This document shows positions 1 to 64,000 of a DNA stretch of 64,000 bases, one piece after another. A program made the position numbers and the translations under genes. How positions within the stretch are numbered: the stretch's first letter is position 1; each line of letters begins with the position of its first letter. A model generated the notes under the pieces. The model was not told the DNA's origin and did not search any database. It saw nothing but the letters and a program-made list of their open reading frames with translations. The stretch is from Myxococcota bacterium (GTDB lineage: Bacteria; Myxococcota_A; Polyangia; Polyangiales; JANWZI01), in the NCBI GenBank assembly GCA_025054695.1, contig JANWZI010000004.1, positions 37,311-101,310 of the forward strand, given 5' to 3'.

Positions 1-2
1 GC

Positions 3-1778
3 GACCTCGATCTCGACCGCGAGCTCGGCAAGCTCTCGGAAGCCGACCACGCGGCGCTGTCGGCGAAGCTGCGGGCGCGCGCGCGCGAGCTGATCCGGCT
101 GCTCGACGAGGACGTCGGTCCGTACCGAGCGCGGGCCGAGGCGCTCGTCGCCCAGGCGCGGGCGCGTGCGCAGCAACAGGCGAAGGACCCCGTTTCCTCA
201 GCCAGCGCGCAAGCGCCTCCGTCGCGACCCGAAACCGAGGCGACGAGCGGCACCACCGCCCCGGACGGCGTCCGCGACGAGGACCTGCAAGCCGCGCCCG
301 CACAGACCGGCCGCCCGTGCTCGACGTGCGGTGCACGCAACGATGCCGACGCGCTCTTCTGCAAGAAATGCGGCGCGCGCCTCGTCGCGAGCTCCGCGTT
401 GCTTCTGCTCGCCGTCCTCGGCTCGCTTCTCGCGGCGGATCGCGCGCTCGCGCAGCCGACCGTCGCCCGCGACGGAGGGGATGGCGCCGCGAGCGGCGAG
501 CGGACCGCGGATCCCGCGCTCGAGTCCCTGCCACCGGGCCATCCGCCCATCGAACCCCGCGGACCGGGAGATCTGGTGGCCCGCGCGCAGCGCGAGCAGC
601 AGACGGCCACGGCGCCCCCCCCCCCCGACGACCGCGTCCATCGCATTCTGACCGGCCGCGCCCCGCCGCTCGTCCGCTCCGAAGCAGATTCCTCGGTGCC
701 CGTGGGCAGCATCCGCGTCCACGTCGTGGACGAGGCCGGAGCCGCCGTGGCAGGGGCCACCGTCGAGCTTCGCATCGGGCGCGAGGGAGCGCCCGACGAG
801 CGGCGCGAGACGCGCACCGATACGGAAGGCCGAGTCGTCTTCGAGGGGCTGACCGTGGGGCAGGGTCGGCTCTATCGCGTGGCGGTCCCGCACGGCGGCG
901 CCGTCTACGGCACCGGTCCGTTCCACCTCGCGCTCGACCGGGGTCAGCAGGTGACGGTCACGCGACTGGAGACGACGCGCGACGATCGGCAGGTCGTCGT
1001 GCTGTGGCTCGGCACGTTCGTCGAGCTGCGCGACGAACGCGTGCACGTCGTGCAGCGCGCGCAGATCGCCAACGTGGGCGCGCGCACGTTCGTGCTGCCG
1101 GGCGACGGGCTGCGCGTCGCGCTGCCCGAAGGCTTCCTCGCGTTCCAGTCCGAGGAGATCGAGGGCGACTTGCGCCTGAGCGGCGACGAGAACGGGTTCC
1201 GAGTCCGTGGCTCGCTCCCGCCGGGCGTGCACGTGCTGACCTGGGCGTACGACCTGCCCATCGACGGCGATCGCGTGGACATGTTCCTCGCGCTGCCCAT
1301 GCGGACCTGGCAGATCGAGCTGCGCGTGCAGGCGCCGCCGGGCCTGCGCGTCGAAGTCGACGGGATGCCCCCGCCCGAGCTCGTCGAGCAGGACGGCAGC
1401 CGCCTGCTGGTCACCGCCGTCGAGCGGCCCCCGGACGCGCCGCCCACCGAACGGATAGGCATCCGGATCCGCGGCATCCCAGGGCCCGGTCCCGTCCGCT
1501 GGATCGCCGTCGTTCTCGCCTCGGCGCTGGTTCTGGGCGCGCTGGTGCTCGCGCTGCGGCCAGCACCGGCACCGTCCCACGCGACCCCCGACGTCGACCG
1601 ACGGGCCGAGATCGACGCATTGCTCGAGCAAATTGTCACGCTCGACCGGATGCGCGAAGCGGGCGAGGTGGGCCCCGCCTTCCATGCGCGACGGACGGAC
1701 GAGCTGGTCACGGAGCTGGCTCTCTTGCTCCGCGAGCGAGACGAAGCCGGCGGCTCGACCGCGAACCCGCGGAACTGA
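3..1778 (+). CDS. Partial CDS running off the left edge: N-terminal helical segment, zinc ribbon (CSTCGARNDADALFCKKCGARL), TM segment, then carboxypeptidase-regulatory-like domain protein
   Basis: Frame 3 is open from base 3 and in frame with the 399..1778 ORF. Upstream translation reads DLDLDRELGKLSEADHAALSAKLRARARELIRLLDED...CSTCGARNDADALFCKKCGARL, so the listed ATG at 399 is internal. Confidence 0.75.
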   Translation, partial: DLDLDRELGKLSEADHAALSAKLRARARELIRLLDEDVGPYRARAEALVAQARARAQQQAKDPVSSASAQAPPSRPETEATSGTTAPDGVRDEDLQAAPAQTGRPCSTCGARNDADALFCKKCGARLVASSALLLLAVLGSLLAADRALAQPTVARDGGDGAASGERTADPALESLPPGHPPIEPRGPGDLVARAQREQQTATAPPPPDDRVHRILTGRAPPLVRSEADSSVPVGSIRVHVVDEAGAAVAGATVELRIGREGAPDERRETRTDTEGRVVFEGLTVGQGRLYRVAVPHGGAVYGTGPFHLALDRGQQVTVTRLETTRDDRQVVVLWLGTFVELRDERVHVVQRAQIANVGARTFVLPGDGLRVALPEGFLAFQSEEIEGDLRLSGDENGFRVRGSLPPGVHVLTWAYDLPIDGDRVDMFLALPMRTWQIELRVQAPPGLRVEVDGMPPPELVEQDGSRLLVTAVERPPDAPPTERIGIRIRGIPGPGPVRWIAVVLASALVLGALVLALRPAPAPSHATPDVDRRAEIDALLEQIVTLDRMREAGEVGPAFHARRTDELVTELALLLRERDEAGGSTANPRN

Positions 1779-1865
1779 TCGGGCGCGTTGCTGCTCCTCC
1801 ATCCTCCGGCGCGGACGGGGGACTGGAACTCGCGTGCGATCCCGTCACGACGGCGCACGACGCCG

Positions 1866-3002
1866 TCAGCCGCGCCGGAACGGTCCGTGAGCCTTCAGAT
1901 CGCGCGCTGGGATCCCCACCCAGCGGCGCTCGTGCGGGAGCGATCGCCGCACGGCGCGCGCGAGCGCCGGATCGGCGAACCAATGCATGGCGGGCACAGT
2001 CACCGGCTGCAGTCCCCGGCGCAGCTTGTGCGCGCCGCCCGGACCCGCCTCGAAGTGGTGCAGGCCGCGCTCGATCGCGCGCTCGATGAGGCGGTAGTAG
2101 CACAGCTCGAAGTGCAGGAACGGCTGCTCGACGAGCGTGCCCCACCACCTTCCGTATAGCCGACCGCCCTTCTCGAACGCGAGCGCCCCGGCGACGGCAA
2201 TGCCGTCGCGATGGGCGACGACCGCGAGCGCATGGCACCCCGCCGGCCCGACGAGCGCGGCGAAGAACTCATCTGTAAGGTAGCCTACAAATCCATGGCG
2301 CAGGCAATTGGCCCGGTAGAACCGAGCCAGGCTCGCGGTGAGCGTCGCGTCGAAGCGCTCGTGCGGAACGAGCTCGATGCGTAGCCCCGAGGCGGCCAGC
2401 GCGGCCCGCTCGCGCCGGATCTGCTTGCGCAGCGGCGCACGGAGCCGTTCGAGGTAGCCCGCGAAGCTCGCGTAGCCCTCGTTGCGCCAGTGCAGCTGGA
2501 CCGAAACGCTCTGCACGAGGCGGCCGTCGGCGGCGAGCAGCGCGTGCTGCTCGGGGCGCAGGTACAAGAGGTGGACCGACGAGGCGCCGCGATGTCGCGC
2601 GGCCTCGAGCAGTCCGTCGACCAGGCGCGCCGTGACGAGGCGCGGTTCGCAGTCGGCACGGATGAGGAGCCGGTCGCCGGTCGCGGGCGTCACCGGCGTC
2701 ATCGCGACGAGCTTCGGGTAGTAGGGCACACCCAAGCGCCATGCCGTCATGGCCCAGTGATCGTCGAAGACGAACTCCGCGCGGCCGTGATCCTTGAGAT
2801 AGGCGGCGACGGCCCCGACGAGGCGGCCGTCTTCCCACAGCGTGACGTGACAAGGATGCCATCCCGTGGACGGGCACGCGGTGCCCGAGTCCTCGAGCGC
2901 CCGAAGGTAGGCGTGCGCCGAAAACGGGTCGTCGGGCCCGACGAGCGCGTCCCACGCGTCCGGCTCGACCTCGGCGATCGACGTGAGCAGCCGCAGCTCC
3001 AT
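1866..3002 (-). CDS. GNAT-fold / peptidoglycan-biosynthesis-like N-acetyltransferase (COG3146-like)
   Basis: 378 aa ORF with HAYLRALEDSGTA, WWGTL and HFELCYYRLIERAIERGLHHFEAGPGGAHKLRRGLQPV motifs typical of this family. Confidence 0.8.
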   Translation of the reverse strand: MELRLLTSIAEVEPDAWDALVGPDDPFSAHAYLRALEDSGTACPSTGWHPCHVTLWEDGRLVGAVAAYLKDHGRAEFVFDDHWAMTAWRLGVPYYPKLVAMTPVTPATGDRLLIRADCEPRLVTARLVDGLLEAARHRGASSVHLLYLRPEQHALLAADGRLVQSVSVQLHWRNEGYASFAGYLERLRAPLRKQIRRERAALAASGLRIELVPHERFDATLTASLARFYRANCLRHGFVGYLTDEFFAALVGPAGCHALAVVAHRDGIAVAGALAFEKGGRLYGRWWGTLVEQPFLHFELCYYRLIERAIERGLHHFEAGPGGAHKLRRGLQPVTVPAMHWFADPALARAVRRSLPHERRWVGIPARDLKAHGPFRRG

Positions 3003-3073
3003 CGTGGCGGCGTGCCTCGGCTCGCGGCGCGGCGCGTACGGGCCGAGGCTGCGTTATCCTGCACACAGAGCGC

Positions 3074-3703
3074 GTGTCTGTCAGGCACCTGTTCGGCGTC
3101 GCGTTCCTGCTCGGGTGCGTCGAGAGCCCGGCGGGTCGGGGCGCGCTGCCCCTGCACGCCGGCGATCGGCTGGAGCTGGTCCTGCTGCAAAAGGCCTTCG
3201 AGCCACCGCCCGGTGCCGATGGCGCCGCACGCTTCGAGGTGGGCTGGAAGGACGCGGGTGGAGCGATCCGTCGCATCGAGGGCGGCCCGTGGCTCGAGGC
3301 CCTGCGCTACCGCGACCACGCGGCCCTGGTGGACGACGAGGAGCGTCTCTGGCTCGTGCATCCGCGCGGCGCGCGGCATCTGCTCGGAACCGGCGTCGTC
3401 GGCGGCCCCACCGTTTCGTACGACGCGCGCCGGCTCGCGTGGGTCGAACGCACGGGCGCGCTGCGCGTGTACGACGGCCACGGCGCGCGCACGCTCGCGC
3501 GTGGGCTGTCCTCCGCGGGGGCGATGCATTTCGCGTCGCAGGACACGGCGCTGCGCTTCGTCGGCGCTTCGCCAGGTGGCATCGCGGGCTGGTGGGAGCT
3601 CGACGTCGCGTCGGGACGGCTGCGCTGCCTGACGAACTGCTCGTTGCGGGCGGGCGAGCGGTGGGGGAACAACTTCGTGCCGCCGCATCGAGGCGCGCCG
3701 TGA
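3074..3703 (+). CDS. Hypothetical lipoprotein-like protein
   Basis: 209 aa ORF with MSVRHLFGVAFLLGC lipobox-like N-terminus; stop overlaps the next start (GTGA). Confidence 0.55.
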   Translation: MSVRHLFGVAFLLGCVESPAGRGALPLHAGDRLELVLLQKAFEPPPGADGAARFEVGWKDAGGAIRRIEGGPWLEALRYRDHAALVDDEERLWLVHPRGARHLLGTGVVGGPTVSYDARRLAWVERTGALRVYDGHGARTLARGLSSAGAMHFASQDTALRFVGASPGGIAGWWELDVASGRLRCLTNCSLRAGERWGNNFVPPHRGAP

Positions 3704-5037
3704 TCGCGCGGCGGCACGTGCGGGGCTGCGGCGCGCTCGTCGCGCTCGTCGCGCTCGCGACCGTGGGGCTCGGCCCTCAGCGTGTCCCGGCCCAGCAGTT
3801 TCGCCGTCCCGTCGCCTGCGACGGATGCATCGCCAACTGGTACTACTTCGACCACGACGGCGGAGGCGGGCTGCGCGACTGGGCCTGTCTGCGCAGCACG
3901 TACGACGGCCACCGGGGCAGCGACTTCTCGCTTCGCGGCGGGAACGCGGCGATTGACGCAGGGCACGACGTGGTGGCGGTGGCCGACGGCGTCGTCGTTT
4001 CCGTGCAGGACGGGCACTTCGACCGCTGCACGTCGTGTGGCGGCGATCGCTGCGGGCGCGGTTTCGGCTTCGGTTTCGGCAACCACGTCGTGATCGATCA
4101 CGGCGAGCGTCGCGTCATCTACGCGCACCTGCGTACCGGTTCGGTGCGCGTCGGCCCCGGCGACACGGTGCGCTGCGGCCAGACGATCGGCCAGATCGGC
4201 AGTTCCGGCTGCAGCACCGGGGCGCACCTGCACCTCGAGGTGCGACCGCGCGGCGGCTCCTCCTCGACGGCCTACGATCCGTTCCAGGGCGACTGCTCGG
4301 CCGGGCCGAGCGCGTGGGTCGATCAGGGGCCGCACCGTGGGATGCCGTCGCCCGCCTGCGACGGCGAGCCGCCTCCGCCGACGTGTCCACCTGGCACCTA
4401 CCCCATCTGGACCTGCAACCCCGAGCGCACCGCGCGACGGCGCTGCATCGACGGCGCCGACGAGACGCAGGAGTGTCCGTGGGGCTGCATCTCGATGCCC
4501 GTCGGCGTGGACGACGAATGCGCGGGGCCTCCCGACGCCGACGGCGACGGACACGACGCGACGGCGGACTGCGACGACGCCAACGCGTCGGTGTTTCCCG
4601 GGGCCGACGATCCGTGCGGCGACGGCGTCGATCAGGACTGCGTGGGGGGCGACGCGCCGTGCATGGAGGAGCCGGACGCCGGCGCCGGAGAAGAGGACGG
4701 GGGTGGCTCGAGCGCCGAAGACGTCGAGGCGGGTCCGATTCCCGCGGCCGACGCGAGCATCCCGGGCGCGGACCGCGGGCTCGAGGATACGGAGGGCGGA
4801 ACGCGCCGGCTCACGTCGCTCGCGGGAAGGTGCTCGTGCCGCGCAGTGGGTGTCGGCGCTGTCGGAACGGGGAACGCGTTCCTCGTCGTGGGCACGGCGG
4901 GACTGCTCGCGTCGCTGCGACGCACCCGATGGTACGGCGCACAGCGGGGGCGGCGGCCCGGTGCGCATGGCTCGCCCAAGACTCGGGCCGCCACGGTGTC
5001 CGATCCACGCGATGCACGAGCGCGGTGCGGTGCTTGA
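3700..5037 (+). CDS. M23-family peptidase with MopE-like metal-binding motif and MYXO-CTERM-like C-terminus
   Basis: HRGSDFSLRGG...HVVIDHGERRVIYAHL...GSSGCSTGAHLHLEVRPRG is the M23 core. DADGDGHDATADCDDANASVFPGADDPCGDGVDQDC is MopE-like. The tail CSCRAVGVGAVG...LLASLRRTR resembles MYXO-CTERM. GTG start at 3700. Confidence 0.8.
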   Translation: MIARRHVRGCGALVALVALATVGLGPQRVPAQQFRRPVACDGCIANWYYFDHDGGGGLRDWACLRSTYDGHRGSDFSLRGGNAAIDAGHDVVAVADGVVVSVQDGHFDRCTSCGGDRCGRGFGFGFGNHVVIDHGERRVIYAHLRTGSVRVGPGDTVRCGQTIGQIGSSGCSTGAHLHLEVRPRGGSSSTAYDPFQGDCSAGPSAWVDQGPHRGMPSPACDGEPPPPTCPPGTYPIWTCNPERTARRRCIDGADETQECPWGCISMPVGVDDECAGPPDADGDGHDATADCDDANASVFPGADDPCGDGVDQDCVGGDAPCMEEPDAGAGEEDGGGSSAEDVEAGPIPAADASIPGADRGLEDTEGGTRRLTSLAGRCSCRAVGVGAVGTGNAFLVVGTAGLLASLRRTRWYGAQRGRRPGAHGSPKTRAATVSDPRDARARCGA

Positions 5038-5063
5038 TCCTGCCGCGAATCGATGGCTATCAT
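5034..5063 (+). promoter_or_regulatory. Putative sigma70-type promoter TTGATC-N18-TATCAT for the GltJ/AgmX-like gene
   Basis: Sequence match and position about 58 bp upstream of the ATG at 5121. Confidence 0.4.
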
Positions 5064-5120
5064 CCGCCGTCGTCTCTTCGGTGATCGCGCGCCCGTGACG
5101 GGAACGGAGCCCTCGAGCCC

Positions 5121-6932
5121 ATGAAGATCGTCTGTGACAGCTGCGGCGCCAAGTATTCCATCGCGGACGAGAAGGTCGCCGGCAAGGTATTCAAGATCCG
5201 CTGCAAGAAGTGCCAGGCGGTGATCATCGTGCGGGGCGACCAGCCCGCCGCGTCCGAGGCGCCGGCCGCGCAACCGCCGGCCGACGCCGTCTGGCACGTC
5301 GTCGTCCAGGGAGAGCAGCAAGGGCCGTTCACGGTCGAGCAAATCGGCGAGATGCTCGGCGCGGGTACGATCGACTGGGACGCGTACGTCTGGCGCGAAG
5401 GGTTCGACGACTGGCTCGTCGCGCGCGACGTGCCCGAGCTCGTCGAGGCGATCACGGGTCAGGCCGCCACGCGGGTGGCCGCTGGGCCTCAGGGGCTGCA
5501 GGGAGGCGTCGCGGCAACTGCCGATCCGTTCGCGTCGTCTGGCGGCGGCGGCGCCGATCCGTTCGCGGGTGTGGGCGACTCCTTCGGAGGCGCGGTGACC
5601 GACTCGCCGTTCGCGCAGGCTCCGGCTCCCGCCGTGGCGGCGGGGGCTGCTCCGCGGCCCGCGCGTGCCGGCAAGGACGTCTTCGCCTCGGCGAGTGCCT
5701 TCGAAGCAGCCGGCGGCAGTGACGATGACGTCGTCGCGAGCGCACCGAGCCCGCGTCTGACGCCCGAGCGGATGACAGGGCAGCGCAACGAGAATTCGGT
5801 TCTTTTCTCGCTCGCGAATCTGCAGGCGCTCGCCACGGGTGGCAGCGCGCCCGCGACGGCATCCGTCGGAGCCGCGCGGCCCGGTCAGGCCGGTGGGGAG
5901 GGCTCCGGTCTCATCGACATCCGCGCCCTGGCGTCCGCCACGTCGAGCCCTGCCACGGCCGCGCGCAAGGACGCCGTCGACGACCTGCTGTCCATCGGCA
6001 CGGGGTCGCCTCTGGGAAGCGCGCTCGGCGCTCCGGTGCTCGCGCCCGTCGTGCAGGAGCCGAAGAGCAACCGCACCGTTCTCTACGCGGTCGTCGGAGC
6101 GGCCGCAGTGGTGGCCATCGCGGCCATCGCGATCATTGCGGTGCTCCTGTCGCGTCCGAGCGAGCCGTCGGTGGCGCAGGCGCCGGTCATGCCGCCATCC
6201 GGCACCGCCCCATCGGCGACGAACTCGATCACAGGCCCCGGTGCCGTTGCGCCGACGGGCGCTTCGGGCGAGGCAATGGGCGCAGCGGGTGGGGCATTGG
6301 CCGCTCCATCGTCGACCTCGACGAGTGCCGCCCCCCCACCCACGACCGCCCCCCAGGCCGCCGCGACCGAGCGCGAAGAGAGCGAACGTACGGGCGGTGG
6401 GCGAGGCTCGCGACGGCGCGGAGGCGGTGGCGAGCCGGAGAGTCGGGGTTCGGGCAGTTCGTCTTCGAGCCCGACCGCGGCCAGCGAGCCAGCTCCATCG
6501 GCCGCAGGCGCGAGCAGCATGGCGTCCGGGGGCGCACGGTCGAGCGGCGGCGGAGGCGGCGGGATCGACGAGTTGCTCGACCGCGCCATCGGTGGCGCGG
6601 GGACGTCGATGGCCAGCCCGGCGCCGACGGCGATGGCCCCCCCGAGTCAGGACTCCGACCTCCCGGAGCAGCCGACGCGCGAGGTCGTTCTCAACGCGAT
6701 GCGCGCGATCCAGGACCAGGTCGCGGCGTGCGGACAGGGACAGGCCCAGCGCGGTACCGCGATGACCAACGTGACCGTCTCGGGCGCCACGGGACGGGTG
6801 ACCGGCGCCGAGGTGACGGGGCAGTTCGCCGGCACGCCGGTCGGCTCCTGCGTCGCGCGCGCCGTGCGGGGCGCACGATTCCCGCGCTTCCGCCGCGACA
6901 CGTTCTCGTTCTCGTTCCCCTTCCGCATCTGA
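5121..6932 (+). CDS. GltJ/AgmX-like protein: zinc ribbon, GYF domain, TM segment, low-complexity linker, AgmX/PglI-type C-terminal domain
   Basis: MKIVCDSCGAKYSIADEKVAGKVFKIRCKKCQ zinc ribbon; WHVVVQGEQQGPFTVEQIGEMLGAGTIDWDAYVWREGFDDW GYF; TM AVVGAAAVVAIAAIAIIAVLL; C-terminal VVLNAMRAIQDQVAACG...VGSCVARAVRGARFPRF. Confidence 0.85.
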   Translation: MKIVCDSCGAKYSIADEKVAGKVFKIRCKKCQAVIIVRGDQPAASEAPAAQPPADAVWHVVVQGEQQGPFTVEQIGEMLGAGTIDWDAYVWREGFDDWLVARDVPELVEAITGQAATRVAAGPQGLQGGVAATADPFASSGGGGADPFAGVGDSFGGAVTDSPFAQAPAPAVAAGAAPRPARAGKDVFASASAFEAAGGSDDDVVASAPSPRLTPERMTGQRNENSVLFSLANLQALATGGSAPATASVGAARPGQAGGEGSGLIDIRALASATSSPATAARKDAVDDLLSIGTGSPLGSALGAPVLAPVVQEPKSNRTVLYAVVGAAAVVAIAAIAIIAVLLSRPSEPSVAQAPVMPPSGTAPSATNSITGPGAVAPTGASGEAMGAAGGALAAPSSTSTSAAPPPTTAPQAAATEREESERTGGGRGSRRRGGGGEPESRGSGSSSSSPTAASEPAPSAAGASSMASGGARSSGGGGGGIDELLDRAIGGAGTSMASPAPTAMAPPSQDSDLPEQPTREVVLNAMRAIQDQVAACGQGQAQRGTAMTNVTVSGATGRVTGAEVTGQFAGTPVGSCVARAVRGARFPRFRRDTFSFSFPFRI

Positions 6933-7059
6933 AGAGCCGGCCGGGCCCGGAGGGGGACGACGACGTAGCGCCACCCCTTACGCGGGTTGCAGCGTCACAT
7001 CCACGCACTTCGCACCGCATCTCAGGCATCGCGTCGCGACTCGACCACGTCGAAGGAGG

Positions 7060-7227
7060 CAACGCCTTCCGATGCGATCGATGCATACGCGGGAGCCGAG
7101 CGGACGCTGAACCGCGCTGGAGACAGACGCGCTCCATCCCGCCCGCACCGATCTTGGCGACGATCTCGTAGCGTCCCGCGATGCGCGCTCCGGGCTCGAG
7201 CCCCTCGTCGCCGCCGTGCGTGCCCAC
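7060..7227 (-). pseudogene. Remnant of a Ser/Thr protein kinase N-lobe, frameshifted and truncated
   Basis: LEPGARIAGRYEIVAKIGAGGM (glycine-rich loop) in one frame continues in another frame as SVSSAVQRPLGSRVCIDRI, resembling (G)SVYxAVQRPLGRxVALKV. No catalytic domain follows. Confidence 0.6.
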
Positions 7228-7326
7228 CGCGCTCCGAGACGACGATTCCGCACGTCGCTCATCGCGGGCGCTGCGCCCGGCGACCGCAGCCCAGAGGCGG
7301 CCTGGGGTGGTCGCCCTGCCGTGCGA

Positions 7327-8586
7327 TCAGCCGTCGGCGCGTGCCCGGTAGGCCTCGATCAGGATGTCCGCCGTCTCGGGGCGCATGATGCGCGGATCGG
7401 GCCGCTGCCCGGCGAGCAGCATCTCGCGGATGCGGGTGCCGGAGATGCTCACCGGCTTCTCGTCGGGGTGGTTGTCCGTCAGATCGACGCGCCCGATCGA
7501 CTCGTAATACGCCGCGTAGCCCACGGGCAGCGGCTCGATGGCCAGCTCACCCCCGAGCGCCGAGAAGACCTGTTGCGCGTCGAAATCGCCCCAGATGGGC
7601 GTGCCGTCGCGGTAGGGGGCGTCGGCGTGCTTGCGGCCGATCACGATGTGGCTGAAGCCGTGGTTTTGCCGGTAGATGGCGTGCATGACGGCCTCGGACG
7701 GACCGCCGTAGTACATGCGCATGTCGAGACCGACGAGCGCGAAGACGTCGTGCAGCTCGTATCCGACGCGTTCCCACAACGCGCGGTCCACGTCGCCCTG
7801 TCCGAGCAGCTTGCGACGCAGCAGCACCTCGTAGGTCTTCATGCGCGTCTCGGCGTCGACGTCGTCCCCTTTGAGCTGCCCGACGAGCGGCTGGAGCACG
7901 ACGCCGGCGAACAGGCCGCGGCGCGTGAGCGTCTCGACGCCGTACACGAGCGCGTACTCGTGCGCACGGTGCAGGGGATTGCGCGTCTGGAAGGCCAGCG
8001 CGGCCTCCCAGCGGCGCGTGGCGATGAGCGCGCGCGTCTGCAGCGGCGAGAGCAGGTACTGCCCGAACCGGACGTCGTACGGAGCGGGAAACATCGAGAC
8101 GCGCCCGCCGACCAGATGGGTGCGCGCGTCGCCGAGCGCGATGTCGGCGCCGGGGTGATCGGTGCGGCGCGTGCGGTAGATCCGTTCGATCCAGCGCGCC
8201 TTGTCCCACGCGTAGACGGACTCGACCTCGAGAACCCCGGCGAGCTGGCCCTGCGCGTCGTACAACGCGGCCGGCCGGCCGCGAATCAGGCGCCGAGCCT
8301 CCTCCTCGTGCACGGGCAGCGCGATGGGAATGGTCCATGCGAAGCGGCGCCCACCCCGCACGATGTGCCCTTCGGCGAGCACGCGGTCGTATTCCTCGTC
8401 GACCATCGGCCCCTCGAGCGGCGAGAGCGTTCCGTCGGCGATGCGACGCAGCGTCGTCAGCTCCGCCTCCTCGACGAGCACCTTGGGCCAGCCGGCGGCC
8501 TCGGCCGCGAGCGCGGGCCGGCGCGACAGCGGCAGCGTGCGATCCACGGGCTGATCCAGCCCGCCGTGAACGGGAACGAGCGGCAC
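7327..8586 (-). CDS. sat: Sulfate adenylyltransferase (ATP sulfurylase)
   Basis: [46 protein letters not shown] and [15 protein letters not shown] motifs. Confidence 0.93.
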
Positions 8587-8680
8587 GGCTCTCCTCCTGT
8601 CGGGCGCGGCCTATGGACGCCTTCGGCGGCCCCGTCAAGCAGGCGCGGTGGCTGCGGGGTTCGTCGATCTCGGCGGGAGG

Positions 8681-8972
8681 CTCGGGCTCGGACTCGGTGT
8701 CCGACTCGGTCTCGGACTCGGACTCGGACTCGGACTTGGGCTCGGCCTCAGGCTCAGGCTCAGGCTCGGACTCGGGCTCGGACTCGGAGTCGGGCTCGGT
8801 CTCGAACTCGGTCTCGGACTCGGACTCGGGCTCGGGCTCGAACTCGGGCTCAGGCTCCGACTCGGGCTCGGACTCGGTCCCGGTCTCGGTCTCGGTCTCG
8901 GTCTCAGGCCCCAACTCGGACTCGGGCTCAGGCTCAGGCTCGGGCTCGGACTCGGGCTCGGGCTCGGTCTCG
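8681..8972. repeat. Array 1 of (CTCGGN)n, + strand orientation CTCGGN, about 48 units
   Basis: Direct reading: ctcgggctcggactcggt... lies between sat (start 8586) and the VWA gene (stop 8984), 12 bp from that stop. Confidence 0.95.
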
Positions 8973-8983
8973 CCCCGGCCCCG

Positions 8984-10606
8984 TCACGGTCGCGTCGGGT
9001 CGACGCACTCCATGTCGGCGCAAAAGCCGAGGTCCTCGCGACACACGGACCCCGCCGGACACGCGCGCCCCGGCCCCGCGCACGGAATCGCGTCCGGCTG
9101 GCAGTAGAGCCGCAGCTCGACGCCAGGCCGTCGCGAGCCGGGCGCCCACGCGATCTGTCCGCGTCCGGGCGGGCACAACCGCCGCACCTCGTCCGACGTC
9201 CAGTCGAAGTACCAGCCCGCGCCACCGGACGGCCGACCATCGGCGTCCACGGGCAGTTGCGCGACGCGGCAACGCGTGCGGCCGTCCGAGTCGCGTCCGA
9301 CGAGCTGGCGTCCCGGCACCCCGCAGTCCGGCGCGTCGGACAGCTCGTGCAGCTCGCACGGCACGCGCCCCTCGATGTCCGGAGCCAGATCCCGCTCGAT
9401 GCACGAGACGGCGAGCACCTGACCGATGCGGGCCACGATCGCGCGTGCGACGGGCGTGAAGTCCGCCTGACAGATGGACTGGACGATGCCGTGCGAGGCC
9501 CCTCCCGAAGGCACACTGCGGCCGCTGCCGTCGAGTCCCGTCTGCAACGCGGAGGCCACGGCCACGATGCGCCGTGGCGGCATCGCGACACCCCGCCCGG
9601 GCACGTCGCAGCTCGGCACCAGACCCATCCCGGACGGATCGGGCCGCTCCTGCATGCGCGGGTCCGCGAGGATGCGCGCGAAGTAATCGTACGTCTCCGG
9701 CGGCGGATCCCCGACGCCGTCGACGAGGTCGACGGGAACGCCGGTGATCGCCGCGAACAGCAACAAACCGGGCTCGTCCGCGCGCAACGCGCGAAGCCCG
9801 TCGACGTATCGCGCAATCGGATGCACCGCCGACGGATAGAGGAAGCAGCGCAGGTTCATGTCGCCGGGGTAGACGGTCGTGAACGGCGCGAACAGCTCGG
9901 GGTCGGCGACCGAACAGTCCTCTTCGTCCGTGAGCATGACGATCGCGAGCAGCGAGTCGGGGCGCAGGAACCCCGCGTTGGCCCCGTCGCCGTGTCCTCG
10001 TGTCCCTGCCTGGAAGCGCAGCGGCGAGCTCGACGGCGTCAGCGCCTTCAGAACGGCCTCGAGCTGTTGCTCGAATCCGCAGCCGCCGGTGCCGCGGCGC
10101 GCGACGCACGAGACGTCGCGCGCGAACGCGTCGGGCTCCACGCCCGGGGAGTACGACAGGACGCTCGGGTAGCGCGGACCGCAGCCCCGGCCCACCGGCG
10201 CGTCGGTGCGCAGCACGCCATCGTCGCCGAATAACGGCTCGTGACACGTGGGCACTCTGTGACCGCCGGTGCCCATGTCGGGCGTGATGACCCCCACGTG
10301 CAGGTCCTGCACGGGACGAAAATCCACAACGCCGTCGTCGTCCGCGTCCCCCGTGACCAGCGCGCGCACCAGGCGCGGGATCTGCTCGGCGAGCGAGGCC
10401 TGCTCCTCGGCCATCGAGCCGGAGTTGTCGACCATCAGCAGCAGGTCGACGCGATCGACCTCACGCACCGTCTCGCGCCGGACCGATTCGACCGCCTCGA
10501 GATGGCACCAGGCATCCGGCCTCTCGTGCGACAGGTAACAGCCCGTGGCCGCCCAGAGCGCGACGGCGGCGCCGCGACGAGCGAACCGTATTTCCGAGTG
10601 CATCAT
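8984..10606 (-). CDS. von Willebrand factor A domain lipoprotein
   Basis: MMHSEIRFARRGAAVALWAATGC lipobox; VDLLLMVDNSGSMAEEQ MIDAS motif. The longer ORF start at 10783 lies inside the array and is unlikely. Confidence 0.8.
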   Translation of the reverse strand: MMHSEIRFARRGAAVALWAATGCYLSHERPDAWCHLEAVESVRRETVREVDRVDLLLMVDNSGSMAEEQASLAEQIPRLVRALVTGDADDDGVVDFRPVQDLHVGVITPDMGTGGHRVPTCHEPLFGDDGVLRTDAPVGRGCGPRYPSVLSYSPGVEPDAFARDVSCVARRGTGGCGFEQQLEAVLKALTPSSSPLRFQAGTRGHGDGANAGFLRPDSLLAIVMLTDEEDCSVADPELFAPFTTVYPGDMNLRCFLYPSAVHPIARYVDGLRALRADEPGLLLFAAITGVPVDLVDGVGDPPPETYDYFARILADPRMQERPDPSGMGLVPSCDVPGRGVAMPPRRIVAVASALQTGLDGSGRSVPSGGASHGIVQSICQADFTPVARAIVARIGQVLAVSCIERDLAPDIEGRVPCELHELSDAPDCGVPGRQLVGRDSDGRTRCRVAQLPVDADGRPSGGAGWYFDWTSDEVRRLCPPGRGQIAWAPGSRRPGVELRLYCQPDAIPCAGPGRACPAGSVCREDLGFCADMECVDPTRP

Positions 10607-13600
10607 CGGAGCCCCGTTTCCACCTCGAGGATGGCGCGGTCGGGACCCTTCGTCGAATGGCCTCGACGTTTGCCACGGTCCTTCGAGGCCTCGATTCGCG
10701 TTCCGCGTCCGCGTCCGAGCCCGAGTCCGACTCCGAGCCGGAGCCCGATTCCGATTCCAAGTCCGATTCCGAGCCCGAGCCAAAGCCTGAGTCCGAGGGC
10801 CGCGCGGGGCTTCGACGCGCCCGCCGCGCTTGGGTCACTCGATCTCGCCTGGCACGCCATCTGGAGCTCATCGAGGAGCGTGCGCAACTCGGTGACGAGC
10901 ATTTGCGCCGCGTCGCTGGATACCTTCACCGTGAAGTCCACACCGACGTCGATCCCGCCGCCCTGCGCGTGCGTCCTGAGCTTGGGCCACAGCCTCACGC
11001 CCAGACGATTCCAGGATTCCGAGGGAATGCGCCCACGTACGCGGAGGGTGCGCAGCTCCGCGCTCGGCCCCGACTCGTATCGAATTTCCGCCTGCTCGGC
11101 CGTGCCGCTCGGTGCAGCGAAAGGCCGCGGGTCGCGGGCCGGCTCCGGCCCCGGGACGGCCGAAAGGGGCGCCTGCACCGCAGCGCCCGATTTGAGCCTC
11201 CTGGCCTCGTCGCGGCGGAGCAGGAACAGCCCCGGCTCGAACGCGACCTCGTCGGGGGAGAGCGGTTCCTCGAACCAGACGCGGTCGTAGCCCCCGTCGG
11301 CCCGCGGCCCCGAGGCCAGGCCGAACTCCCCCTTTTGGACGAGCTCGACGATCTTGGCGCGAAGCACGGCCTCCGGGTTCTCGAGGCGCGTGAGCGAGCC
11401 GTCGAGGAAGCTCTGTCGCAAACTCGGCAACGCCCAGGCCCCCGAAGCGCGCAGCGCCGGCGGCCAGTTGCGATCGAGGTAGCCGGCGCCGATGGACGCG
11501 CTCACCAAAGCCTCGGATTGGAGGGCCGCGAGCACGCGCGCACCGAGCGTGACGTGCGCCGAGACATGACCCGCGCCGAGGTCGAGGACCCGTAGCCCGT
11601 CGGGTTCCTGGGGATCGGCGAGCACCACGTAGCGATACGACGCCCACACCTCGTCGCGCGCCGCCTCGCCGGCCTCCCGCAGGCTCGTTCTCAATTCCTC
11701 GCGCTGGCTCGCGCCGAGCTCGTCCCCCAGCACCCCCTCCGCCACCTCCCGCTCGACGCGCTTCCACGCGAGCTCGAGCTCGACCTTCTCCTGAAGCTCG
11801 CGCCCCGGTTTTTTGACGCACCAAACGAGTGCCGCGGGGTACAGGCGTGGCGCATTGCCACGCCGTTTCGTCCACTCCGCGATCTGCGCGCGCAGCGGTT
11901 CGCCCCCCGTCCACGCGCGATCGGGATCGACGACGACGAGCGTCAGACGCGGTCCATCGGGCACGTCGGCCCCGTCGGCGGGAAACGTCACGACGGGCAC
12001 CGGTGCGCCGCGCCGGAACTGCTCCTCGACGAGCTTGCGGACGGCCGGCTTGACGTCCTTCTCCTCGTCGAGCGAGGCGCGCCGGTCGTTGACGACTTTC
12101 TTGAGCGTGAACTGATGGCCGATTCGGAAGCCGTCCGTCCCCACCCGCCGGACGTAATAGGCGCGCTCCTGCAAGGCCGTCGCGGCGTTGTCGATCGAGG
12201 TCGTGTCGAGCCCCGGCTCGCCCAGCGCGAAGCGCAGCTCCGGCAAATGGGCACTCTTATCCGTTTGGCCGCCGGACGATTCGCACAGAATCGCCGTGCC
12301 CACGCGCCGATGGATGTCGCGCAGCGGCCCGCGGTGGTCCGCGTCGAGCGCCCGCGCGTGCGCGTGCTCGCCGGCGATGTCCGCTTCGATCGCCACGACG
12401 AGCCGCGACTCGCCGAGCTGGCCGAGCACGACGCTGCGGAAACCGGGCTCGTCGAGCGGCGCCGAGCCCAGCGTGATGAGCGGCTCGTTGCGCGCCTTGC
12501 GAAAGCCGTCGGCCGCGGCGAACGCGACCCACTGCGCCAGCATCGCGAGCGTGCCGCGCGTCTGTTGGTACTGCGGCAACGATTGCCACTTGCGTTGAAA
12601 GACCGACAGCGTGGCCGGATGAAACGGATACGACGCCTCGAAGCGCCGCGCGAGCTGCTCCCGCGCCTTGGCCTCAGTCGCGGCGGAGTCGACGGCCGTC
12701 CATTCGGGCGGCAACTGGGCGCGGCGCTCGAAGCACCAGTCGGCGAATTGGCGCGCGACGTGTCGGCGCGTGCGCTCGCCGCCGAGGTCCTCGAACAGCC
12801 GCCGGCGCACGACCTCGGCGATCTCGGCTTCGTCGTTGACGATGAGGTCCCGGGCGACGCGCCGCACCACTTTGGCGATGCGATCTTGCCACTGCACGTC
12901 CCAATCGGTCATCTCGACCTGGCTCCGCGGCAGGGAAACGACGCACGCGCCGTGCGTAATGCTCGTCGCCGCCACGGTTAGATTCTGGATGAAGGCGTGA
13001 AACGGCTCCGCGTGAGCCCGGTGTCGATTGATGTAGTTGAGCACCTCGTCGAAGAGCACGAGCACGGGCGCGTCGGCGGCGGCGAACAGCCGGGAAATCG
13101 CCTCGGTGCCGGGCGCGGTCGTCTTCGCCGCCGGGCCGAGCGCCGCGACCCCTGCTTCCCCCGCGAGCTGGAGCGCGAGATCGATCCACGGCGTCTCGAC
13201 ACCCGGCTTCGGGTCCCACGCGTTGCCGACGAACACCGCCACCTTGGCCTTCGGCACGATCGCCAGCCCCGCCTCGCGCAGCATGTCGGCCACGCCCGGC
13301 AGACTCGCCGCCGCCTCGCCGTGCTTGGCGAGGTGATAGAGCGCGGTCAACGTGTGCGTCTTGCCGCCGCCGAACTGCGTGATGAGCGTGAGAACGGGCG
13401 CCGTGCTCGCGGTGCGCCCGGCCAGCCGCTGCAGCACCATCGCGCAGTGCTGCCGCAGCGCGCGGGTGAAGCACGTGCGCGCGAAAAACTGGACCGGATC
13501 GCGGTAATCCTCGGGGGCCGTGCCGGCGACGACCTGCTCGAGCGCGATCGCGAACTCGTCGGGATTGAACGAGCGCCCTTCTCGGACTTCTTTGCGCAGT

Positions 13601-13626
13601 GTGCAGACGCGGTACCAGGGTTCCAT
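10603..13626 (-). CDS. DUF499-family P-loop ATPase (COG1483-like; defence-associated), with C-terminus read through repeat array 2
   Basis: LTLITQFGGGKTHTLTALYHLAK Walker A context characteristic of DUF499; VLVLFDEVLNYI Walker B; 1007 aa. C-terminal tail LGLRLWLGLGIGLGIGIGLRLGVGLGLG is array-encoded. Confidence 0.85.
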   Translation of the reverse strand: MEPWYRVCTLRKEVREGRSFNPDEFAIALEQVVAGTAPEDYRDPVQFFARTCFTRALRQHCAMVLQRLAGRTASTAPVLTLITQFGGGKTHTLTALYHLAKHGEAAASLPGVADMLREAGLAIVPKAKVAVFVGNAWDPKPGVETPWIDLALQLAGEAGVAALGPAAKTTAPGTEAISRLFAAADAPVLVLFDEVLNYINRHRAHAEPFHAFIQNLTVAATSITHGACVVSLPRSQVEMTDWDVQWQDRIAKVVRRVARDLIVNDEAEIAEVVRRRLFEDLGGERTRRHVARQFADWCFERRAQLPPEWTAVDSAATEAKAREQLARRFEASYPFHPATLSVFQRKWQSLPQYQQTRGTLAMLAQWVAFAAADGFRKARNEPLITLGSAPLDEPGFRSVVLGQLGESRLVVAIEADIAGEHAHARALDADHRGPLRDIHRRVGTAILCESSGGQTDKSAHLPELRFALGEPGLDTTSIDNAATALQERAYYVRRVGTDGFRIGHQFTLKKVVNDRRASLDEEKDVKPAVRKLVEEQFRRGAPVPVVTFPADGADVPDGPRLTLVVVDPDRAWTGGEPLRAQIAEWTKRRGNAPRLYPAALVWCVKKPGRELQEKVELELAWKRVEREVAEGVLGDELGASQREELRTSLREAGEAARDEVWASYRYVVLADPQEPDGLRVLDLGAGHVSAHVTLGARVLAALQSEALVSASIGAGYLDRNWPPALRASGAWALPSLRQSFLDGSLTRLENPEAVLRAKIVELVQKGEFGLASGPRADGGYDRVWFEEPLSPDEVAFEPGLFLLRRDEARRLKSGAAVQAPLSAVPGPEPARDPRPFAAPSGTAEQAEIRYESGPSAELRTLRVRGRIPSESWNRLGVRLWPKLRTHAQGGGIDVGVDFTVKVSSDAAQMLVTELRTLLDELQMACQARSSDPSAAGASKPRAALGLRLWLGLGIGLGIGIGLRLGVGLGLGRGRGTRIEASKDRGKRRGHSTKGPDRAILEVETGLR
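10697..10800. repeat. Array 2 of (CTCGGN)n, + strand orientation NCCGAG
   Basis: Direct reading: gcgtccgagcccgagtccgactccgagccggagcccgattccg... Confidence 0.9.
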
Positions 13627-13819
13627 GCAATCGCTCCAATCGATCGGCAGGCGCGGCGGACGGCGGTTCGGCCACGCCGGGGCACGCCTCGAGCCCGTTT
13701 CCGAGCCGTGAGCTGGCGAGCCGCACCCGTGAGGTGGGCTCGAGTGTACGCGTACGGCCGCGGCGCGTCGATGCGCGCGAGGCCGACGAGTGCCGAGCGA
13801 AGCGCCGCGCCACGCACGG

Positions 13820-16800
13820 CTACCTCGGCACCGCGAGCAGCATCGCGTCGAGCAGCCGCTTCTCTTCGCTTTCCTTCGGGTAGAGCGCGGAAAGCGCGTT
13901 GGCGAGCCGCAGAAAATCCGGGCCGCGCTCCTGTTCGGCCCCGATCAGCGCGCGCAGTGCCTGCGCCTGCCCGCCGGCTTGGAGCAACATCGCCGCGTGC
14001 ACGCGGTCGAGCGTCGTCGGCTCCCGGCGTGCCGCGGGCTCGGCCGCAGGCCGCCGCGCACGCCCGGCACGAGCGGTCCGTTCGCCTTGCCGACGGTCGC
14101 CGCGCCCCACCTCGGGCGCTGCGGCCCCATCGTCACCGAACAACGCGAGCTGCGGTTGGCGCGCCGCCCAGGCCTGCTGCTCGAGCATGGCCGCGAGCCG
14201 ATCCGCGCCTGCGTCGCCGAAGAGCTGGTTTGCGCGCTCGGCGACCGGCAGCAGACGCACGAGGCCCTTGCGCGTTTCGATGACCCGGCCCTCCCAGCGC
14301 GCGAGGTCGATGCCGAGCGGCTGCGCGAAGCGGCGCACGACGTCGAAGGCCAGCGTGTAGCCCTTCGCCGCGCCGCGCGGGCTTTCCGCGTCATCTTCGT
14401 CCTCGTCGCTTGCTTCGTCGTCCTCTTCTTCTTCGGTGGCGCCGCTCGTTTCCGGTTGCTCGCCGTTCGTCGCTTGAAGCGTCCAGAGAAAAAGCGCCGT
14501 CAGCCGCGCGTCTTCCTCGAGCGCCCCTGTGGCCCCGTTGCGCGCGCGGCTCGGCGCTTCCGAGCACCTGCTCGAGCGCGGCGCGGCCGACCACTTCCCA
14601 AACCTTTTCGAGATACTCGCCAAGCGTCACTTCGCGCCCTTCCGCGGATTCCACCCGCGCGTAGCGGCTCTAGATCTCGAGCGCCGGGCCGATGCACGCG
14701 AACACGAGGTCCGCCCCGCGAATGCCCTCGCCCTGTAGCCGCTCCATCCAATCCGCGACGCGCCTCGGCAGCTCGCGCAGCACCTGCGCCCAGTCGCCCA
14801 CACCCGCATCCTCGGGGCGCGGGCGGCAAATGAGGTGGACGCTGGTGGCGAGGGCGGCAGATTCTTGCGAACGTAGGCGGCCCGGCCGCTCCGTCGCAAT
14901 CGGCCAGGAGCCGGTGATCGTCCATCCGCCCTTGATCATGCCGGACAGCAGCGCCTCCCAGCCTTCGGTGGTCTTGTGGGCGAAGACGACCGCGCCGATG
15001 CCGTCTTCCTTCAGCACCCGCCGGCCTTCCGCAAACGCCTTGGCCATCGCTTCTTCGTAGAACGCCTTGTCCTTGGGGCGAGCGTCCTTTGTGCTCGAGC
15101 GCTCATTTTGAACCGCCTCGCCCGCCTTGGGGGTCAACGGATTGGATGAGTCCCACGGATCCTTCAAAAGCGGATGCCCCGGCAGCGCCCGCTTGAGCCA
15201 AACGAAGAAGAAATCCGACAGATCCGCGTAAGGAACGGCGTCGTAGTAAGGAGGGTCGGTGAACCACACCGTGACCGCCGCATCTGGCACTGGATGGTGC
15301 GTTGCAGCGGCCGGATGAACATGCCCCTGGAGGCGACCTGCGCTTCTTGATGCCTTCATTACCTCGAGCATTGTCTCGATCAGCTCGGGAAACTCCTCTT
15401 CGCCTGTTACAGGTACCATCTCGAGAAAATCCCAGACGATTGGCAGCGCGTGCCGCGCAAATGTACCGCGCGGCGCCTGGGTGCTCGATATCCATGACAC
15501 AAGTGAAGATAGGCGCTCAGCTTGCTTGGAAATTGCAAGCGCCAACGCCTCCATCACCGCTTCGCTCTGCGCGCTTTGCGTCTTGCCGGGCAACTCCCCC
15601 ACCCGCCGCCCCAACGTCACCAACGCCACCTTCTGCCGCGCCGCAAACAGATCCCCCCACTGGAGCATGCCGTAGCGCTGTACCCGGAAACCCAGCGTCC
15701 CTACCGGCGGCAGCGGCTCATCCGGCACGGGGCACAGCCCCTTCCGGCCGCCCCGCTCCCAGTCGGAGAGCAGCTCGGCGAGGCGCTCCTGCGCCTTGCG
15801 CACGGCTTCGTAGTCGCGCTCGGTCGGCAGCCGGTAATGGCGCCCGGCTTCGCCGGGCCTCAGCGTCACGACCGCCAGCAGCCGCGCCCCACCCGTGCGC
15901 CGCCCGTTCGCATCGAACACCACGTCCGCCCCGCCGCGCTGGGCGTAGAGCTGCGCGCGCACGCGCTCCGGCGGCAGCACCCTCCCGCAGGCGAGGCAGG
16001 TGGCCTTCGCGCGCGTGACGGTGCCCACGGGCACCTCGCGGTCCGACTTCGGCGCGAAGATGTCGAGCTCGACCCGTGGCGTCTCGCCGTCCCTTCGCTC
16101 GACGCGCCACCGCAGTGCCCGCGAACGGTTTGCCTTCTTGCACAGCCAGAACGAGCGCACGAGGGGAATCTCCGCCCCGCAGTTCGGCGCCTCGCAGCGC
16201 ACCGTGCGCGCCCACAGGTACGCGATCGGGGTCGCCCCATCGGGGTCGTGGGGATAGAGCTCCGCGAGCTCGTGCTCCGCCTGCCGTTTGATCTCGGCCC
16301 CGACGCGCCGCAGCTCCTCGGCGAGCTGCGGCCCGTGACGCGGGATGTCCTCAAGCATCACCTTGAGGATCAGGCAGGCGACGGGGTTCAGGTCGCTCGC
16401 AAACGCCTCGCAGCCGACGCGCAGCGCCTCGAGCGGAATCGACCCCCCGCCGGCGAACGGGTCGACCACGAGCGGCGGCTCGTACGCGCCGCCCTCCTCG
16501 GGCGCGTACGCCGCGCGCACGAGCGCCCGCGCGACCTCGAGATACGTCGGGTGAGCCGCGAGGTCCCAGTTGGCGAAGTCCGCAATGAAGCGAAGCAGCG
16601 CCCGGCGCAACTCTTCGTCCGTCGTGCCCGGGTTGCACCTCGGGACCTCGCGCAGCCGCCGGCGCGCCTCCGCCTTGAAGGAAGCCGGGCAGTGCGGGTC
16701 GCACGGATCGGGCCACAGCAGCGCGAGCAGCACCGCGCGGCACGAAGCAAGCGGCCGCCTCGCCCACCACAGGTGCAGCGTGCTCGGGTGCCCGTGCCGA

Positions 16801-16886
16801 ATCGACTTCTCGCGCGCCGCGTGCCGACTCACCTCCGCGATGGGAAAGTCCACCTCCGCCAGGCGCTTGCAGGCTTTGGGGATCAT
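13820..16886 (-). pseudogene. DUF1156-type adenine-specific DNA methylase, interrupted by an in-frame TAG and a downstream frameshift
   Basis: MIPKACKRLAEVDFPIAEVSRHAAREKSIRHGHPSTLHLWWARRPLASCRAVL start (ATG at 16886); VVDPFAGGGSIPLEALR; WFTDPPYYDAVPYADLSDFF. TAG at 14670-14672 (GPALEI*SRYARVESAEGREVTLGEYLEK). Frame changes at GCGCGCGC (14540-14548) into RNGATGALEEDARLTALFLWTLQ. Confidence 0.8.
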
Positions 16887-16936
16887 CGCCCGCCTCCCCG
16901 TTCGAACCTCATGGCAACGACTTTCGCCACTCCGCC

Positions 16937-17347
16937 CTACCGTGTCGCGCTCTCCGGACCCCAGCCCGCGTTTCCTCGTCGCATTACCGTGCGCACTGCG
17001 AAATTCCCTCGAGTACCGATTTCGAGCTTTCTCGCGATCCCAGGCTCGCACCCTCTAGCGGAAGACAGATACGCCTCCGGCAACGCAACGGCCATCGTCG
17101 TGAAGATGGTCCACGAACCGCGACTTCCCTCCGTAGCGCCGTCGGCGACGCTCCCGACCCTTTGCCTGGAATGCTTCGTCCCCTCCGCATGCAAACGGTC
17201 CCGCGACACCGCCGGATTCCCCATCATGGCCCGAGCACCCGAGGACCTTGCTGCGCCGTCGCACCCAACGAAACCGCTTCGATTGTCGATATCCCTCGGC
17301 GCCTCGCGAATCGATCCGACCTCACCGATTTGAATCGTCCCTACCAT
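16937..17347 (-). CDS. Small ORF of unknown function (136 aa) between rmuC and the DUF1156 gene
   Basis: Co-directional and overlaps the upstream 75 aa ORF by 7 nt. No recognised motif; could be decayed sequence. Confidence 0.3.
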   Translation of the reverse strand: MVGTIQIGEVGSIREAPRDIDNRSGFVGCDGAARSSGARAMMGNPAVSRDRLHAEGTKHSRQRVGSVADGATEGSRGSWTIFTTMAVALPEAYLSSARGCEPGIARKLEIGTRGNFAVRTVMRRGNAGWGPESATR

Positions 17348-17568
17348 CCCGACCCCTCACGCGTCCGCCCCTGCGGATAGCGCACCTCGGCGTCCTTTCG
17401 AACCCACGACCCCTCGGAGCCGCCGCGCGCGAAGCCACGATCGGTGGTCGTCGTCCCCAACGCCGCGTGCTGAAACATTCCACCCTCCAACTCCATCTCG
17501 ATCGCTTTCGAAGTCGCCTCGTCGCCCCAGCAGCCGCCGTTGCCGGCGTGGACTGCCGTGCCGATCAT
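17341..17568 (-). CDS. Small ORF of unknown function (75 aa) coupled to rmuC
   Basis: ATG overlaps the rmuC stop (ATGA at 17565-17568). No recognised motif. Confidence 0.3.
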
Positions 17569-18980
17569 CCCGCGTCGTCTTCTTTCAGCTCCGGTGCGAC
17601 CAGCGCACGAGGCGTCCCTTCCACCGGCACTAGACGCGGTATCTCGTCGCCGCTCGCGGCTCCCAAGTCCCTGAACTTTCGGGCCGCGGGCAGCACCTTC
17701 CTTTCCAGCGAACCAACCGCGTGGTTGTACGCCGCGTTGGCTTTCTCGAGCCCTTTGCCGATGTCCGCAAGGTGGTCGGCCATGGTTCTCATGCGCTCGT
17801 AGAGCTGTTTGCCGAACTCCCTGATCTGCTGGGCGTTCTCGGCGACTTCGTGCTGCCGCCAGCCATAGGCCACGGCGCGCAGCAGCGCGATCAGCGTCGT
17901 AGGGGTCGCCAGCACCACACGCTTACCCAAGGCGTACTCGATGAGCCCCTCGTCCGCCTCGATCGCCGCGCCGAAGAAGGATTCGCCCGGAATGAACATG
18001 ACCACGAAGTCCGGGGCCTTCGGAAACTGGTTCCAGTACTCCTTGGACGCGAGGCGATCCACATGACTGCGCACCTGCTGCGCGTGCCGCGCGACCGCTG
18101 CCCTGCGCTTCTCCTCGCTTTCCGCCTCGACGGCCTCGAGGTATGCGTCGAGCGCCACCTTCGCGTCCACCACGACTTCGCGTTCACCCGGGAGCCGGAC
18201 GACGAGGTCCGGACGTAGCCGTCCTTCCTCGGCCTGCACCGTCACCTGCTCGCTGAAATCACAATGTCTGGACATCCCCGCCAATTCGACGACGCGGCGC
18301 AGGGTCATCTCTCCCCAGCGGCCGCGTACGTCCGGTTTGCGAAGAGCATGGACCAAGTTCGCGGTTTCCTTCTGCAATTGCGCTTGGCTCGCCGACAAGC
18401 CGTTCAATTGGTTGGTCAGTTGCACGTACGCTTCCTGCCGGCTTTTTTCGATCGCTTGAACCTGTTCCTCGAATTTCTTGAGCGAGTCGGCGAGCGGCTT
18501 GACCAAGTTCTGAATCGCCTCCTCGCGCTTTCCGAGGTCCCACCGCGCCTCCGTCATGACCTTGTCGAGCGTTTCCTTCGCGAGCTTGAGGAATTCGCTC
18601 GAGCTCGTATTGAGCGTATCTGCGGCCAGCGCCTTGAACGTGTCCGAGAGCTTGGCCCGGGCCTCGTCCAAAAGCTTTTTCTCCTCCTGAAGCTGCCGGC
18701 CGGCCTCCGCAAGTTGCGTTTCCGCCCTCACCCGCGCGCTCGTTTCGGCGGCGCACTGCTCCCTGACCCTCGCAAGGTCCTCGGCGGCCTTGTGCTGCTG
18801 CGAACGCAGTTCGGCAAGGGTGCCTTCCAGCCCTTGAACGCGCCCCTCGGCGACGTTCGCCCGACGCTCGGCCTCCTCCACCTTCGCGGTCATGGCCCTC
18901 GTGGCCCGGGCGGACGCAACCACCCACGCCACGACGCCGCCGATGAGCGCGCCAGCCAGAGCGGAAAGGACGTGTTCCAT
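17565..18980 (-). CDS. rmuC: RmuC-family DNA recombination protein
   Basis: [22 protein letters not shown]-terminal TM, coiled coil, then [49 protein letters not shown] and [20 protein letters not shown] chosen at 18980 inside the longer ORF. Confidence 0.9.
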
Positions 18981-19199
18981 GGTTGTTCTCCCTCGGGTGA
19001 CGACGTCTCGCGCTTCTGCTCCTTGCCTGCTTGCGCGGGCTTCGTCGGAGTATGCACCGAACGATCGCCAGACCCGCCGCGTTTCTCGTGCACGTGGTGG
19101 ACCTGCCTTCTTCGGTAGCGCTCGTGCTCCCCGACGACGCGCATGGCCGCAGCCTTTGGGTCGGACTGCCCCCGTGACACCGCCGTCGCTTCGCGCGCC

Positions 19200-19304
19200 C
19201 GATGGGACGGGACGCAGTTCGACTCCGCCGTCGGCGCGTGCCGGCTCGCCTCCGCGATGGGAAAGTCCCCTTCGTCGAGGCGCTTGGAGCGCTTTCGGGA
19301 TCAT
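19200..19304 (-). pseudogene. 5' remnant of a second DUF1156-type methylase
   Basis: ATGATCCCGAAAGCGCTCCAAGCGCCTCGACGAAGGGGACTTTCCCATCGCGGAGGCGAGCCGGCACGCG aligns with the start of the gene at 16886, sharing the 20-mer GGACTTTCCCATCGCGGAGG. It is frameshifted after about 5 codons. Its ATG overlaps the upstream stop. Confidence 0.75.
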
Positions 19305-19900
19305 GCCACCCGCTCCACGAGAGTCTTCAGGCAGCGGATCGCGCGCGCGAGGCTGTCGGCGTGTTTCGCCGCAACCGCCGGGCGCCAGTGTCTTTCCACG
19401 AGCTCCCGAACGCGCGACGTATACGCCCGGCCGACCGTCCAGCCGCCGCCATGGGCCCGAGCCATGTCCTCGCGTATTGCGCCGCACCGCGAGCGACGAG
19501 CGAGGTCCACGAGCACCGCCTTCGGGTCGGAAAGCGCCTCCGGGTTCCGCGGGACCTTCGTGCGCGCGACACCGAGAAAGTCCGCCACCGCTTCGGCATC
19601 GGCCAAAAGCCAGGCTTCGACCGCCCGGACGGCGATGCGGAAGCACATGAGCGGCGCCGGCCGCGGCAGCCAGGCCGCGCGCAGCTGCGGCGCGCAGCCG
19701 GCATTCCGATCGAGGTCCACGAGCAGCAGCCAGGGCCCGCGGTGCGCCGCGTGGTTGTATCCATTGCGCTTCTGCCTCAGATGGGCTTTGCCCCGTTTGC
19801 CGTGGATCGGTCCGGGCACCGCGCCGACGTGCTCGATCAGACGCACGGCGACCGCTTCGTCCGCGTCCCCTTCGACGGCGGCCAGGATTTCGATGGTCAC
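19301..19900 (-). CDS. TOPRIM-like (DUF4276-like) protein partnered with the AAA ATPase
   Basis: [33 protein letters not shown] and [24 protein letters not shown] fit the E...DxD...EAWLLAD pattern. GTG start overlaps the ATPase stop (GTGA). Confidence 0.65.
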
Positions 19901-21039
19901 GCTCGGCCCTCGCCGAACAATGCGAGTTGTCCCGAGCGCTCCGGGCGAGTACGCGGGATTATCGCGTCGGCCAATGTGAATCCATCTTCGAGCAGACGGC
20001 GGATTTCCTCGTGCGAGGCCGCGCTGGTCACTTTCGTGCCCTCGGACGTCGGATGCAGAAGCAGGACCTCGTCGAGCCCGATGCATTCGTCGCGCAGGAG
20101 TTCCGGCGAGTGCGTGCTCAAAAAGAGCTGACGCCCCGTCCGGCGCTGGGCGCGCGCGAGCATCTGCGGGAGATGGCGCACGATTTCCGGATGCAGCGAC
20201 AGCTCCGGTTCCTCGAGCAGAAGCGGCCCGCCGCCTTCGAGCACGACCCACAGCAGGCCCATCAGGCGCAAGGTGCCATCGGAAAACTGCTCCTCGGTCT
20301 GCCAGGCGCCCCGCGGCCGCCAATGCTGGTACTTGCCGCGCAGATGCGGCGTGCCGCGCGCATCTCGCCACAGCTCGATCTCCTGCAGTTGCGGCACCGC
20401 GACGCGAAGCGCGTTCTGAATCCGCCGCAGTCGTGCGTTTCGCGTCTTCTCCGGCGTCCGTGCAAGTTGTTCGAGAAAATCGCCGCCGTACGGGTCGTTG
20501 GCGCGTCCCACCGACCGCTCGGGCTCGCGCACCAGTTGCGGCACGAGGTGCAGGTAGCGAATCGACGCAAAAAACGTCGCCAATTCGCGAAACGGCTTGT
20601 TGACGTTGACCTGTTCCAGATGCGTTTGCGTCAAGCGCTGCGGATCGCTCGCGTCGTCCGCGTTCGGGCGCTCCAGGATCGTCTCCGCATCGCACCGGAC
20701 GAGCTCGCGTGCCACCCGCGCTTGCCGCTGGTTGTCCTGATGAAAGGACAGCCTGTACTCCCATCGCTTGCCGCGATCGTCTTCCAGATCGACCGCGATC
20801 TCGACGTCCGAGTAACGGCGCGCGGCGAGGCTGCGGATCGCGGAGACCCCTCCGCGGCGGCCCACGGCCTCCCGGAACCCGCCGCCGCTCGAGGCAAGGT
20901 CACGAAGGAACCGAAACGCGTCGAGCAAGTTGGACTTGCCGGAGGCGTTGGGGCCCACGAGAAAAAGCCGGTCGCCGATCGTCGCCTCGGCGCTCACGAA
21001 GTTTTTCCAGTTTCGCAGGACGAGCCTCGTGAACCTCAT
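19897..21039 (-). CDS. AAA_21/RecF-like ABC-type ATPase (OLD/AriA-like)
   Basis: [49 protein letters not shown] Walker [27 protein letters not shown] Walker [16 protein letters not shown] overlaps the helicase stop (ATGA). Confidence 0.85.
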
Positions 21040-24000
21040 TCGCGGCCCCCATACGGCGGTGAACCTTCCCGCACCTGCATCGGCTGCGTCAGCGCATCCA
21101 CCGAAAGGTAATAGTGGGCGACCGTCGTCACGGGGTTCCAGTCCAGACGCGCCGGGTCCCGAATGGGCTGCTGAAGCTCGGGCACGCCGTCGCAGTTCGT
21201 CACCACGTACAGCCAATAACAATCGCGCCGGTCCTCGGCGACGCGGCGCTCGTTCGGTGTCAAGAGGACCGCGCCCGACGCCCCCGCGATGCCCTTGACC
21301 TCGATGAGCCGCAGCTCGCCGGACGTAAGGTCGAGACTGGTGAGGTCGTAGCCGAGGTTTTTGTCCGACACGTCGGTCACCTGACGGCCAAGCGCGCGCT
21401 CGTGCTCGATCACCACGCGCATCGCAATGGCCTCGGTCTGCAGGTCGGGCTGGAGACGACGCACCTCGGGGGCCTCGCGTTCCGGATGCGGCAGCACGAG
21501 CACGCTGGCGAGACGGTCGACCGCCTGCAGCGTCAGCGCCCGCTGGCGCTCCAGATCGGCGCGGCGCCGTTCCCGACGTGCGAGCAGCTCGGCGTGGCGC
21601 GCCTCGGCCTGCGCGAGCCGGCCCTCTGCGCCGGGCAGCTTCTGCTCCACCTCGGCCGCGGCCTTGCCGATCTCGTCGTCCGCACGCTGCAAGAGCTCCG
21701 TCAAGGAAAGCTCGACGTGGGCGGCGATCCGGTCGAGCTCCGCGAGGCGTTCGGCGCGCGTCTGCTCGAGGAAAGGCAGCAGCGCGTGCTCGTACAGCCA
21801 CGGGGTCGCCTCGGGAAGGTCCGCCACGGGGGGTCCCACCGACGGCGCGGACGCGGGCACGAAGTTGCCGAGGATCGCCGGCTCGCGCAGCTCGACGCGA
21901 CCATCGCCGCCGAGCTCGACCGCGAACAGCCGCTCGTGCACGACCTGTCCCAATCCGTCGACGATACGCGCGCGGTAGAAATCGATGCGCGCCGGTGCCT
22001 CGTGCTGCAGCGAAAACACCGTCGCCCCGCTGGCGAACGCCCCCTCTGCGCGCCGCAGCGTGTGACGGCGCAGCGCTTCGAACAGCGGATGGCCGGGGGT
22101 GACCCACTCGAGCTTGTGCTGCTCGGCCGCGTCGCGATCCGTCGAGCAACGAGGGTAACGGTCGGCGAGCGCAGCGAGCTTCCAGTCGGGCTCTCGCTCG
22201 TACTGGCGCAGCACGCCGGGCGTGCGCGCCGGCTCGAAGGCATGCGGAAGCTGCGGCAGCGGCTTGAGCGTCCACGGCACCCACTCGGCCGCCTCGCGCA
22301 CGAACCGCGCGATCGTCTCCGGCACGACGCGCCGCTCCTGCGCACGCGCCCGCCGCTCGATCAACATCTGCAAGTTGAGTTTCTTGCTCGCCAGCCCTTC
22401 GAGCGCGTTCTGGCAAATGGCGCGGAAGTGCCGTTCGTCGACGTGACGCAGCAGGCGGTCTTCGAGATCCGCTTCGCTCAAATGACCGGCGTAGAAGTCG
22501 CGCAGCACGCGTTCGACGTGCGCCGCGGGGAGCACTTCGCCGACGACGTTGAAGACGGCGTCGTCGTCGAGCGCGTCGCGAATCTCCTGCAGCTTGTCGA
22601 GCAACCGCTGCAGCACCCTGCCTTCGATCGTGTTGGTCGCGACGAAATTGAAAATCAGGCAGTCCTTGCGCTGGCCATAGCGGTGGATGCGGCCCATGCG
22701 CTGCTCGAGGCGGTTCGGATTCCACGGGATGTCGTAGTTGAAGAGGATGTTGCAGACCTGCAGATTGATGCCCTCGCCCGCGGCCTCCGTCGCCACGAGC
22801 ACCTGAATCGCCCCCTCGCGGAACTGCTGTTCCGCATGCAGACGCGTGCCGGGCTCGTCGCGCGAGCCGGGATTCATCCCGCCGTGGATGAAGCCGACGC
22901 GGAGCCCCCATTGCCTCAAGCGCTCGACGAGGTAGTCGAGCGTGTCCCTGAACTCGGTGAATACGAGCAGCCGTTGGTCGGGCTGGTCGAAGAAGCCCTC
23001 TCGCTCGAGCAGGGATCGCAGCTTCGCGAGCTTCGCTTCCGTGCCCGCGGCTTCGACGGCCTGAGCCTGGGCGGCGAGCCGCCTCAGCTCATCGACCTCG
23101 CGACGGATGTCGTCTGCGTTGCGGGCGAGCGTGACGGCCTCCACGCGCTGCTCGAGGCGCTCGCGCTCGTCCTCCTCCATCTCCTCGAGCTCCTCGAGGT
23201 CGGGCAGGTCGACCGACGCGTCCGCCGCCGGGTCCCGCGCGCGCCTCCGTTCCTCCTCGAGTCGCCGCGCGCGGCTCTCCAGCGAACGGCGCAGCGCGAA
23301 CGTGCTGGAGGCGAGCCGACGCTGGTACAGCGACATCAAAAATCCGATGGCACGCGCACGTGGATCTTCGCCCCGATCCGCGGCACGGGCGCTCTCGCGC
23401 TTCACGAAGCGCGTCACCTCGCGGTACAGATCGAACTCGGGCCCATCGATCGTGAAGTCGACCGTATGCGGGATTCGCTTCGTGAAGATGGGCCGTGCCG
23501 CCCACGACCCGTCGGCCTGCCGCTCCGGGAAATAGGTCATCGCCTCCTTGGTGCGGCGCAGATAAAACGGGGCGCGCCGCCGGTTCATCGCTTCCCGGAT
23601 CGACGTGACGTCGGCATAGGCGTCGGCGTCCAGCAGTTGCAGGAACAGGCTGAAGTTCTGCGGATCGCCCTTGTGCGGGGTGGCGGTCAGCAGCAGCAGA
23701 TGATCGGTGGTGTCGCGCAGCAGCTCCCCGAGCTTGTACCGCTGGCTTTTGTGCGATTCGTCGGCGGCCGACATGCGATGCGCCTCGTCGACGATCACCA
23801 GATCCCACCGTACCTGCCGCAGCCCCGGCAGGATGTCGGCGCGCTTGGCCAGATCGAGCGAGGTGACGACACGACGGTTCTCCAGCCACTGATTGACGCC
23901 GAACTGCTCGCGGATGTCGCGCCTTTCAGCACCAGGAACTTCGCGTCGAACTTCTCCTTGAGCTCTTGCTGCCATTGAAAGGCGAGGTTGGCCGGACAGA

Positions 24001-24466
24001 CGATCAGGATCCGTTCCGCCAAACCGCGCAGCTCCAGCTCGCGGATCAACAGACCCGCCATGATCGTCTTGCCCGCGCCGGCGTCGTCGGCGAGCAAGAA
24101 ACGCACGCGCGGCAACTTCAGCAGGTAGTCGTAGACCGCCTCCAGTTGGTGCGGCAGCGGATCGACCCGCGAAATCGACAGGCCGAAGTACGGATCGAAC
24201 TCGTAGGCGATGCCCAGCGCGTACGCCTGCAGCCCCAAGCGCAGCAGGCGGGCATCGCCCGCGAAGGAAAGCCGCGGGTCGCGGATCGTCAGCGCCTCGA
24301 GGTCCGCCGCCGACAGCGTGACTTGCCGGAAGCGCTCCGAGTGGAGGCCGACCAGTCCCACGGTCCAGCTCGATGGGCCGTTCGCGTGGACGGTCTCGAC
24401 ACGCATCGGCTCGTGGAACAGGGGGCCCGTCAGTTGCTGGCCCTTTCGCAGCCGCGGCTCGCTCAT
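21036..24466 (-). pseudogene. SNF2-family helicase with C-terminal DUF3883-like domain, frameshifted near 23920
   Basis: Frame A: MSEPRLRKGQQL...LLADDAGAGKTIMAGLLIRELELRGLAERILIVCPANLAFQWQQELKEKFDAKFLVLKGA. Frame B: DIREQFGVNQWLENRRVVTSLDLAKR...LVIVDEAHRMS...LLLTATPHKGD. C-terminal GYDLTSLDLTSGELRLIEVKGIAG resembles DUF3883. Confidence 0.85.
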
Positions 24467-24596
24467 GGCGATGGGGGGCGCGGCGCCTTCGTCGCTCCGC
24501 GCCACACCGGCACGACGGTAGGGCGATGGCGCGCGCGCGGTCAACGAGACCGGCCGCACCTCGCAAGCCGGCGCCCGACGCGTGCGGTCAGCCGAC

Positions 24597-24625
24597 TTGA
24601 CCCACCCCGTCGCGTCGCGTACAGA
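24597..24625 (+). promoter_or_regulatory. Putative sigma70-type promoter TTGACC-N17-TACAGA for rpmI-rplT-pheS-pheT
   Basis: Sequence match and position about 64 bp upstream of rpmI. Confidence 0.5.
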
Positions 24626-24688
24626 GCGCACCCTCCCCGCACGTCCCCGCGTGCGCGCCGGGGCCGTGCCCGATCCGAGCGAGGAGCC

Positions 24689-24886
24689 ATGCCGAAGATG
24701 AAGACCAACCGAGCGGCGCGGAAGCGCTTCCGGCTGACGGGGACCGGACGCATCCGACGGCCGAAGGCGGGCAAGAACCACCTCATGCGCGGCAAGCGCG
24801 GCTCGCGCCTGCGCCGGCTCGAGAAGAACGACCTCGTGGACCCGACCATGGAACGGCGCATCAAGCGCCTGCTGCCGGGGTGGTGA
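24689..24886 (+). CDS. rpmI: 50S ribosomal protein L35
   Basis: MPKMKTNRAARKRFRLTGTGRIRRPKAGKNHLMRGKR. Confidence 0.97.
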   Translation: MPKMKTNRAARKRFRLTGTGRIRRPKAGKNHLMRGKRGSRLRRLEKNDLVDPTMERRIKRLLPGW

Positions 24887-24889
24887 GCC

Positions 24890-25237
24890 ATGCCGCGCGC
24901 CAAGCGAGGGTTCAAGGCCCGCCGCCGCCGCAATCGGGTGCTGCGGCTCGCCAAGGGCTACTACGGCTCGCGCAGTCGCATCTACGCGATCGCCAAGGAG
25001 CAGCTGCACAACGCCTGGGAGGACGCCTACCGGCACCGGCGCGAGCGCAAGCGCGACTTCCGACGGCTGTGGATCACGCGCATCAACGCGGCCGTTCGCC
25101 CCTTCGGATGGAGCTACAGCCGGTTCATCGCCGCGCTGCAGCGGGCGGGGATCGCGCTCGACCGCAAGATCCTCGCCGATCTCGCGGTGCGCGATCCGGG
25201 GGGCTTCAAGGCCGTCGTGGACGCCGTCAAGGGCTGA
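24890..25237 (+). CDS. rplT: 50S ribosomal protein L20
   Basis: [38 protein letters not shown]. Confidence 0.97.
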
Positions 25238-25255
25238 TCGCGCAGGCGGGGACGC

Positions 25256-26335
25256 GTGCGTGAGGGCGACCCGACGCGGCTCTTCGACGAGGGGCTTGCC
25301 CGGGTCGAGGGCGAGTACGAGGCCGCGTTCGCTGCGGCGCTCGACGAGCCCGCGCTACGCGCCGCGGCGGCGCGGTACATCGGACCGAACGGCGAGCTGA
25401 CGCAGCTGCTGCGTCAGGTCGGCTCGTTGCCGGCCGAATCGAGGCGCGCGTATGGGGCCCGCGCCAACACGCTACGCCAACGGGTCGAGCACGCCTTCGA
25501 GCAGGCGCTGGCGCAGCTTCGCGAGCGCGAGCGGCGGCGCGCGCTCGATGTCGCGCCGGTCGATCCGACGTTGCCGGGCCGCTGGCCGCGCCCCGGCAGG
25601 CTGCACCCGACGCGCCGGGCGCTGCTCGACGTCGTCGACGTGTTCACCTCGATGGGCTTCGACGTCGCCGATGGGCCGGAGGTGGACCGAGCCGAGTACA
25701 ACTTCGACCGTCTCGGTTTCCCGCCGGATCATCCGGCGACCGACATGCACGACAGCTTCTTCGTGCGCGGCGGCGAGGCCGATCGACTCATGCTCCGCAC
25801 CCACACTTCGACCATTCAAGTGCGGGAGATGATGCGGCGCCGCCCTCCGCTCGCGGTCGTCGCGCCCGGCGTCGTCTACCGGCGCGACGACGACGCGACG
25901 CACTCGCCCATGTTCTTCCAGATCGAGGGATTCCTCGTCGATCGGGACGTCTCGATGGCCGATCTGCGCGGTGTGCTCACCGTCTTCGGCGAGCGGCTGT
26001 TCGGTGCGGGCACGCCGCTGCGTCTGCGTCCGAGCTATTTCCCCTTCGTGGAGCCCGGTGCGGAAGCCGATCTCGGCTGCACCTTCTGCCGCCCGTGGGA
26101 GCAGCCGGCCGGCGCCCGCCCCGATTGCCGCGTGTGCAAGGGCAGCGGATGGCTCGAGATCCTCGGCTGCGGGATGATCCACCCGGTCGTGTTCGAAAAC
26201 GTGGGGATCGACCCGGAGACGTGGACCGGATTCGCATTCGGGATGGGCATTGACCGCATCGCGATGCTCCGGCACGGCATCCCGTCGATCCGCATGCTCT
26301 TCGACAACGACCCGCGTCTGCTCGGGAGTCTGTGA
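25256..26335 (+). CDS. pheS: Phenylalanyl-tRNA synthetase alpha subunit
   Basis: LHPTRRALLDVVDVFTSMGFDVADGPEVD; HDSFFV; RTHTSTIQVREM; GWLEILGCGMIHPVVFENVGID; FAFGMGIDRIAMLRHGI. GTG start. Contains a CTFC...CRVC insertion. Confidence 0.96.
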   Translation: MREGDPTRLFDEGLARVEGEYEAAFAAALDEPALRAAAARYIGPNGELTQLLRQVGSLPAESRRAYGARANTLRQRVEHAFEQALAQLRERERRRALDVAPVDPTLPGRWPRPGRLHPTRRALLDVVDVFTSMGFDVADGPEVDRAEYNFDRLGFPPDHPATDMHDSFFVRGGEADRLMLRTHTSTIQVREMMRRRPPLAVVAPGVVYRRDDDATHSPMFFQIEGFLVDRDVSMADLRGVLTVFGERLFGAGTPLRLRPSYFPFVEPGAEADLGCTFCRPWEQPAGARPDCRVCKGSGWLEILGCGMIHPVVFENVGIDPETWTGFAFGMGIDRIAMLRHGIPSIRMLFDNDPRLLGSL

Positions 26336-28768
26336 ATGCGTGCGTCGGTTCGCTGGCTCGCGGAGCTGAGCGGCGTCGACGTCGGCGGCGCCGAGATGGC
26401 CGAGCGGCTGACGCGCGCCGGCATCGAGGTCGAACGCGTGCACGTGCGTGGCCGGCTCGAGAACATCGTCATCGCCTACGTACGCGCCGTCCGGCCGCAT
26501 CCGGCCCGCCAGCGTCTATCGGTCGTCGAGGTGTACGACGGCACCTCGTCGCACACGGTGGTCTGCGGCGCGCCCAACGTTCCGCCACCCGGTGGGCGCG
26601 TCGTGCTGGCGCGGCCGGGCGCGCGTCTGCCCTCGGGCCTCGTCATCGAGGTGCGCGACATCGGCGGTGTGCGGTCCGAAGGCATGCTGTGCAGCGAGTC
26701 GGAGCTCGACCTCGGCCCGGATGCCGACGGCATCATCGTGATCGGCGGCGTGGGGGGGGCGAATCCGGGCACGGCGGCGAGCGATGCGCTCTGGGTCGAA
26801 ACGGAGGTGCTCGAGCTGTCCGTCACGCCCAACCGGCCCGACGCGCTCGGTCACGTGGGGCTCGCGCGAGAGCTCGCCGTGGCCTTCGGTGTGCCGTTCC
26901 GCCCGCCGCGACCCGAGCCGCCACCGCCCTGCGAGGCGTTGCCCGCGGAAGACGGCCGGCACTGGCACGTCCGCATCGAGGCGCCCGAGCGGTGCGCGCG
27001 ATATGCGGCGGCACTCGTGCCGAACGTGCGCGTCGGGCCCTCCGTGGATTGGTTGCGCTACCGGCTGCACGCCCTCGGCATGCGTCCCATTTCAAACGTC
27101 GTCGATGCGACCAACCTGGTCCTGCTCGAATGGGGCCATCCCATCCACGCGTTCGACGCAGACCGGCTTGAGGGCGACGGCGTCGTCGTGCGACGTGCCC
27201 GACCGGGCGAGTCCCTCGTCACGCTCGACGGGGTGCAGCGCACGCTGTGCGACGACGACCTCGTCATCGCCGACGGCGCCAGGCCGGTGGCTCTGGCGGG
27301 CGTGATGGGTGGCCAGGACAGCGGCGTGACCGCCTCGACGCGCCACGTGTTGCTCGAGGTCGCCTGGTTCGACCCGCGCTCGATCCGGCGCACCGCGCGC
27401 CGTCACGCCCTGCACACCGAGGCGAGCCACCGCTTCGAGCGCGGCGTCGACCGCACGGCCGTTCCCGTCGTGCTCGCGCGTGCACTCGAGCGGCTGACGG
27501 CGATGGCGAGCGGTCGGCCGGTTCCGAGCTGGATCGACGCGCATCCCAGACCGGAGCCCTCGCGCCGCATCGTGTTGCGACCGTCGCGGGCGCGGCGGCT
27601 ACTCGGACTCGATCTCGATACGGGAGGGATGCGGGATCGTCTCGAAGCGCTGGGGTGCACGGTGCAACCCGCACCCGTCACCGCCGAGGAGGAGCGGCTC
27701 GAGGTGACCGCACCCGGGTGGCGTCCCGATTTGCAGCGCGAGGTCGATCTCGTCGAGGAGCTCGCACGGGTCGAGGGCTACGATCGCATCCCGTCGAGCG
27801 TGCCCGCGGTGCGACCGTCCGCGTTGGGCAGCCCGCCGCGCGTGCGCGTCGAGCGGCGGCTGCTCGAGGCGGCGGCCGGCGTGGGGCTGCTCGAGGCCAT
27901 CCATCTCTCCTTCGTCTCTCGACGCGATCTGGAGCGTTGTAGGCTCGCCGTACCGGCTGTCGAGCTCGCCAATCCCCTCGGCGAGGAACAATCGCTGCTG
28001 CGGCCGTCGCTGTTGCCGGGGCTTGTGGGCGCGGCGGCGCGCGCGGCGCGTCGTCAAGTCGAGTCGGTGGCCTTCTTCGAGCTCGGGCGAACGTTTCAGC
28101 CTGCGGCCGAGCGTTCGGGGGCTCCCGTCGAGCGAGCCATTCTCGCGTTGCTGCTCCACGGCCGGCGCGGCGCGTGGATTGGCCCGGGCGATCCGGTCGA
28201 CTTCCACGACGCAGCGGGCCGATTGCAAGCGATCGTCGAGACCGCGGTCGGCGCCAGGCTCGAGCTGCGGCTCGCGGAAGATGCGGAGCACGAGGTGCCA
28301 TTTCTGCATCCTCGGCGCGCGGCGGGCGCGTGGCTCGACGGCTCGCGGGTCGGCTGGGCCGGCGAGCTGCACCCGGACCTGCTGCGCGAATGGGAGCTCG
28401 GCGCGGCGGCCTATGCAGAGCTGGACGTCGAGGAGCTGGTGCGGTGGGCCGAGCGTCGCGGCACGTCCCGCGCGACGATTCCGCCGCGCACGCCCGCCGT
28501 CCGTCGCGACGTGGCGCTGCTCGTCGCCGAGTCGGTTCAAGCGGGGCAACTGGCCCGCGCACTGCGCGAGGCGGCCGGGCCGCTGTGCGAGTCGGTCGAG
28601 CCGTTCGATCTGTTTCGCGACGAGCGGATGGGAGCCGACCGCAAGAGCCTCGCGTTTCGCCTGACGTACCGGCACCCCGAGCAGACGCTCACGGACCTCG
28701 AGGTCGACGCCGTGCATGCGCGCGCGGTGCAGGCGGTCGTCCAGGCGTACGGTGCCGTCGTCCGCTGA
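26336..28768 (+). CDS. pheT: Phenylalanyl-tRNA synthetase beta subunit
   Basis: 810 aa; VVCGAPNV, ELSVTPNRPDALGHVGLARELA and RPISNVVDATNLVLLEWGHPIHAFD motifs. Confidence 0.96.
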   Translation: MRASVRWLAELSGVDVGGAEMAERLTRAGIEVERVHVRGRLENIVIAYVRAVRPHPARQRLSVVEVYDGTSSHTVVCGAPNVPPPGGRVVLARPGARLPSGLVIEVRDIGGVRSEGMLCSESELDLGPDADGIIVIGGVGGANPGTAASDALWVETEVLELSVTPNRPDALGHVGLARELAVAFGVPFRPPRPEPPPPCEALPAEDGRHWHVRIEAPERCARYAAALVPNVRVGPSVDWLRYRLHALGMRPISNVVDATNLVLLEWGHPIHAFDADRLEGDGVVVRRARPGESLVTLDGVQRTLCDDDLVIADGARPVALAGVMGGQDSGVTASTRHVLLEVAWFDPRSIRRTARRHALHTEASHRFERGVDRTAVPVVLARALERLTAMASGRPVPSWIDAHPRPEPSRRIVLRPSRARRLLGLDLDTGGMRDRLEALGCTVQPAPVTAEEERLEVTAPGWRPDLQREVDLVEELARVEGYDRIPSSVPAVRPSALGSPPRVRVERRLLEAAAGVGLLEAIHLSFVSRRDLERCRLAVPAVELANPLGEEQSLLRPSLLPGLVGAAARAARRQVESVAFFELGRTFQPAAERSGAPVERAILALLLHGRRGAWIGPGDPVDFHDAAGRLQAIVETAVGARLELRLAEDAEHEVPFLHPRRAAGAWLDGSRVGWAGELHPDLLREWELGAAAYAELDVEELVRWAERRGTSRATIPPRTPAVRRDVALLVAESVQAGQLARALREAAGPLCESVEPFDLFRDERMGADRKSLAFRLTYRHPEQTLTDLEVDAVHARAVQAVVQAYGAVVR

Positions 28769-28803
28769 CGTCCGTCCGTGGCACACTGCGAATCGGGGTT
28801 GCC

Positions 28804-29472
28804 ATGTCGATGCACGTTCTCGTCGTTCTGGTGGGTGTATCCGCGAGCGCGCCAGCGCAGGAGCCGGGGCTCGTCATCGTCGACCACAGCCAGGTGCCAA
28901 CGGCGACCCCGGTGCACGTTCCGCCGCCGGCCGAGCCGGCCGGAGCGCGTGTTCACGATGGGTTCTACGCGCGCGTCGCGGTCGGGTTCGGTGGTCTCGT
29001 CGACGATTTCCGCGCGTTCGGAGGGCTCTGGGAGGGCACCGCCGACGGGGGCTCCGGAGCCTTCGAGGCCGGCATCGGTTGGACGGTCGCGCGCGGACTC
29101 GTGATCGGCGGCATGTTCGCGTCCGACTGGGTGCAGAATCCGCGGATCGAGGGGATGGAGGTGGCGGGTGTGGGCGCCCTGACCGTGTTCGGCCCGTTCG
29201 CCGACTGGTATCTCGAGCCCACCGAGGGGCTGCACCTGCAGGCGCTGCTCGGCGGCGCGCGCATCGAGATTCGAGGCGGAAGAGGCGAGCGCGCGCGCGA
29301 TCACGAACCCGTCGGCACGGCGATTCTGCTCGGCGTCGGCCACTCGTGGTGGATGGGCGAGGAGCTTTCGCTCGGCGTGCTCGGTCGGCTCACCGGGGCC
29401 CATTTGTGGGCCGACTTCGTCGCGCACCGCGTCGCCGCGCTCTCCGTGCTCGGTACGCTCACCTACCACTGA
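28804..29472 (+). CDS. Predicted outer-membrane beta-barrel protein
   Basis: Signal peptide MSMHVLVVLVGVSASAPAQ; alternating amphipathic/glycine-rich strands and terminal LSVLGTLTYH. Confidence 0.6.
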   Translation: MSMHVLVVLVGVSASAPAQEPGLVIVDHSQVPTATPVHVPPPAEPAGARVHDGFYARVAVGFGGLVDDFRAFGGLWEGTADGGSGAFEAGIGWTVARGLVIGGMFASDWVQNPRIEGMEVAGVGALTVFGPFADWYLEPTEGLHLQALLGGARIEIRGGRGERARDHEPVGTAILLGVGHSWWMGEELSLGVLGRLTGAHLWADFVAHRVAALSVLGTLTYH

Positions 29473-29490
29473 GCGCGCCGCCGCGCGGCC

Positions 29491-29880
29491 TCACTCGATC
29501 CGCAGGAGCTCCTTGACCTTGGCGATGACCTGGGGCGCCTGAATCGGCTTGGTGATGTACGCGTTGGCCCCGAGGGCGAGCGCGCGTTGTCGGTCCTCGG
29601 CGCCTCCTTCGGTCGTGATGATGATAATCGGCACGTCGCGATGCCGCTCGTCGCTTCGGATACGACGAACGAGCTTGAGGCCGTCCATCACGGGCATGTT
29701 GATGTCGGTGATCACGAGATCGAACTTGCCGGCGGCCAGCTTGCGAAGGCCGTCGACCCCATCCTCAGCTTCGGTGACCGCGATGCGCCGGATGCGTGCG
29801 AGCGCAAAAACGAGGAGCTGGCGCATCATCGGCGAGTCCTCGACGACGAGACAGGCGTAGTCGGCCATCGGTTCGCTCAT
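29491..29880 (-). CDS. CheY-like response regulator
   Basis: CLVVEDSPMMRQLL...DLVITDINMPVMDGL...PIIIITTEGG...GANAYITKPIQ. Confidence 0.9.
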   Translation of the reverse strand: MSEPMADYACLVVEDSPMMRQLLVFALARIRRIAVTEAEDGVDGLRKLAAGKFDLVITDINMPVMDGLKLVRRIRSDERHRDVPIIIITTEGGAEDRQRALALGANAYITKPIQAPQVIAKVKELLRIE

Positions 29881-30746
29881 TCTGCGTCGGGCGACGGCGC
29901 CCCCCGGCGCCGTGCGTTGGCCTCGAGCCCTCGCAGCGCATCGAGGGGATCGAGGCCGGAGCCAGTATACAGGTTCGCGCCGACGAGGGCGTGCCCGGCG
30001 TGCGTGCCGAGCAGCTGAAACAGCTGGTGGTCCACGGCGGCCCAGGCGGATTTCTGGGGCAGCCACGATAGAATCGCGATGGCGCCGACCGGTTTGCCCT
30101 CGACCTGGAGCGGAATGACGGCGGCGGGCTCTTGGTCTACGGCCTCTGGATGCTCGCGAATCCGGGCGATGCCCGTCAGACACGACTCTCCGATGGGACC
30201 GTCACCGAGAGCGACCTCGGTCGGAAGCGTCTCGCCGACGCCGTCCCAGGCGACGGGAACCGCGACGGAGCGGGCGCGGTCGACGACGTAGACGACCGTG
30301 GCACGGGAACCGACGAGCTGGCCGCACGTGTCGAGGATGTGCCGCAGCACGTGACGCGGCGAGAGCGATTGATGGAGCTGGAACGCCGCCACGTAAAGGT
30401 TTGCCAGATCCCCAAGCTCGCGCTCCAGCTCCGCGAATCGCGCGTCCACGGTGCGCAGCCGCATGGCGCGTTCCGTCGATTCCTCGGCGAACGCGCGACG
30501 CTCGCGTTCGAGCGATTCGATGCGGTCGAGCAGCTCGCGGACACCGCCGTCCGCTTGGAGCGCCGCGCGCAGCTGCGCGCTCCGTTCCCGCAAGTGCTCG
30601 ATCTCGCTGCGTAGCTCCGCGTTCTCGGCGAGCAGCTCCTCGGCGAGCTCGAAGCCCTTCTTGAGGAACGAGCGCAAGAAGGCCTCGCGCTCGCGCACGA
30701 GGTCGCCCGGCAGGTCGCTCGGCCGGCGGCCGCGTTCCTCCGTCAC
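29877..30746 (-). CDS. Coiled-coil plus GAF domain protein
   Basis: Coiled coil followed by a GAF-like segment (GSRATVVYVVDRARSVAVPVAWDGVG...VIPLQVEGKPVGAIAILSWLPQ); 4-nt overlap with the response regulator. Confidence 0.75.
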   Translation of the reverse strand: MTEERGRRPSDLPGDLVREREAFLRSFLKKGFELAEELLAENAELRSEIEHLRERSAQLRAALQADGGVRELLDRIESLERERRAFAEESTERAMRLRTVDARFAELERELGDLANLYVAAFQLHQSLSPRHVLRHILDTCGQLVGSRATVVYVVDRARSVAVPVAWDGVGETLPTEVALGDGPIGESCLTGIARIREHPEAVDQEPAAVIPLQVEGKPVGAIAILSWLPQKSAWAAVDHQLFQLLGTHAGHALVGANLYTGSGLDPLDALRGLEANARRRGAPSPDAE

Positions 30747-30810
30747 GGCCCAACGCTACCAGAGCGCCACGCGGAGAGTACGGGGCGTCGGGATGCAGGC
30801 TCACGCACGG

Positions 30811-30914
30811 GCTCGGACTCGGGCTCGGGCTCGGACTCGGTCTCCGACTCGGTCGCGAGCTCGGACTCGGGCTCGGTCTCCGACTCGGTCTCGGACTCGG
30901 GCTCGGCCTCGGTC
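30811..30914. repeat. Array 3 of (CTCGGN)n, + strand orientation CTCGGN
   Basis: Direct reading: ggctcggactcgggctcgggctcggactcggtctccgactcgg..., between cheB stop (30958) and GAF gene start (30746). Confidence 0.93.
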
Positions 30915-30957
30915 AAGGGTTGCGACGCGGACTCCAGGTGGAACCGTGCATGTCACG

Positions 30958-32034
30958 TCATCCGTCCAGCGCCGCGATCTCGGCGATGATCTCGTGCAGC
31001 GTCAAGCACCGATGCACGCGACCCGTCCGTAACGCCGCCCCCGGCATGCCGTGCACGACCGCGCTGCGCTCCGATTCAGCGATCACCAGACCGCCGGCAT
31101 CCGCCACGGCATGCACGCCGCGAGCGCCATCGTCGCCCATGCCCGTGAGCACCACCGCGACCAGGCGTGGGCCCACGCACGCCGCGGCGCTGCGGAACAG
31201 CCGGTCGACGGAGGGCACGTAGCGGTCCGAAGAATCGGGCTCCGCTGTCCGTAGCCGGAGCGAGCCCGCAGGCCCTCGTTCGACGGAGGCGACGCGCCCG
31301 CCGGGGCAGACGAGCCCCGTGCCTGCGACGATCGGCTCGCCGTCCCGGGCCTCGCGCACACGCACGCCGCCGAGTCGGTCGAGCCGCTCCGCGAAACTCC
31401 GGGTGAACCGTTCGGGCATGTGTTGCGCGACGACGATGCACAGCCGACTCGAAGACGGCAGCGCAGCGAAAAGCTCGACGAGGGCACTGGGGCCACCGGT
31501 CGACGCGCCCACGACGACGAGCCGCGAGGGCTCGATCGCGACGCCCGGTTGGGGCACCGCGCGCGCCGAGGCGCCCACGACCGCGAAACGCCCGGTGACG
31601 GTGTGACTCGCGCCGCGCAGCCCGGCAGCCGGAGACAGCTGCCGGACGAGCTCGACTTTGGCGCGCAGATCGGCGCGCATCGCGTCCAGTTCCGCGACGC
31701 CCGCGCCGGCGGGCCGTGCGACGAAATCGAGGGCGCCCAACTCGAGCGCACGGAAGACGTCCTGGCGACCCGAGCGGCCGGAGACGACGAGCACGGGTGT
31801 CGGCTGCCTCGCCATGAGCAAACGCAGGAACGTGAATCCGTCCATGCGCGGCATCTCGAGATCGAGCGTGACGAGGTCGGGTCGCAGCTCGAAGCAGCGC
31901 TGCAGGGCCTCGTCGCCGTCGGCGGCGCGCGCGACGACGTGCACCCCGTCGATGTCCTCAAGCAGCTCGGTCAGCGCGCGCCGGTGCGCCGCCGAGTCGT
32001 CGACGACCACGACGCGCAACGGAGCAGCGGTCAC
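30958..32034 (-). CDS. cheB: CheB protein-glutamate methylesterase
   Basis: RVVVVDDSAAHRRAL receiver; VVVGASTGGPSALVELF; VAQHMPERFTRSFAERLD; VLTGMGDDGARG. Confidence 0.95.
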   Translation of the reverse strand: MTAAPLRVVVVDDSAAHRRALTELLEDIDGVHVVARAADGDEALQRCFELRPDLVTLDLEMPRMDGFTFLRLLMARQPTPVLVVSGRSGRQDVFRALELGALDFVARPAGAGVAELDAMRADLRAKVELVRQLSPAAGLRGASHTVTGRFAVVGASARAVPQPGVAIEPSRLVVVGASTGGPSALVELFAALPSSSRLCIVVAQHMPERFTRSFAERLDRLGGVRVREARDGEPIVAGTGLVCPGGRVASVERGPAGSLRLRTAEPDSSDRYVPSVDRLFRSAAACVGPRLVAVVLTGMGDDGARGVHAVADAGGLVIAESERSAVVHGMPGAALRTGRVHRCLTLHEIIAEIAALDG

Positions 32035-32050
32035 CGCGCGTACCTCCCGT

Positions 32051-34069
32051 TCATCCGACCGATCCCCCGAGCGCGGGTTTGCGATAGACGAGCTCGTCGC
32101 CCGCGTGGACGACCTCGAAGGCCGTCGTCACGTGAAGCAGCGATTCGCTGTGGCCGAGCAGCAGGTAGCCGCCCGGCAGCAAGCGGGCGTGCAGCACGTC
32201 GAGCACGCGACGGCGCGCCTCGGGAAGCAGGTAGATGAGCACGTTTCGGCAGAAGACCACGTCGACGCGGCCGGCGGCTGCCGCGCGCACGCCGTCGAGC
32301 AGATTCAACCGGCTGAAGTGACACATCGCCCGCAGGCGCGGCTGCACCTCGAGCCCGTCCTCCACTTCCCGAAAGCAGCGCTCGTAACCCGACGGCATCG
32401 CGCGGAAACTGGATGCCCCGTACACGGCCCGTCGGGCCGCCGCCAGCGCGCGTCGCGACAGGTCGCTGCCGAAGATGCGCACGTCCCAGCCTTCGAACAG
32501 CCCGCTCTCCTCGACGAGCATCGCGATTGTGTAGACCTCCTCGCCGGTCGAGCAGCCCGCGCTCCAGACGGCGAGACGTCGCAGGCCGCGGGCCTCGCCC
32601 CGCTCGCGCAGCCGCGGCAGCAGGACGTCGCGAAAGGCGCGCAGTTGCTCGGGTTCTCGAAAAAAATAGGTCTCATGGGTCGTCAGCAGCTCCGCCGCGC
32701 GCTCCAGCTCCGCGGGACCGTCGGGGTGCTGACGAAGGTGGCGGCAATAGTCCGCGAACGAGTCAATACCCAGCGCCCGCAGTCGTTCGCGGAGGCGGCG
32801 TTCGACCGAGAAGGCGGCCTCGTCGGAAAGCGCGAAGCCGTAGCGCTCCGCGAGCAGATCGCCCAGCGCGCGAAGCGCATCGACGGAGAGGGACGGAGAG
32901 CCCTCCCCCGCGGAACCGGTGCGGGGGCTCGCGGACTGCGCCGACGCGCCGATGCGCGCGCGATCGGGCTCGATCTCGACGGCCGATGGCGCGACGTGGC
33001 CGCGAAGCCTGGCTCGCCTGCCGTCCGTCGCGAAGCGGCTCGCCCGCTCCCACCCCGGCGCAGCGTCGGATTCTGGCTCCTCGAGCAGCGCAATCGCACG
33101 TGGCTCGCCCCACCGACGCAGGGCGCTGCGGGCTTGCGGGGACAGCCCTTCGGTTGCAGCCAACGACGCGATTTGCGGCAAGGCCTCGACCTCACGGGAT
33201 GCGACGAGCAACAGCGCCGCGGCGGCGCGCGTCTGCGGTGGCCCGTCGCCTACGAGCCGACGCAGCTTCGCCCGCGCGCGTGCATCCAGGGACGGAGCGC
33301 GTTCGAGCAGCACGTCGAACGCGGGTGGGCATTCGGCCACGAGCGTCGCCAGGCCGCGCGTCGTCTGCACGAAGAGGGCATCGTCGGCTTCCCTGAGGCG
33401 AGCGAGCAGCGGTTCGACCGCGCGCGGGTCGCCGCAGCGCCCGAGCAGACCGACCACCGCGCGACGGGCTGCCGGCTCCGCGAGATGATCGCCCAGCAGG
33501 CGCCAGGGGATTCGCGCGCGACAGCGCTCGAGCGCATCGAGCACGGCCAGGCGCAGGAACCGATCCGGCGTTTGAAGCAGGGGCAACAAGGCTTCGGTCG
33601 CGCGCGGCCCTCCGATACGTCCGAGCGCGTCGATGGCGGCGACGGCTTCGTGGGGGTTGCTTTCGCGCGCGATTTGGGACAGCACGCGCACGGCCGCCTC
33701 GGCGCGCGTCTCGCCGAGCGCCTCGATCAGGAAGCGCCGGCGACCGGGAGGCGTCCGCGCGAGCGTCTCGAACAGGGCCGACGAGGCGCGCTCTCCCAGC
33801 AACGCGATGGCCTCGAGGCACGCGCCGCGGATCGAGGGCTCCTCGGAGCGTGCGAGCCGGTCGACGAGAAGGCCAATCGCGGCGTCGTCGGCGCAGCGCC
33901 CCACGAGGGCCGCGGCTTCCTTGCGGACGCGCCAATCGATGTCCGCGAACGCGTCGAGCGCCGCACGCACGGCGTCGCCCGGCGCGCGGCGCTCGAGCGC
34001 GAGAAGGGCACGTCGACGATGCTCCGCGTCGGCCCCACGGACCGTCGTGCACTTCGGCGAGGTGCTCAT
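32051..34069 (-). CDS. HEAT-repeat / CheR methyltransferase fusion
   Basis: N-terminal half has HEAT-like repeats (RWRVRKEAAALVGRC-type units); C-terminal half has ETYFFREPEQLRAFRDVLLP, VWSAGCSTGEEVYTIAMLVEE, DVVFCRNVLIYL and GYLLLGHSESL of CheR. Confidence 0.9.
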   Translation of the reverse strand: MSTSPKCTTVRGADAEHRRRALLALERRAPGDAVRAALDAFADIDWRVRKEAAALVGRCADDAAIGLLVDRLARSEEPSIRGACLEAIALLGERASSALFETLARTPPGRRRFLIEALGETRAEAAVRVLSQIARESNPHEAVAAIDALGRIGGPRATEALLPLLQTPDRFLRLAVLDALERCRARIPWRLLGDHLAEPAARRAVVGLLGRCGDPRAVEPLLARLREADDALFVQTTRGLATLVAECPPAFDVLLERAPSLDARARAKLRRLVGDGPPQTRAAAALLLVASREVEALPQIASLAATEGLSPQARSALRRWGEPRAIALLEEPESDAAPGWERASRFATDGRRARLRGHVAPSAVEIEPDRARIGASAQSASPRTGSAGEGSPSLSVDALRALGDLLAERYGFALSDEAAFSVERRLRERLRALGIDSFADYCRHLRQHPDGPAELERAAELLTTHETYFFREPEQLRAFRDVLLPRLRERGEARGLRRLAVWSAGCSTGEEVYTIAMLVEESGLFEGWDVRIFGSDLSRRALAAARRAVYGASSFRAMPSGYERCFREVEDGLEVQPRLRAMCHFSRLNLLDGVRAAAAGRVDVVFCRNVLIYLLPEARRRVLDVLHARLLPGGYLLLGHSESLLHVTTAFEVVHAGDELVYRKPALGGSVG

Positions 34070-34563
34070 GGCGCCACGCCCGCAGAGGGCTCGGCCGCCG
34101 CCAGCGCCGACGCGGCGAGCTGGTCGACGTCGAGCACGAACACCATACGGCCCGCGTGCCGTTGCACGCCGACGATGCCTCGCTCGCGATCACCCGCACC
34201 CAGCGCGGGCAGCGCACCGGACCCCACGGGCTCGCCGCCGAAAACGTCGGTGACCGCATCGACGACGAGTGCGACACCGCGTGTCCCGGCGCGCACGACG
34301 ATCCACTTTCTGCGCCGGTCGCCGTCGGCAGCGGGCGGCAACCCGAATCGACGGCGCAGATCCAGCACCGGGACGACCTCCCCTCGGTGGTCGGCCACCC
34401 CGAGCAGCACGGGGGGTGCGTGCGGGAGCGGCACGACGGGCAGCGGCTGCAGGATCTCCCGTACGCGATGGATGTCGAGGGCGTAGACGACCTCGCCGAC
34501 GACGAAGCCCACGAAGTTCTTCGCGCGACTCGAGCGGGCGCGGGGAGACGACGTCACGGTCAC
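34066..34563 (-). CDS. cheW: CheW-like protein
   Basis: FVVGEVVYALDIHRVREILQPLPVVPLPHAPPVLLGVADHRGEVVPVLDLRRRFGL. Confidence 0.92.
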   Translation of the reverse strand: MTVTSSPRARSSRAKNFVGFVVGEVVYALDIHRVREILQPLPVVPLPHAPPVLLGVADHRGEVVPVLDLRRRFGLPPAADGDRRRKWIVVRAGTRGVALVVDAVTDVFGGEPVGSGALPALGAGDRERGIVGVQRHAGRMVFVLDVDQLAASALAAAEPSAGVAP

Positions 34564-35093
34564 CTCGCCAGGACGGCCGGGTCGAGGAGCACGAGCAGCT
34601 CGTCCGACCGTGCGTCGTCCTGACCGGAGCGGCGCTCGCCCCGCGCGGGACGCGCGGTGCCAGGCCGGCCGATTCCGAGCACGTGATCGGGCGTGACGCC
34701 ACCCAGGCTCGTCACGAGCTCGATCTCGCTTTCGTGCAACCGATGGACCTGCCGGACCTCGTCGACGAGCAGGCCGACCAGCTCGGCGCCCGTCTCGACG
34801 ACGAGCACCCGCGCCGTGCGCCCAGGGGGCGATGCTTCAACGCGGACGCGTCGACGCAGGTCGACCAGGGTCGTGATCCGGCCGCGCACCGAGACGACGC
34901 CGAGCACGCGCTCGGCGGCCCGCGGCACCGGCGTGACGGGAGGGATCCGCACGATCTCTCGCACGCACGCGAGCGGCAGTGCGTAGCTGTCCGTACCCAA
35001 TTGGAAAGCGAGCAGCTCGACGATCCCGTCGCGCGGCGCGAGCACGTGCGCTGCGGACGAGGTGGGCGCGAGCTGGGAGCCACGTCCGGTCAT
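34560..35093 (-). CDS. CheW-like protein (second copy)
   Basis: FQLGTDSYALPLACVREIVRIPPVTPVPRAAERVLGVVSVRGRITTLVDLRRRV. Confidence 0.9.
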   Translation of the reverse strand: MTGRGSQLAPTSSAAHVLAPRDGIVELLAFQLGTDSYALPLACVREIVRIPPVTPVPRAAERVLGVVSVRGRITTLVDLRRRVRVEASPPGRTARVLVVETGAELVGLLVDEVRQVHRLHESEIELVTSLGGVTPDHVLGIGRPGTARPARGERRSGQDDARSDELLVLLDPAVLAR

Positions 35094-37285
35094 GACGGTG
35101 CCCGCGCGAGGGATACGGGCCGATCGACGCCGCCCAGCACCTCCTCGAGCAAACCGGGTGCGTCGAGCACCAGGGCCACGCGCTGCTCGCCCAGATCCGT
35201 CGCGCCTGCGAATCCGCGCACGGCGCGCAGGCTCGGGCCGAGGGGCTTGATGACGACGTCGCGTTGACCGCCCAGATCGTCGACGACGAGGCCGAGCCGC
35301 CGCTGCCCGAGCGCGACGATGACGACGAATCCACGTCGGCGCGACCGCGGATCGGGTGGCAAGGTGGCGGCGATTCCGAACAGGCGGCCGAGGCGACAGA
35401 TGGGCAGTGTGCTGCCGCGGACGCTGACGACTTCGTGGCCGTCGATCCGGCGGACCGCGGCCGGATCGAAGGCAAGGGCTTCTTCGACGGCGGACAGCGG
35501 CAGACAGAAGCTTTGCGCGCCCACGCGGACGAGCAGGGCGCGCACGATGGCCAGCGTGACCGGCAGCGTCAGCGTGAGCTTGGTCCCAACGCCCGGCTCG
35601 CTCGAAACGTCGACGACGCCACCCAACCGGGCGATGTTCGTCTTGACGACGTCCAAACCCACCCCGCGTCCGCTCGTGTCCGTGATGGCGGAGCGCGTGG
35701 TGAAACCGGGCAGGAAAACGAGCTGAAGGATCTCGTGCGGGCTCAGCTCGTCGCGACTCGAACGGTCCACGAGCCCCCGACGCACCGCGGTTTCGAAGAT
35801 TTTGTCGGCGTTCATGCCCGCGCCGTCGTCCTCGATCTCGATGACGACGTGACTTCCCTTCTGGTAGGCGTTGATCGCGACCGTGCCGACGGTCGGCTTG
35901 CCGGCCAGCTCGCGCAACGTCGGACGTTCGATCCCGTGGTCGATCGCGTTGCGGACGATGTGCATCAGGGGGTCGGTCAGCTCCTCGACGATGAGCTTGT
36001 CCACCTCGGTCTCGGCCCCCGTCACCACGAGGCGCACCTGCTTCTCGTGCTCGCGCGCGACCTGCCGCACGACGCGCGCGAGCCGGTCGAAGACCTGCCG
36101 CAGCGGCACCATGCGAACCGAAAGGATTCCGTCCTGCATCTCGTCCAAGTTGCGGTCGAGCCCCCGACGTGCGCGCTGCAACTCGAGGGCGAGCGCGCGC
36201 AAGGAGGGCTCGCCGCGCAGTCGTTCCTCGATGCGGCCGAGCGCGGCACGCACGAGCGAGAGCTCGCCCACGACGTTCAACAAATGGTCGAGCTTGCGGA
36301 TGTCGACGCGGACGGTGTGGGCTGCGCCGCGACCCGTTTCCACCCCCTCGCGGTCGAGCGGCGCGGCTGGCGCGTCGCTGGGACTTCGTTCCGCAGGGCC
36401 CGCCGGCCGCTCGTGCGTCGCGGGCCGCGCCTCGGGGTCGGGCGCGGGAACGATCGTCGGGCGGCGTCCCGCGACCTCGGCCGCGGTGCCGCCTCCCGGC
36501 GACTCGGCTCTCGTCGGAGGTCGCGTCGGTCGTTCCTCGCGACGCGGCACCGGTGCGACGAGCACCTGCGCTCCGGCCGCCTCGGCGATCCGCTCGACGG
36601 GCGCGCGCGAAGCGAACAGCAACGTCAGCTCGATGACGTCCGGCGGCCCACCTCCCGAACGCGGCAGGATCGTGATGACCTCGCCCAGGGACTTGAGGCG
36701 CTGCTTGAGCTCCTCGAGCGAAGTGTCGATCGAGGCGAGCGCGAAGCTGCCGTCGAGTCGGTACAGCGGCACGCCCTGCTCGACGTTCGTGCGCAGGCGG
36801 TGCTCTTCGTACTCGGTGAGCACCCCGAGCGTCTGCTCGTCGAGCTCGTAGACCTCCGCCGGCGCGCGCGCGGCGGGCGGCACCGCCGGCGCGAATCGTT
36901 CGAGTCGTTCGGCGTAGCGCGCCAGATCGCCCTCGCTCGCCGCCTCGACCGGTCGCTCCGCGTTGCCCAGCAGGCGTTGGAAGTGCTCGACGCCCTCGAA
37001 GAGCACGTCGAGGACCGACTGACCGAGCGCGATGCGCCCCAGACGCAAGTCGTCGAGCAGATCTTCGAGCGCGTGCGCGAGCGCGCCCATCTTGTGGTGA
37101 CCGAAGACGTGGGCGAGCCCCTTGAGCGTGTGCACGCCGCGGAAGATCTCGTGCACGAGCCCGGGCTCGTCGCGGCCCTCGCGCTGGGCTTGATCAAGCG
37201 CGAGCAGGTCGCGCGACAGCGCCTCGACGATCTCGCCGGCCTCGGCGAGGAACTCCTCGCGCAGCGCCTCGTCGTGCTCGCTCAC
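35090..37285 (-). CDS. cheA: CheA histidine kinase
   Basis: HEIFRGVHTLKGLAHVFG Hpt; HIVRNAIDHGIE; DDGAGMNADKIFETAVRRGLV; SGRGVGLDVVKTNIARLGG; CheW-like C-terminus. GTG start at 37285 overlaps the upstream stop. Confidence 0.95.
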   Translation of the reverse strand: MSEHDEALREEFLAEAGEIVEALSRDLLALDQAQREGRDEPGLVHEIFRGVHTLKGLAHVFGHHKMGALAHALEDLLDDLRLGRIALGQSVLDVLFEGVEHFQRLLGNAERPVEAASEGDLARYAERLERFAPAVPPAARAPAEVYELDEQTLGVLTEYEEHRLRTNVEQGVPLYRLDGSFALASIDTSLEELKQRLKSLGEVITILPRSGGGPPDVIELTLLFASRAPVERIAEAAGAQVLVAPVPRREERPTRPPTRAESPGGGTAAEVAGRRPTIVPAPDPEARPATHERPAGPAERSPSDAPAAPLDREGVETGRGAAHTVRVDIRKLDHLLNVVGELSLVRAALGRIEERLRGEPSLRALALELQRARRGLDRNLDEMQDGILSVRMVPLRQVFDRLARVVRQVAREHEKQVRLVVTGAETEVDKLIVEELTDPLMHIVRNAIDHGIERPTLRELAGKPTVGTVAINAYQKGSHVVIEIEDDGAGMNADKIFETAVRRGLVDRSSRDELSPHEILQLVFLPGFTTRSAITDTSGRGVGLDVVKTNIARLGGVVDVSSEPGVGTKLTLTLPVTLAIVRALLVRVGAQSFCLPLSAVEEALAFDPAAVRRIDGHEVVSVRGSTLPICRLGRLFGIAATLPPDPRSRRRGFVVIVALGQRRLGLVVDDLGGQRDVVIKPLGPSLRAVRGFAGATDLGEQRVALVLDAPGLLEEVLGGVDRPVSLARAPS

Positions 37286-37662
37286 GCACCCCCCTCGTCC
37301 CGCGCGGCCAGCAGACGGCGGACGGTCGCGCGTAGCTCGTCCGGCGCGAAGGGCTTGGCGAGGTAGCCGTCGGCCCCGAGCTGCATGCCACGCTGCCGGT
37401 CGCGCTCGGCCGCCTCCGTGGAGATGAGCAGGAGTGGCGTGCGCGACAGCGTCGGATGCCCCCGGACGAACGAGACCAGTTCGAGCCCGTGCAAGTCGGG
37501 CATGTGGACGTCCACGATGAGCAGATCCCAGCGCGACCGGGGCAGCACGCGCAGCGCCTCGAGCCCGCTCTCGGCCTCCTCGACCGTCGCGCCCTCCTCC
37601 TCCAGCGCGAGGCGCACCCACGCGCGCATCGCGCGCGAGTCGTCGACCACCAGGACGTGCAT
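37282..37662 (-). CDS. CheY-like response regulator
   Basis: MHVLVVDDSRAMRAWVRLALEEEG...DLLIVDVHMPDLHGLEL...GADGYLAKPFAPDEL. Confidence 0.92.
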   Translation of the reverse strand: MHVLVVDDSRAMRAWVRLALEEEGATVEEAESGLEALRVLPRSRWDLLIVDVHMPDLHGLELVSFVRGHPTLSRTPLLLISTEAAERDRQRGMQLGADGYLAKPFAPDELRATVRRLLAARDEGGA

Positions 37663-37771
37663 GGCGTCGCGCTTGCGCGACAGTTTACCAGACGGCCGTC
37701 GTCCTCTCGATTTCCGTCGCCGTGCCTGCGCCGCGCGCCGCGTCGCGTCGCACGCGCCCCGCGAACCCCCG

Positions 37772-39433
37772 CTACGAGCGGCGAACGCGCAGGACGGACG
37801 GCGCGTAATCCTCGGGCCGCTCGAATCCCAGGAGCAGGAGCAGCGTGGCCGCCACGTTGGCCAGACCCGGGCGCTCGACCGTCGGGTCGATCTCGAGAGG
37901 GGCGCCCGGCGCGAGCACGTGCAGGGGCACGGGATTGAGGGTGTGACTCGTCTTGGGCCGTCCCCCTCCCCGCTCGTCGCGCAGGATACGACCGGTGCGG
38001 CGGTCTCGCTCGAACATCTCGTCCGCATTGCCGTGATCGGCCGTCACGATCATCGCTCCGCCGAGCCGCTCGATGGTGCGCGCGAGCCGCCCAATCTGCA
38101 GATCGACGGCCTCGACGGCGATCACGGTGGGCTCGAGCACGCCCGTGTGCCCGACCATGTCTCCGTTGGCGAAGTTGATGCGGGCGTGGCGCACCTCCCC
38201 GCCGACCAACGCATCGATCGTCGCGTCCGCGATCGCCGCGGCCTCCATCCAGGGCCGCTCGTCGAACGGACGTTGCGAGGAGGGGATCTCGATCCAGCGC
38301 TCGAGGCGCTCGTCGATCCGTCCCGAGCGGTTGCCGTTCCAGAAGTACGTGACGTGACCGAATTTCTGCGTCTCGCTGCACGCGAGCTGCGAGACGCCCG
38401 CGGCGACCAGGTACTCGGCCACCGTCCGATCGATGGCCGGCGGGGGCACCAGGAAGCGGCGGGGCAGCATGCGGTCCCCGTCGTATTGCATCATGCCCGC
38501 GAAGACGACGTCGGGACGCGGGCCGCGGTCGAACGCCGTGAACGGCTCCTCGTCGAACGCGCGCGTCAGCTCGATCGCGCGATCACCGCGGAAGTTGAAG
38601 AGGACCACCGCCGCGCCGTCGCGAATCGGTCCCACGGGCTCCCCGCGCTCGTCGACGATCACGAAGCCAGGCAGGTACTGGTCGATGATGCCGGGCTGCT
38701 CCTCGCGCAGCGTGCGGATCGCTTCCTCGAGCGAGCGAAAGGGCCGCCCTTTCCCCAAGACATGGATCTGCCAGCCGCGCGCGACCATGCCCCAGTCGGC
38801 CTCGTAGCGATCCATCGTGACGACCATGCGTCCGCCGCCGGACGCGGCGCGGTAGTCGCGCCCCGCTTCGCGATGGGCACGCAGGCGCGCCTCGAGCCGT
38901 TCGACGTACTCGAGCGCGCTTCGCTCCGGCACGTCACGGCCATCGAGCAGTGCGTGCACGCGCACGCGCGCGATGCCTTCCTCGGCGCACCGGTCGATCA
39001 GCGCGAAGAGATGATCGATGTGGCTGTGCACGTTCCCGTCCGACAGCAGTCCCACGAAGTGCACCGGTTCGCCGCTGTGCCGCACGCGGTCGACGACGTC
39101 GCGCCAGGCCCTGCCGCGCCAGATCTCCCCCGTCCGGATGGCGTCGTTGACGCGCTTGGCGCCCTGGTCGAAGACGCGCCCGGCCCCGAGTGCATTGTGC
39201 CCCACCTCGCTATTGCCCATGTCGTCGTCCGAGGGAAGTCCGACGGCCGTGCCGTGCGCGCGAAGCTTCGTGGAGGGGCAGCTGGATGCGAGCCGGTCGA
39301 GATTCGGCGTGCGCGCGAGCCAGACGGCGTCGCCCTCGTCGTGTGGACCGATGCCGATACCGTCCATCACGACGACGAGCACCGGGCCTGGCACGCCGCC
39401 GAAATCGGGATGAGGGCGAAGCGAAAGACGCAT
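37772..39433 (-). CDS. gpmI: 2,3-bisphosphoglycerate-independent phosphoglycerate mutase
   Basis: VMDGIGIGPHDEGDAV; GNSEVGHNALGAGRV; GLLSDGNVHSHIDHL; ALLDGRD; NFANGDMVGHTG; TADHGNADEM. Confidence 0.96.
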   Translation of the reverse strand: MRLSLRPHPDFGGVPGPVLVVVMDGIGIGPHDEGDAVWLARTPNLDRLASSCPSTKLRAHGTAVGLPSDDDMGNSEVGHNALGAGRVFDQGAKRVNDAIRTGEIWRGRAWRDVVDRVRHSGEPVHFVGLLSDGNVHSHIDHLFALIDRCAEEGIARVRVHALLDGRDVPERSALEYVERLEARLRAHREAGRDYRAASGGGRMVVTMDRYEADWGMVARGWQIHVLGKGRPFRSLEEAIRTLREEQPGIIDQYLPGFVIVDERGEPVGPIRDGAAVVLFNFRGDRAIELTRAFDEEPFTAFDRGPRPDVVFAGMMQYDGDRMLPRRFLVPPPAIDRTVAEYLVAAGVSQLACSETQKFGHVTYFWNGNRSGRIDERLERWIEIPSSQRPFDERPWMEAAAIADATIDALVGGEVRHARINFANGDMVGHTGVLEPTVIAVEAVDLQIGRLARTIERLGGAMIVTADHGNADEMFERDRRTGRILRDERGGGRPKTSHTLNPVPLHVLAPGAPLEIDPTVERPGLANVAATLLLLLGFERPEDYAPSVLRVRRS

Positions 39434-39516
39434 GACGTCGCGAAAGCCTACAACGCGCCGCACCCCGAAGCTTCGGGCCTCGCCTCGGGCGCGGGCGCGG
39501 GCGCGCGGACCCAGCC

Positions 39517-39785
39517 TCTGGCTCGGGTTCGGGACCAGGCTCGGTCCACGGGCTCGGACTCAAATACGGACTCGGACTCGGTCTCCGACTCGGTCTCGGT
39601 CTCGGTCTCGGACTCAGACTCGGGCTCGGACTAGAATGCGGACTCGGGCTCTGTCTCGGACCCAAGTTCGGTCTCGGTCTGTCTCGGGGTCGGGCTCGGA
39701 CTTACAGCGCTGGCGAGGTTGGTTGATCGCGGTTCGTCTTCCGACAGGGACGCCGGCTCGGACCTGGACTCGGCTTCGAGCTCGA
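39517..39785. repeat. Array 4 of (CTCGGN)n, + strand orientation CTCGGN, partly decayed
   Basis: Direct reading with interruptions (actcaaatacgg, ctagaatgcgg, cccaagttcgg), upstream of gpmI. Confidence 0.85.
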
Positions 39786-39991
39786 CGTCATGTAGCGGAC
39801 CCACCCTTCCGTCGTCGTTGGGTTGCTTGAAACCACACGTCGCCGAACTGCATCGCGGAGCTCGAGCACCGTGCGGATTCCATGAGCGCACCGCAGGTAT
39901 CATTCGATTTACACCCATTCACTTTTCACCTGTGAAACCGGAGACTTTCGACCGTGCAAGACGCACCGAGAAATCACTCGTCGTTTCGGAC

Positions 39992-40021
39992 TTGCGCACC
40001 TGGCACGTCCATCGCTATAAA
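39992..40021 (+). promoter_or_regulatory. Putative promoter for an intergenic RNA: sigma70-like TTGCGC-N18-TATAAA overlapping sigma54-like TGGCAC-N5-TCGCT (GG-N10-GC)
   Basis: 39992 TTGCGC, 40016 TATAAA; 40001 TGGCACGTCCATCGCT. Palindrome TTTCAC-CT-GTGAAA at 39924-39937 upstream. Confidence 0.45.
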
Positions 40022-40027
40022 TGTGAA

Positions 40028-40148
40028 TACCCGACGAAGTGGAGCAGAGCCGGGGTCCGCCCCCCGTTTCACCCGGCTGCCCACTTCGGCCCTCCTGGCG
40101 GCCTCCGGAAGCCCCACCCCCCACGAACCGGAGGCCGCCAATTTTTTT
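40028..40148 (+). ncRNA. Candidate ~120-nt structured sRNA between gpmI and tsaD
   Basis: Stem-loop 40035-40088 (CGAAGTGG pairs CCACTTCG; AGCCGGG pairs CCCGGCT) followed by an intrinsic terminator; promoter motifs just upstream; no plausible CDS on this strand. Confidence 0.5.
40097..40148 (+). terminator. Rho-independent terminator
   Basis: Perfect 12-bp stem GGCGGCCTCCGG (40097-40108) / CCGGAGGCCGCC (40128-40139) followed by AATTTTTTT. Confidence 0.85.
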
Positions 40149-40168
40149 CCGTCGCGGTGCCCGCGGCG

Positions 40169-41224
40169 TCAGTTGCGCCGAAGTTTCGGCATCTTGCCGC
40201 GGACATGCGCGACCGGGTCTCGGGCGTAAGGAGCGAGCGATTGGTCCGCTCGCTCGCCGCGCGCAAGCCGATGGGTTGCCGCCAGCGCGATCATCGCCGC
40301 GTTGTCCGTGCAGGCCCGCACGGGGGGCACGAACAGCTCGATCCCGTGCGCGGCGCTGGCCTGCGCGGCCGCCGCGCGTAACCCACGATTGGCGGCCACC
40401 CCTCCGGTCAGCACGAGGCGGCTTGCGCCGCGCCGCAGGCACGCATCGATGGCACGCTCTACGAGCGCGTCGACCATCACGCGCTGGAAGGAAGCGCAAA
40501 GATCGGCCAGTCCCTGCTCGTCATCGGGCACGCCGTTGCGGCGTACGTGGAGGGCCACGGCGGTCTTGAGGCCGGAGAACGACATGTCGAGGCTGTCGCC
40601 TCGGTCGGCCATCGGACGTGGCCACCGAATCGCATCGGCGCGGCCACGCGAGGCGAGCGCGTCGATGCGCGGCCCGCCCGGATAGCCGAGGCCGAGCAGC
40701 CGCGCGACCTTGTCGAACACTTCGCCCGCGGCGTCGTCGCGCGTCTGCCCGAGGATCTCGACGTCGTGCGCGTCACGCACCTCGTACAACGCGCTGTGCC
40801 CGCCGCTGACGAGCAGCGCGACGTACGGAAACGCGGGCCCCGGAGGATCCGATTCCGTCCAGCGCAGGCGCGGGGCGAGCAAGTGACCTTCGAGGTGGTT
40901 GACGCCGACGAGCGGCAGATCGCGCGCGAGCGCCATCGCGCGCGCAGCCCCCAGCCCCACGAGCAGCGCGCCGACGAGTCCGGGCCCTTGCGTGACGGCG
41001 AGGGCGTCGATGCGCGCCCAGCCACCCGCTTGCTCGAGCGCGCGCTCGACGACGGGCACGATGGCCGTCAGGTGCATGCGCGCCGCGAGCTCGGGCACGA
41101 TGCCGCCATGCGGCGCGTGGCGCGCCACCTGACTCGAGACCACGTCGGCGTGCACCAGGCCCGTCTCGTCGACGACGGCCGCCGCCGTCTCGTCGCACGA
41201 CGTCTCGATGCCCAGCACTCTCAT
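40169..41224 (-). CDS. tsaD: tRNA N6-adenosine threonylcarbamoyltransferase
   Basis: MRVLGIETSCDETAAAVVD; GPGLVGALLVGLGAARA; GVNHLEGHLLAPRL; VSGGHSALYEV. Confidence 0.96.
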   Translation of the reverse strand: MRVLGIETSCDETAAAVVDETGLVHADVVSSQVARHAPHGGIVPELAARMHLTAIVPVVERALEQAGGWARIDALAVTQGPGLVGALLVGLGAARAMALARDLPLVGVNHLEGHLLAPRLRWTESDPPGPAFPYVALLVSGGHSALYEVRDAHDVEILGQTRDDAAGEVFDKVARLLGLGYPGGPRIDALASRGRADAIRWPRPMADRGDSLDMSFSGLKTAVALHVRRNGVPDDEQGLADLCASFQRVMVDALVERAIDACLRRGASRLVLTGGVAANRGLRAAAAQASAAHGIELFVPPVRACTDNAAMIALAATHRLARGERADQSLAPYARDPVAHVRGKMPKLRRN

Positions 41225-41739
41225 CGCCGCTCCAGCACGAACAGTCCGTAGTGGTCGCCGGGCCGCTCGCCGCTCCCCGCGAGCACGCGCACTTCGATGC
41301 GACCGGAGTCCATGAGCGAGACGAAGACCACGGCCTCGCGCCCCTCGAGGGGGCCTCCGGGCGCCCCGCCGACGACGTAGATCTCGTTGCGTAGGCGCGT
41401 ACCTCCCGGAAAGTCGAAGCGGGAGAGCAGGTCGTGCTCGAGCGCGCCGACGCGCAGCAACGGGCTCGCGTCAAAGACGCGACCCGGGATCGAGCCCGGG
41501 TCGCACGGTCGCGTGCCTGGCTCACACGTCGTCAGAGAGCCGGGCTCCGTGCGCCTGTCGTAGGTGAGCACGGTGTTCTGGGCGAACCCACGCCGGAACG
41601 CGCTGCACGGCCCGGCCGACGGATCGCATCCGAGGTCGTCGGTGCCGACGACGACGCCGCTGAAGACGCCTCGATGATCCGCGAGGTCGGCGCAGCCACC
41701 GAGGATGGCCGCAAGGCACACCACGGGCCGCACGTTCAT
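41221..41739 (-). CDS. Hypothetical lipoprotein coupled to tsaD
   Basis: MNVRPVVCLAAILGGCADLADH lipobox; stop overlaps the tsaD start. Confidence 0.6.
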   Translation of the reverse strand: MNVRPVVCLAAILGGCADLADHRGVFSGVVVGTDDLGCDPSAGPCSAFRRGFAQNTVLTYDRRTEPGSLTTCEPGTRPCDPGSIPGRVFDASPLLRVGALEHDLLSRFDFPGGTRLRNEIYVVGGAPGGPLEGREAVVFVSLMDSGRIEVRVLAGSGERPGDHYGLFVLERR

Positions 41740-41854
41740 GGGGCGAAATCTAGCAGACGGAGCGACCGCGCAGGCGACGGACCGCGGACCTCGGCCGCGG
41801 CTTTCCGCTCGGCGTGCTGACGCGGTGCGGGCGTCGGCCTATGCTCGCGCACCG

Positions 41855-43942
41855 ATGACGGTCCCCGCCGTCGCCTTCGTCGCCGCGGGCGAGCCCGACG
41901 CCGGTTTGATCGAGTCCTTGCGCGCCCGCGGTTACCGCGTCGAACGGCGCGACGCCCAGGAGCCGCCGCTCGACGTCGCGGTGCTCTTCGTTTCGGCCGA
42001 CGTCGACGGCGCGCTCGACGTGGCCCGGCGTTGGCGGACCGACTCGAACGCGGTGCGCATCTGTTTCGTGGGGGACCCGCTTGGAGCAGGCTCCCAGGTC
42101 GCGGTGCGTGCGCTCGGAGCCGACGCGTATCTGCCGCGTCCGGTCACCATCGACGCCCTCGTCGCGTGGCTCGAGACGACGTTGCGGTCCGGATCGGAAC
42201 GGCACGACGTCCGTGACGGGTCGCCACCCGCCGTACAGGCGCTCACCAACGACGTGTGGCGCCCGCCGGAACGCACGCTGCGCCTCGACGGAGAGGCCGC
42301 CCCCGACGCATCGCTGCCCGGTATCGACCCGTCGGTCACCGCCGACGGACGGATGCCATTCGGCGCTTCACCGTTCCTCGAGCGGCTGTTTCGCGAGGCC
42401 GATCGCGCGATGTTTCCAGGCGAGCCGCCCATCGTCATTCGGCTCGCGGTCGCCGACGAGCCGGCCGAGGTGCTCGTTCCCGACGATGCGCTCGAGCAGC
42501 CGGTGCCCGTGATCGACGTCGGCGACGAGGAGGGACCGGACGGGCTCACCTTCGTCGGGCCCGCCGCGGACGTTGCGGAGCCCGTCGATGGCTTGTCCAC
42601 TGCCGGACCGAAAACGCCGGATGGAGACGGCGTCCAGGAGGCATCGGACGTCGTGCACGTCGAGCGCGATCGACCGTCCTCGAGCGCGTCGGCACGTGAA
42701 GCCGCCGTGGCGACCTCGGCGCCCGCGCGGGACGTGCTCCCCTCGGGCGGCATGGGCTCGGTGGCGATCCGTGCCGGTGGCGAACGGACGGTCGGAGGCA
42801 CGGCCGCGGGGCGTCGCTCAATCGCGGATCGCCACGGCGGGTGGTCGACGAGTCGACCGGACGCCTCCGCGCGTCTGGAGCCAGCCGTGGTCGTTCCGCG
42901 CCAGCTGGAGGTGGGAGGCGTCGAGCTTCTCGCGGAGCTCTTCCGCCTGATCGAGAGTCGAGCACGGGCGCGGGTGCGCCTCGTACCGGTGCAGTCGGAA
43001 GCGAGCGAGCCGGATCCCGCACGCGATCCGCTCGTGCTCTGCCTCGATGGAAGCTGGCTCGAGCACGTCGAAGGTCCCATCGGGCTCCGCGTCCTTCGGG
43101 GGCTGCGAGACGAGGGCCGCGCCGATGCCTCCCCGGACGAGGACCTGGCGGCCGAAACCTGGCTCGCGCGTGCCGTGCGCGAGGGCCGCGTGGGCCGACT
43201 CGAGATCGAGCGTCGGCGCTGGCAGGCCGTCGAGGATCTCGTCGCGGACGCGATCGGCGCTCCCACCGTCCACGTCCACATCGAGCCCGAGCCCGAGAGC
43301 GCGACGAGGGCTGCCCGTTACGGTCGCGACGTGGGCGCGCTGCTCGTCGAGGCCGCGCGCCGGCGGATCGACGTCGACCGGCTGCGCCGCTGGCTCGGGC
43401 CGGCGGTCACGGGCGTCGCGGTCACGGCAGGGGGTCTGCAGCGGATGCGGGAACTGGGGGTGGAGCCCGAGATCGTGGGCGTGCTCGGGGCCGCCGAGGG
43501 TGTCGCCATCGACGCGCTCCTGGCCGTGGCCGAACCCGCCTCCGGAATGCCGGGTCTGCTCGCCGTGCTCGTGGCGGCCGGCGCCTTGCGTCCCCTGACG
43601 CTCGTCGGGGATGCCGGCATCGAACTGCCTGCGCGCGCCGACCCGGTCGCCTCGGCGCGACGCGTGCTCGAGCACCTGGTCGCGCTGGCCGAAGAAGGCG
43701 ATTACTTCGCCATGCTCGGCGTGGGCTGCGACGCGTCGGCACGTGAGATCGAGCTCGCCCACGCGCGTCGCGTCGAGCTGCTCGACGAAGCCCGACACGT
43801 GCTCGCGGCTCAGGGCGATGTTGAAGAGCACGTCCGCTTCGTGGCTCGCGCCCTCGACGAAGCGCGGTCGCTGATGGGCGTCGAGCGCTGGCGGATGGCC
43901 TACGCGGCCGCGATCCGGGCGGGTACCGCGCGACGGAGGTGA
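41855..43942 (+). CDS. Multidomain protein with receiver-like N-terminus and J-domain-like C-terminus
   Basis: N-terminus VAFVAAGEPDAGLIESLRARGYRVERRDAQ...ALGADAYLPRPVTIDALVAWLE; C-terminus GDYFAMLGVGCDASAREIELAHARRVELLDEARHVLA. Confidence 0.6.
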   Translation: MTVPAVAFVAAGEPDAGLIESLRARGYRVERRDAQEPPLDVAVLFVSADVDGALDVARRWRTDSNAVRICFVGDPLGAGSQVAVRALGADAYLPRPVTIDALVAWLETTLRSGSERHDVRDGSPPAVQALTNDVWRPPERTLRLDGEAAPDASLPGIDPSVTADGRMPFGASPFLERLFREADRAMFPGEPPIVIRLAVADEPAEVLVPDDALEQPVPVIDVGDEEGPDGLTFVGPAADVAEPVDGLSTAGPKTPDGDGVQEASDVVHVERDRPSSSASAREAAVATSAPARDVLPSGGMGSVAIRAGGERTVGGTAAGRRSIADRHGGWSTSRPDASARLEPAVVVPRQLEVGGVELLAELFRLIESRARARVRLVPVQSEASEPDPARDPLVLCLDGSWLEHVEGPIGLRVLRGLRDEGRADASPDEDLAAETWLARAVREGRVGRLEIERRRWQAVEDLVADAIGAPTVHVHIEPEPESATRAARYGRDVGALLVEAARRRIDVDRLRRWLGPAVTGVAVTAGGLQRMRELGVEPEIVGVLGAAEGVAIDALLAVAEPASGMPGLLAVLVAAGALRPLTLVGDAGIELPARADPVASARRVLEHLVALAEEGDYFAMLGVGCDASAREIELAHARRVELLDEARHVLAAQGDVEEHVRFVARALDEARSLMGVERWRMAYAAAIRAGTARRR

Positions 43943-43950
43943 GGGCGCCG

Positions 43951-46101
43951 ATGCGAGTGCACCGAAACGCCCGATGTGCACGTCCAGGCGGCGAAGGCGG
44001 GCCCGCCCTTCGCGCGCCCCTCGTCGCAGCGCTGCTGCAGCTGCTGGGTAGCTGTAGCGAAGGCGCCGACGATCCGAGCCATCCGGCCGTCGTGGTGTAC
44101 ACAGCGTCCGAGCACGCTCTGCTCGCGGAGCGGACGGTCGCCGTGCTCGGCGGCGCGGTCGGGGTGCGGGCGAGCGAGGATCCCGCGGCGGCCGCCTCCG
44201 ACGGGAACGGGTCGACCGTGCGCATCGGCCTGCTGGCCGACGCTACGGTGTGCGGCGAGTGCTACCGGCTCGAACAGACGGCGGGCGGCTTGCTCGTCCG
44301 CGGCGGCACGCCGCTCGGCATCCAGTACGGCCTCGCCGACGCGCTCGAACGCCTTGGCGTGCGGTTCGCGCACCCGGAGCGCGCCTACGTGCCGGCGCGC
44401 TGGAGCCGGCCGGCGCTCGCACCGGAGGAGCAAGGACGCCTCGTCGAGCCATGGATGAGCTTCCGCGGCATGCAGCTTCACACGCTGCATCCGATCGACG
44501 CCTATTTCGACTTCCTCGAACCGGGCGAGGAGAATCTCGCGCGCGCGAAGGCGACCCTCGACTGGGTCCTCGCCAACCGGGGCAACTTCGTGCAGTGGGT
44601 GGCGCTCGACGTCGTGCAACGCTCCCCCGAGCGGTACGAGCCGTGGGCCGAGCACACGCGGCGTATCGTCGAGTACGCCCACCGACGCGGCCTGCGCGTG
44701 GGGCTCGTCATCCAGATCTTCGGCCACAGCAACCTGCAGCGCGCCTGGGATCTGGTCGACGGCGAGCCCCCACCGCCGGACGCACTGCCCGCGCTCGTCC
44801 GGCCGCGGCTCGAGACGATCGTGCCCGGGCTGCAGCTCGACGTCATCAGTCTCGACTTCGGCGAGTTCTTCGCCGCAGAGCCGGAGACCTTCGTCGCCGC
44901 CATCCGCGCCGTCTACGACACGCTGGTCGCCCTCGATCCCGACATCGAGGTCAACGCGAAGCTACACGTGGGCAACTACGACGAGACCCGCGTCGAATGG
45001 ATGGGCGAGCGCATCTTCTACTACTTCCTCGCAGCCGAAACGGGCCGGCCCATCGTGCCGTGGATTCACACCGTAATGTACTACAACCTCTTCGAGGACG
45101 CGGGCGGCGCCTACTTGCACGACGACTTCTCCGAGCACCGCGAGTTGCTCTTCCGCCTGCTCCGCGAGGGTCGCCGGGTCGCTTACTACCCGGAATCGGC
45201 CTACTGGGTCGCGTTCGACATCTCGGTGCCGACCTATCTGCCCGTCTACTTGCGCTCGCGCTGGCTCGACGTGCACGAGATCGCACGGCGTGCCGAGGCG
45301 GACGGGCACCCTGCCCTCGACGAGCACGCCATCTTCAGCTCCGGGTGGGAATGGGGCTACTGGCAGAACGACGTCGCGGCCCTGCGCCTCGGCTGGCAGC
45401 GGGTGCCGCAGTGGGAACAGCTGCCGGCGTGGATGTACGCGCCGATGGGCGAGGTCGGCGCGCGCCTCGCGCAGGCCATCGTGAGCCTGGGTGAAGCGCA
45501 GCGCGACGCGCTCATCGGCCAGCGGCTCGCGGCCTATCTGGCCGGGCGTGACGTGGCCATCGACGTCGGCGAGACGATGGGCATCGTGGCGCAACCGCTG
45601 CGGCCCAGTCTGCAGACCATCGCCACGGCGGACGCCGCGCGGCTGGCCGATTTCCGGGCCCGCGTCCTCGAGCCCCTCGATGGATTCGCGGCACGATGCG
45701 AGGCGCTCGCTTCGGAAGTCGCTTCGCTGCAGGCCGAGGACGACTCCGTCACGCCTTGGCTCGAGGAGATGCGCGATGGCTTCGAGGTGACCGCGCTGCG
45801 CGCGCGCTTCGCGCACCGTCTCTGGTCGGCCGCCGCCGAGCGGGACCGTGCACGCGCCGAATCGGCCCTCGCCGAGGCCGTCTCGCTGCGCGATCGGGCC
45901 CACGCCGTCGTGCAACGCCGCCACGCCGCGTTGCACGCCCGCGACGGGATGCGCCTGCTCGCACGCCGCCGCAACGCCACGCTCTATCCGTACGGTTATC
46001 TGCGGATGGCCCACGAGCTGTGCTACTGGGACCGCGAGCTCGTCGAGGCGCGCAACGCCATCCTCGGCGAATCGCGAGCTCCGGACGATTGCTTTTTCTG
46101 A
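43951..46101 (+). CDS. Glycoside-hydrolase-like lipoprotein (GH20/GH67-type N-terminal subdomain)
   Basis: LLQLLGSCSEG lipobox; VRIGLLADATVCGECYRLEQTAGGLLVRGGTPLGIQYGLADALERLGVRFAHPERAYVP typical of the non-catalytic GH20b/GH67N fold; TIM-barrel-like region follows. Confidence 0.55.
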   Translation: MRVHRNARCARPGGEGGPALRAPLVAALLQLLGSCSEGADDPSHPAVVVYTASEHALLAERTVAVLGGAVGVRASEDPAAAASDGNGSTVRIGLLADATVCGECYRLEQTAGGLLVRGGTPLGIQYGLADALERLGVRFAHPERAYVPARWSRPALAPEEQGRLVEPWMSFRGMQLHTLHPIDAYFDFLEPGEENLARAKATLDWVLANRGNFVQWVALDVVQRSPERYEPWAEHTRRIVEYAHRRGLRVGLVIQIFGHSNLQRAWDLVDGEPPPPDALPALVRPRLETIVPGLQLDVISLDFGEFFAAEPETFVAAIRAVYDTLVALDPDIEVNAKLHVGNYDETRVEWMGERIFYYFLAAETGRPIVPWIHTVMYYNLFEDAGGAYLHDDFSEHRELLFRLLREGRRVAYYPESAYWVAFDISVPTYLPVYLRSRWLDVHEIARRAEADGHPALDEHAIFSSGWEWGYWQNDVAALRLGWQRVPQWEQLPAWMYAPMGEVGARLAQAIVSLGEAQRDALIGQRLAAYLAGRDVAIDVGETMGIVAQPLRPSLQTIATADAARLADFRARVLEPLDGFAARCEALASEVASLQAEDDSVTPWLEEMRDGFEVTALRARFAHRLWSAAAERDRARAESALAEAVSLRDRAHAVVQRRHAALHARDGMRLLARRRNATLYPYGYLRMAHELCYWDRELVEARNAILGESRAPDDCFF

Positions 46102-46123
46102 TGGCCGCGTTCCCGAGGTGCGC

Positions 46124-46597
46124 TCAGGCGTACTGCGGAACGGTCCGGCGTGCGCCGAAGCGGGGAACCGGGCGCCAGCTGGTCGGGCCGCCCCCGCGAT
46201 GAGGGGCGCGCGCCGGTAGGCCGTCGAACGCCATTCCCATCGCGGGCCCGTTCGTCCAGACGACACGGCAGGGAAAGACGTACTCCTGACCCAAGCGCAC
46301 GTCGGTGGCGCGAAGCACCGTGCGGGTGCCCGGCGAGAGCGTCCGCGCCGACTCGACGATGAGCCCGTCGGCGCCGAGCGCACGCACCTGCCCGGAGCCG
46401 AACCCTCCTGGAACGGTGAATTGGACCGGCAGCGGACCCTCGGCCGAAGGGGGCGCCGCGCCGTCGAGCGACTCGCCGCGCAGCAGCGAGGTCAGGCCAC
46501 GCAGGCGCGCTCGCTCCGACTCGTCGAGCGGTGGCCCCGAGAGATCGCCGCGGGCGCGCAGCATCTGGTATTCGTACACGATGTCGAGCAGGCTCAT
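46124..46597 (-). CDS. PilZ-domain-like protein
   Basis: VQFTVPGGFGSGQVRALGADGLIVESARTLSPGTRTVLRATDVRLGQEYVFPCRVVWTNGPAMGMAFDGL. Confidence 0.55.
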   Translation of the reverse strand: MSLLDIVYEYQMLRARGDLSGPPLDESERARLRGLTSLLRGESLDGAAPPSAEGPLPVQFTVPGGFGSGQVRALGADGLIVESARTLSPGTRTVLRATDVRLGQEYVFPCRVVWTNGPAMGMAFDGLPARAPHRGGGPTSWRPVPRFGARRTVPQYA

Positions 46598-46855
46598 CGG
46601 TTTCTCCCTCGTCTCACGGGCGTTACGATCACCGCTCTGGACCGACGCGAGCAGCAACTGATGTGCCACGTGGCCGTTGGCCCGAGATTGCATGCGAAGT
46701 CCCGCGACGCGCGCGGGCCGTCGTGTCCGATTCGGACACGTCTGTCATGGCGTGTCACTCGCGCTGATCGGGCGGAAGAGCTCGCGAATCGACCTGTCCG
46801 GCTCGTCGTGACCGGCACGTTGCGATAGACGTTCGAGCGACTCCGAGGGTTCACG

Positions 46856-48187
46856 GTGGACCTTTTTCGTCACGCCTCCGACCGAGACCCCACCGGAAGG
46901 CCTCTTTCAGACCGCATGCGGCCGCGCCGGCTTGGGGAGATGGTCGGTCAGAGACATCTGCTCGGTGAGAACGCGCTGCTGCCGCGCGCGGTGGCTCACC
47001 GGCGACTGCCCTCGATGGTGCTCGTGGGCCCGCCGGGAAGTGGCAAGACGACGCTCGCCCGGCTGCTGGCCGCCGAAACGGAGGCCCATTTCGAGACGTG
47101 GAGCGCAGTGACCGGGGGCCTCGCGGAGCTTCGGGACGCCATCGAACGCGCCGACCACCGCCGGCTCGAGGGGCGGCGGACGGTCCTCTTCGTCGACGAG
47201 ATCCACCGCGTCACGCGGGGTCAGCAGGACGTGCTGCTACCGCACGTCGAGCGCGGAACCGTCGTGTTGGTCGGCGCGACGACGGAAAACCCGTCCTTCG
47301 CCCTGACCGCCGCGCTGCTGTCGCGGCTGCGGGTCTTTCGACTCGAGCCATTGTCGAGCGAGGACCTCGTCGCGCTGCTCGAGCGCGCCCTCGCAGATCA
47401 CGAACGGGGCCTCGGCGCGCTCGAGCTGCGGGCCGAGCCGGAGGCCCTGGCTCGTCTCGCCTCGGCGGTCGGCGGCGATGCGCGGCGGGCGCTCGACGTA
47501 TTGGAGCTGGCGGCGGTGCACGCCGCGCCGCCGCACGGCAGCGGCGTGCTCGGCATCGAGAGCGTCCAGGCCGCGCTCGCCGAACCGGCGCTGCCCCACG
47601 ACCGCGGAGGCGATGCGCACCACGACCTCGCCTCCGCGTTCATCAAGTCGATGCGCGGTAGCGACCCGGATGCCGCCGTCTACTGGATGATGCGCCTGCT
47701 CGATGCGGGCGACGACCCCCTCTTCGTGCTGCGGCGCATGATCGTCTTCGCGAGCGAGGACGTGGGCAACGCGGACCCGCATGCGTTGCCGCTCGCCGTC
47801 GCCGCCGACGCGGCCTTCCGGCGCCTGGGCATGCCCGAGGGAATCTTCGCGATGGCTCAGGCGTGCTGTTACCTCGCCTGCGCGCCCAAGTCGGACGCGA
47901 GCTCGCGCGCGTGGCTGGCCGCCCGCGGCGACGTTCGCGAGCACGGGGCCCTCGCGGTGCCGATGCACCTGCGCAATGCGCCCACCGCGGCGATGCGCGC
48001 CGAGGGACGCGGCGCGGGCTACCGCAACCCGCACGACGAGGGCGGTCACGCGCCGGGCGTCGTGTACTTGCCCGACGCGCTCGCCGGTCGTCGCTATTAC
48101 GACCCGAAGAACATGGGGGCGGAGGCGCGCCTGCGTGCCTGGTTGGAACGGCTGCGCCTGCGCGGGCGGCCGGAAGGGACGCACTGA
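46856..48187 (+). CDS. rarA: Replication-associated recombination protein A (AAA ATPase)
   Basis: PLSDRMRPRRLGEMVGQRHLLG; GPPGSGKTTLARLLA; VLFVDEIHRVTRGQQDVLLPHVE; GATTENPSFALTAALLSR; IVFASEDVGNADPHAL. Confidence 0.95.
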   Translation: MDLFRHASDRDPTGRPLSDRMRPRRLGEMVGQRHLLGENALLPRAVAHRRLPSMVLVGPPGSGKTTLARLLAAETEAHFETWSAVTGGLAELRDAIERADHRRLEGRRTVLFVDEIHRVTRGQQDVLLPHVERGTVVLVGATTENPSFALTAALLSRLRVFRLEPLSSEDLVALLERALADHERGLGALELRAEPEALARLASAVGGDARRALDVLELAAVHAAPPHGSGVLGIESVQAALAEPALPHDRGGDAHHDLASAFIKSMRGSDPDAAVYWMMRLLDAGDDPLFVLRRMIVFASEDVGNADPHALPLAVAADAAFRRLGMPEGIFAMAQACCYLACAPKSDASSRAWLAARGDVREHGALAVPMHLRNAPTAAMRAEGRGAGYRNPHDEGGHAPGVVYLPDALAGRRYYDPKNMGAEARLRAWLERLRLRGRPEGTH

Positions 48188-48191
48188 ATCG

Positions 48192-49394
48192 ATGGGCGCG
48201 GAGCCATCGTCCTTCGTCTGGCACGTCGCGGCGATGCCGTTCCCTTCGCCACAGGGCACGCAAGCCGCCGTCGCAGCCATGGTCACGGCCGAGGTGCGGG
48301 CGGGGCGCAGCGCACGGCTGTTGACGTACGGCGAGGGCGTCGGGCCGCCGCCCGAGGGCATCCCCGTCCAACGTGCGTGGCGGGTGCCGGGCTCGGCGTC
48401 GCTGCGCTCGGGGCCGTCGGTGCGCAAGCTCGCCGCCGATGCCCTGCTCGCGGCCGCGCTGCGCCGGGTGGCGTGCAGGGCGCACGCGGCCTTCTTCGTC
48501 GCCCACCACGTCGAGGCGCTGCTCGCGGCGCTGCCGGTGCGCCGTCGCGGTCCCGTCGTGTACGTCGCGCACACGAGCCTGCAAGCCGAGCTGCCCGTGT
48601 ATTTCGCGGCGGGCGTGCTCGCACCAGCCGCCACGGTCGGCCGTACGCTCGACGTGCGTGCCGTACGATGGGCGGATGCGGCGGTGGCCGTCGCGCCGCG
48701 TCTGGCGGCGCGTCTGCAAGAGACGTCGGGACGAGCGGTAGGTGTCGTCCCGCTGCCGTGGCCGCTTCCGCCCCCGACGCATCCCGAGGCCTGGCTCGCG
48801 GCCCGCACGGCGATCGGGGTGCCGCTCGATGCGGAAGTCATCCTCTACGCGGGCAATCTGGACCCGTATCAGGGCTGGGAGGACCTCGTCGAGGTGCTCG
48901 CGCGGCTCGTGCGCCGTCGCCCGCGGCTGCGCCTGCTCGTCGCGACGGCGTCCCCTTCGGAGCCGCTGTTCGCCGAGGCGCGACGCGCGGGCGTCGCCGA
49001 CCGTTTGCACGTCGTGCCCTTGCGCGACGAAGCGGACCGTCGCGACGCGCATGCGGCGGCCGACGTTGCGGTCGTGCCCAGGCGGGTCGAAGGTGGCGTC
49101 AGCGTCAAGTGGATCGACGCGATGGCGCGAGGGGTTCCCGTCGTGGCCGCGGAGCTCGCGACGGGGGGATACGCGATCGATCCGCAGACGGCCCTCGTCA
49201 CCGACGGCGAGGGGGCGGCGCTCGCGGCCGCCACGGCCGTCCTGCTCGGAGCACCCGAGCGGCATGCGTTCGCCGAGCGCGCCCGTCGCTGGGTGGCGCG
49301 CGTGATGAGCGCGGAGGCCTACCTCGCCGCGATGGATGCGGCGGTGGAACGTGCGCGCGCAACGTTCGGCGCGCGTGCCCCTCGGCGGTGTTGA
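48192..49394 (+). CDS. Glycosyltransferase group 1
   Basis: LYAGNLDPYQGWEDLVEVLARL; VVPRRVEGGVSVKWIDAMARGVPVVAAELATGG. Confidence 0.85.
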   Translation: MGAEPSSFVWHVAAMPFPSPQGTQAAVAAMVTAEVRAGRSARLLTYGEGVGPPPEGIPVQRAWRVPGSASLRSGPSVRKLAADALLAAALRRVACRAHAAFFVAHHVEALLAALPVRRRGPVVYVAHTSLQAELPVYFAAGVLAPAATVGRTLDVRAVRWADAAVAVAPRLAARLQETSGRAVGVVPLPWPLPPPTHPEAWLAARTAIGVPLDAEVILYAGNLDPYQGWEDLVEVLARLVRRRPRLRLLVATASPSEPLFAEARRAGVADRLHVVPLRDEADRRDAHAAADVAVVPRRVEGGVSVKWIDAMARGVPVVAAELATGGYAIDPQTALVTDGEGAALAAATAVLLGAPERHAFAERARRWVARVMSAEAYLAAMDAAVERARATFGARAPRRC

Positions 49395-49462
49395 CGTGAC
49401 GCGCGTGGCGCCGATGGCACACGACGAGGATCCTCCCGAGGCGTCGGCTGCGGCGGCGGTCG

Positions 49463-49613
49463 GTGGATTCGCGTTCGGACTCGGATTCGGCCTCGGACCC
49501 GACGTCCCGGTCGCGGTGTGTCCGACTCTGAGTCCGAGCCCGAGCCGGGGACCGAGGCCGAGTCCGAGTCGGAGTCCGAAACGGACACCGAGCCCGAGCC
49601 TGAGCCCGAATCG
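49463..49613. repeat. Array 5 of (CTCGGN)n, with two blocks in opposite orientation (inverted pair)
   Basis: gcgttcggactcggattcggcctcggaccc (49467-49500), then gagtccgagcccgagccggggaccgaggccgagtccgag... (49530-49613). Confidence 0.88.
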
Positions 49614-49638
49614 CCATCAAGCAACGTGACCTCCACCG

Positions 49639-51315
49639 TCAGCCCGCCGTTTGCGAAACGGTGCCCCGTGGGCGGATCGCCGATCGCCACAGCGCGCGAG
49701 CCGCCGCGCCGCACACGTACAGCGCGAGCGCGAGCAGGGCGGCCGCGGTGAGCCGCAACACCGGATCGGCCACTCCGAAGAGCTGCACGAGCAGCGCCCA
49801 CAGCGTCATCGCCAGGACGAACGCGCACGGCAGCGCCACGAACCAGCTCGGCCGCCGCTCCGCGCGCAGCCAGACGAGCACGCCGAGCAGCGTGAGGGCC
49901 GCGAGGAGCTGATTGCTCGTGCCGAACAGTGTCCAGAACTTGGTGTAGGCGGGCGGCTTGCCGGGCGCCGTCTCCGTGAGCGCGAGGGCGAGCGCGGGCG
50001 GGGCGAGGGTCAGGGCCGTGGCGAGCACCGCACTCGCGCGACTGCGCCAGCCGAACAGCTCCTGCAACACGTAGCGTCCGAGGCGCGCGGCCACGTCGAT
50101 CGTGTCGAAGACGAACGTCGAGAAGGCCATCGCGCCGAACGTGCTCGCGACGAGCAGGTGCTCCGGGCCGACGATGGCCGCCACGAATCGACCGAGCCCA
50201 TCGCCGTAGATGCGGCCGGGCGACTTGCCGGTCAGCTCCCCGTCGAGCGCCGTCACCACGGTGGACAGGGCGATGACGGCGACCAGCCCCTCGAGCAGCA
50301 TGCCTCCGTAGCCGACGGGTTTGCAGTCGCTTTCGCGCGCGATTTGCTTGCTCGTGGTGCCCGAGCAAACGAGCCCGTGAAAGCCGGAGCAGGCGCCGCA
50401 CGCGATGGTGACGAACAGGAAGGGGAAGAGCGCGCCCGTGGGACCGGGCGCCTGCCAGGTGCGGAACGCGGGCTGCTCGATGGGCAAGTCGAGCAGGAAC
50501 ATCCCGACCAGACCCGCGCCGAGCGCGGCGTACAGGACGAATCCGCCGAGGTAGCCGCGGGGCTGCAGCAAGAGCCAGACGGGGAGCAGGGACGCGACGA
50601 AACAGTAAGCCAGGATACAAAACCCCCACGTCCGTGCGTCCGCGACGAGCCAGTCGGAGCAGAGCGTTCCGAGCCAGACGACGAGGCCCGTCGCGGGCAC
50701 GAACAGGGCCGTCCACAGCCACAGCGGCGCCTGGGGCCAGCGGCGACGCAGCAGGCCCATGGCGAGCGCGAGCGACAAGTACGCGACGGAGGCGAAGGCG
50801 ACGGCGCCCCCCGGATGGAACGAGGTGCCGTCTGGCAGCTCGCGCGCGGCGCCGACGAACGTGGCCGCCGTGATGTCGGTGAACGCCACGAGCACGTAGC
50901 CGAGCGCGACCCAGATGAAGCCCATCATGGCCATCCAGGCGCCTCGACCGACGTGCTCGCGCATCAGCTCCGCGATGGTCGCCGCGCGATGGCGCACGCT
51001 GGCGAGCAGGGCCGACAGGTCGTGCACGGCGCCGATGAGCACGACGCCCAGCGCGATCCACAGCAGCGCCGGACCCCATCCGTACAGTTGTGCCGCCAGA
51101 ATGGGGCCCGCGATGGGGCCCGCGGCCGCGATGGCGCTGAAGTGCTGCGAGAGCAGATAGAAGCGAGGGGTCGGCACGAAGTCGACGCCGTCGGCGCGCG
51201 CGACGGCCGGCGTCGGGCGCGTGTCGTCGAGACCTAGGCGCGATGCGACGATCCGGCCCCAGCCGAGATAGCCGACGACGAGCACCGCGACCGCGGCCAG
51301 CGCGAGCAGCGTCAC
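49639..51315 (-). CDS. cstA: Carbon starvation protein A family transporter
   Basis: ARADGVDFVPTPRFYLLSQHFSAIAAAGPIAGPILAAQLYGWGPALLWIALGVVLIGAVHDL; CGACSGFHGLVCSGTTSKQI; FGTSNQLLAALTLL. Confidence 0.93.
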   Translation of the reverse strand: MTLLALAAVAVLVVGYLGWGRIVASRLGLDDTRPTPAVARADGVDFVPTPRFYLLSQHFSAIAAAGPIAGPILAAQLYGWGPALLWIALGVVLIGAVHDLSALLASVRHRAATIAELMREHVGRGAWMAMMGFIWVALGYVLVAFTDITAATFVGAARELPDGTSFHPGGAVAFASVAYLSLALAMGLLRRRWPQAPLWLWTALFVPATGLVVWLGTLCSDWLVADARTWGFCILAYCFVASLLPVWLLLQPRGYLGGFVLYAALGAGLVGMFLLDLPIEQPAFRTWQAPGPTGALFPFLFVTIACGACSGFHGLVCSGTTSKQIARESDCKPVGYGGMLLEGLVAVIALSTVVTALDGELTGKSPGRIYGDGLGRFVAAIVGPEHLLVASTFGAMAFSTFVFDTIDVAARLGRYVLQELFGWRSRASAVLATALTLAPPALALALTETAPGKPPAYTKFWTLFGTSNQLLAALTLLGVLVWLRAERRPSWFVALPCAFVLAMTLWALLVQLFGVADPVLRLTAAALLALALYVCGAAARALWRSAIRPRGTVSQTAG

Positions 51316-51380
51316 GGCGCAACCGTAACGCGGACGGAGCCGTTACCGCGACGGGCGAAGGGGCGTGCGAAGCGGCCGTG

Positions 51381-51435
51381 GACTCGGGCACGCACTCGGA
51401 CCCGGTCCATGGCTCCGACTCGCGCTGGGGCTCCG
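51381..51435. repeat. Probable decayed (CTCGGN)n array
   Basis: gactcgggcacgcactcggacccggtccatggctccgactcgcgctggggctcc, between cstA and the SDR gene. Confidence 0.4.
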
Positions 51436-51526
51436 CCTGTCTCTTCTCGGCCCCGATCACGGCGCTCGCACACCTCCTGCGGACCTTGCGGCCCGCCGTC
51501 CGACGTGCGACGCACGAGACGAACCG

Positions 51527-52408
51527 ATGACGGACGAGCAATCGGCCTCGCGACACGCTCTGCCGCTCGAGGGCAAGACCGTGCTCGTGACGGGCGCGAA
51601 CACGGGGATCGGCCGTGAGACGGCGCGGCAGCTCGCCCGGAAAGGCGCGCGCGTCTGGCTCGCCTGCCGGAGCCTCGACAAGGCGCAGCCCGTGGTCGCG
51701 CAGATCCGCGCCGAAACGGGACGCGCGGACGCCGCGGAGGCTCTCGGCTGCAATCTGGCCAGCCTGCGATCCGTCCGGCAAGCCGTGCGGGAGCTGCTCG
51801 ATCGCGAGAGCCGGCTCGACGTCGTCGTCGCCAACGCGGGCGTCGGGGGGCAGCGCGGCGTGACGGAGGACGGCTTCGAGCTGCATTTCGGCGTCAATCA
51901 CCTCGGCCACTTCCTGCTCGTCACGTCCCTGTTGCCGCGATTGCGCGCGCATGCCCCGGCGCGCGTCGTCGTGGTGGCTTCGCATTCGCACTATCAGGCG
52001 CGCGGCATCGACTGGGAGGCGGTCCGCGGACCGACCCGCACCGCGCTGGGCATCCGCGAGTATGCGGTGAGCAAGCTCGCCAACGTGCTCTTCGTCGCCG
52101 AGCTGGCGCGCGGCCGCGCAGGAGCCGGGGTCCACGCGTACGCGGTGCATCCCGGCGTCGTCGCCAGCGACATCTGGCGGCGCGTGCCCTGGCCCATCCG
52201 GCCGTTGATGCGCGCGTTCATGCTCTCCAACGAACGCGGAGCGTTCTCGTCGGTCCATTGCGCCAGCGCCGCCGAGGTCGCGAGCGACAATGGCCTGTAC
52301 TACGACCAGAATGGCCGGCCCCGCCGGCCCTCGCGCGCCGCACGCGACGAGGCGCTCGCACGCGAGCTGTGGGAACGCAGCGAGCGCTGGGTCGCCGAGG
52401 CGGGTTGA
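51527..52408 (+). CDS. Short-chain dehydrogenase/reductase
   Basis: KTVLVTGANTGIGRETARQLARKGA; VVANAGVGG; HFGVNHLGHFLL; YAVSKLANVLF. Confidence 0.92.
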   Translation: MTDEQSASRHALPLEGKTVLVTGANTGIGRETARQLARKGARVWLACRSLDKAQPVVAQIRAETGRADAAEALGCNLASLRSVRQAVRELLDRESRLDVVVANAGVGGQRGVTEDGFELHFGVNHLGHFLLVTSLLPRLRAHAPARVVVVASHSHYQARGIDWEAVRGPTRTALGIREYAVSKLANVLFVAELARGRAGAGVHAYAVHPGVVASDIWRRVPWPIRPLMRAFMLSNERGAFSSVHCASAAEVASDNGLYYDQNGRPRRPSRAARDEALARELWERSERWVAEAG

Positions 52409-52449
52409 CGGCGCGGGACCGGCTACTCGGGCGCGACGAAGCCATCGCG

Positions 52450-52595
52450 AGCGAGCTCGTGATCGAGGCCGAGCTCGAGTCGATACCCGAGCCCCACTCC
52501 CAGGCCGAGGCCGATTCCGAGACCGAATCCGAGACCGAGTCCGATCCCGAGCCCGAACTCGAGTCCGAGACTGACTCCGAGACCGCGGCCGAGTC
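52450..52595. repeat. Array 6 of (CTCGGN)n, + strand orientation NCCGAG
   Basis: gaggccgattccgagaccgaatccgagaccgagtccgatcccgagcccgaactcgagtccgag..., between convergent genes. Confidence 0.9.
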
Positions 52596-52615
52596 GTTCG
52601 GCCCGAAGGTCGCAC

Positions 52616-53356
52616 TCAGAACCGCAGGTCGAGCGAGGTGCCAGCAGGTCCGAGCGTGATGCGCGCGCGGCTCGTGGGCTCGTCCTCCGCAGGCGCTCCG
52701 ACCAGCAACACGACCCCGACCGCCGCAGCGGCCAAACCGGCGCCCATCAGCGACAGGCCCACGCCCGTGAGCAGCGGCGCGCGTTCGTACGCGCCTTCGA
52801 GCTCGCTCCACGGCGTTCCGACGGTCGCCTGCTCGACGTGCGCGACGTCGGCGCGACCGAGGGCGAACGTCACGCCGCCCCCGATGGCGAGCGCTCCGCC
52901 CCCGATGGCGACGATCCACGGAAACGGCCCGCGACTGCGGGAGGCTGATGCGCGCCCGCCCGGGCCGTCGCGCGACTCGTCCGTGTCGGATCGCGCCGTC
53001 GCGTCGCGGCCACGCGCGCGAAGCGCGCGCAGGTGACCCTCGACCTCGGCGCGATTGGCGGCATCGGGCATCTCGCGCAGGTACCGCTCGAACGCCTCGA
53101 TGGCCTGCTCGCGCAGGTCGGCGCGCGCGCAAGCGAGGCCGATGTTGAACAGCAGCGCCGGATGCCCCGACAGCTCGTGGGCCGCACGAAAGTACTCCGC
53201 CGCCTCCGCGTAGTCGCCTCGGTCGAACGCGGCGCGGCCCGACAGGAACAGACGCCGTGCCTGGTCCTGCTCGGGAGCCTGCGCGCGCACGGGTGGGACC
53301 GCGACGAGCAGCGCGAAACCGAGCGCGAGCCGACTCGACCACGTCGCGTTACGCAT
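52616..53356 (-). CDS. TPR-like repeat protein with signal peptide and C-terminal TM segments
   Basis: ARRLFLSGRAAFDRGDYAEAAEYFRAAHELSGHPALLFNIGLACARADLREQAIEAFERYL. Confidence 0.8.
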   Translation of the reverse strand: MRNATWSSRLALGFALLVAVPPVRAQAPEQDQARRLFLSGRAAFDRGDYAEAAEYFRAAHELSGHPALLFNIGLACARADLREQAIEAFERYLREMPDAANRAEVEGHLRALRARGRDATARSDTDESRDGPGGRASASRSRGPFPWIVAIGGGALAIGGGVTFALGRADVAHVEQATVGTPWSELEGAYERAPLLTGVGLSLMGAGLAAAAVGVVLLVGAPAEDEPTSRARITLGPAGTSLDLRF

Positions 53357-53476
53357 CGACCGCAGCGTGCTATGCACGGGCGCGAGGGCGCAAGGGTCGG
53401 CGAGAGGACGCGGTCGCTTTTTCGACGGCCCTCGGTGAGGCCCCGTACCATTCGTTCGGAACGACGGAGGTTCGCG

Positions 53477-53893
53477 ATGGGCTGGGACATCGAGCCTGCG
53501 CGGCAACGCAGGAGCATGCGACGGGCGGTCACGACCGACTGCCAGGTCGTCGCCGACACCGGATTCCGGCTGCTCGGCCGGTGGACGCTGGACGTGTCCA
53601 CCGAGGGCATCCGCGTGGCCAGCCTCGGGCACACCGCGCGCGGAGAGGTGGTCTACGTGAGCCTGCGGCTGCCGCGAACCAGTTTATGGATCGACGCGAT
53701 CGGCGAGGTGGTGCGCGTGGCCCGCGGCCGGCGGACGGGCGAGCCCGGCCCCGCGCTCGGCATCCGCTTCACGTCGATCGAGCCGGTCGACCGCGCGTTG
53801 CTGGCCGCGAGCCTGCGTGGGCTACCCCCGCCGCTGCCCGCTCGCCGCGTGCGCGTCGATTACGCCGCGGCCGTGCTCGCCGCGGCGGCCTGA
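53477..53893 (+). CDS. PilZ domain protein
   Basis: RRSMRRAVTTDCQVVADTGFRLLGRWTLDVSTEGIRVAS...GEVVRVARGRR...GIRFTSIE. Confidence 0.7.
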   Translation: MGWDIEPARQRRSMRRAVTTDCQVVADTGFRLLGRWTLDVSTEGIRVASLGHTARGEVVYVSLRLPRTSLWIDAIGEVVRVARGRRTGEPGPALGIRFTSIEPVDRALLAASLRGLPPPLPARRVRVDYAAAVLAAAA

Positions 53894-53901
53894 GGGCGGG
53901 C

Positions 53902-54744
53902 TCAGTCCTCGGCCCGGCGGGCCGAAACGAGCCCGGCATGCATGCGCAACGAGAGGGGCCCGCCGCCGTGATAGACGTCGAGCGTGCGCTCGACGTCCCC
54001 GAACAGCCGCTCGCCCTCCGGTCCGGCTCCACAGGCCTGCTCACAATCACGCACGCCGAGCCAGCGAGCGAGCGGATCGGAGACGAGCGCGCGCGCATGG
54101 CGGAACGGCAACACGATGTCGTCGATCTCGAGCGAGACGTCCTCGAATCCCGCCGCGCGTACGGCGCCGGTCAACCCGGCCGCACCGGGGTACCTCGCGG
54201 CCAGCGCGTCGGCCCGCGCCGCGAGCTCCGGTCGATCGAACCGAAGCGCGACCTCGCGGAGCGCATCGAGCGGCTCTTCGAAGCTCCCCGCGAGCGCGCA
54301 GACGAGCAGCAAGCGGCCGCCGGAAACGAGCACGCGGTGGGCCTCGGAGAGCAGCCGTGTCGTGGCGGACGTCGGCGCCGGCGGCCAGTGCACGGCCACC
54401 AGATCGAACACCGCGTCGTCGAATCCGAGCGCGTCGGGCTGCTCGACCTTGAAGAAGATCCGGCGGCCTTCGTGCACCAGAGCGCGACGCCGCGCCAGCT
54501 CGAGAAACGCCGCGTCCGCATCCACCGCGACGAGGCGACTGGCCGGATCGAGGCGTTCGAGAAGCGCCTGGCAGACGGCACCCGTCCGGCAGCACGGATC
54601 GAGCGCGCGCAGCCGGCTGCCCTCCGCGACGCGCGAGGCGAGCCACGTGGCCAAGCGCTTGCCCACTCGGGGCACGAACACGCCGTCGTACAGGGCCGCC
54701 TCGTTCTCCGGATCGCGGACGGGCGGCCGCGAGGGCCGCGTCAT
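53902..54744 (-). CDS. Class I SAM-dependent methyltransferase-like protein
   Basis: LRALDPCCRTGAVCQALLERLDPASRLVAVDADAAFLELAR...FDLVAVHWPP...GGRLLLVCAL. Confidence 0.75.
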   Translation of the reverse strand: MTRPSRPPVRDPENEAALYDGVFVPRVGKRLATWLASRVAEGSRLRALDPCCRTGAVCQALLERLDPASRLVAVDADAAFLELARRRALVHEGRRIFFKVEQPDALGFDDAVFDLVAVHWPPAPTSATTRLLSEAHRVLVSGGRLLLVCALAGSFEEPLDALREVALRFDRPELAARADALAARYPGAAGLTGAVRAAGFEDVSLEIDDIVLPFRHARALVSDPLARWLGVRDCEQACGAGPEGERLFGDVERTLDVYHGGGPLSLRMHAGLVSARRAED

Positions 54745-55415
54745 CGCGTCGGGTTGTGCCGGCCGACGCCGGCCCGTGGGCGCAACGCGTCGATGACCTC
54801 CGCGGCGAGCTCACCGACCGTGGCCGGCGTCCCGTCATGGGCATCGGCGTCTATGCCCTCGAGCAGCCGCACCGTGCGCGCGTCCCCGCGCAAGCGCTCG
54901 ACGGCGTCGAGCAGCCCCGGGTCGCCCAGCTCGCCGCATGCCTCGAGCGCCGAAGCGACGACCTCGCCGTCGGGATGCGCGAGGAAGCGTCGCAGCAGGC
55001 GGGTTGCTCCGTCGGGCGCGATCTCGGCGATCAGATAGGGCAGCTCCTCGAGTGCTGGACCGGGTCGATCGGCCTCGAGCCGACGCTCGATGGCGCGGGC
55101 GACCTCGGCCCAGCGTTCGCTCGCCACGTCGAGCAACGCGTCGGCGGCGGCGCCGCGTACCGACGGGTCCTCGTCGTCGAGAATCTCGACGAGCGCGTCG
55201 GCCATTTCGGGGCCCGGAACCTGCGCGCACAGGTCCGCGAGCCGTTCGAGACGCATCGCGGCCTCGCGGCGGTCGTCGAGCGCTCGCGCCTCGCGCACCG
55301 CGTCCGTGAGCAGCGCGACCAGACGGGCCTCGGGCGTCGAAAGCAGACGCGCCTCGAGGGCGCGCAACTCGCGGTCCGCACGGAACAGCGCTTCGAGCGC
55401 CTCGCGCTCGGACAT
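54741..55415 (-). CDS. HEAT-repeat-like protein
   Basis: ADALVEILDDEDPSVRGAAADALLDVASERWAEVARAIERRLE; LLRRFLAHPDGEVVASALEACGELGDPGLLDAVERL. Confidence 0.7.
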   Translation of the reverse strand: MSEREALEALFRADRELRALEARLLSTPEARLVALLTDAVREARALDDRREAAMRLERLADLCAQVPGPEMADALVEILDDEDPSVRGAAADALLDVASERWAEVARAIERRLEADRPGPALEELPYLIAEIAPDGATRLLRRFLAHPDGEVVASALEACGELGDPGLLDAVERLRGDARTVRLLEGIDADAHDGTPATVGELAAEVIDALRPRAGVGRHNPTR

Positions 55416-55448
55416 GGCGAGGGAGAATCGTGGCCACGCTGCATGTCG

Positions 55449-57827
55449 TCAAGACCGTGCGAAGCCGCCTTCCTCCGTGGGCGCGTGACCGTCGAGTCGA
55501 CGCTTGCGGCGGCGCGTCGCGACACGGCGCCGCATCATCGCTCCGACTGCGGCAAGCAAGAGCACGCCGATCGACCGCGCGGATCCATCGGGTGTGGCGG
55601 CCGCCCTCGCGAGGGCGCAGCCTCCGCCACGCACCTCGAGCGGACGCCGCGCATCCGCATGGCCGCCGTCGCCTGCGGCATCGGCGGTGGCCGCGTCGAG
55701 CCCCGCATCGGTGACCGCCGCGTCCTCGACGCCCGCGTCGCGTACCGGTTCGTGGCAACCCCCGGATCCGTCGCACACGGCATCGCCCGGACATTCCGCT
55801 TCGGGATCGGTGCCGTCCGCGTGCGGTGTGCATCGGCCCGCCGCGCCGTCCGCGGCGCAGCGCTCGCAGCGGCCCTCACAGGCGCGGTCGCAGCAGACGC
55901 CATCGACGCAGAATCCGCTCTGGCACATCCCGGCGCGTTCGCAGGCCGCCCCTTCGGGCAGGTCGGCCACGCATCGACCCTCGGGGTCGCAGTAGCTCGC
56001 TGCGACGCAGTGCGTGTCGTCGGTGCAGCCCGACGCACAGCTACGTGGGTCGGCGCACGCCGAACCGTCAGGACAAGGCACAGGTCTACCCGGCACGCAC
56101 GAGCCGCTTCCGTCGCACGTTGGCGCCGGTGTCAGCATGCCCATGCTGCAGCTCGGATCGCCGCAGAGCACACCGGCGGGGCGCGGCGCGTACGCCGTCG
56201 CGCTCGTGCCCGGCAGGCACGCCATGCACGGGTTGGCCGGGTCGGAGCTGCCCTCCGTCACGCACAAGCCGCCGATGATGCAGTGACCCGCCATCACCGT
56301 CGCCGCACAGCGGTCGCCCGCCTCGTCACAACCGTCGGCGGTGCACGACAGGCCGTCGCTGCAGTCGCGCGAAGTGCCGGTGCAGTTGCCGGATCCGTCG
56401 CAGGCGTCCATGACCGTGCAGAACTGCCCGTCGTCGCACGCGCTGCCCGCGGGGCGCGGGACGTACCCGGAGGTCGACCGCGCCGGGTCGCAAATCCGGC
56501 ACGCATTCGAGGGGTCGCCGCTCCCGGCGGCGACGCACGATCCGCCGATCAGACAGAATCCGCCCAGCAACGTCGAGGCGCAGCGGTCGGCGCCCTCGTC
56601 GCACATGTCCGCCGTGCACGCGATGCCGTCGGCGCAGTCCCGCGGCCGGCCCGAACAGCTCCCGCTCCCATCGCATGCGTCGGCCACGGTGCAGAAAAGC
56701 CCGTCGTCGCACGCGCGGCCCGTCGCGGGCCGGAACGTACACGCCCCGGCGCTGCAATCGTCGTCGGTGCACAAATTGCCGTCGTTGCAATTGCGGCAGG
56801 CCGCGCCCGCCGAGCCGCACGCCGAGGGGGTGGTGCCGGAAACGCAAGCCGTTCCCGTCCAGCATCCCGTGCAACACGATCCCGATCGGCACGTCCCGGG
56901 GACGCCTCCGACGCTGCAGGCGGCTCCTTCGACGCACGAGGCGGCGTCGCAGCGGCTTTCGACTTCGGCCACGCTGGATCCCCAGACGTAGCGGAACCGG
57001 AACGTGGTGCTCGCGCCGACGGCGAGGCTCGGCTCGCGGAAGATGATGGCGAAGCCGAGATCGCCGTCGGTGTCTCCGGGGTCGGACGGCGCCGACCAGT
57101 CGGCCGAGGGCGCCGTCCCGGTCGTGCAGCAGCCGGGATAGAAGTGGACGCGCGCCCGGCCGTCGTTCGCGCACATGCCCAGCACGGCGGAGATCGGTGC
57201 GGTGATCCCGGCCGTCGCAAGGGCCCAGGAGCCCACCGGCGGCTGGCGCCGGACGTCGTTGCGGGTCGTCGGTCCGGGCCCACCGGGACATCCGGAGCCG
57301 TGGTCGGGGTCGCCCGCCATACGGAAGTAGACCTCGGTAAGCGAGACCGAACCGCTGTTCGTCAGCACCGCCTCGACTTCGACGTGATGCTGATCGGCCG
57401 GGACCGTGTAGCGGAGCGCGACCGTGAGGGCCGTCGAGCCGTTGACGTACCGGCCGCTCCACGTCACGTCGCGTCCCGAGATGCTCGGCCCCGACACGCG
57501 TGGAATGGCGGCCAACGGCGCTGCGCCTTCGACGCCGTTCGTGGCCTGGAACGTACCGCCGCTGCTGGTCAGTTGAATCGTGAAGCTGTGGTACGCAAAC
57601 CCGGGGTGGAACGTGTCGCACGTCGTCGTGCCGCCCGGCGTCGAGCGCCAGCGCATGCTCCGCGCGGCGCCGTAGTTCATCATGTGCCCCTCGACGCCGA
57701 CGGCCACGTAGTCGACGTACGTGCCCGTCAGTTCGACCTGAGCCGACACGTGCGGGGTCGAGACGACGGCGAGCACGAAGGGAAACGACCATCGACCCGG
57801 TCGCGCGCGGCGATCCGACCGCTTCAT
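55449..57827 (-). CDS. Secreted Cys-rich repeat protein with MYXO-CTERM-like C-terminus
   Basis: Repeated CDDGxFCTVxDACDGSGxCxGxxRDCxDGxxCTADxCDE modules; C-terminal RGGGCALAR...IGVLLLAAVGAMMRRRVATRRRKRR. Confidence 0.8.
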   Translation of the reverse strand: MKRSDRRARPGRWSFPFVLAVVSTPHVSAQVELTGTYVDYVAVGVEGHMMNYGAARSMRWRSTPGGTTTCDTFHPGFAYHSFTIQLTSSGGTFQATNGVEGAAPLAAIPRVSGPSISGRDVTWSGRYVNGSTALTVALRYTVPADQHHVEVEAVLTNSGSVSLTEVYFRMAGDPDHGSGCPGGPGPTTRNDVRRQPPVGSWALATAGITAPISAVLGMCANDGRARVHFYPGCCTTGTAPSADWSAPSDPGDTDGDLGFAIIFREPSLAVGASTTFRFRYVWGSSVAEVESRCDAASCVEGAACSVGGVPGTCRSGSCCTGCWTGTACVSGTTPSACGSAGAACRNCNDGNLCTDDDCSAGACTFRPATGRACDDGLFCTVADACDGSGSCSGRPRDCADGIACTADMCDEGADRCASTLLGGFCLIGGSCVAAGSGDPSNACRICDPARSTSGYVPRPAGSACDDGQFCTVMDACDGSGNCTGTSRDCSDGLSCTADGCDEAGDRCAATVMAGHCIIGGLCVTEGSSDPANPCMACLPGTSATAYAPRPAGVLCGDPSCSMGMLTPAPTCDGSGSCVPGRPVPCPDGSACADPRSCASGCTDDTHCVAASYCDPEGRCVADLPEGAACERAGMCQSGFCVDGVCCDRACEGRCERCAADGAAGRCTPHADGTDPEAECPGDAVCDGSGGCHEPVRDAGVEDAAVTDAGLDAATADAAGDGGHADARRPLEVRGGGCALARAAATPDGSARSIGVLLLAAVGAMMRRRVATRRRKRRLDGHAPTEEGGFARS

Positions 57828-59482
57828 CGTCCACCTCCTCCCGACGCCGGCGTGCGCTCGACGATGCGAAACTCCACGCGACGATTGCGCCGCCGATTTT
57901 CCTCGGAATCGTTGGCCACGAGCGGCCGCGTCAATCCGAATCCCTCATGGCGGAGCCGGCGTCGATCGACGCCCCGTTCGACAAGCCACTCGTACACCGC
58001 TCGGGCGCGCTGTCGCGACAGTCGGAGATTGAACGCTTCGGTGCCCTCGTCGCTCGTATGGCCCTCAATGCTCAGCACGCGGATGTCGGGGTGATCCCGG
58101 AGGATGGCCAGAATCTGCTCGAGCGTCGGCGCGCTCTCGGGAAGCAGCTCCGCGCGACCGACCGCGAACGGGATGGGCGCCGGAAGCCGCAACTCGCTCT
58201 GCTCGATGCGTACCGCGTCGGGGCATCCGTCGTCGTCTTCGTAACGGTTGACCGTCTCAGCTTCGTTCGGACACGCATCGATGCCGTCGGCGAACCCATC
58301 GCCGTCGTTGTCCCGATCGGGGCACCCGTCCGCGTCGTCGACGCCGTCGCGATCCTCCGGTCGCGAGACGCAACGGTCCGCGCCGTCCGCGATTCCGTCG
58401 CCGTCGTTGTCGGGATCGGGGCACCCGTCCTCGTCGTCGTGGCCGTCGGCGTCCTCGGGCTCGGACGGGCACCGATCCGAAGGGTCCACGAGACCGTCGC
58501 GGTCCGTGTCGGCGCTCGGGCGCGGCACGTCCGGCATGGGCTCGGGCGGCGCCGGACGCGGACGCACGTAGCCGACCGAAGCGAGCGCGCGGAACGCGGG
58601 CGTACCGACGCCCTGCGACAGTCCCGGGCCACCGCCGCCACTCACGGTGAGCCCCGAACCACTCGTCCATCGCACGGCCGCGAGCGCTTCGAGCCGCGTG
58701 GAGACGCGACCGAAGAGCCCCTCGCCCACGAGGGCCGTCTCGCCGAGAACCTCGGCAACCACCTCGAGACCCGCTCCGACCGGCAATCGCGTGCCGGCAC
58801 CCATCAGCAGCTCGGGTCCGACGCGCGCGTTGGCGAGCTGCCGCGAGGGGCGATACGTGACGCCGACGCGCGCGAGCAACGCCCAACCATCCGGCATCAC
58901 GAACGCGGGAATCACGGCCGCCGTGGCGCCCAGCCCACCGTCGCCGGACAGCTCGTCGCGCGAGCCGAATGGAAGCCGGAAGGCGGTGGTCGCCGCGAGC
59001 TGAAGGCCCTGCTCGTCGCGTCCGAGAAGCCGGGCCTTGCCCCCGATCCATCCGTCTTGCAGGGCAAACGAGGCGGGCGAAGGCCACTCGGCTCCCGCGT
59101 CGCCGGATTGATGGAGAGCGAGCGGGAGCGCGACGTGCGCCTCGAAACGGTCGAGCAGACCGATGGCGAACAGCACGTGCGCCAGGAGCTGATGGTCGAC
59201 GATGCGTGCGCGCTCCGGCCCCCCACCGCGCTCTCCGACGACGAGCGGGGCCCGCGCGTAGTCGAGCGCGAGCCGGAGCGACCAGCGCTCGGGACCGAGC
59301 GTCCGCGCCGTCGGGAGCTCGATGCCGTCCTCCGCCGAGGGGGCGGGCCTGTGGCGCGCGACGCCGAACTGCGCCCCCGCTCGCGACGACGCGAGCGGCG
59401 CCGCGGCCACGAGCCCCACGACCAGCGCCCAGAGAGGCGACCACGGGGCCGGAACGCGCACCGCGCGCATCGACTCCAGCAT
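57824..59482 (-). CDS. OmpA-family protein with thrombospondin type-3 repeats
   Basis: DTDRDGLVDPSDRCPSEPEDADGHDDEDGCPDPDNDGDGIADGADRC repeats; IRVLSIEGHTSDEGTEAFNLRLSRQRARAVYEWLVERGVDRRRL OmpA motif. Confidence 0.93.
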   Translation of the reverse strand: MLESMRAVRVPAPWSPLWALVVGLVAAAPLASSRAGAQFGVARHRPAPSAEDGIELPTARTLGPERWSLRLALDYARAPLVVGERGGGPERARIVDHQLLAHVLFAIGLLDRFEAHVALPLALHQSGDAGAEWPSPASFALQDGWIGGKARLLGRDEQGLQLAATTAFRLPFGSRDELSGDGGLGATAAVIPAFVMPDGWALLARVGVTYRPSRQLANARVGPELLMGAGTRLPVGAGLEVVAEVLGETALVGEGLFGRVSTRLEALAAVRWTSGSGLTVSGGGGPGLSQGVGTPAFRALASVGYVRPRPAPPEPMPDVPRPSADTDRDGLVDPSDRCPSEPEDADGHDDEDGCPDPDNDGDGIADGADRCVSRPEDRDGVDDADGCPDRDNDGDGFADGIDACPNEAETVNRYEDDDGCPDAVRIEQSELRLPAPIPFAVGRAELLPESAPTLEQILAILRDHPDIRVLSIEGHTSDEGTEAFNLRLSRQRARAVYEWLVERGVDRRRLRHEGFGLTRPLVANDSEENRRRNRRVEFRIVERTPASGGGGR

Positions 59483-59530
59483 GCCTCCACCGCCGCCCCT
59501 CGTGTCAATGCGCGAGGAGCGCGGGCGCGA

Positions 59531-60250
59531 TCAGGAAAGCGCGGGCGTGGGAAGCCGGCCGTCGACCTCGAAGCACGCGCGGTCGAACGCATGGCGCTGC
59601 GCATCGGGGCTTCTGGCCGTCGCCACGGATCGGGGCGAGATCTCCACGCGCGCGCGGGTTGCGACGCACCACCACTCCTGCAAATCCCACGGCTCGGGCC
59701 GACCGAACACCGGCTCGAAGAGCGCGATGCACGTGCCGCGATCCGGGTCTCGCGCACTTCGATAGAGACACGCCTCGATCCCGGCCTCGCGCAACCGGCG
59801 TCCCAGAAGCTGCGAGGCGGTGTAGCGGACGGGCGAGCTGATCTCGCGCTCGAATGCGTCGAACGGCGGTGCGGTCAGATCGACGGCTCGACGCGCGTCG
59901 ATGGCCGCGCGGAACGACGTGAGCCCCACCGACAGCGGTTCGATGCGCGCGGCCGTGCCCTCGAGGAAAACGAGTCGGTAGTAGGCGACTTCCGCAAAGG
60001 CCGTCGGCAACCGGAGCGCGCCGTACCACGCGCCGCGCTCGGTCGGAGCTCCGAAGCGCGAGCCGCGCACAAGCGGCGGATACCGGAACGGGGTGGAAAG
60101 CAGGTAGTGCAGCCGGTCGAAGCGGGGGCCGCGCGGCATGGGAGGCTTAACGGCCTCGAGCAGCCGCTCGAGCACGATCTGCTCGGCGTCGGTGTCGACG
60201 AGCTTGCGGGTCGAGACGACGCTCTGCGACTCGACGACGCGATGGGCCAC
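59531..60250 (-). CDS. RES-domain toxin
   Basis: PPLVRGSRFGAPTERGAWYGALRLPTAFAEVAYYRLVFLEG; SSPVRYTASQLLGRRLREAGIEACLYRSARDP. GTG start at 60250 preferred, because the longer ORF overlaps the antitoxin. Confidence 0.8.
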   Translation of the reverse strand: MAHRVVESQSVVSTRKLVDTDAEQIVLERLLEAVKPPMPRGPRFDRLHYLLSTPFRYPPLVRGSRFGAPTERGAWYGALRLPTAFAEVAYYRLVFLEGTAARIEPLSVGLTSFRAAIDARRAVDLTAPPFDAFEREISSPVRYTASQLLGRRLREAGIEACLYRSARDPDRGTCIALFEPVFGRPEPWDLQEWWCVATRARVEISPRSVATARSPDAQRHAFDRACFEVDGRLPTPALS

Positions 60251-60269
60251 GCGCCGCAGCCGCCGCGGC

Positions 60270-60656
60270 TCACAGCGTGCCGCGCATCGCGTCCAGATAT
60301 CCGGCGACACGAACCAGCCCTTCGACGCGCGCAAGCAGCGCGATCGGCTCCCCTCCCAGGTGCGCGTTGGGCGCGCGCATCCAGGCGCGCGCGGCCTGCG
60401 CGTCTCCGCCGACCAGCGCGTCGAGGCTGCGGAACACGCGCACGAGCAGCGCGCCCAGCTCGCCCTCCTTGCTCGCCGGGTCGAGCCCGCGCCGTCCGGC
60501 GTACAGTCGGGAGACAGTCGCCTCGCTCGCGCCGAGCACCGCCGCCAGCTCTCGCTGGGTCATGCCGAGCGCTTCGGCGGCGCGCCGCGTGGCCTTGGCG
60601 AGCACGGCGGCCGGATCGGGCGCGTCGGCGGGATCGGAAATGGCCGGGGCCGCCAT
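60270..60656 (-). CDS. Xre/ParS/MbcA-type antitoxin (DUF2384-like)
   Basis: EALGMTQRELAAVLGASEATVSRLYAGRRGLDPASKEGELGALLVRVFRSLDALVGGDAQAARAWMRAPNAHLGGEPIALL. Confidence 0.88.
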   Translation of the reverse strand: MAAPAISDPADAPDPAAVLAKATRRAAEALGMTQRELAAVLGASEATVSRLYAGRRGLDPASKEGELGALLVRVFRSLDALVGGDAQAARAWMRAPNAHLGGEPIALLARVEGLVRVAGYLDAMRGTL

Positions 60657-60759
60657 GTTCCATGGGAAAGACTAACCGTTTAATCCTTCTCCTGCAAGCA
60701 TCCACCACTCGCATCGTCGGTTGGGCGACGGCGGATCGTCCAGAGGCGGACACCGGTAA

Positions 60760-60938
60760 CCGAGCCGGAGCCGGAGCCCGAGCCCGAGTCCGAGCCCGAG
60801 GCCGAGCCCGAATCCGAGACCGAGACCGAGTCCGAGTCGGAGCCCGAGCCCGAGTCCGAGCCCGAGTCCGAGTCCGAGCCCGAGTCCGAGTCCGAGCCCG
60901 TGACCGAGTCCGAAACCGAGACCGAGCTCGAGCCCCCG
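60760..60938. repeat. Array 7 of (CTCGGN)n, + strand orientation NCCGAG
   Basis: gagccggagcccgagcccgagtccgagcccgaggccgag..., between metK stop (60972) and the antitoxin start (60656). Confidence 0.95.
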
Positions 60939-60971
60939 CCCGCGTCACGTCCGGCGCGAGCCGTCCTTTCG

Positions 60972-62243
60972 TCAGGCCTCGGCGCGCGCGGCCGACGAGG
61001 ACCGCGAACGGCGCGCGGGCTGCGCGCGAGTGCCCTGCTCGGCGCCCGAGCCATTGACCGGCTTGCCCTTGACGCGCGGCGGCAGCAGGCGATCGGCGAG
61101 CTCCTCGGCTCGGTCCGTCCTCTCCCACGTGAAAGACTTCTCGGTTCGTCCGAAGTGGCCGTAGGCCGCCGTGGCCTTGTAGATGGGCCGCTGTAGATCG
61201 AGCGTCTCGATGATGGCGCGCGGGCGAAAGTCGAACATCTCCGACACGGCGGCCGCGATGCGTGCGTCGTCCACCTTGCCCGTGCCGAAGGTGGTCACGT
61301 AAACGCCCATCGGCCGGGCGACGCCGATCGCGTAGGCGACCTGGACCTCGGCGCGCCGCGCGAGCCCGGCGGCGACGACGTTCTTGGCGACGTATCGCGC
61401 GAAGTAGCACGCGCTGCGGTCCACTTTCGTCGGGTCCTTGCCGCTGAACGCGCCGCCGCCGTGCCGGCCCATGCCTCCGTAGGTGTCGACGATGATCTTG
61501 CGCCCCGTCAGACCCGCATCGCCGTACGGCCCACCGATCACGAACCGCCCGGTGGGATTGACCCAGAACTTCGTCTGCCGGTCGATCCACTCGGCGGGCA
61601 CGACGGGTCGGATGACGTGCTCGACGATTGCCTCCTTGATGTCGCGATGCTTGATGCCGTCCGCGTGCTGGGCGCTCACCACGATGGCCTCCGCGCGGAC
61701 GACGCGGCCGCCCTCGTCGTATTCGAGCGTGACCTGCGTCTTGCCGTCGGGCCGCAGCCACGGCAGCTCGCCCGACTTGCGCACGCGCGCGAGCTGGCGG
61801 GCCAGCCGGTGCGCCAGATCGATGGGGGCGGGCATGAACGTGCGGGTCTCGTCGGTCGCGTATCCGAACATCAGGCCCTGATCGCCCGCGCCCTGCTCCT
61901 TGTAGAGCCCGGCACCCTCGTCGACGCCCATCGCGATGTCGGGCGATTGCTTCTCGATCGCGCTGAGCACCGCGCACGTGTTGGCGTCGAAGCCCATCGA
62001 CGAGTCCGTGTAGCCGATCTCGCGGATCGTCGCGCGCACCAGCTCGGGCAAGTCGACCCAGGCCTCCGTCGTGATCTCGCCCGCGACCACCGCGAAGCCC
62101 GTCTTGACCATGGTCTCGCACGCGACGCGCGCCTTCGGGTCCTGCGCGAGGATCGCGTCGAGCACCGCGTCGCTGATCTGGTCGCAGATCTTGTCGGGAT
62201 GTCCTTCGGTGACGGACTCGGAGGTGAAGACGACTCGGCCCAT
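60972..62243 (-). CDS. metK: S-adenosylmethionine synthetase
   Basis: [77 protein letters not shown]. Confidence 0.97.
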
Positions 62244-62276
62244 GCGCTCCTCGGACGCGGTGTGGGGATCGGGCCG

Positions 62277-62305
62277 CTTGTAGACGGCCCCCCTCGGGGT
62301 GTCAA
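62277..62305 (-). promoter_or_regulatory. metK: Putative sigma70-type promoter TTGACA-N17-TACAAG for metK
   Basis: - strand TTGACA (62300-62305), TACAAG (62277-62282), about 34 bp from the metK start. Confidence 0.55.
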
Positions 62306-62339
62306 ACGGAGCGCGGCGAGGCTACGCTAAAGGGGATCC

Positions 62340-64000
62340 ATGTCGTCGCGCCCGCCTCTCCGATCCGTCACCGCCGTCCACGGCCCAGCCGTCGTGCCCG
62401 TCCTTCTCGCCGCCCTCGTGTGCGGTGCAGGCTGCGCGGAGGGAGGCGACCATCGCCCTCCTCCGGCCGGGGGCGACGCAGCCCGGGATGCGGCAGGCGA
62501 GGGGGGCTCGGACGCCGGACGGCCGTGCCGGAGCGACGAGGACTGCCCCGACGACGGCGTGTACTGCAACGGCGGATCGGCATGCCGCGAGGGCATCTGC
62601 GTCCCGACCGAGCCGCCCAGCTGCAACGACGGGGTCGGCTGTACGCGCGACGAGTGCCTCGCGGCGACCGACGCGTGCCAGAACACGCCGGTCGATTCCG
62701 CCTGTCCCGCCGGGACACGTTGCTTCGCAGGGTCCGGATGCATGGTGGCACCCGCTTGTGAGTTCGACTCGGATTGCGCGTCGGACGGCGTCGTCTGCAA
62801 CGGCGACGAGGTGTGCGTCGACGGCATGTGCCGCAGCCCGGGGACGCGCCCGTGCACCACGGAGAACTCGTGTGCCGTGGCCGAATGCGTCGAGGCGCGC
62901 GGCGGCTGCGTCGAGACGGTGCCGGAGGACGTGCGCTCCAATCCCATGCGTTGTGGAACGGGAACCGACGATTGCGTCGTGTGCCCCGCGCCTCCCGACG
63001 GCAGCCACCAGCGTGCGGTCTGTCGCGAAGGGCGATGCGGCTTGGAGTGCGAGGCCGGCTGGGGTGACGCCGACGCCGACCCGTCCAATGGGTGCGAGTG
63101 CGCAATCCGCGGCGCCGACGACGTGCCGGATCCGGATTTCGTCGATTCCAATTGCGACGGCATCGACGGCGACGTCGCCATCGGGGTCTTCGTCGCACCT
63201 GCCGCGGCCGGGGGCAACGACGCCCATCCGGGCACGCGCGATCGCCCCGTCGCGACGCTCGCCCGCGCGATCGAGATCGCGCGAACGGCAGGGCGCGCGC
63301 GGCGCGAGGTCTACGTCTCGGCGGGCACGTACCCAGGGCCGCTGCGCCTCGAAAGCGGCGTCAGTCTGTACGGAGGATACGACGCGAGCCGGCGGTGGCG
63401 CCGCGATCGAACGACGGCGAGCGAGATCCGCGGCGGCACGACGGCCGTGCTGGGCGACGGATTGACCGCCGACCTCGAATTGCAATTGTTGCACGTTCAA
63501 TCGGACGCGGCGACCGAGGCGGGCGACAGCAGCTACGGCATCCGCATCGTCAACTCGACCGCGCTCGTCACGATGCGGCTGCTGACCGTCCGTTCCAGCG
63601 CGGGCGCCGCCGGCGCCGACGGGCCGTCGGGACGCGACGGCGAGAATGGAAGCGATGGAGCGCGCGGACACGACGGATGCAACGGCTGCAGCGGTTTCCC
63701 CTGCCCGGTGGGAACGTGCACCGTGGGCGGCGCGTCGGCCTGCGCGCGCGGCGGGGACGGCGGCACGGGCGGTTACGAGGGCGAATCGGGGCGCAACGGC
63801 TCAAACGGCGCCGATGGATCGGTGAGTGGACGCGGCGGCGCAGGAGGCGGAGGGGGTGCCGCGGCCCCGATCTGCTTCGAACGCTCGCAGCAAGGTCAGG
63901 CCGGACACAGCGGCGGTGCTGGGACCGATGGCGCCAACGCCCCCGCGCCGACTTCTGCGCTCGGCAGCGTCATAGCGGGCCGGTACGTGCCGCCCGTCTC
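62340..64000 (+). CDS. Partial (runs off right edge): Cys-rich lipoprotein with DUF1565/parallel-beta-helix-like domain and Gly-rich collagen-like segment
   Basis: MSSRPPLRSVTAVHGPAVVPVLLAALVCGAGCAEGGD lipobox; CxDGVGCTRDEC repeats; NDAHPGTRDRPVATLARAIEIA...YVSAGTYPGPLRLESGVSLYGGYDASRRWRRD; GADGPSGRDGENGSDGARGHDGCNGC. Missing from the supplied ORF track because it has no stop in the window. Confidence 0.85.
   Translation, partial: MSSRPPLRSVTAVHGPAVVPVLLAALVCGAGCAEGGDHRPPPAGGDAARDAAGEGGSDAGRPCRSDEDCPDDGVYCNGGSACREGICVPTEPPSCNDGVGCTRDECLAATDACQNTPVDSACPAGTRCFAGSGCMVAPACEFDSDCASDGVVCNGDEVCVDGMCRSPGTRPCTTENSCAVAECVEARGGCVETVPEDVRSNPMRCGTGTDDCVVCPAPPDGSHQRAVCREGRCGLECEAGWGDADADPSNGCECAIRGADDVPDPDFVDSNCDGIDGDVAIGVFVAPAAAGGNDAHPGTRDRPVATLARAIEIARTAGRARREVYVSAGTYPGPLRLESGVSLYGGYDASRRWRRDRTTASEIRGGTTAVLGDGLTADLELQLLHVQSDAATEAGDSSYGIRIVNSTALVTMRLLTVRSSAGAAGADGPSGRDGENGSDGARGHDGCNGCSGFPCPVGTCTVGGASACARGGDGGTGGYEGESGRNGSNGADGSVSGRGGAGGGGGAAAPICFERSQQGQAGHSGGAGTDGANAPAPTSALGSVIAGRYVPPV

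Follow-up and report, generated by a model that had tools for sequence, protein, structure and literature searches.

The gpmI-tsaD intergenic region

The window, that is the whole stretch of 64,000 nucleotides from a Myxococcota bacterium that we analysed, contains gpmI and tsaD, both encoded on the minus strand. On the plus strand between them we observed two hairpins, preceded by a predicted sigma-54 promoter and by inverted repeats (Table 1). The initial annotation had proposed here, opposite to its flanking genes, an independently terminated and structured sRNA of about 120 nt. All the letters that it described are present, including the stems, the 12-bp GC stem and the U-tail at the positions that it gave.

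Table 1. Features in and around the gpmI-tsaD intergenic region (positions in the window)
Feature	Positions	Strand	Description
gpmI	37772-39463	minus	Flanking gene
Dyad 1, TTTCACCTGTGAAA	39924-39937	.	Perfect TTKCRnnnnYGMAA; putative site of an NtrC-type sigma-54 activator
Dyad 2, TTTCGACCGTGCAA	39946-39959	.	Perfect match; 22 nt from dyad 1, spacing as in relatives
Degenerate third dyad, TTTCGGACTTGCGC	39984-39997	.	Two mismatches; holds the TTGCGC of the initial annotation
Sigma-54 -24/-12 promoter, TGGCACGTCCATCGCT	40001-40016	+	Strict pattern in the family; the genome has rpoN
Predicted transcript, about 121 nt	40027-40147	+	From promoter geometry (start near 40027, +1 placed 12 nt after the -12 C) and terminator
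SL1	40035-40088	+	8-bp outer stem (40035-40042/40081-40088), 6/3-nt internal loop, 6-bp inner stem (about 40048-40054/40072-40078), 17-nt loop with CCCCCC (40060-40065); from fold and covariation
SL2 and intrinsic terminator	40097-40148	+	12-bp GC stem (40097-40108/40128-40139), loop with CCCCACCCCCC and CCCCCC (40117-40122), tail AATTTTTTT (40140-40148)
tsaD	40169-41224	minus	Flanking gene

The RNA of positions 40025-40149 folds with a free energy of -59.4 kcal/mol, compared with -41.0 ± 3.7 kcal/mol for shuffled sequences (z = -4.98), and none of 200 shuffles was equally stable. When both strands of the window were scanned for stems with 10 or more perfect pairs and T5 or longer behind them, the terminator of the candidate sRNA was the sole one found (mean of 0 in 20 Markov copies), which bears out the rarity of U-tract terminators remarked on in the initial annotation. 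The C-run present in each of the two loops, the most telling feature of the RNA, had been missed there. In the gap between gpmI and the sRNA we also noted an imperfect tandem repeat with units of 6/12 nt (CGGACT / CGGTCTCGGACT; 39549-39680), and elsewhere in the window a tRNA-Ser (gga) gene lies on the minus strand (9160-9232).

Relatives and covariation

A DNA search for relatives gave one short match (L002), and its neighbourhood contained the same two C-loop hairpins. We built covariance models from the window sequence alone (R1), from six sequences (R2) and from 22 sequences (R3); the starting model was made from a single sequence because MAFFT misaligned the stems of divergent copies. The search with R1 revealed further copies, several of them as tandem pairs; many weak R1 matches (L011-L024) were set aside, being by appearance coding or chance sequence. 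With R3, 73 of the 184 genomes of the same order gave a match at E ≤ 0.05, and by our count from the table of matches 39 did so at E ≤ 1e-4; such E-values are rough, the models being short-calibrated, and the low-scoring matches include terminators without a promoter.

In the 22-sequence alignment, changes on both sides are seen in 25 of the 26 pairs and 96% of the cells pair. The covariation score is 0.805; shuffles gave 0.210, and sliding the partners never gave more than 0.233. This alignment was fitted to the model and thus leans toward its structure; an artefact is nevertheless unlikely, given how large the effect is and how the sliding control came out. The sRNA proposal thus passed the computational half, covariation and conservation of the stems in relatives, of the refuting test that the initial annotation had set for it. 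While the stems change, C-runs of about 6-11 are kept, two per copy, in nearly all matches of at least 45 bits. With homologues in many genomes and strong covariation, the structured and independently terminated RNA of the initial annotation is supported, and the gpmI-tsaD locus very probably encodes a regulatory RNA of about 120 nt with two C-exposing hairpins, as judged from these comparisons. The Rfam search that the initial annotation had suggested gave no match at the gathering threshold, 6C and ncS035 being weak matches below it. The family to which this sRNA belongs in myxobacterial relatives has no entry in Rfam and is apparently new to description.

Four loci from three genera have a copy, or a pair of copies, between genes for a thiolase and a pyruvate-carboxyltransferase-like enzyme and a gene for an RND-type transporter (names read from the sequences). 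At the remaining loci the neighbouring genes vary; neighbours that differ between families fit an action in trans. Tandem copies occur, the largest array having at least seven model matches, most of them with their own promoter. This array (L133, 1-3109) shows seven model matches every ~380-570 nt, a strict sigma-54 pattern at six of them and dyads such as TTGCAAGGATGCAA. Three back-to-back pairs of C-loop hairpins were seen at L082 (8213-8513), without a sigma-54 site directly before each unit, and at L090 (8984-9101) two hairpins with a common loop motif, CCTCCCCGACC, stand right behind an apparent gene stop, again without a sigma-54 site.

Predicted sigma-54 promoter, dyads and putative activator

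The promoter of the initial annotation, TTGCGC-N18-TATAAA, did not hold. Its letters are present (39992-39997 and 40016-40021), but a sigma-70 scan of positions 31000-50000 gave no promoter; TTGCGC is located inside the degenerate dyad and TATAAA is an unconserved stretch after the -12 element. A sigma-70 promoter was therefore rejected: what is conserved instead is the overlapping sigma-54 site, overlooked in the initial annotation, together with its upstream dyads. Of that first reading, the sRNA thus stands and the promoter falls.

TGGCACGTCCATCGCT satisfies the sigma-54 pattern, with GG at -25/-24, GC at -13/-12 and ten bases between the pairs. A strict site of this kind is found 20-45 nt upstream of 37 of the 42 family matches of at least 45 bits (23/24 at 60 bits or more, 14/18 at 45-60 bits), counts that take paralogues and close relatives as independent although, both being included, not all the matches are. 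The background, in random windows from the same loci, is 11/2140 (0.5%). The models R1-R3 hold no upstream sequence, and the promoter is thus outside the model. The genome of the window contains rpoN (C219:9129-9605).

The dyad motif TTKCRnnnnYGMAA was written from the upstream island of the loci with conserved neighbours and from other family promoters. Allowing one mismatch, 45 of 48 family promoters have it (background 8%), and 25 of 48 have a perfect dyad (background 3%); within a pair the spacing is for the most part 20-23 nt, or roughly two turns of the helix. Since the motif was drawn from family promoters, its independent test is the promoter of the sRNA Pxr, which was outside the derivation: in Hyalangium, three perfect dyads lie at this promoter, all of them within 150 nt.

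Nine genomes of the order, that of the window included, were tested for PxrR-like activators, and every one has a single candidate that stands out, with 475-506 bits compared with 387 or less for the next. The recognition helix of these PxrR-like activators is TTLWRKMKR, as in PxrR (in G089 the activator has TTLWRKMSR), and the second-best activators do not have it. In the genome of the window the corresponding gene (L185, G000:C219:3325-4689) is on another contig than the sRNA, the one that carries rpoN. Co-occurrence, together with one Pxr promoter, suggests that the PxrR-like activator binds the dyads.

Relation to Pxr and possible mode of action

Pxr blocks fruiting-body development in Myxococcus, and a C-to-A change in its SL1 loop abolishes its function (PMC5684412); there is no settled view of its direct targets (PMC5684412, PMC11928866). 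The window RNA is like Pxr in its sigma-54 promoter, TTTCAGATCTGAAA-type upstream dyads, C-run in the SL1 loop (40060-40065 in the window, UUCCCCCCC in the Pxr of Hyalangium), GC-rich terminator with GCGGCC, small size and, in some genomes, paralogues (PMC5568312, PMC5684412). In contrast, Pxr is located beside pxrR (nla19) and the window RNA beside gpmI and tsaD; Pxr has usually three stem-loops, with a C-run in SL1 only, whereas the window RNA has two hairpins with a C-run in both. Some Cystobacter paralogues of Pxr have two stem-loops (PMC5568312). We compared sequences directly using two Pxr loci obtained by a pattern scan, one from Hyalangium, which was not used for the covariance model, and one from a Myxococcaceae MAG. 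R3 scored 21.3 and 22.5 bits on them, the best match in each locus, with E-values, for 15 kb, between about 5e-4 and 9e-4. Pxr was not found at E ≤ 1 when the whole Hyalangium genome was searched with R3, BLAST of Pxr against the genome of the window gave no match, and the 3' part of Pxr gave only short, chance-like BLAST matches in 284 genomes of the phylum.

The control of the family is likely shared with Pxr. For a common origin, we estimate from these sequences that the chances are about even or somewhat better. The origin of pxr has been placed at the base of the suborder Cystobacterineae (PMC5684412). It may be, and we consider it an even bet, that the Myxococcota possess an ancient regulatory circuit made up of a C-loop sRNA, its sigma-54 promoter, paired dyads and a regulator of the PxrR type. 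Pxr, the gatekeeper of fruiting-body development, would be one derived branch of it, other lineages keeping twin-C-loop forms, some in tandem arrays. Were it so, Pxr would pair its C-run with G-rich mRNA leaders. Somewhat less probable to us is that a sigma-54 C-loop sRNA arose here independently of Pxr and 6C, since C-loops and GC-rich terminators converge at high GC, and that only the activator regulon is shared. C-loop sRNAs are indeed known in several phyla (6C/B11, GsrN, sX13), and the weak R3 scores and the lack of a Pxr BLAST match in the window's genome are in line with it; however, the order of the elements is that of Pxr (dyads, sigma-54 site, C-run SL1, GCGGCC-type terminator), and members of family f9 have in common with Pxr the arrangement GAAGG...CCCCCC...CCTTC, with GAAGG/CCTTC as inner stem.

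The 6C/B11 RNAs of Actinobacteria also have two hairpins with a run of at least six C in each loop (RF01066), and 6C, whose second hairpin stands likewise before a U-tract, is the top Rfam match in the region. True membership in 6C is nevertheless very unlikely: the match has 19.7 bits against a gathering threshold of 47 (E = 2.1) and leaves the first hairpin stem unmatched, none of 57 relatives scanned with 6C passed the cut-off, and the window RNA belongs to another phylum and has a sigma-54 promoter and dyads. Slighter still is the chance that the region has no RNA of its own and is a terminator only, or the terminator of the minus-strand tsaD. SL2 lies 29 nt past the tsaD stop, and GC-rich C-loop hairpins occur behind or near genes elsewhere too, as at L090, but only the plus strand has the U-tract, and this terminator follows a conserved sigma-54 promoter with dyads and SL1 even where the surrounding genes are unrelated. 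Open frames run across the region, and yet a small protein encoded by the transcript is the least probable reading of all, as the stems change in a compensatory manner and the copies differ from one another by single bases in the lengths of their loops and C-runs.

Quite probably, in our view, the product of the locus is a trans-acting sRNA from a so far undescribed myxobacterial family, driven by a PxrR-like activator and sigma-54, whose C-loops act as seeds on G-rich leaders. A relative of PxrR (Nla19), a response regulator of the NtrC type, would bind the paired dyads (39924-39959) and drive transcription by RNA polymerase-sigma-54; the RNA of ~121 nt would fold into two hairpins, each exposing a C-run, the second one being also the terminator. 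We infer that the loops pair with G-rich stretches of mRNA leaders, chiefly near ribosome-binding sites, and so alter translation. Such pairing is our best guess because 6C/B11 and GsrN work in this way (PMC10470900, PMC5869019): in M. abscessus, B11 goes on repressing a target with a six-G leader after mutation of just one of its loops, whichever it is (PMC10470900), and GsrN of Caulobacter, which unlike the window RNA has a single C-rich loop and is under the general stress sigma factor, uses that loop to pair with a G-rich mRNA leader (PMC5869019). No G6 was found near the 67 candidate gene starts of the window, so no target mRNA is proposed within it.

A broader family in which the control elements are those of Pxr and the C-loops are conserved offers comparative material, a predicted activator site and a testable seed hypothesis, and it adds sigma-54 to the possible controls of C-loop sRNAs. 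At one locus (L086), an sRNA copy is followed 130 nt farther downstream by the gene (6307-7923) of a 538-amino-acid protein that resembles FHA-type sigma-54 activators.
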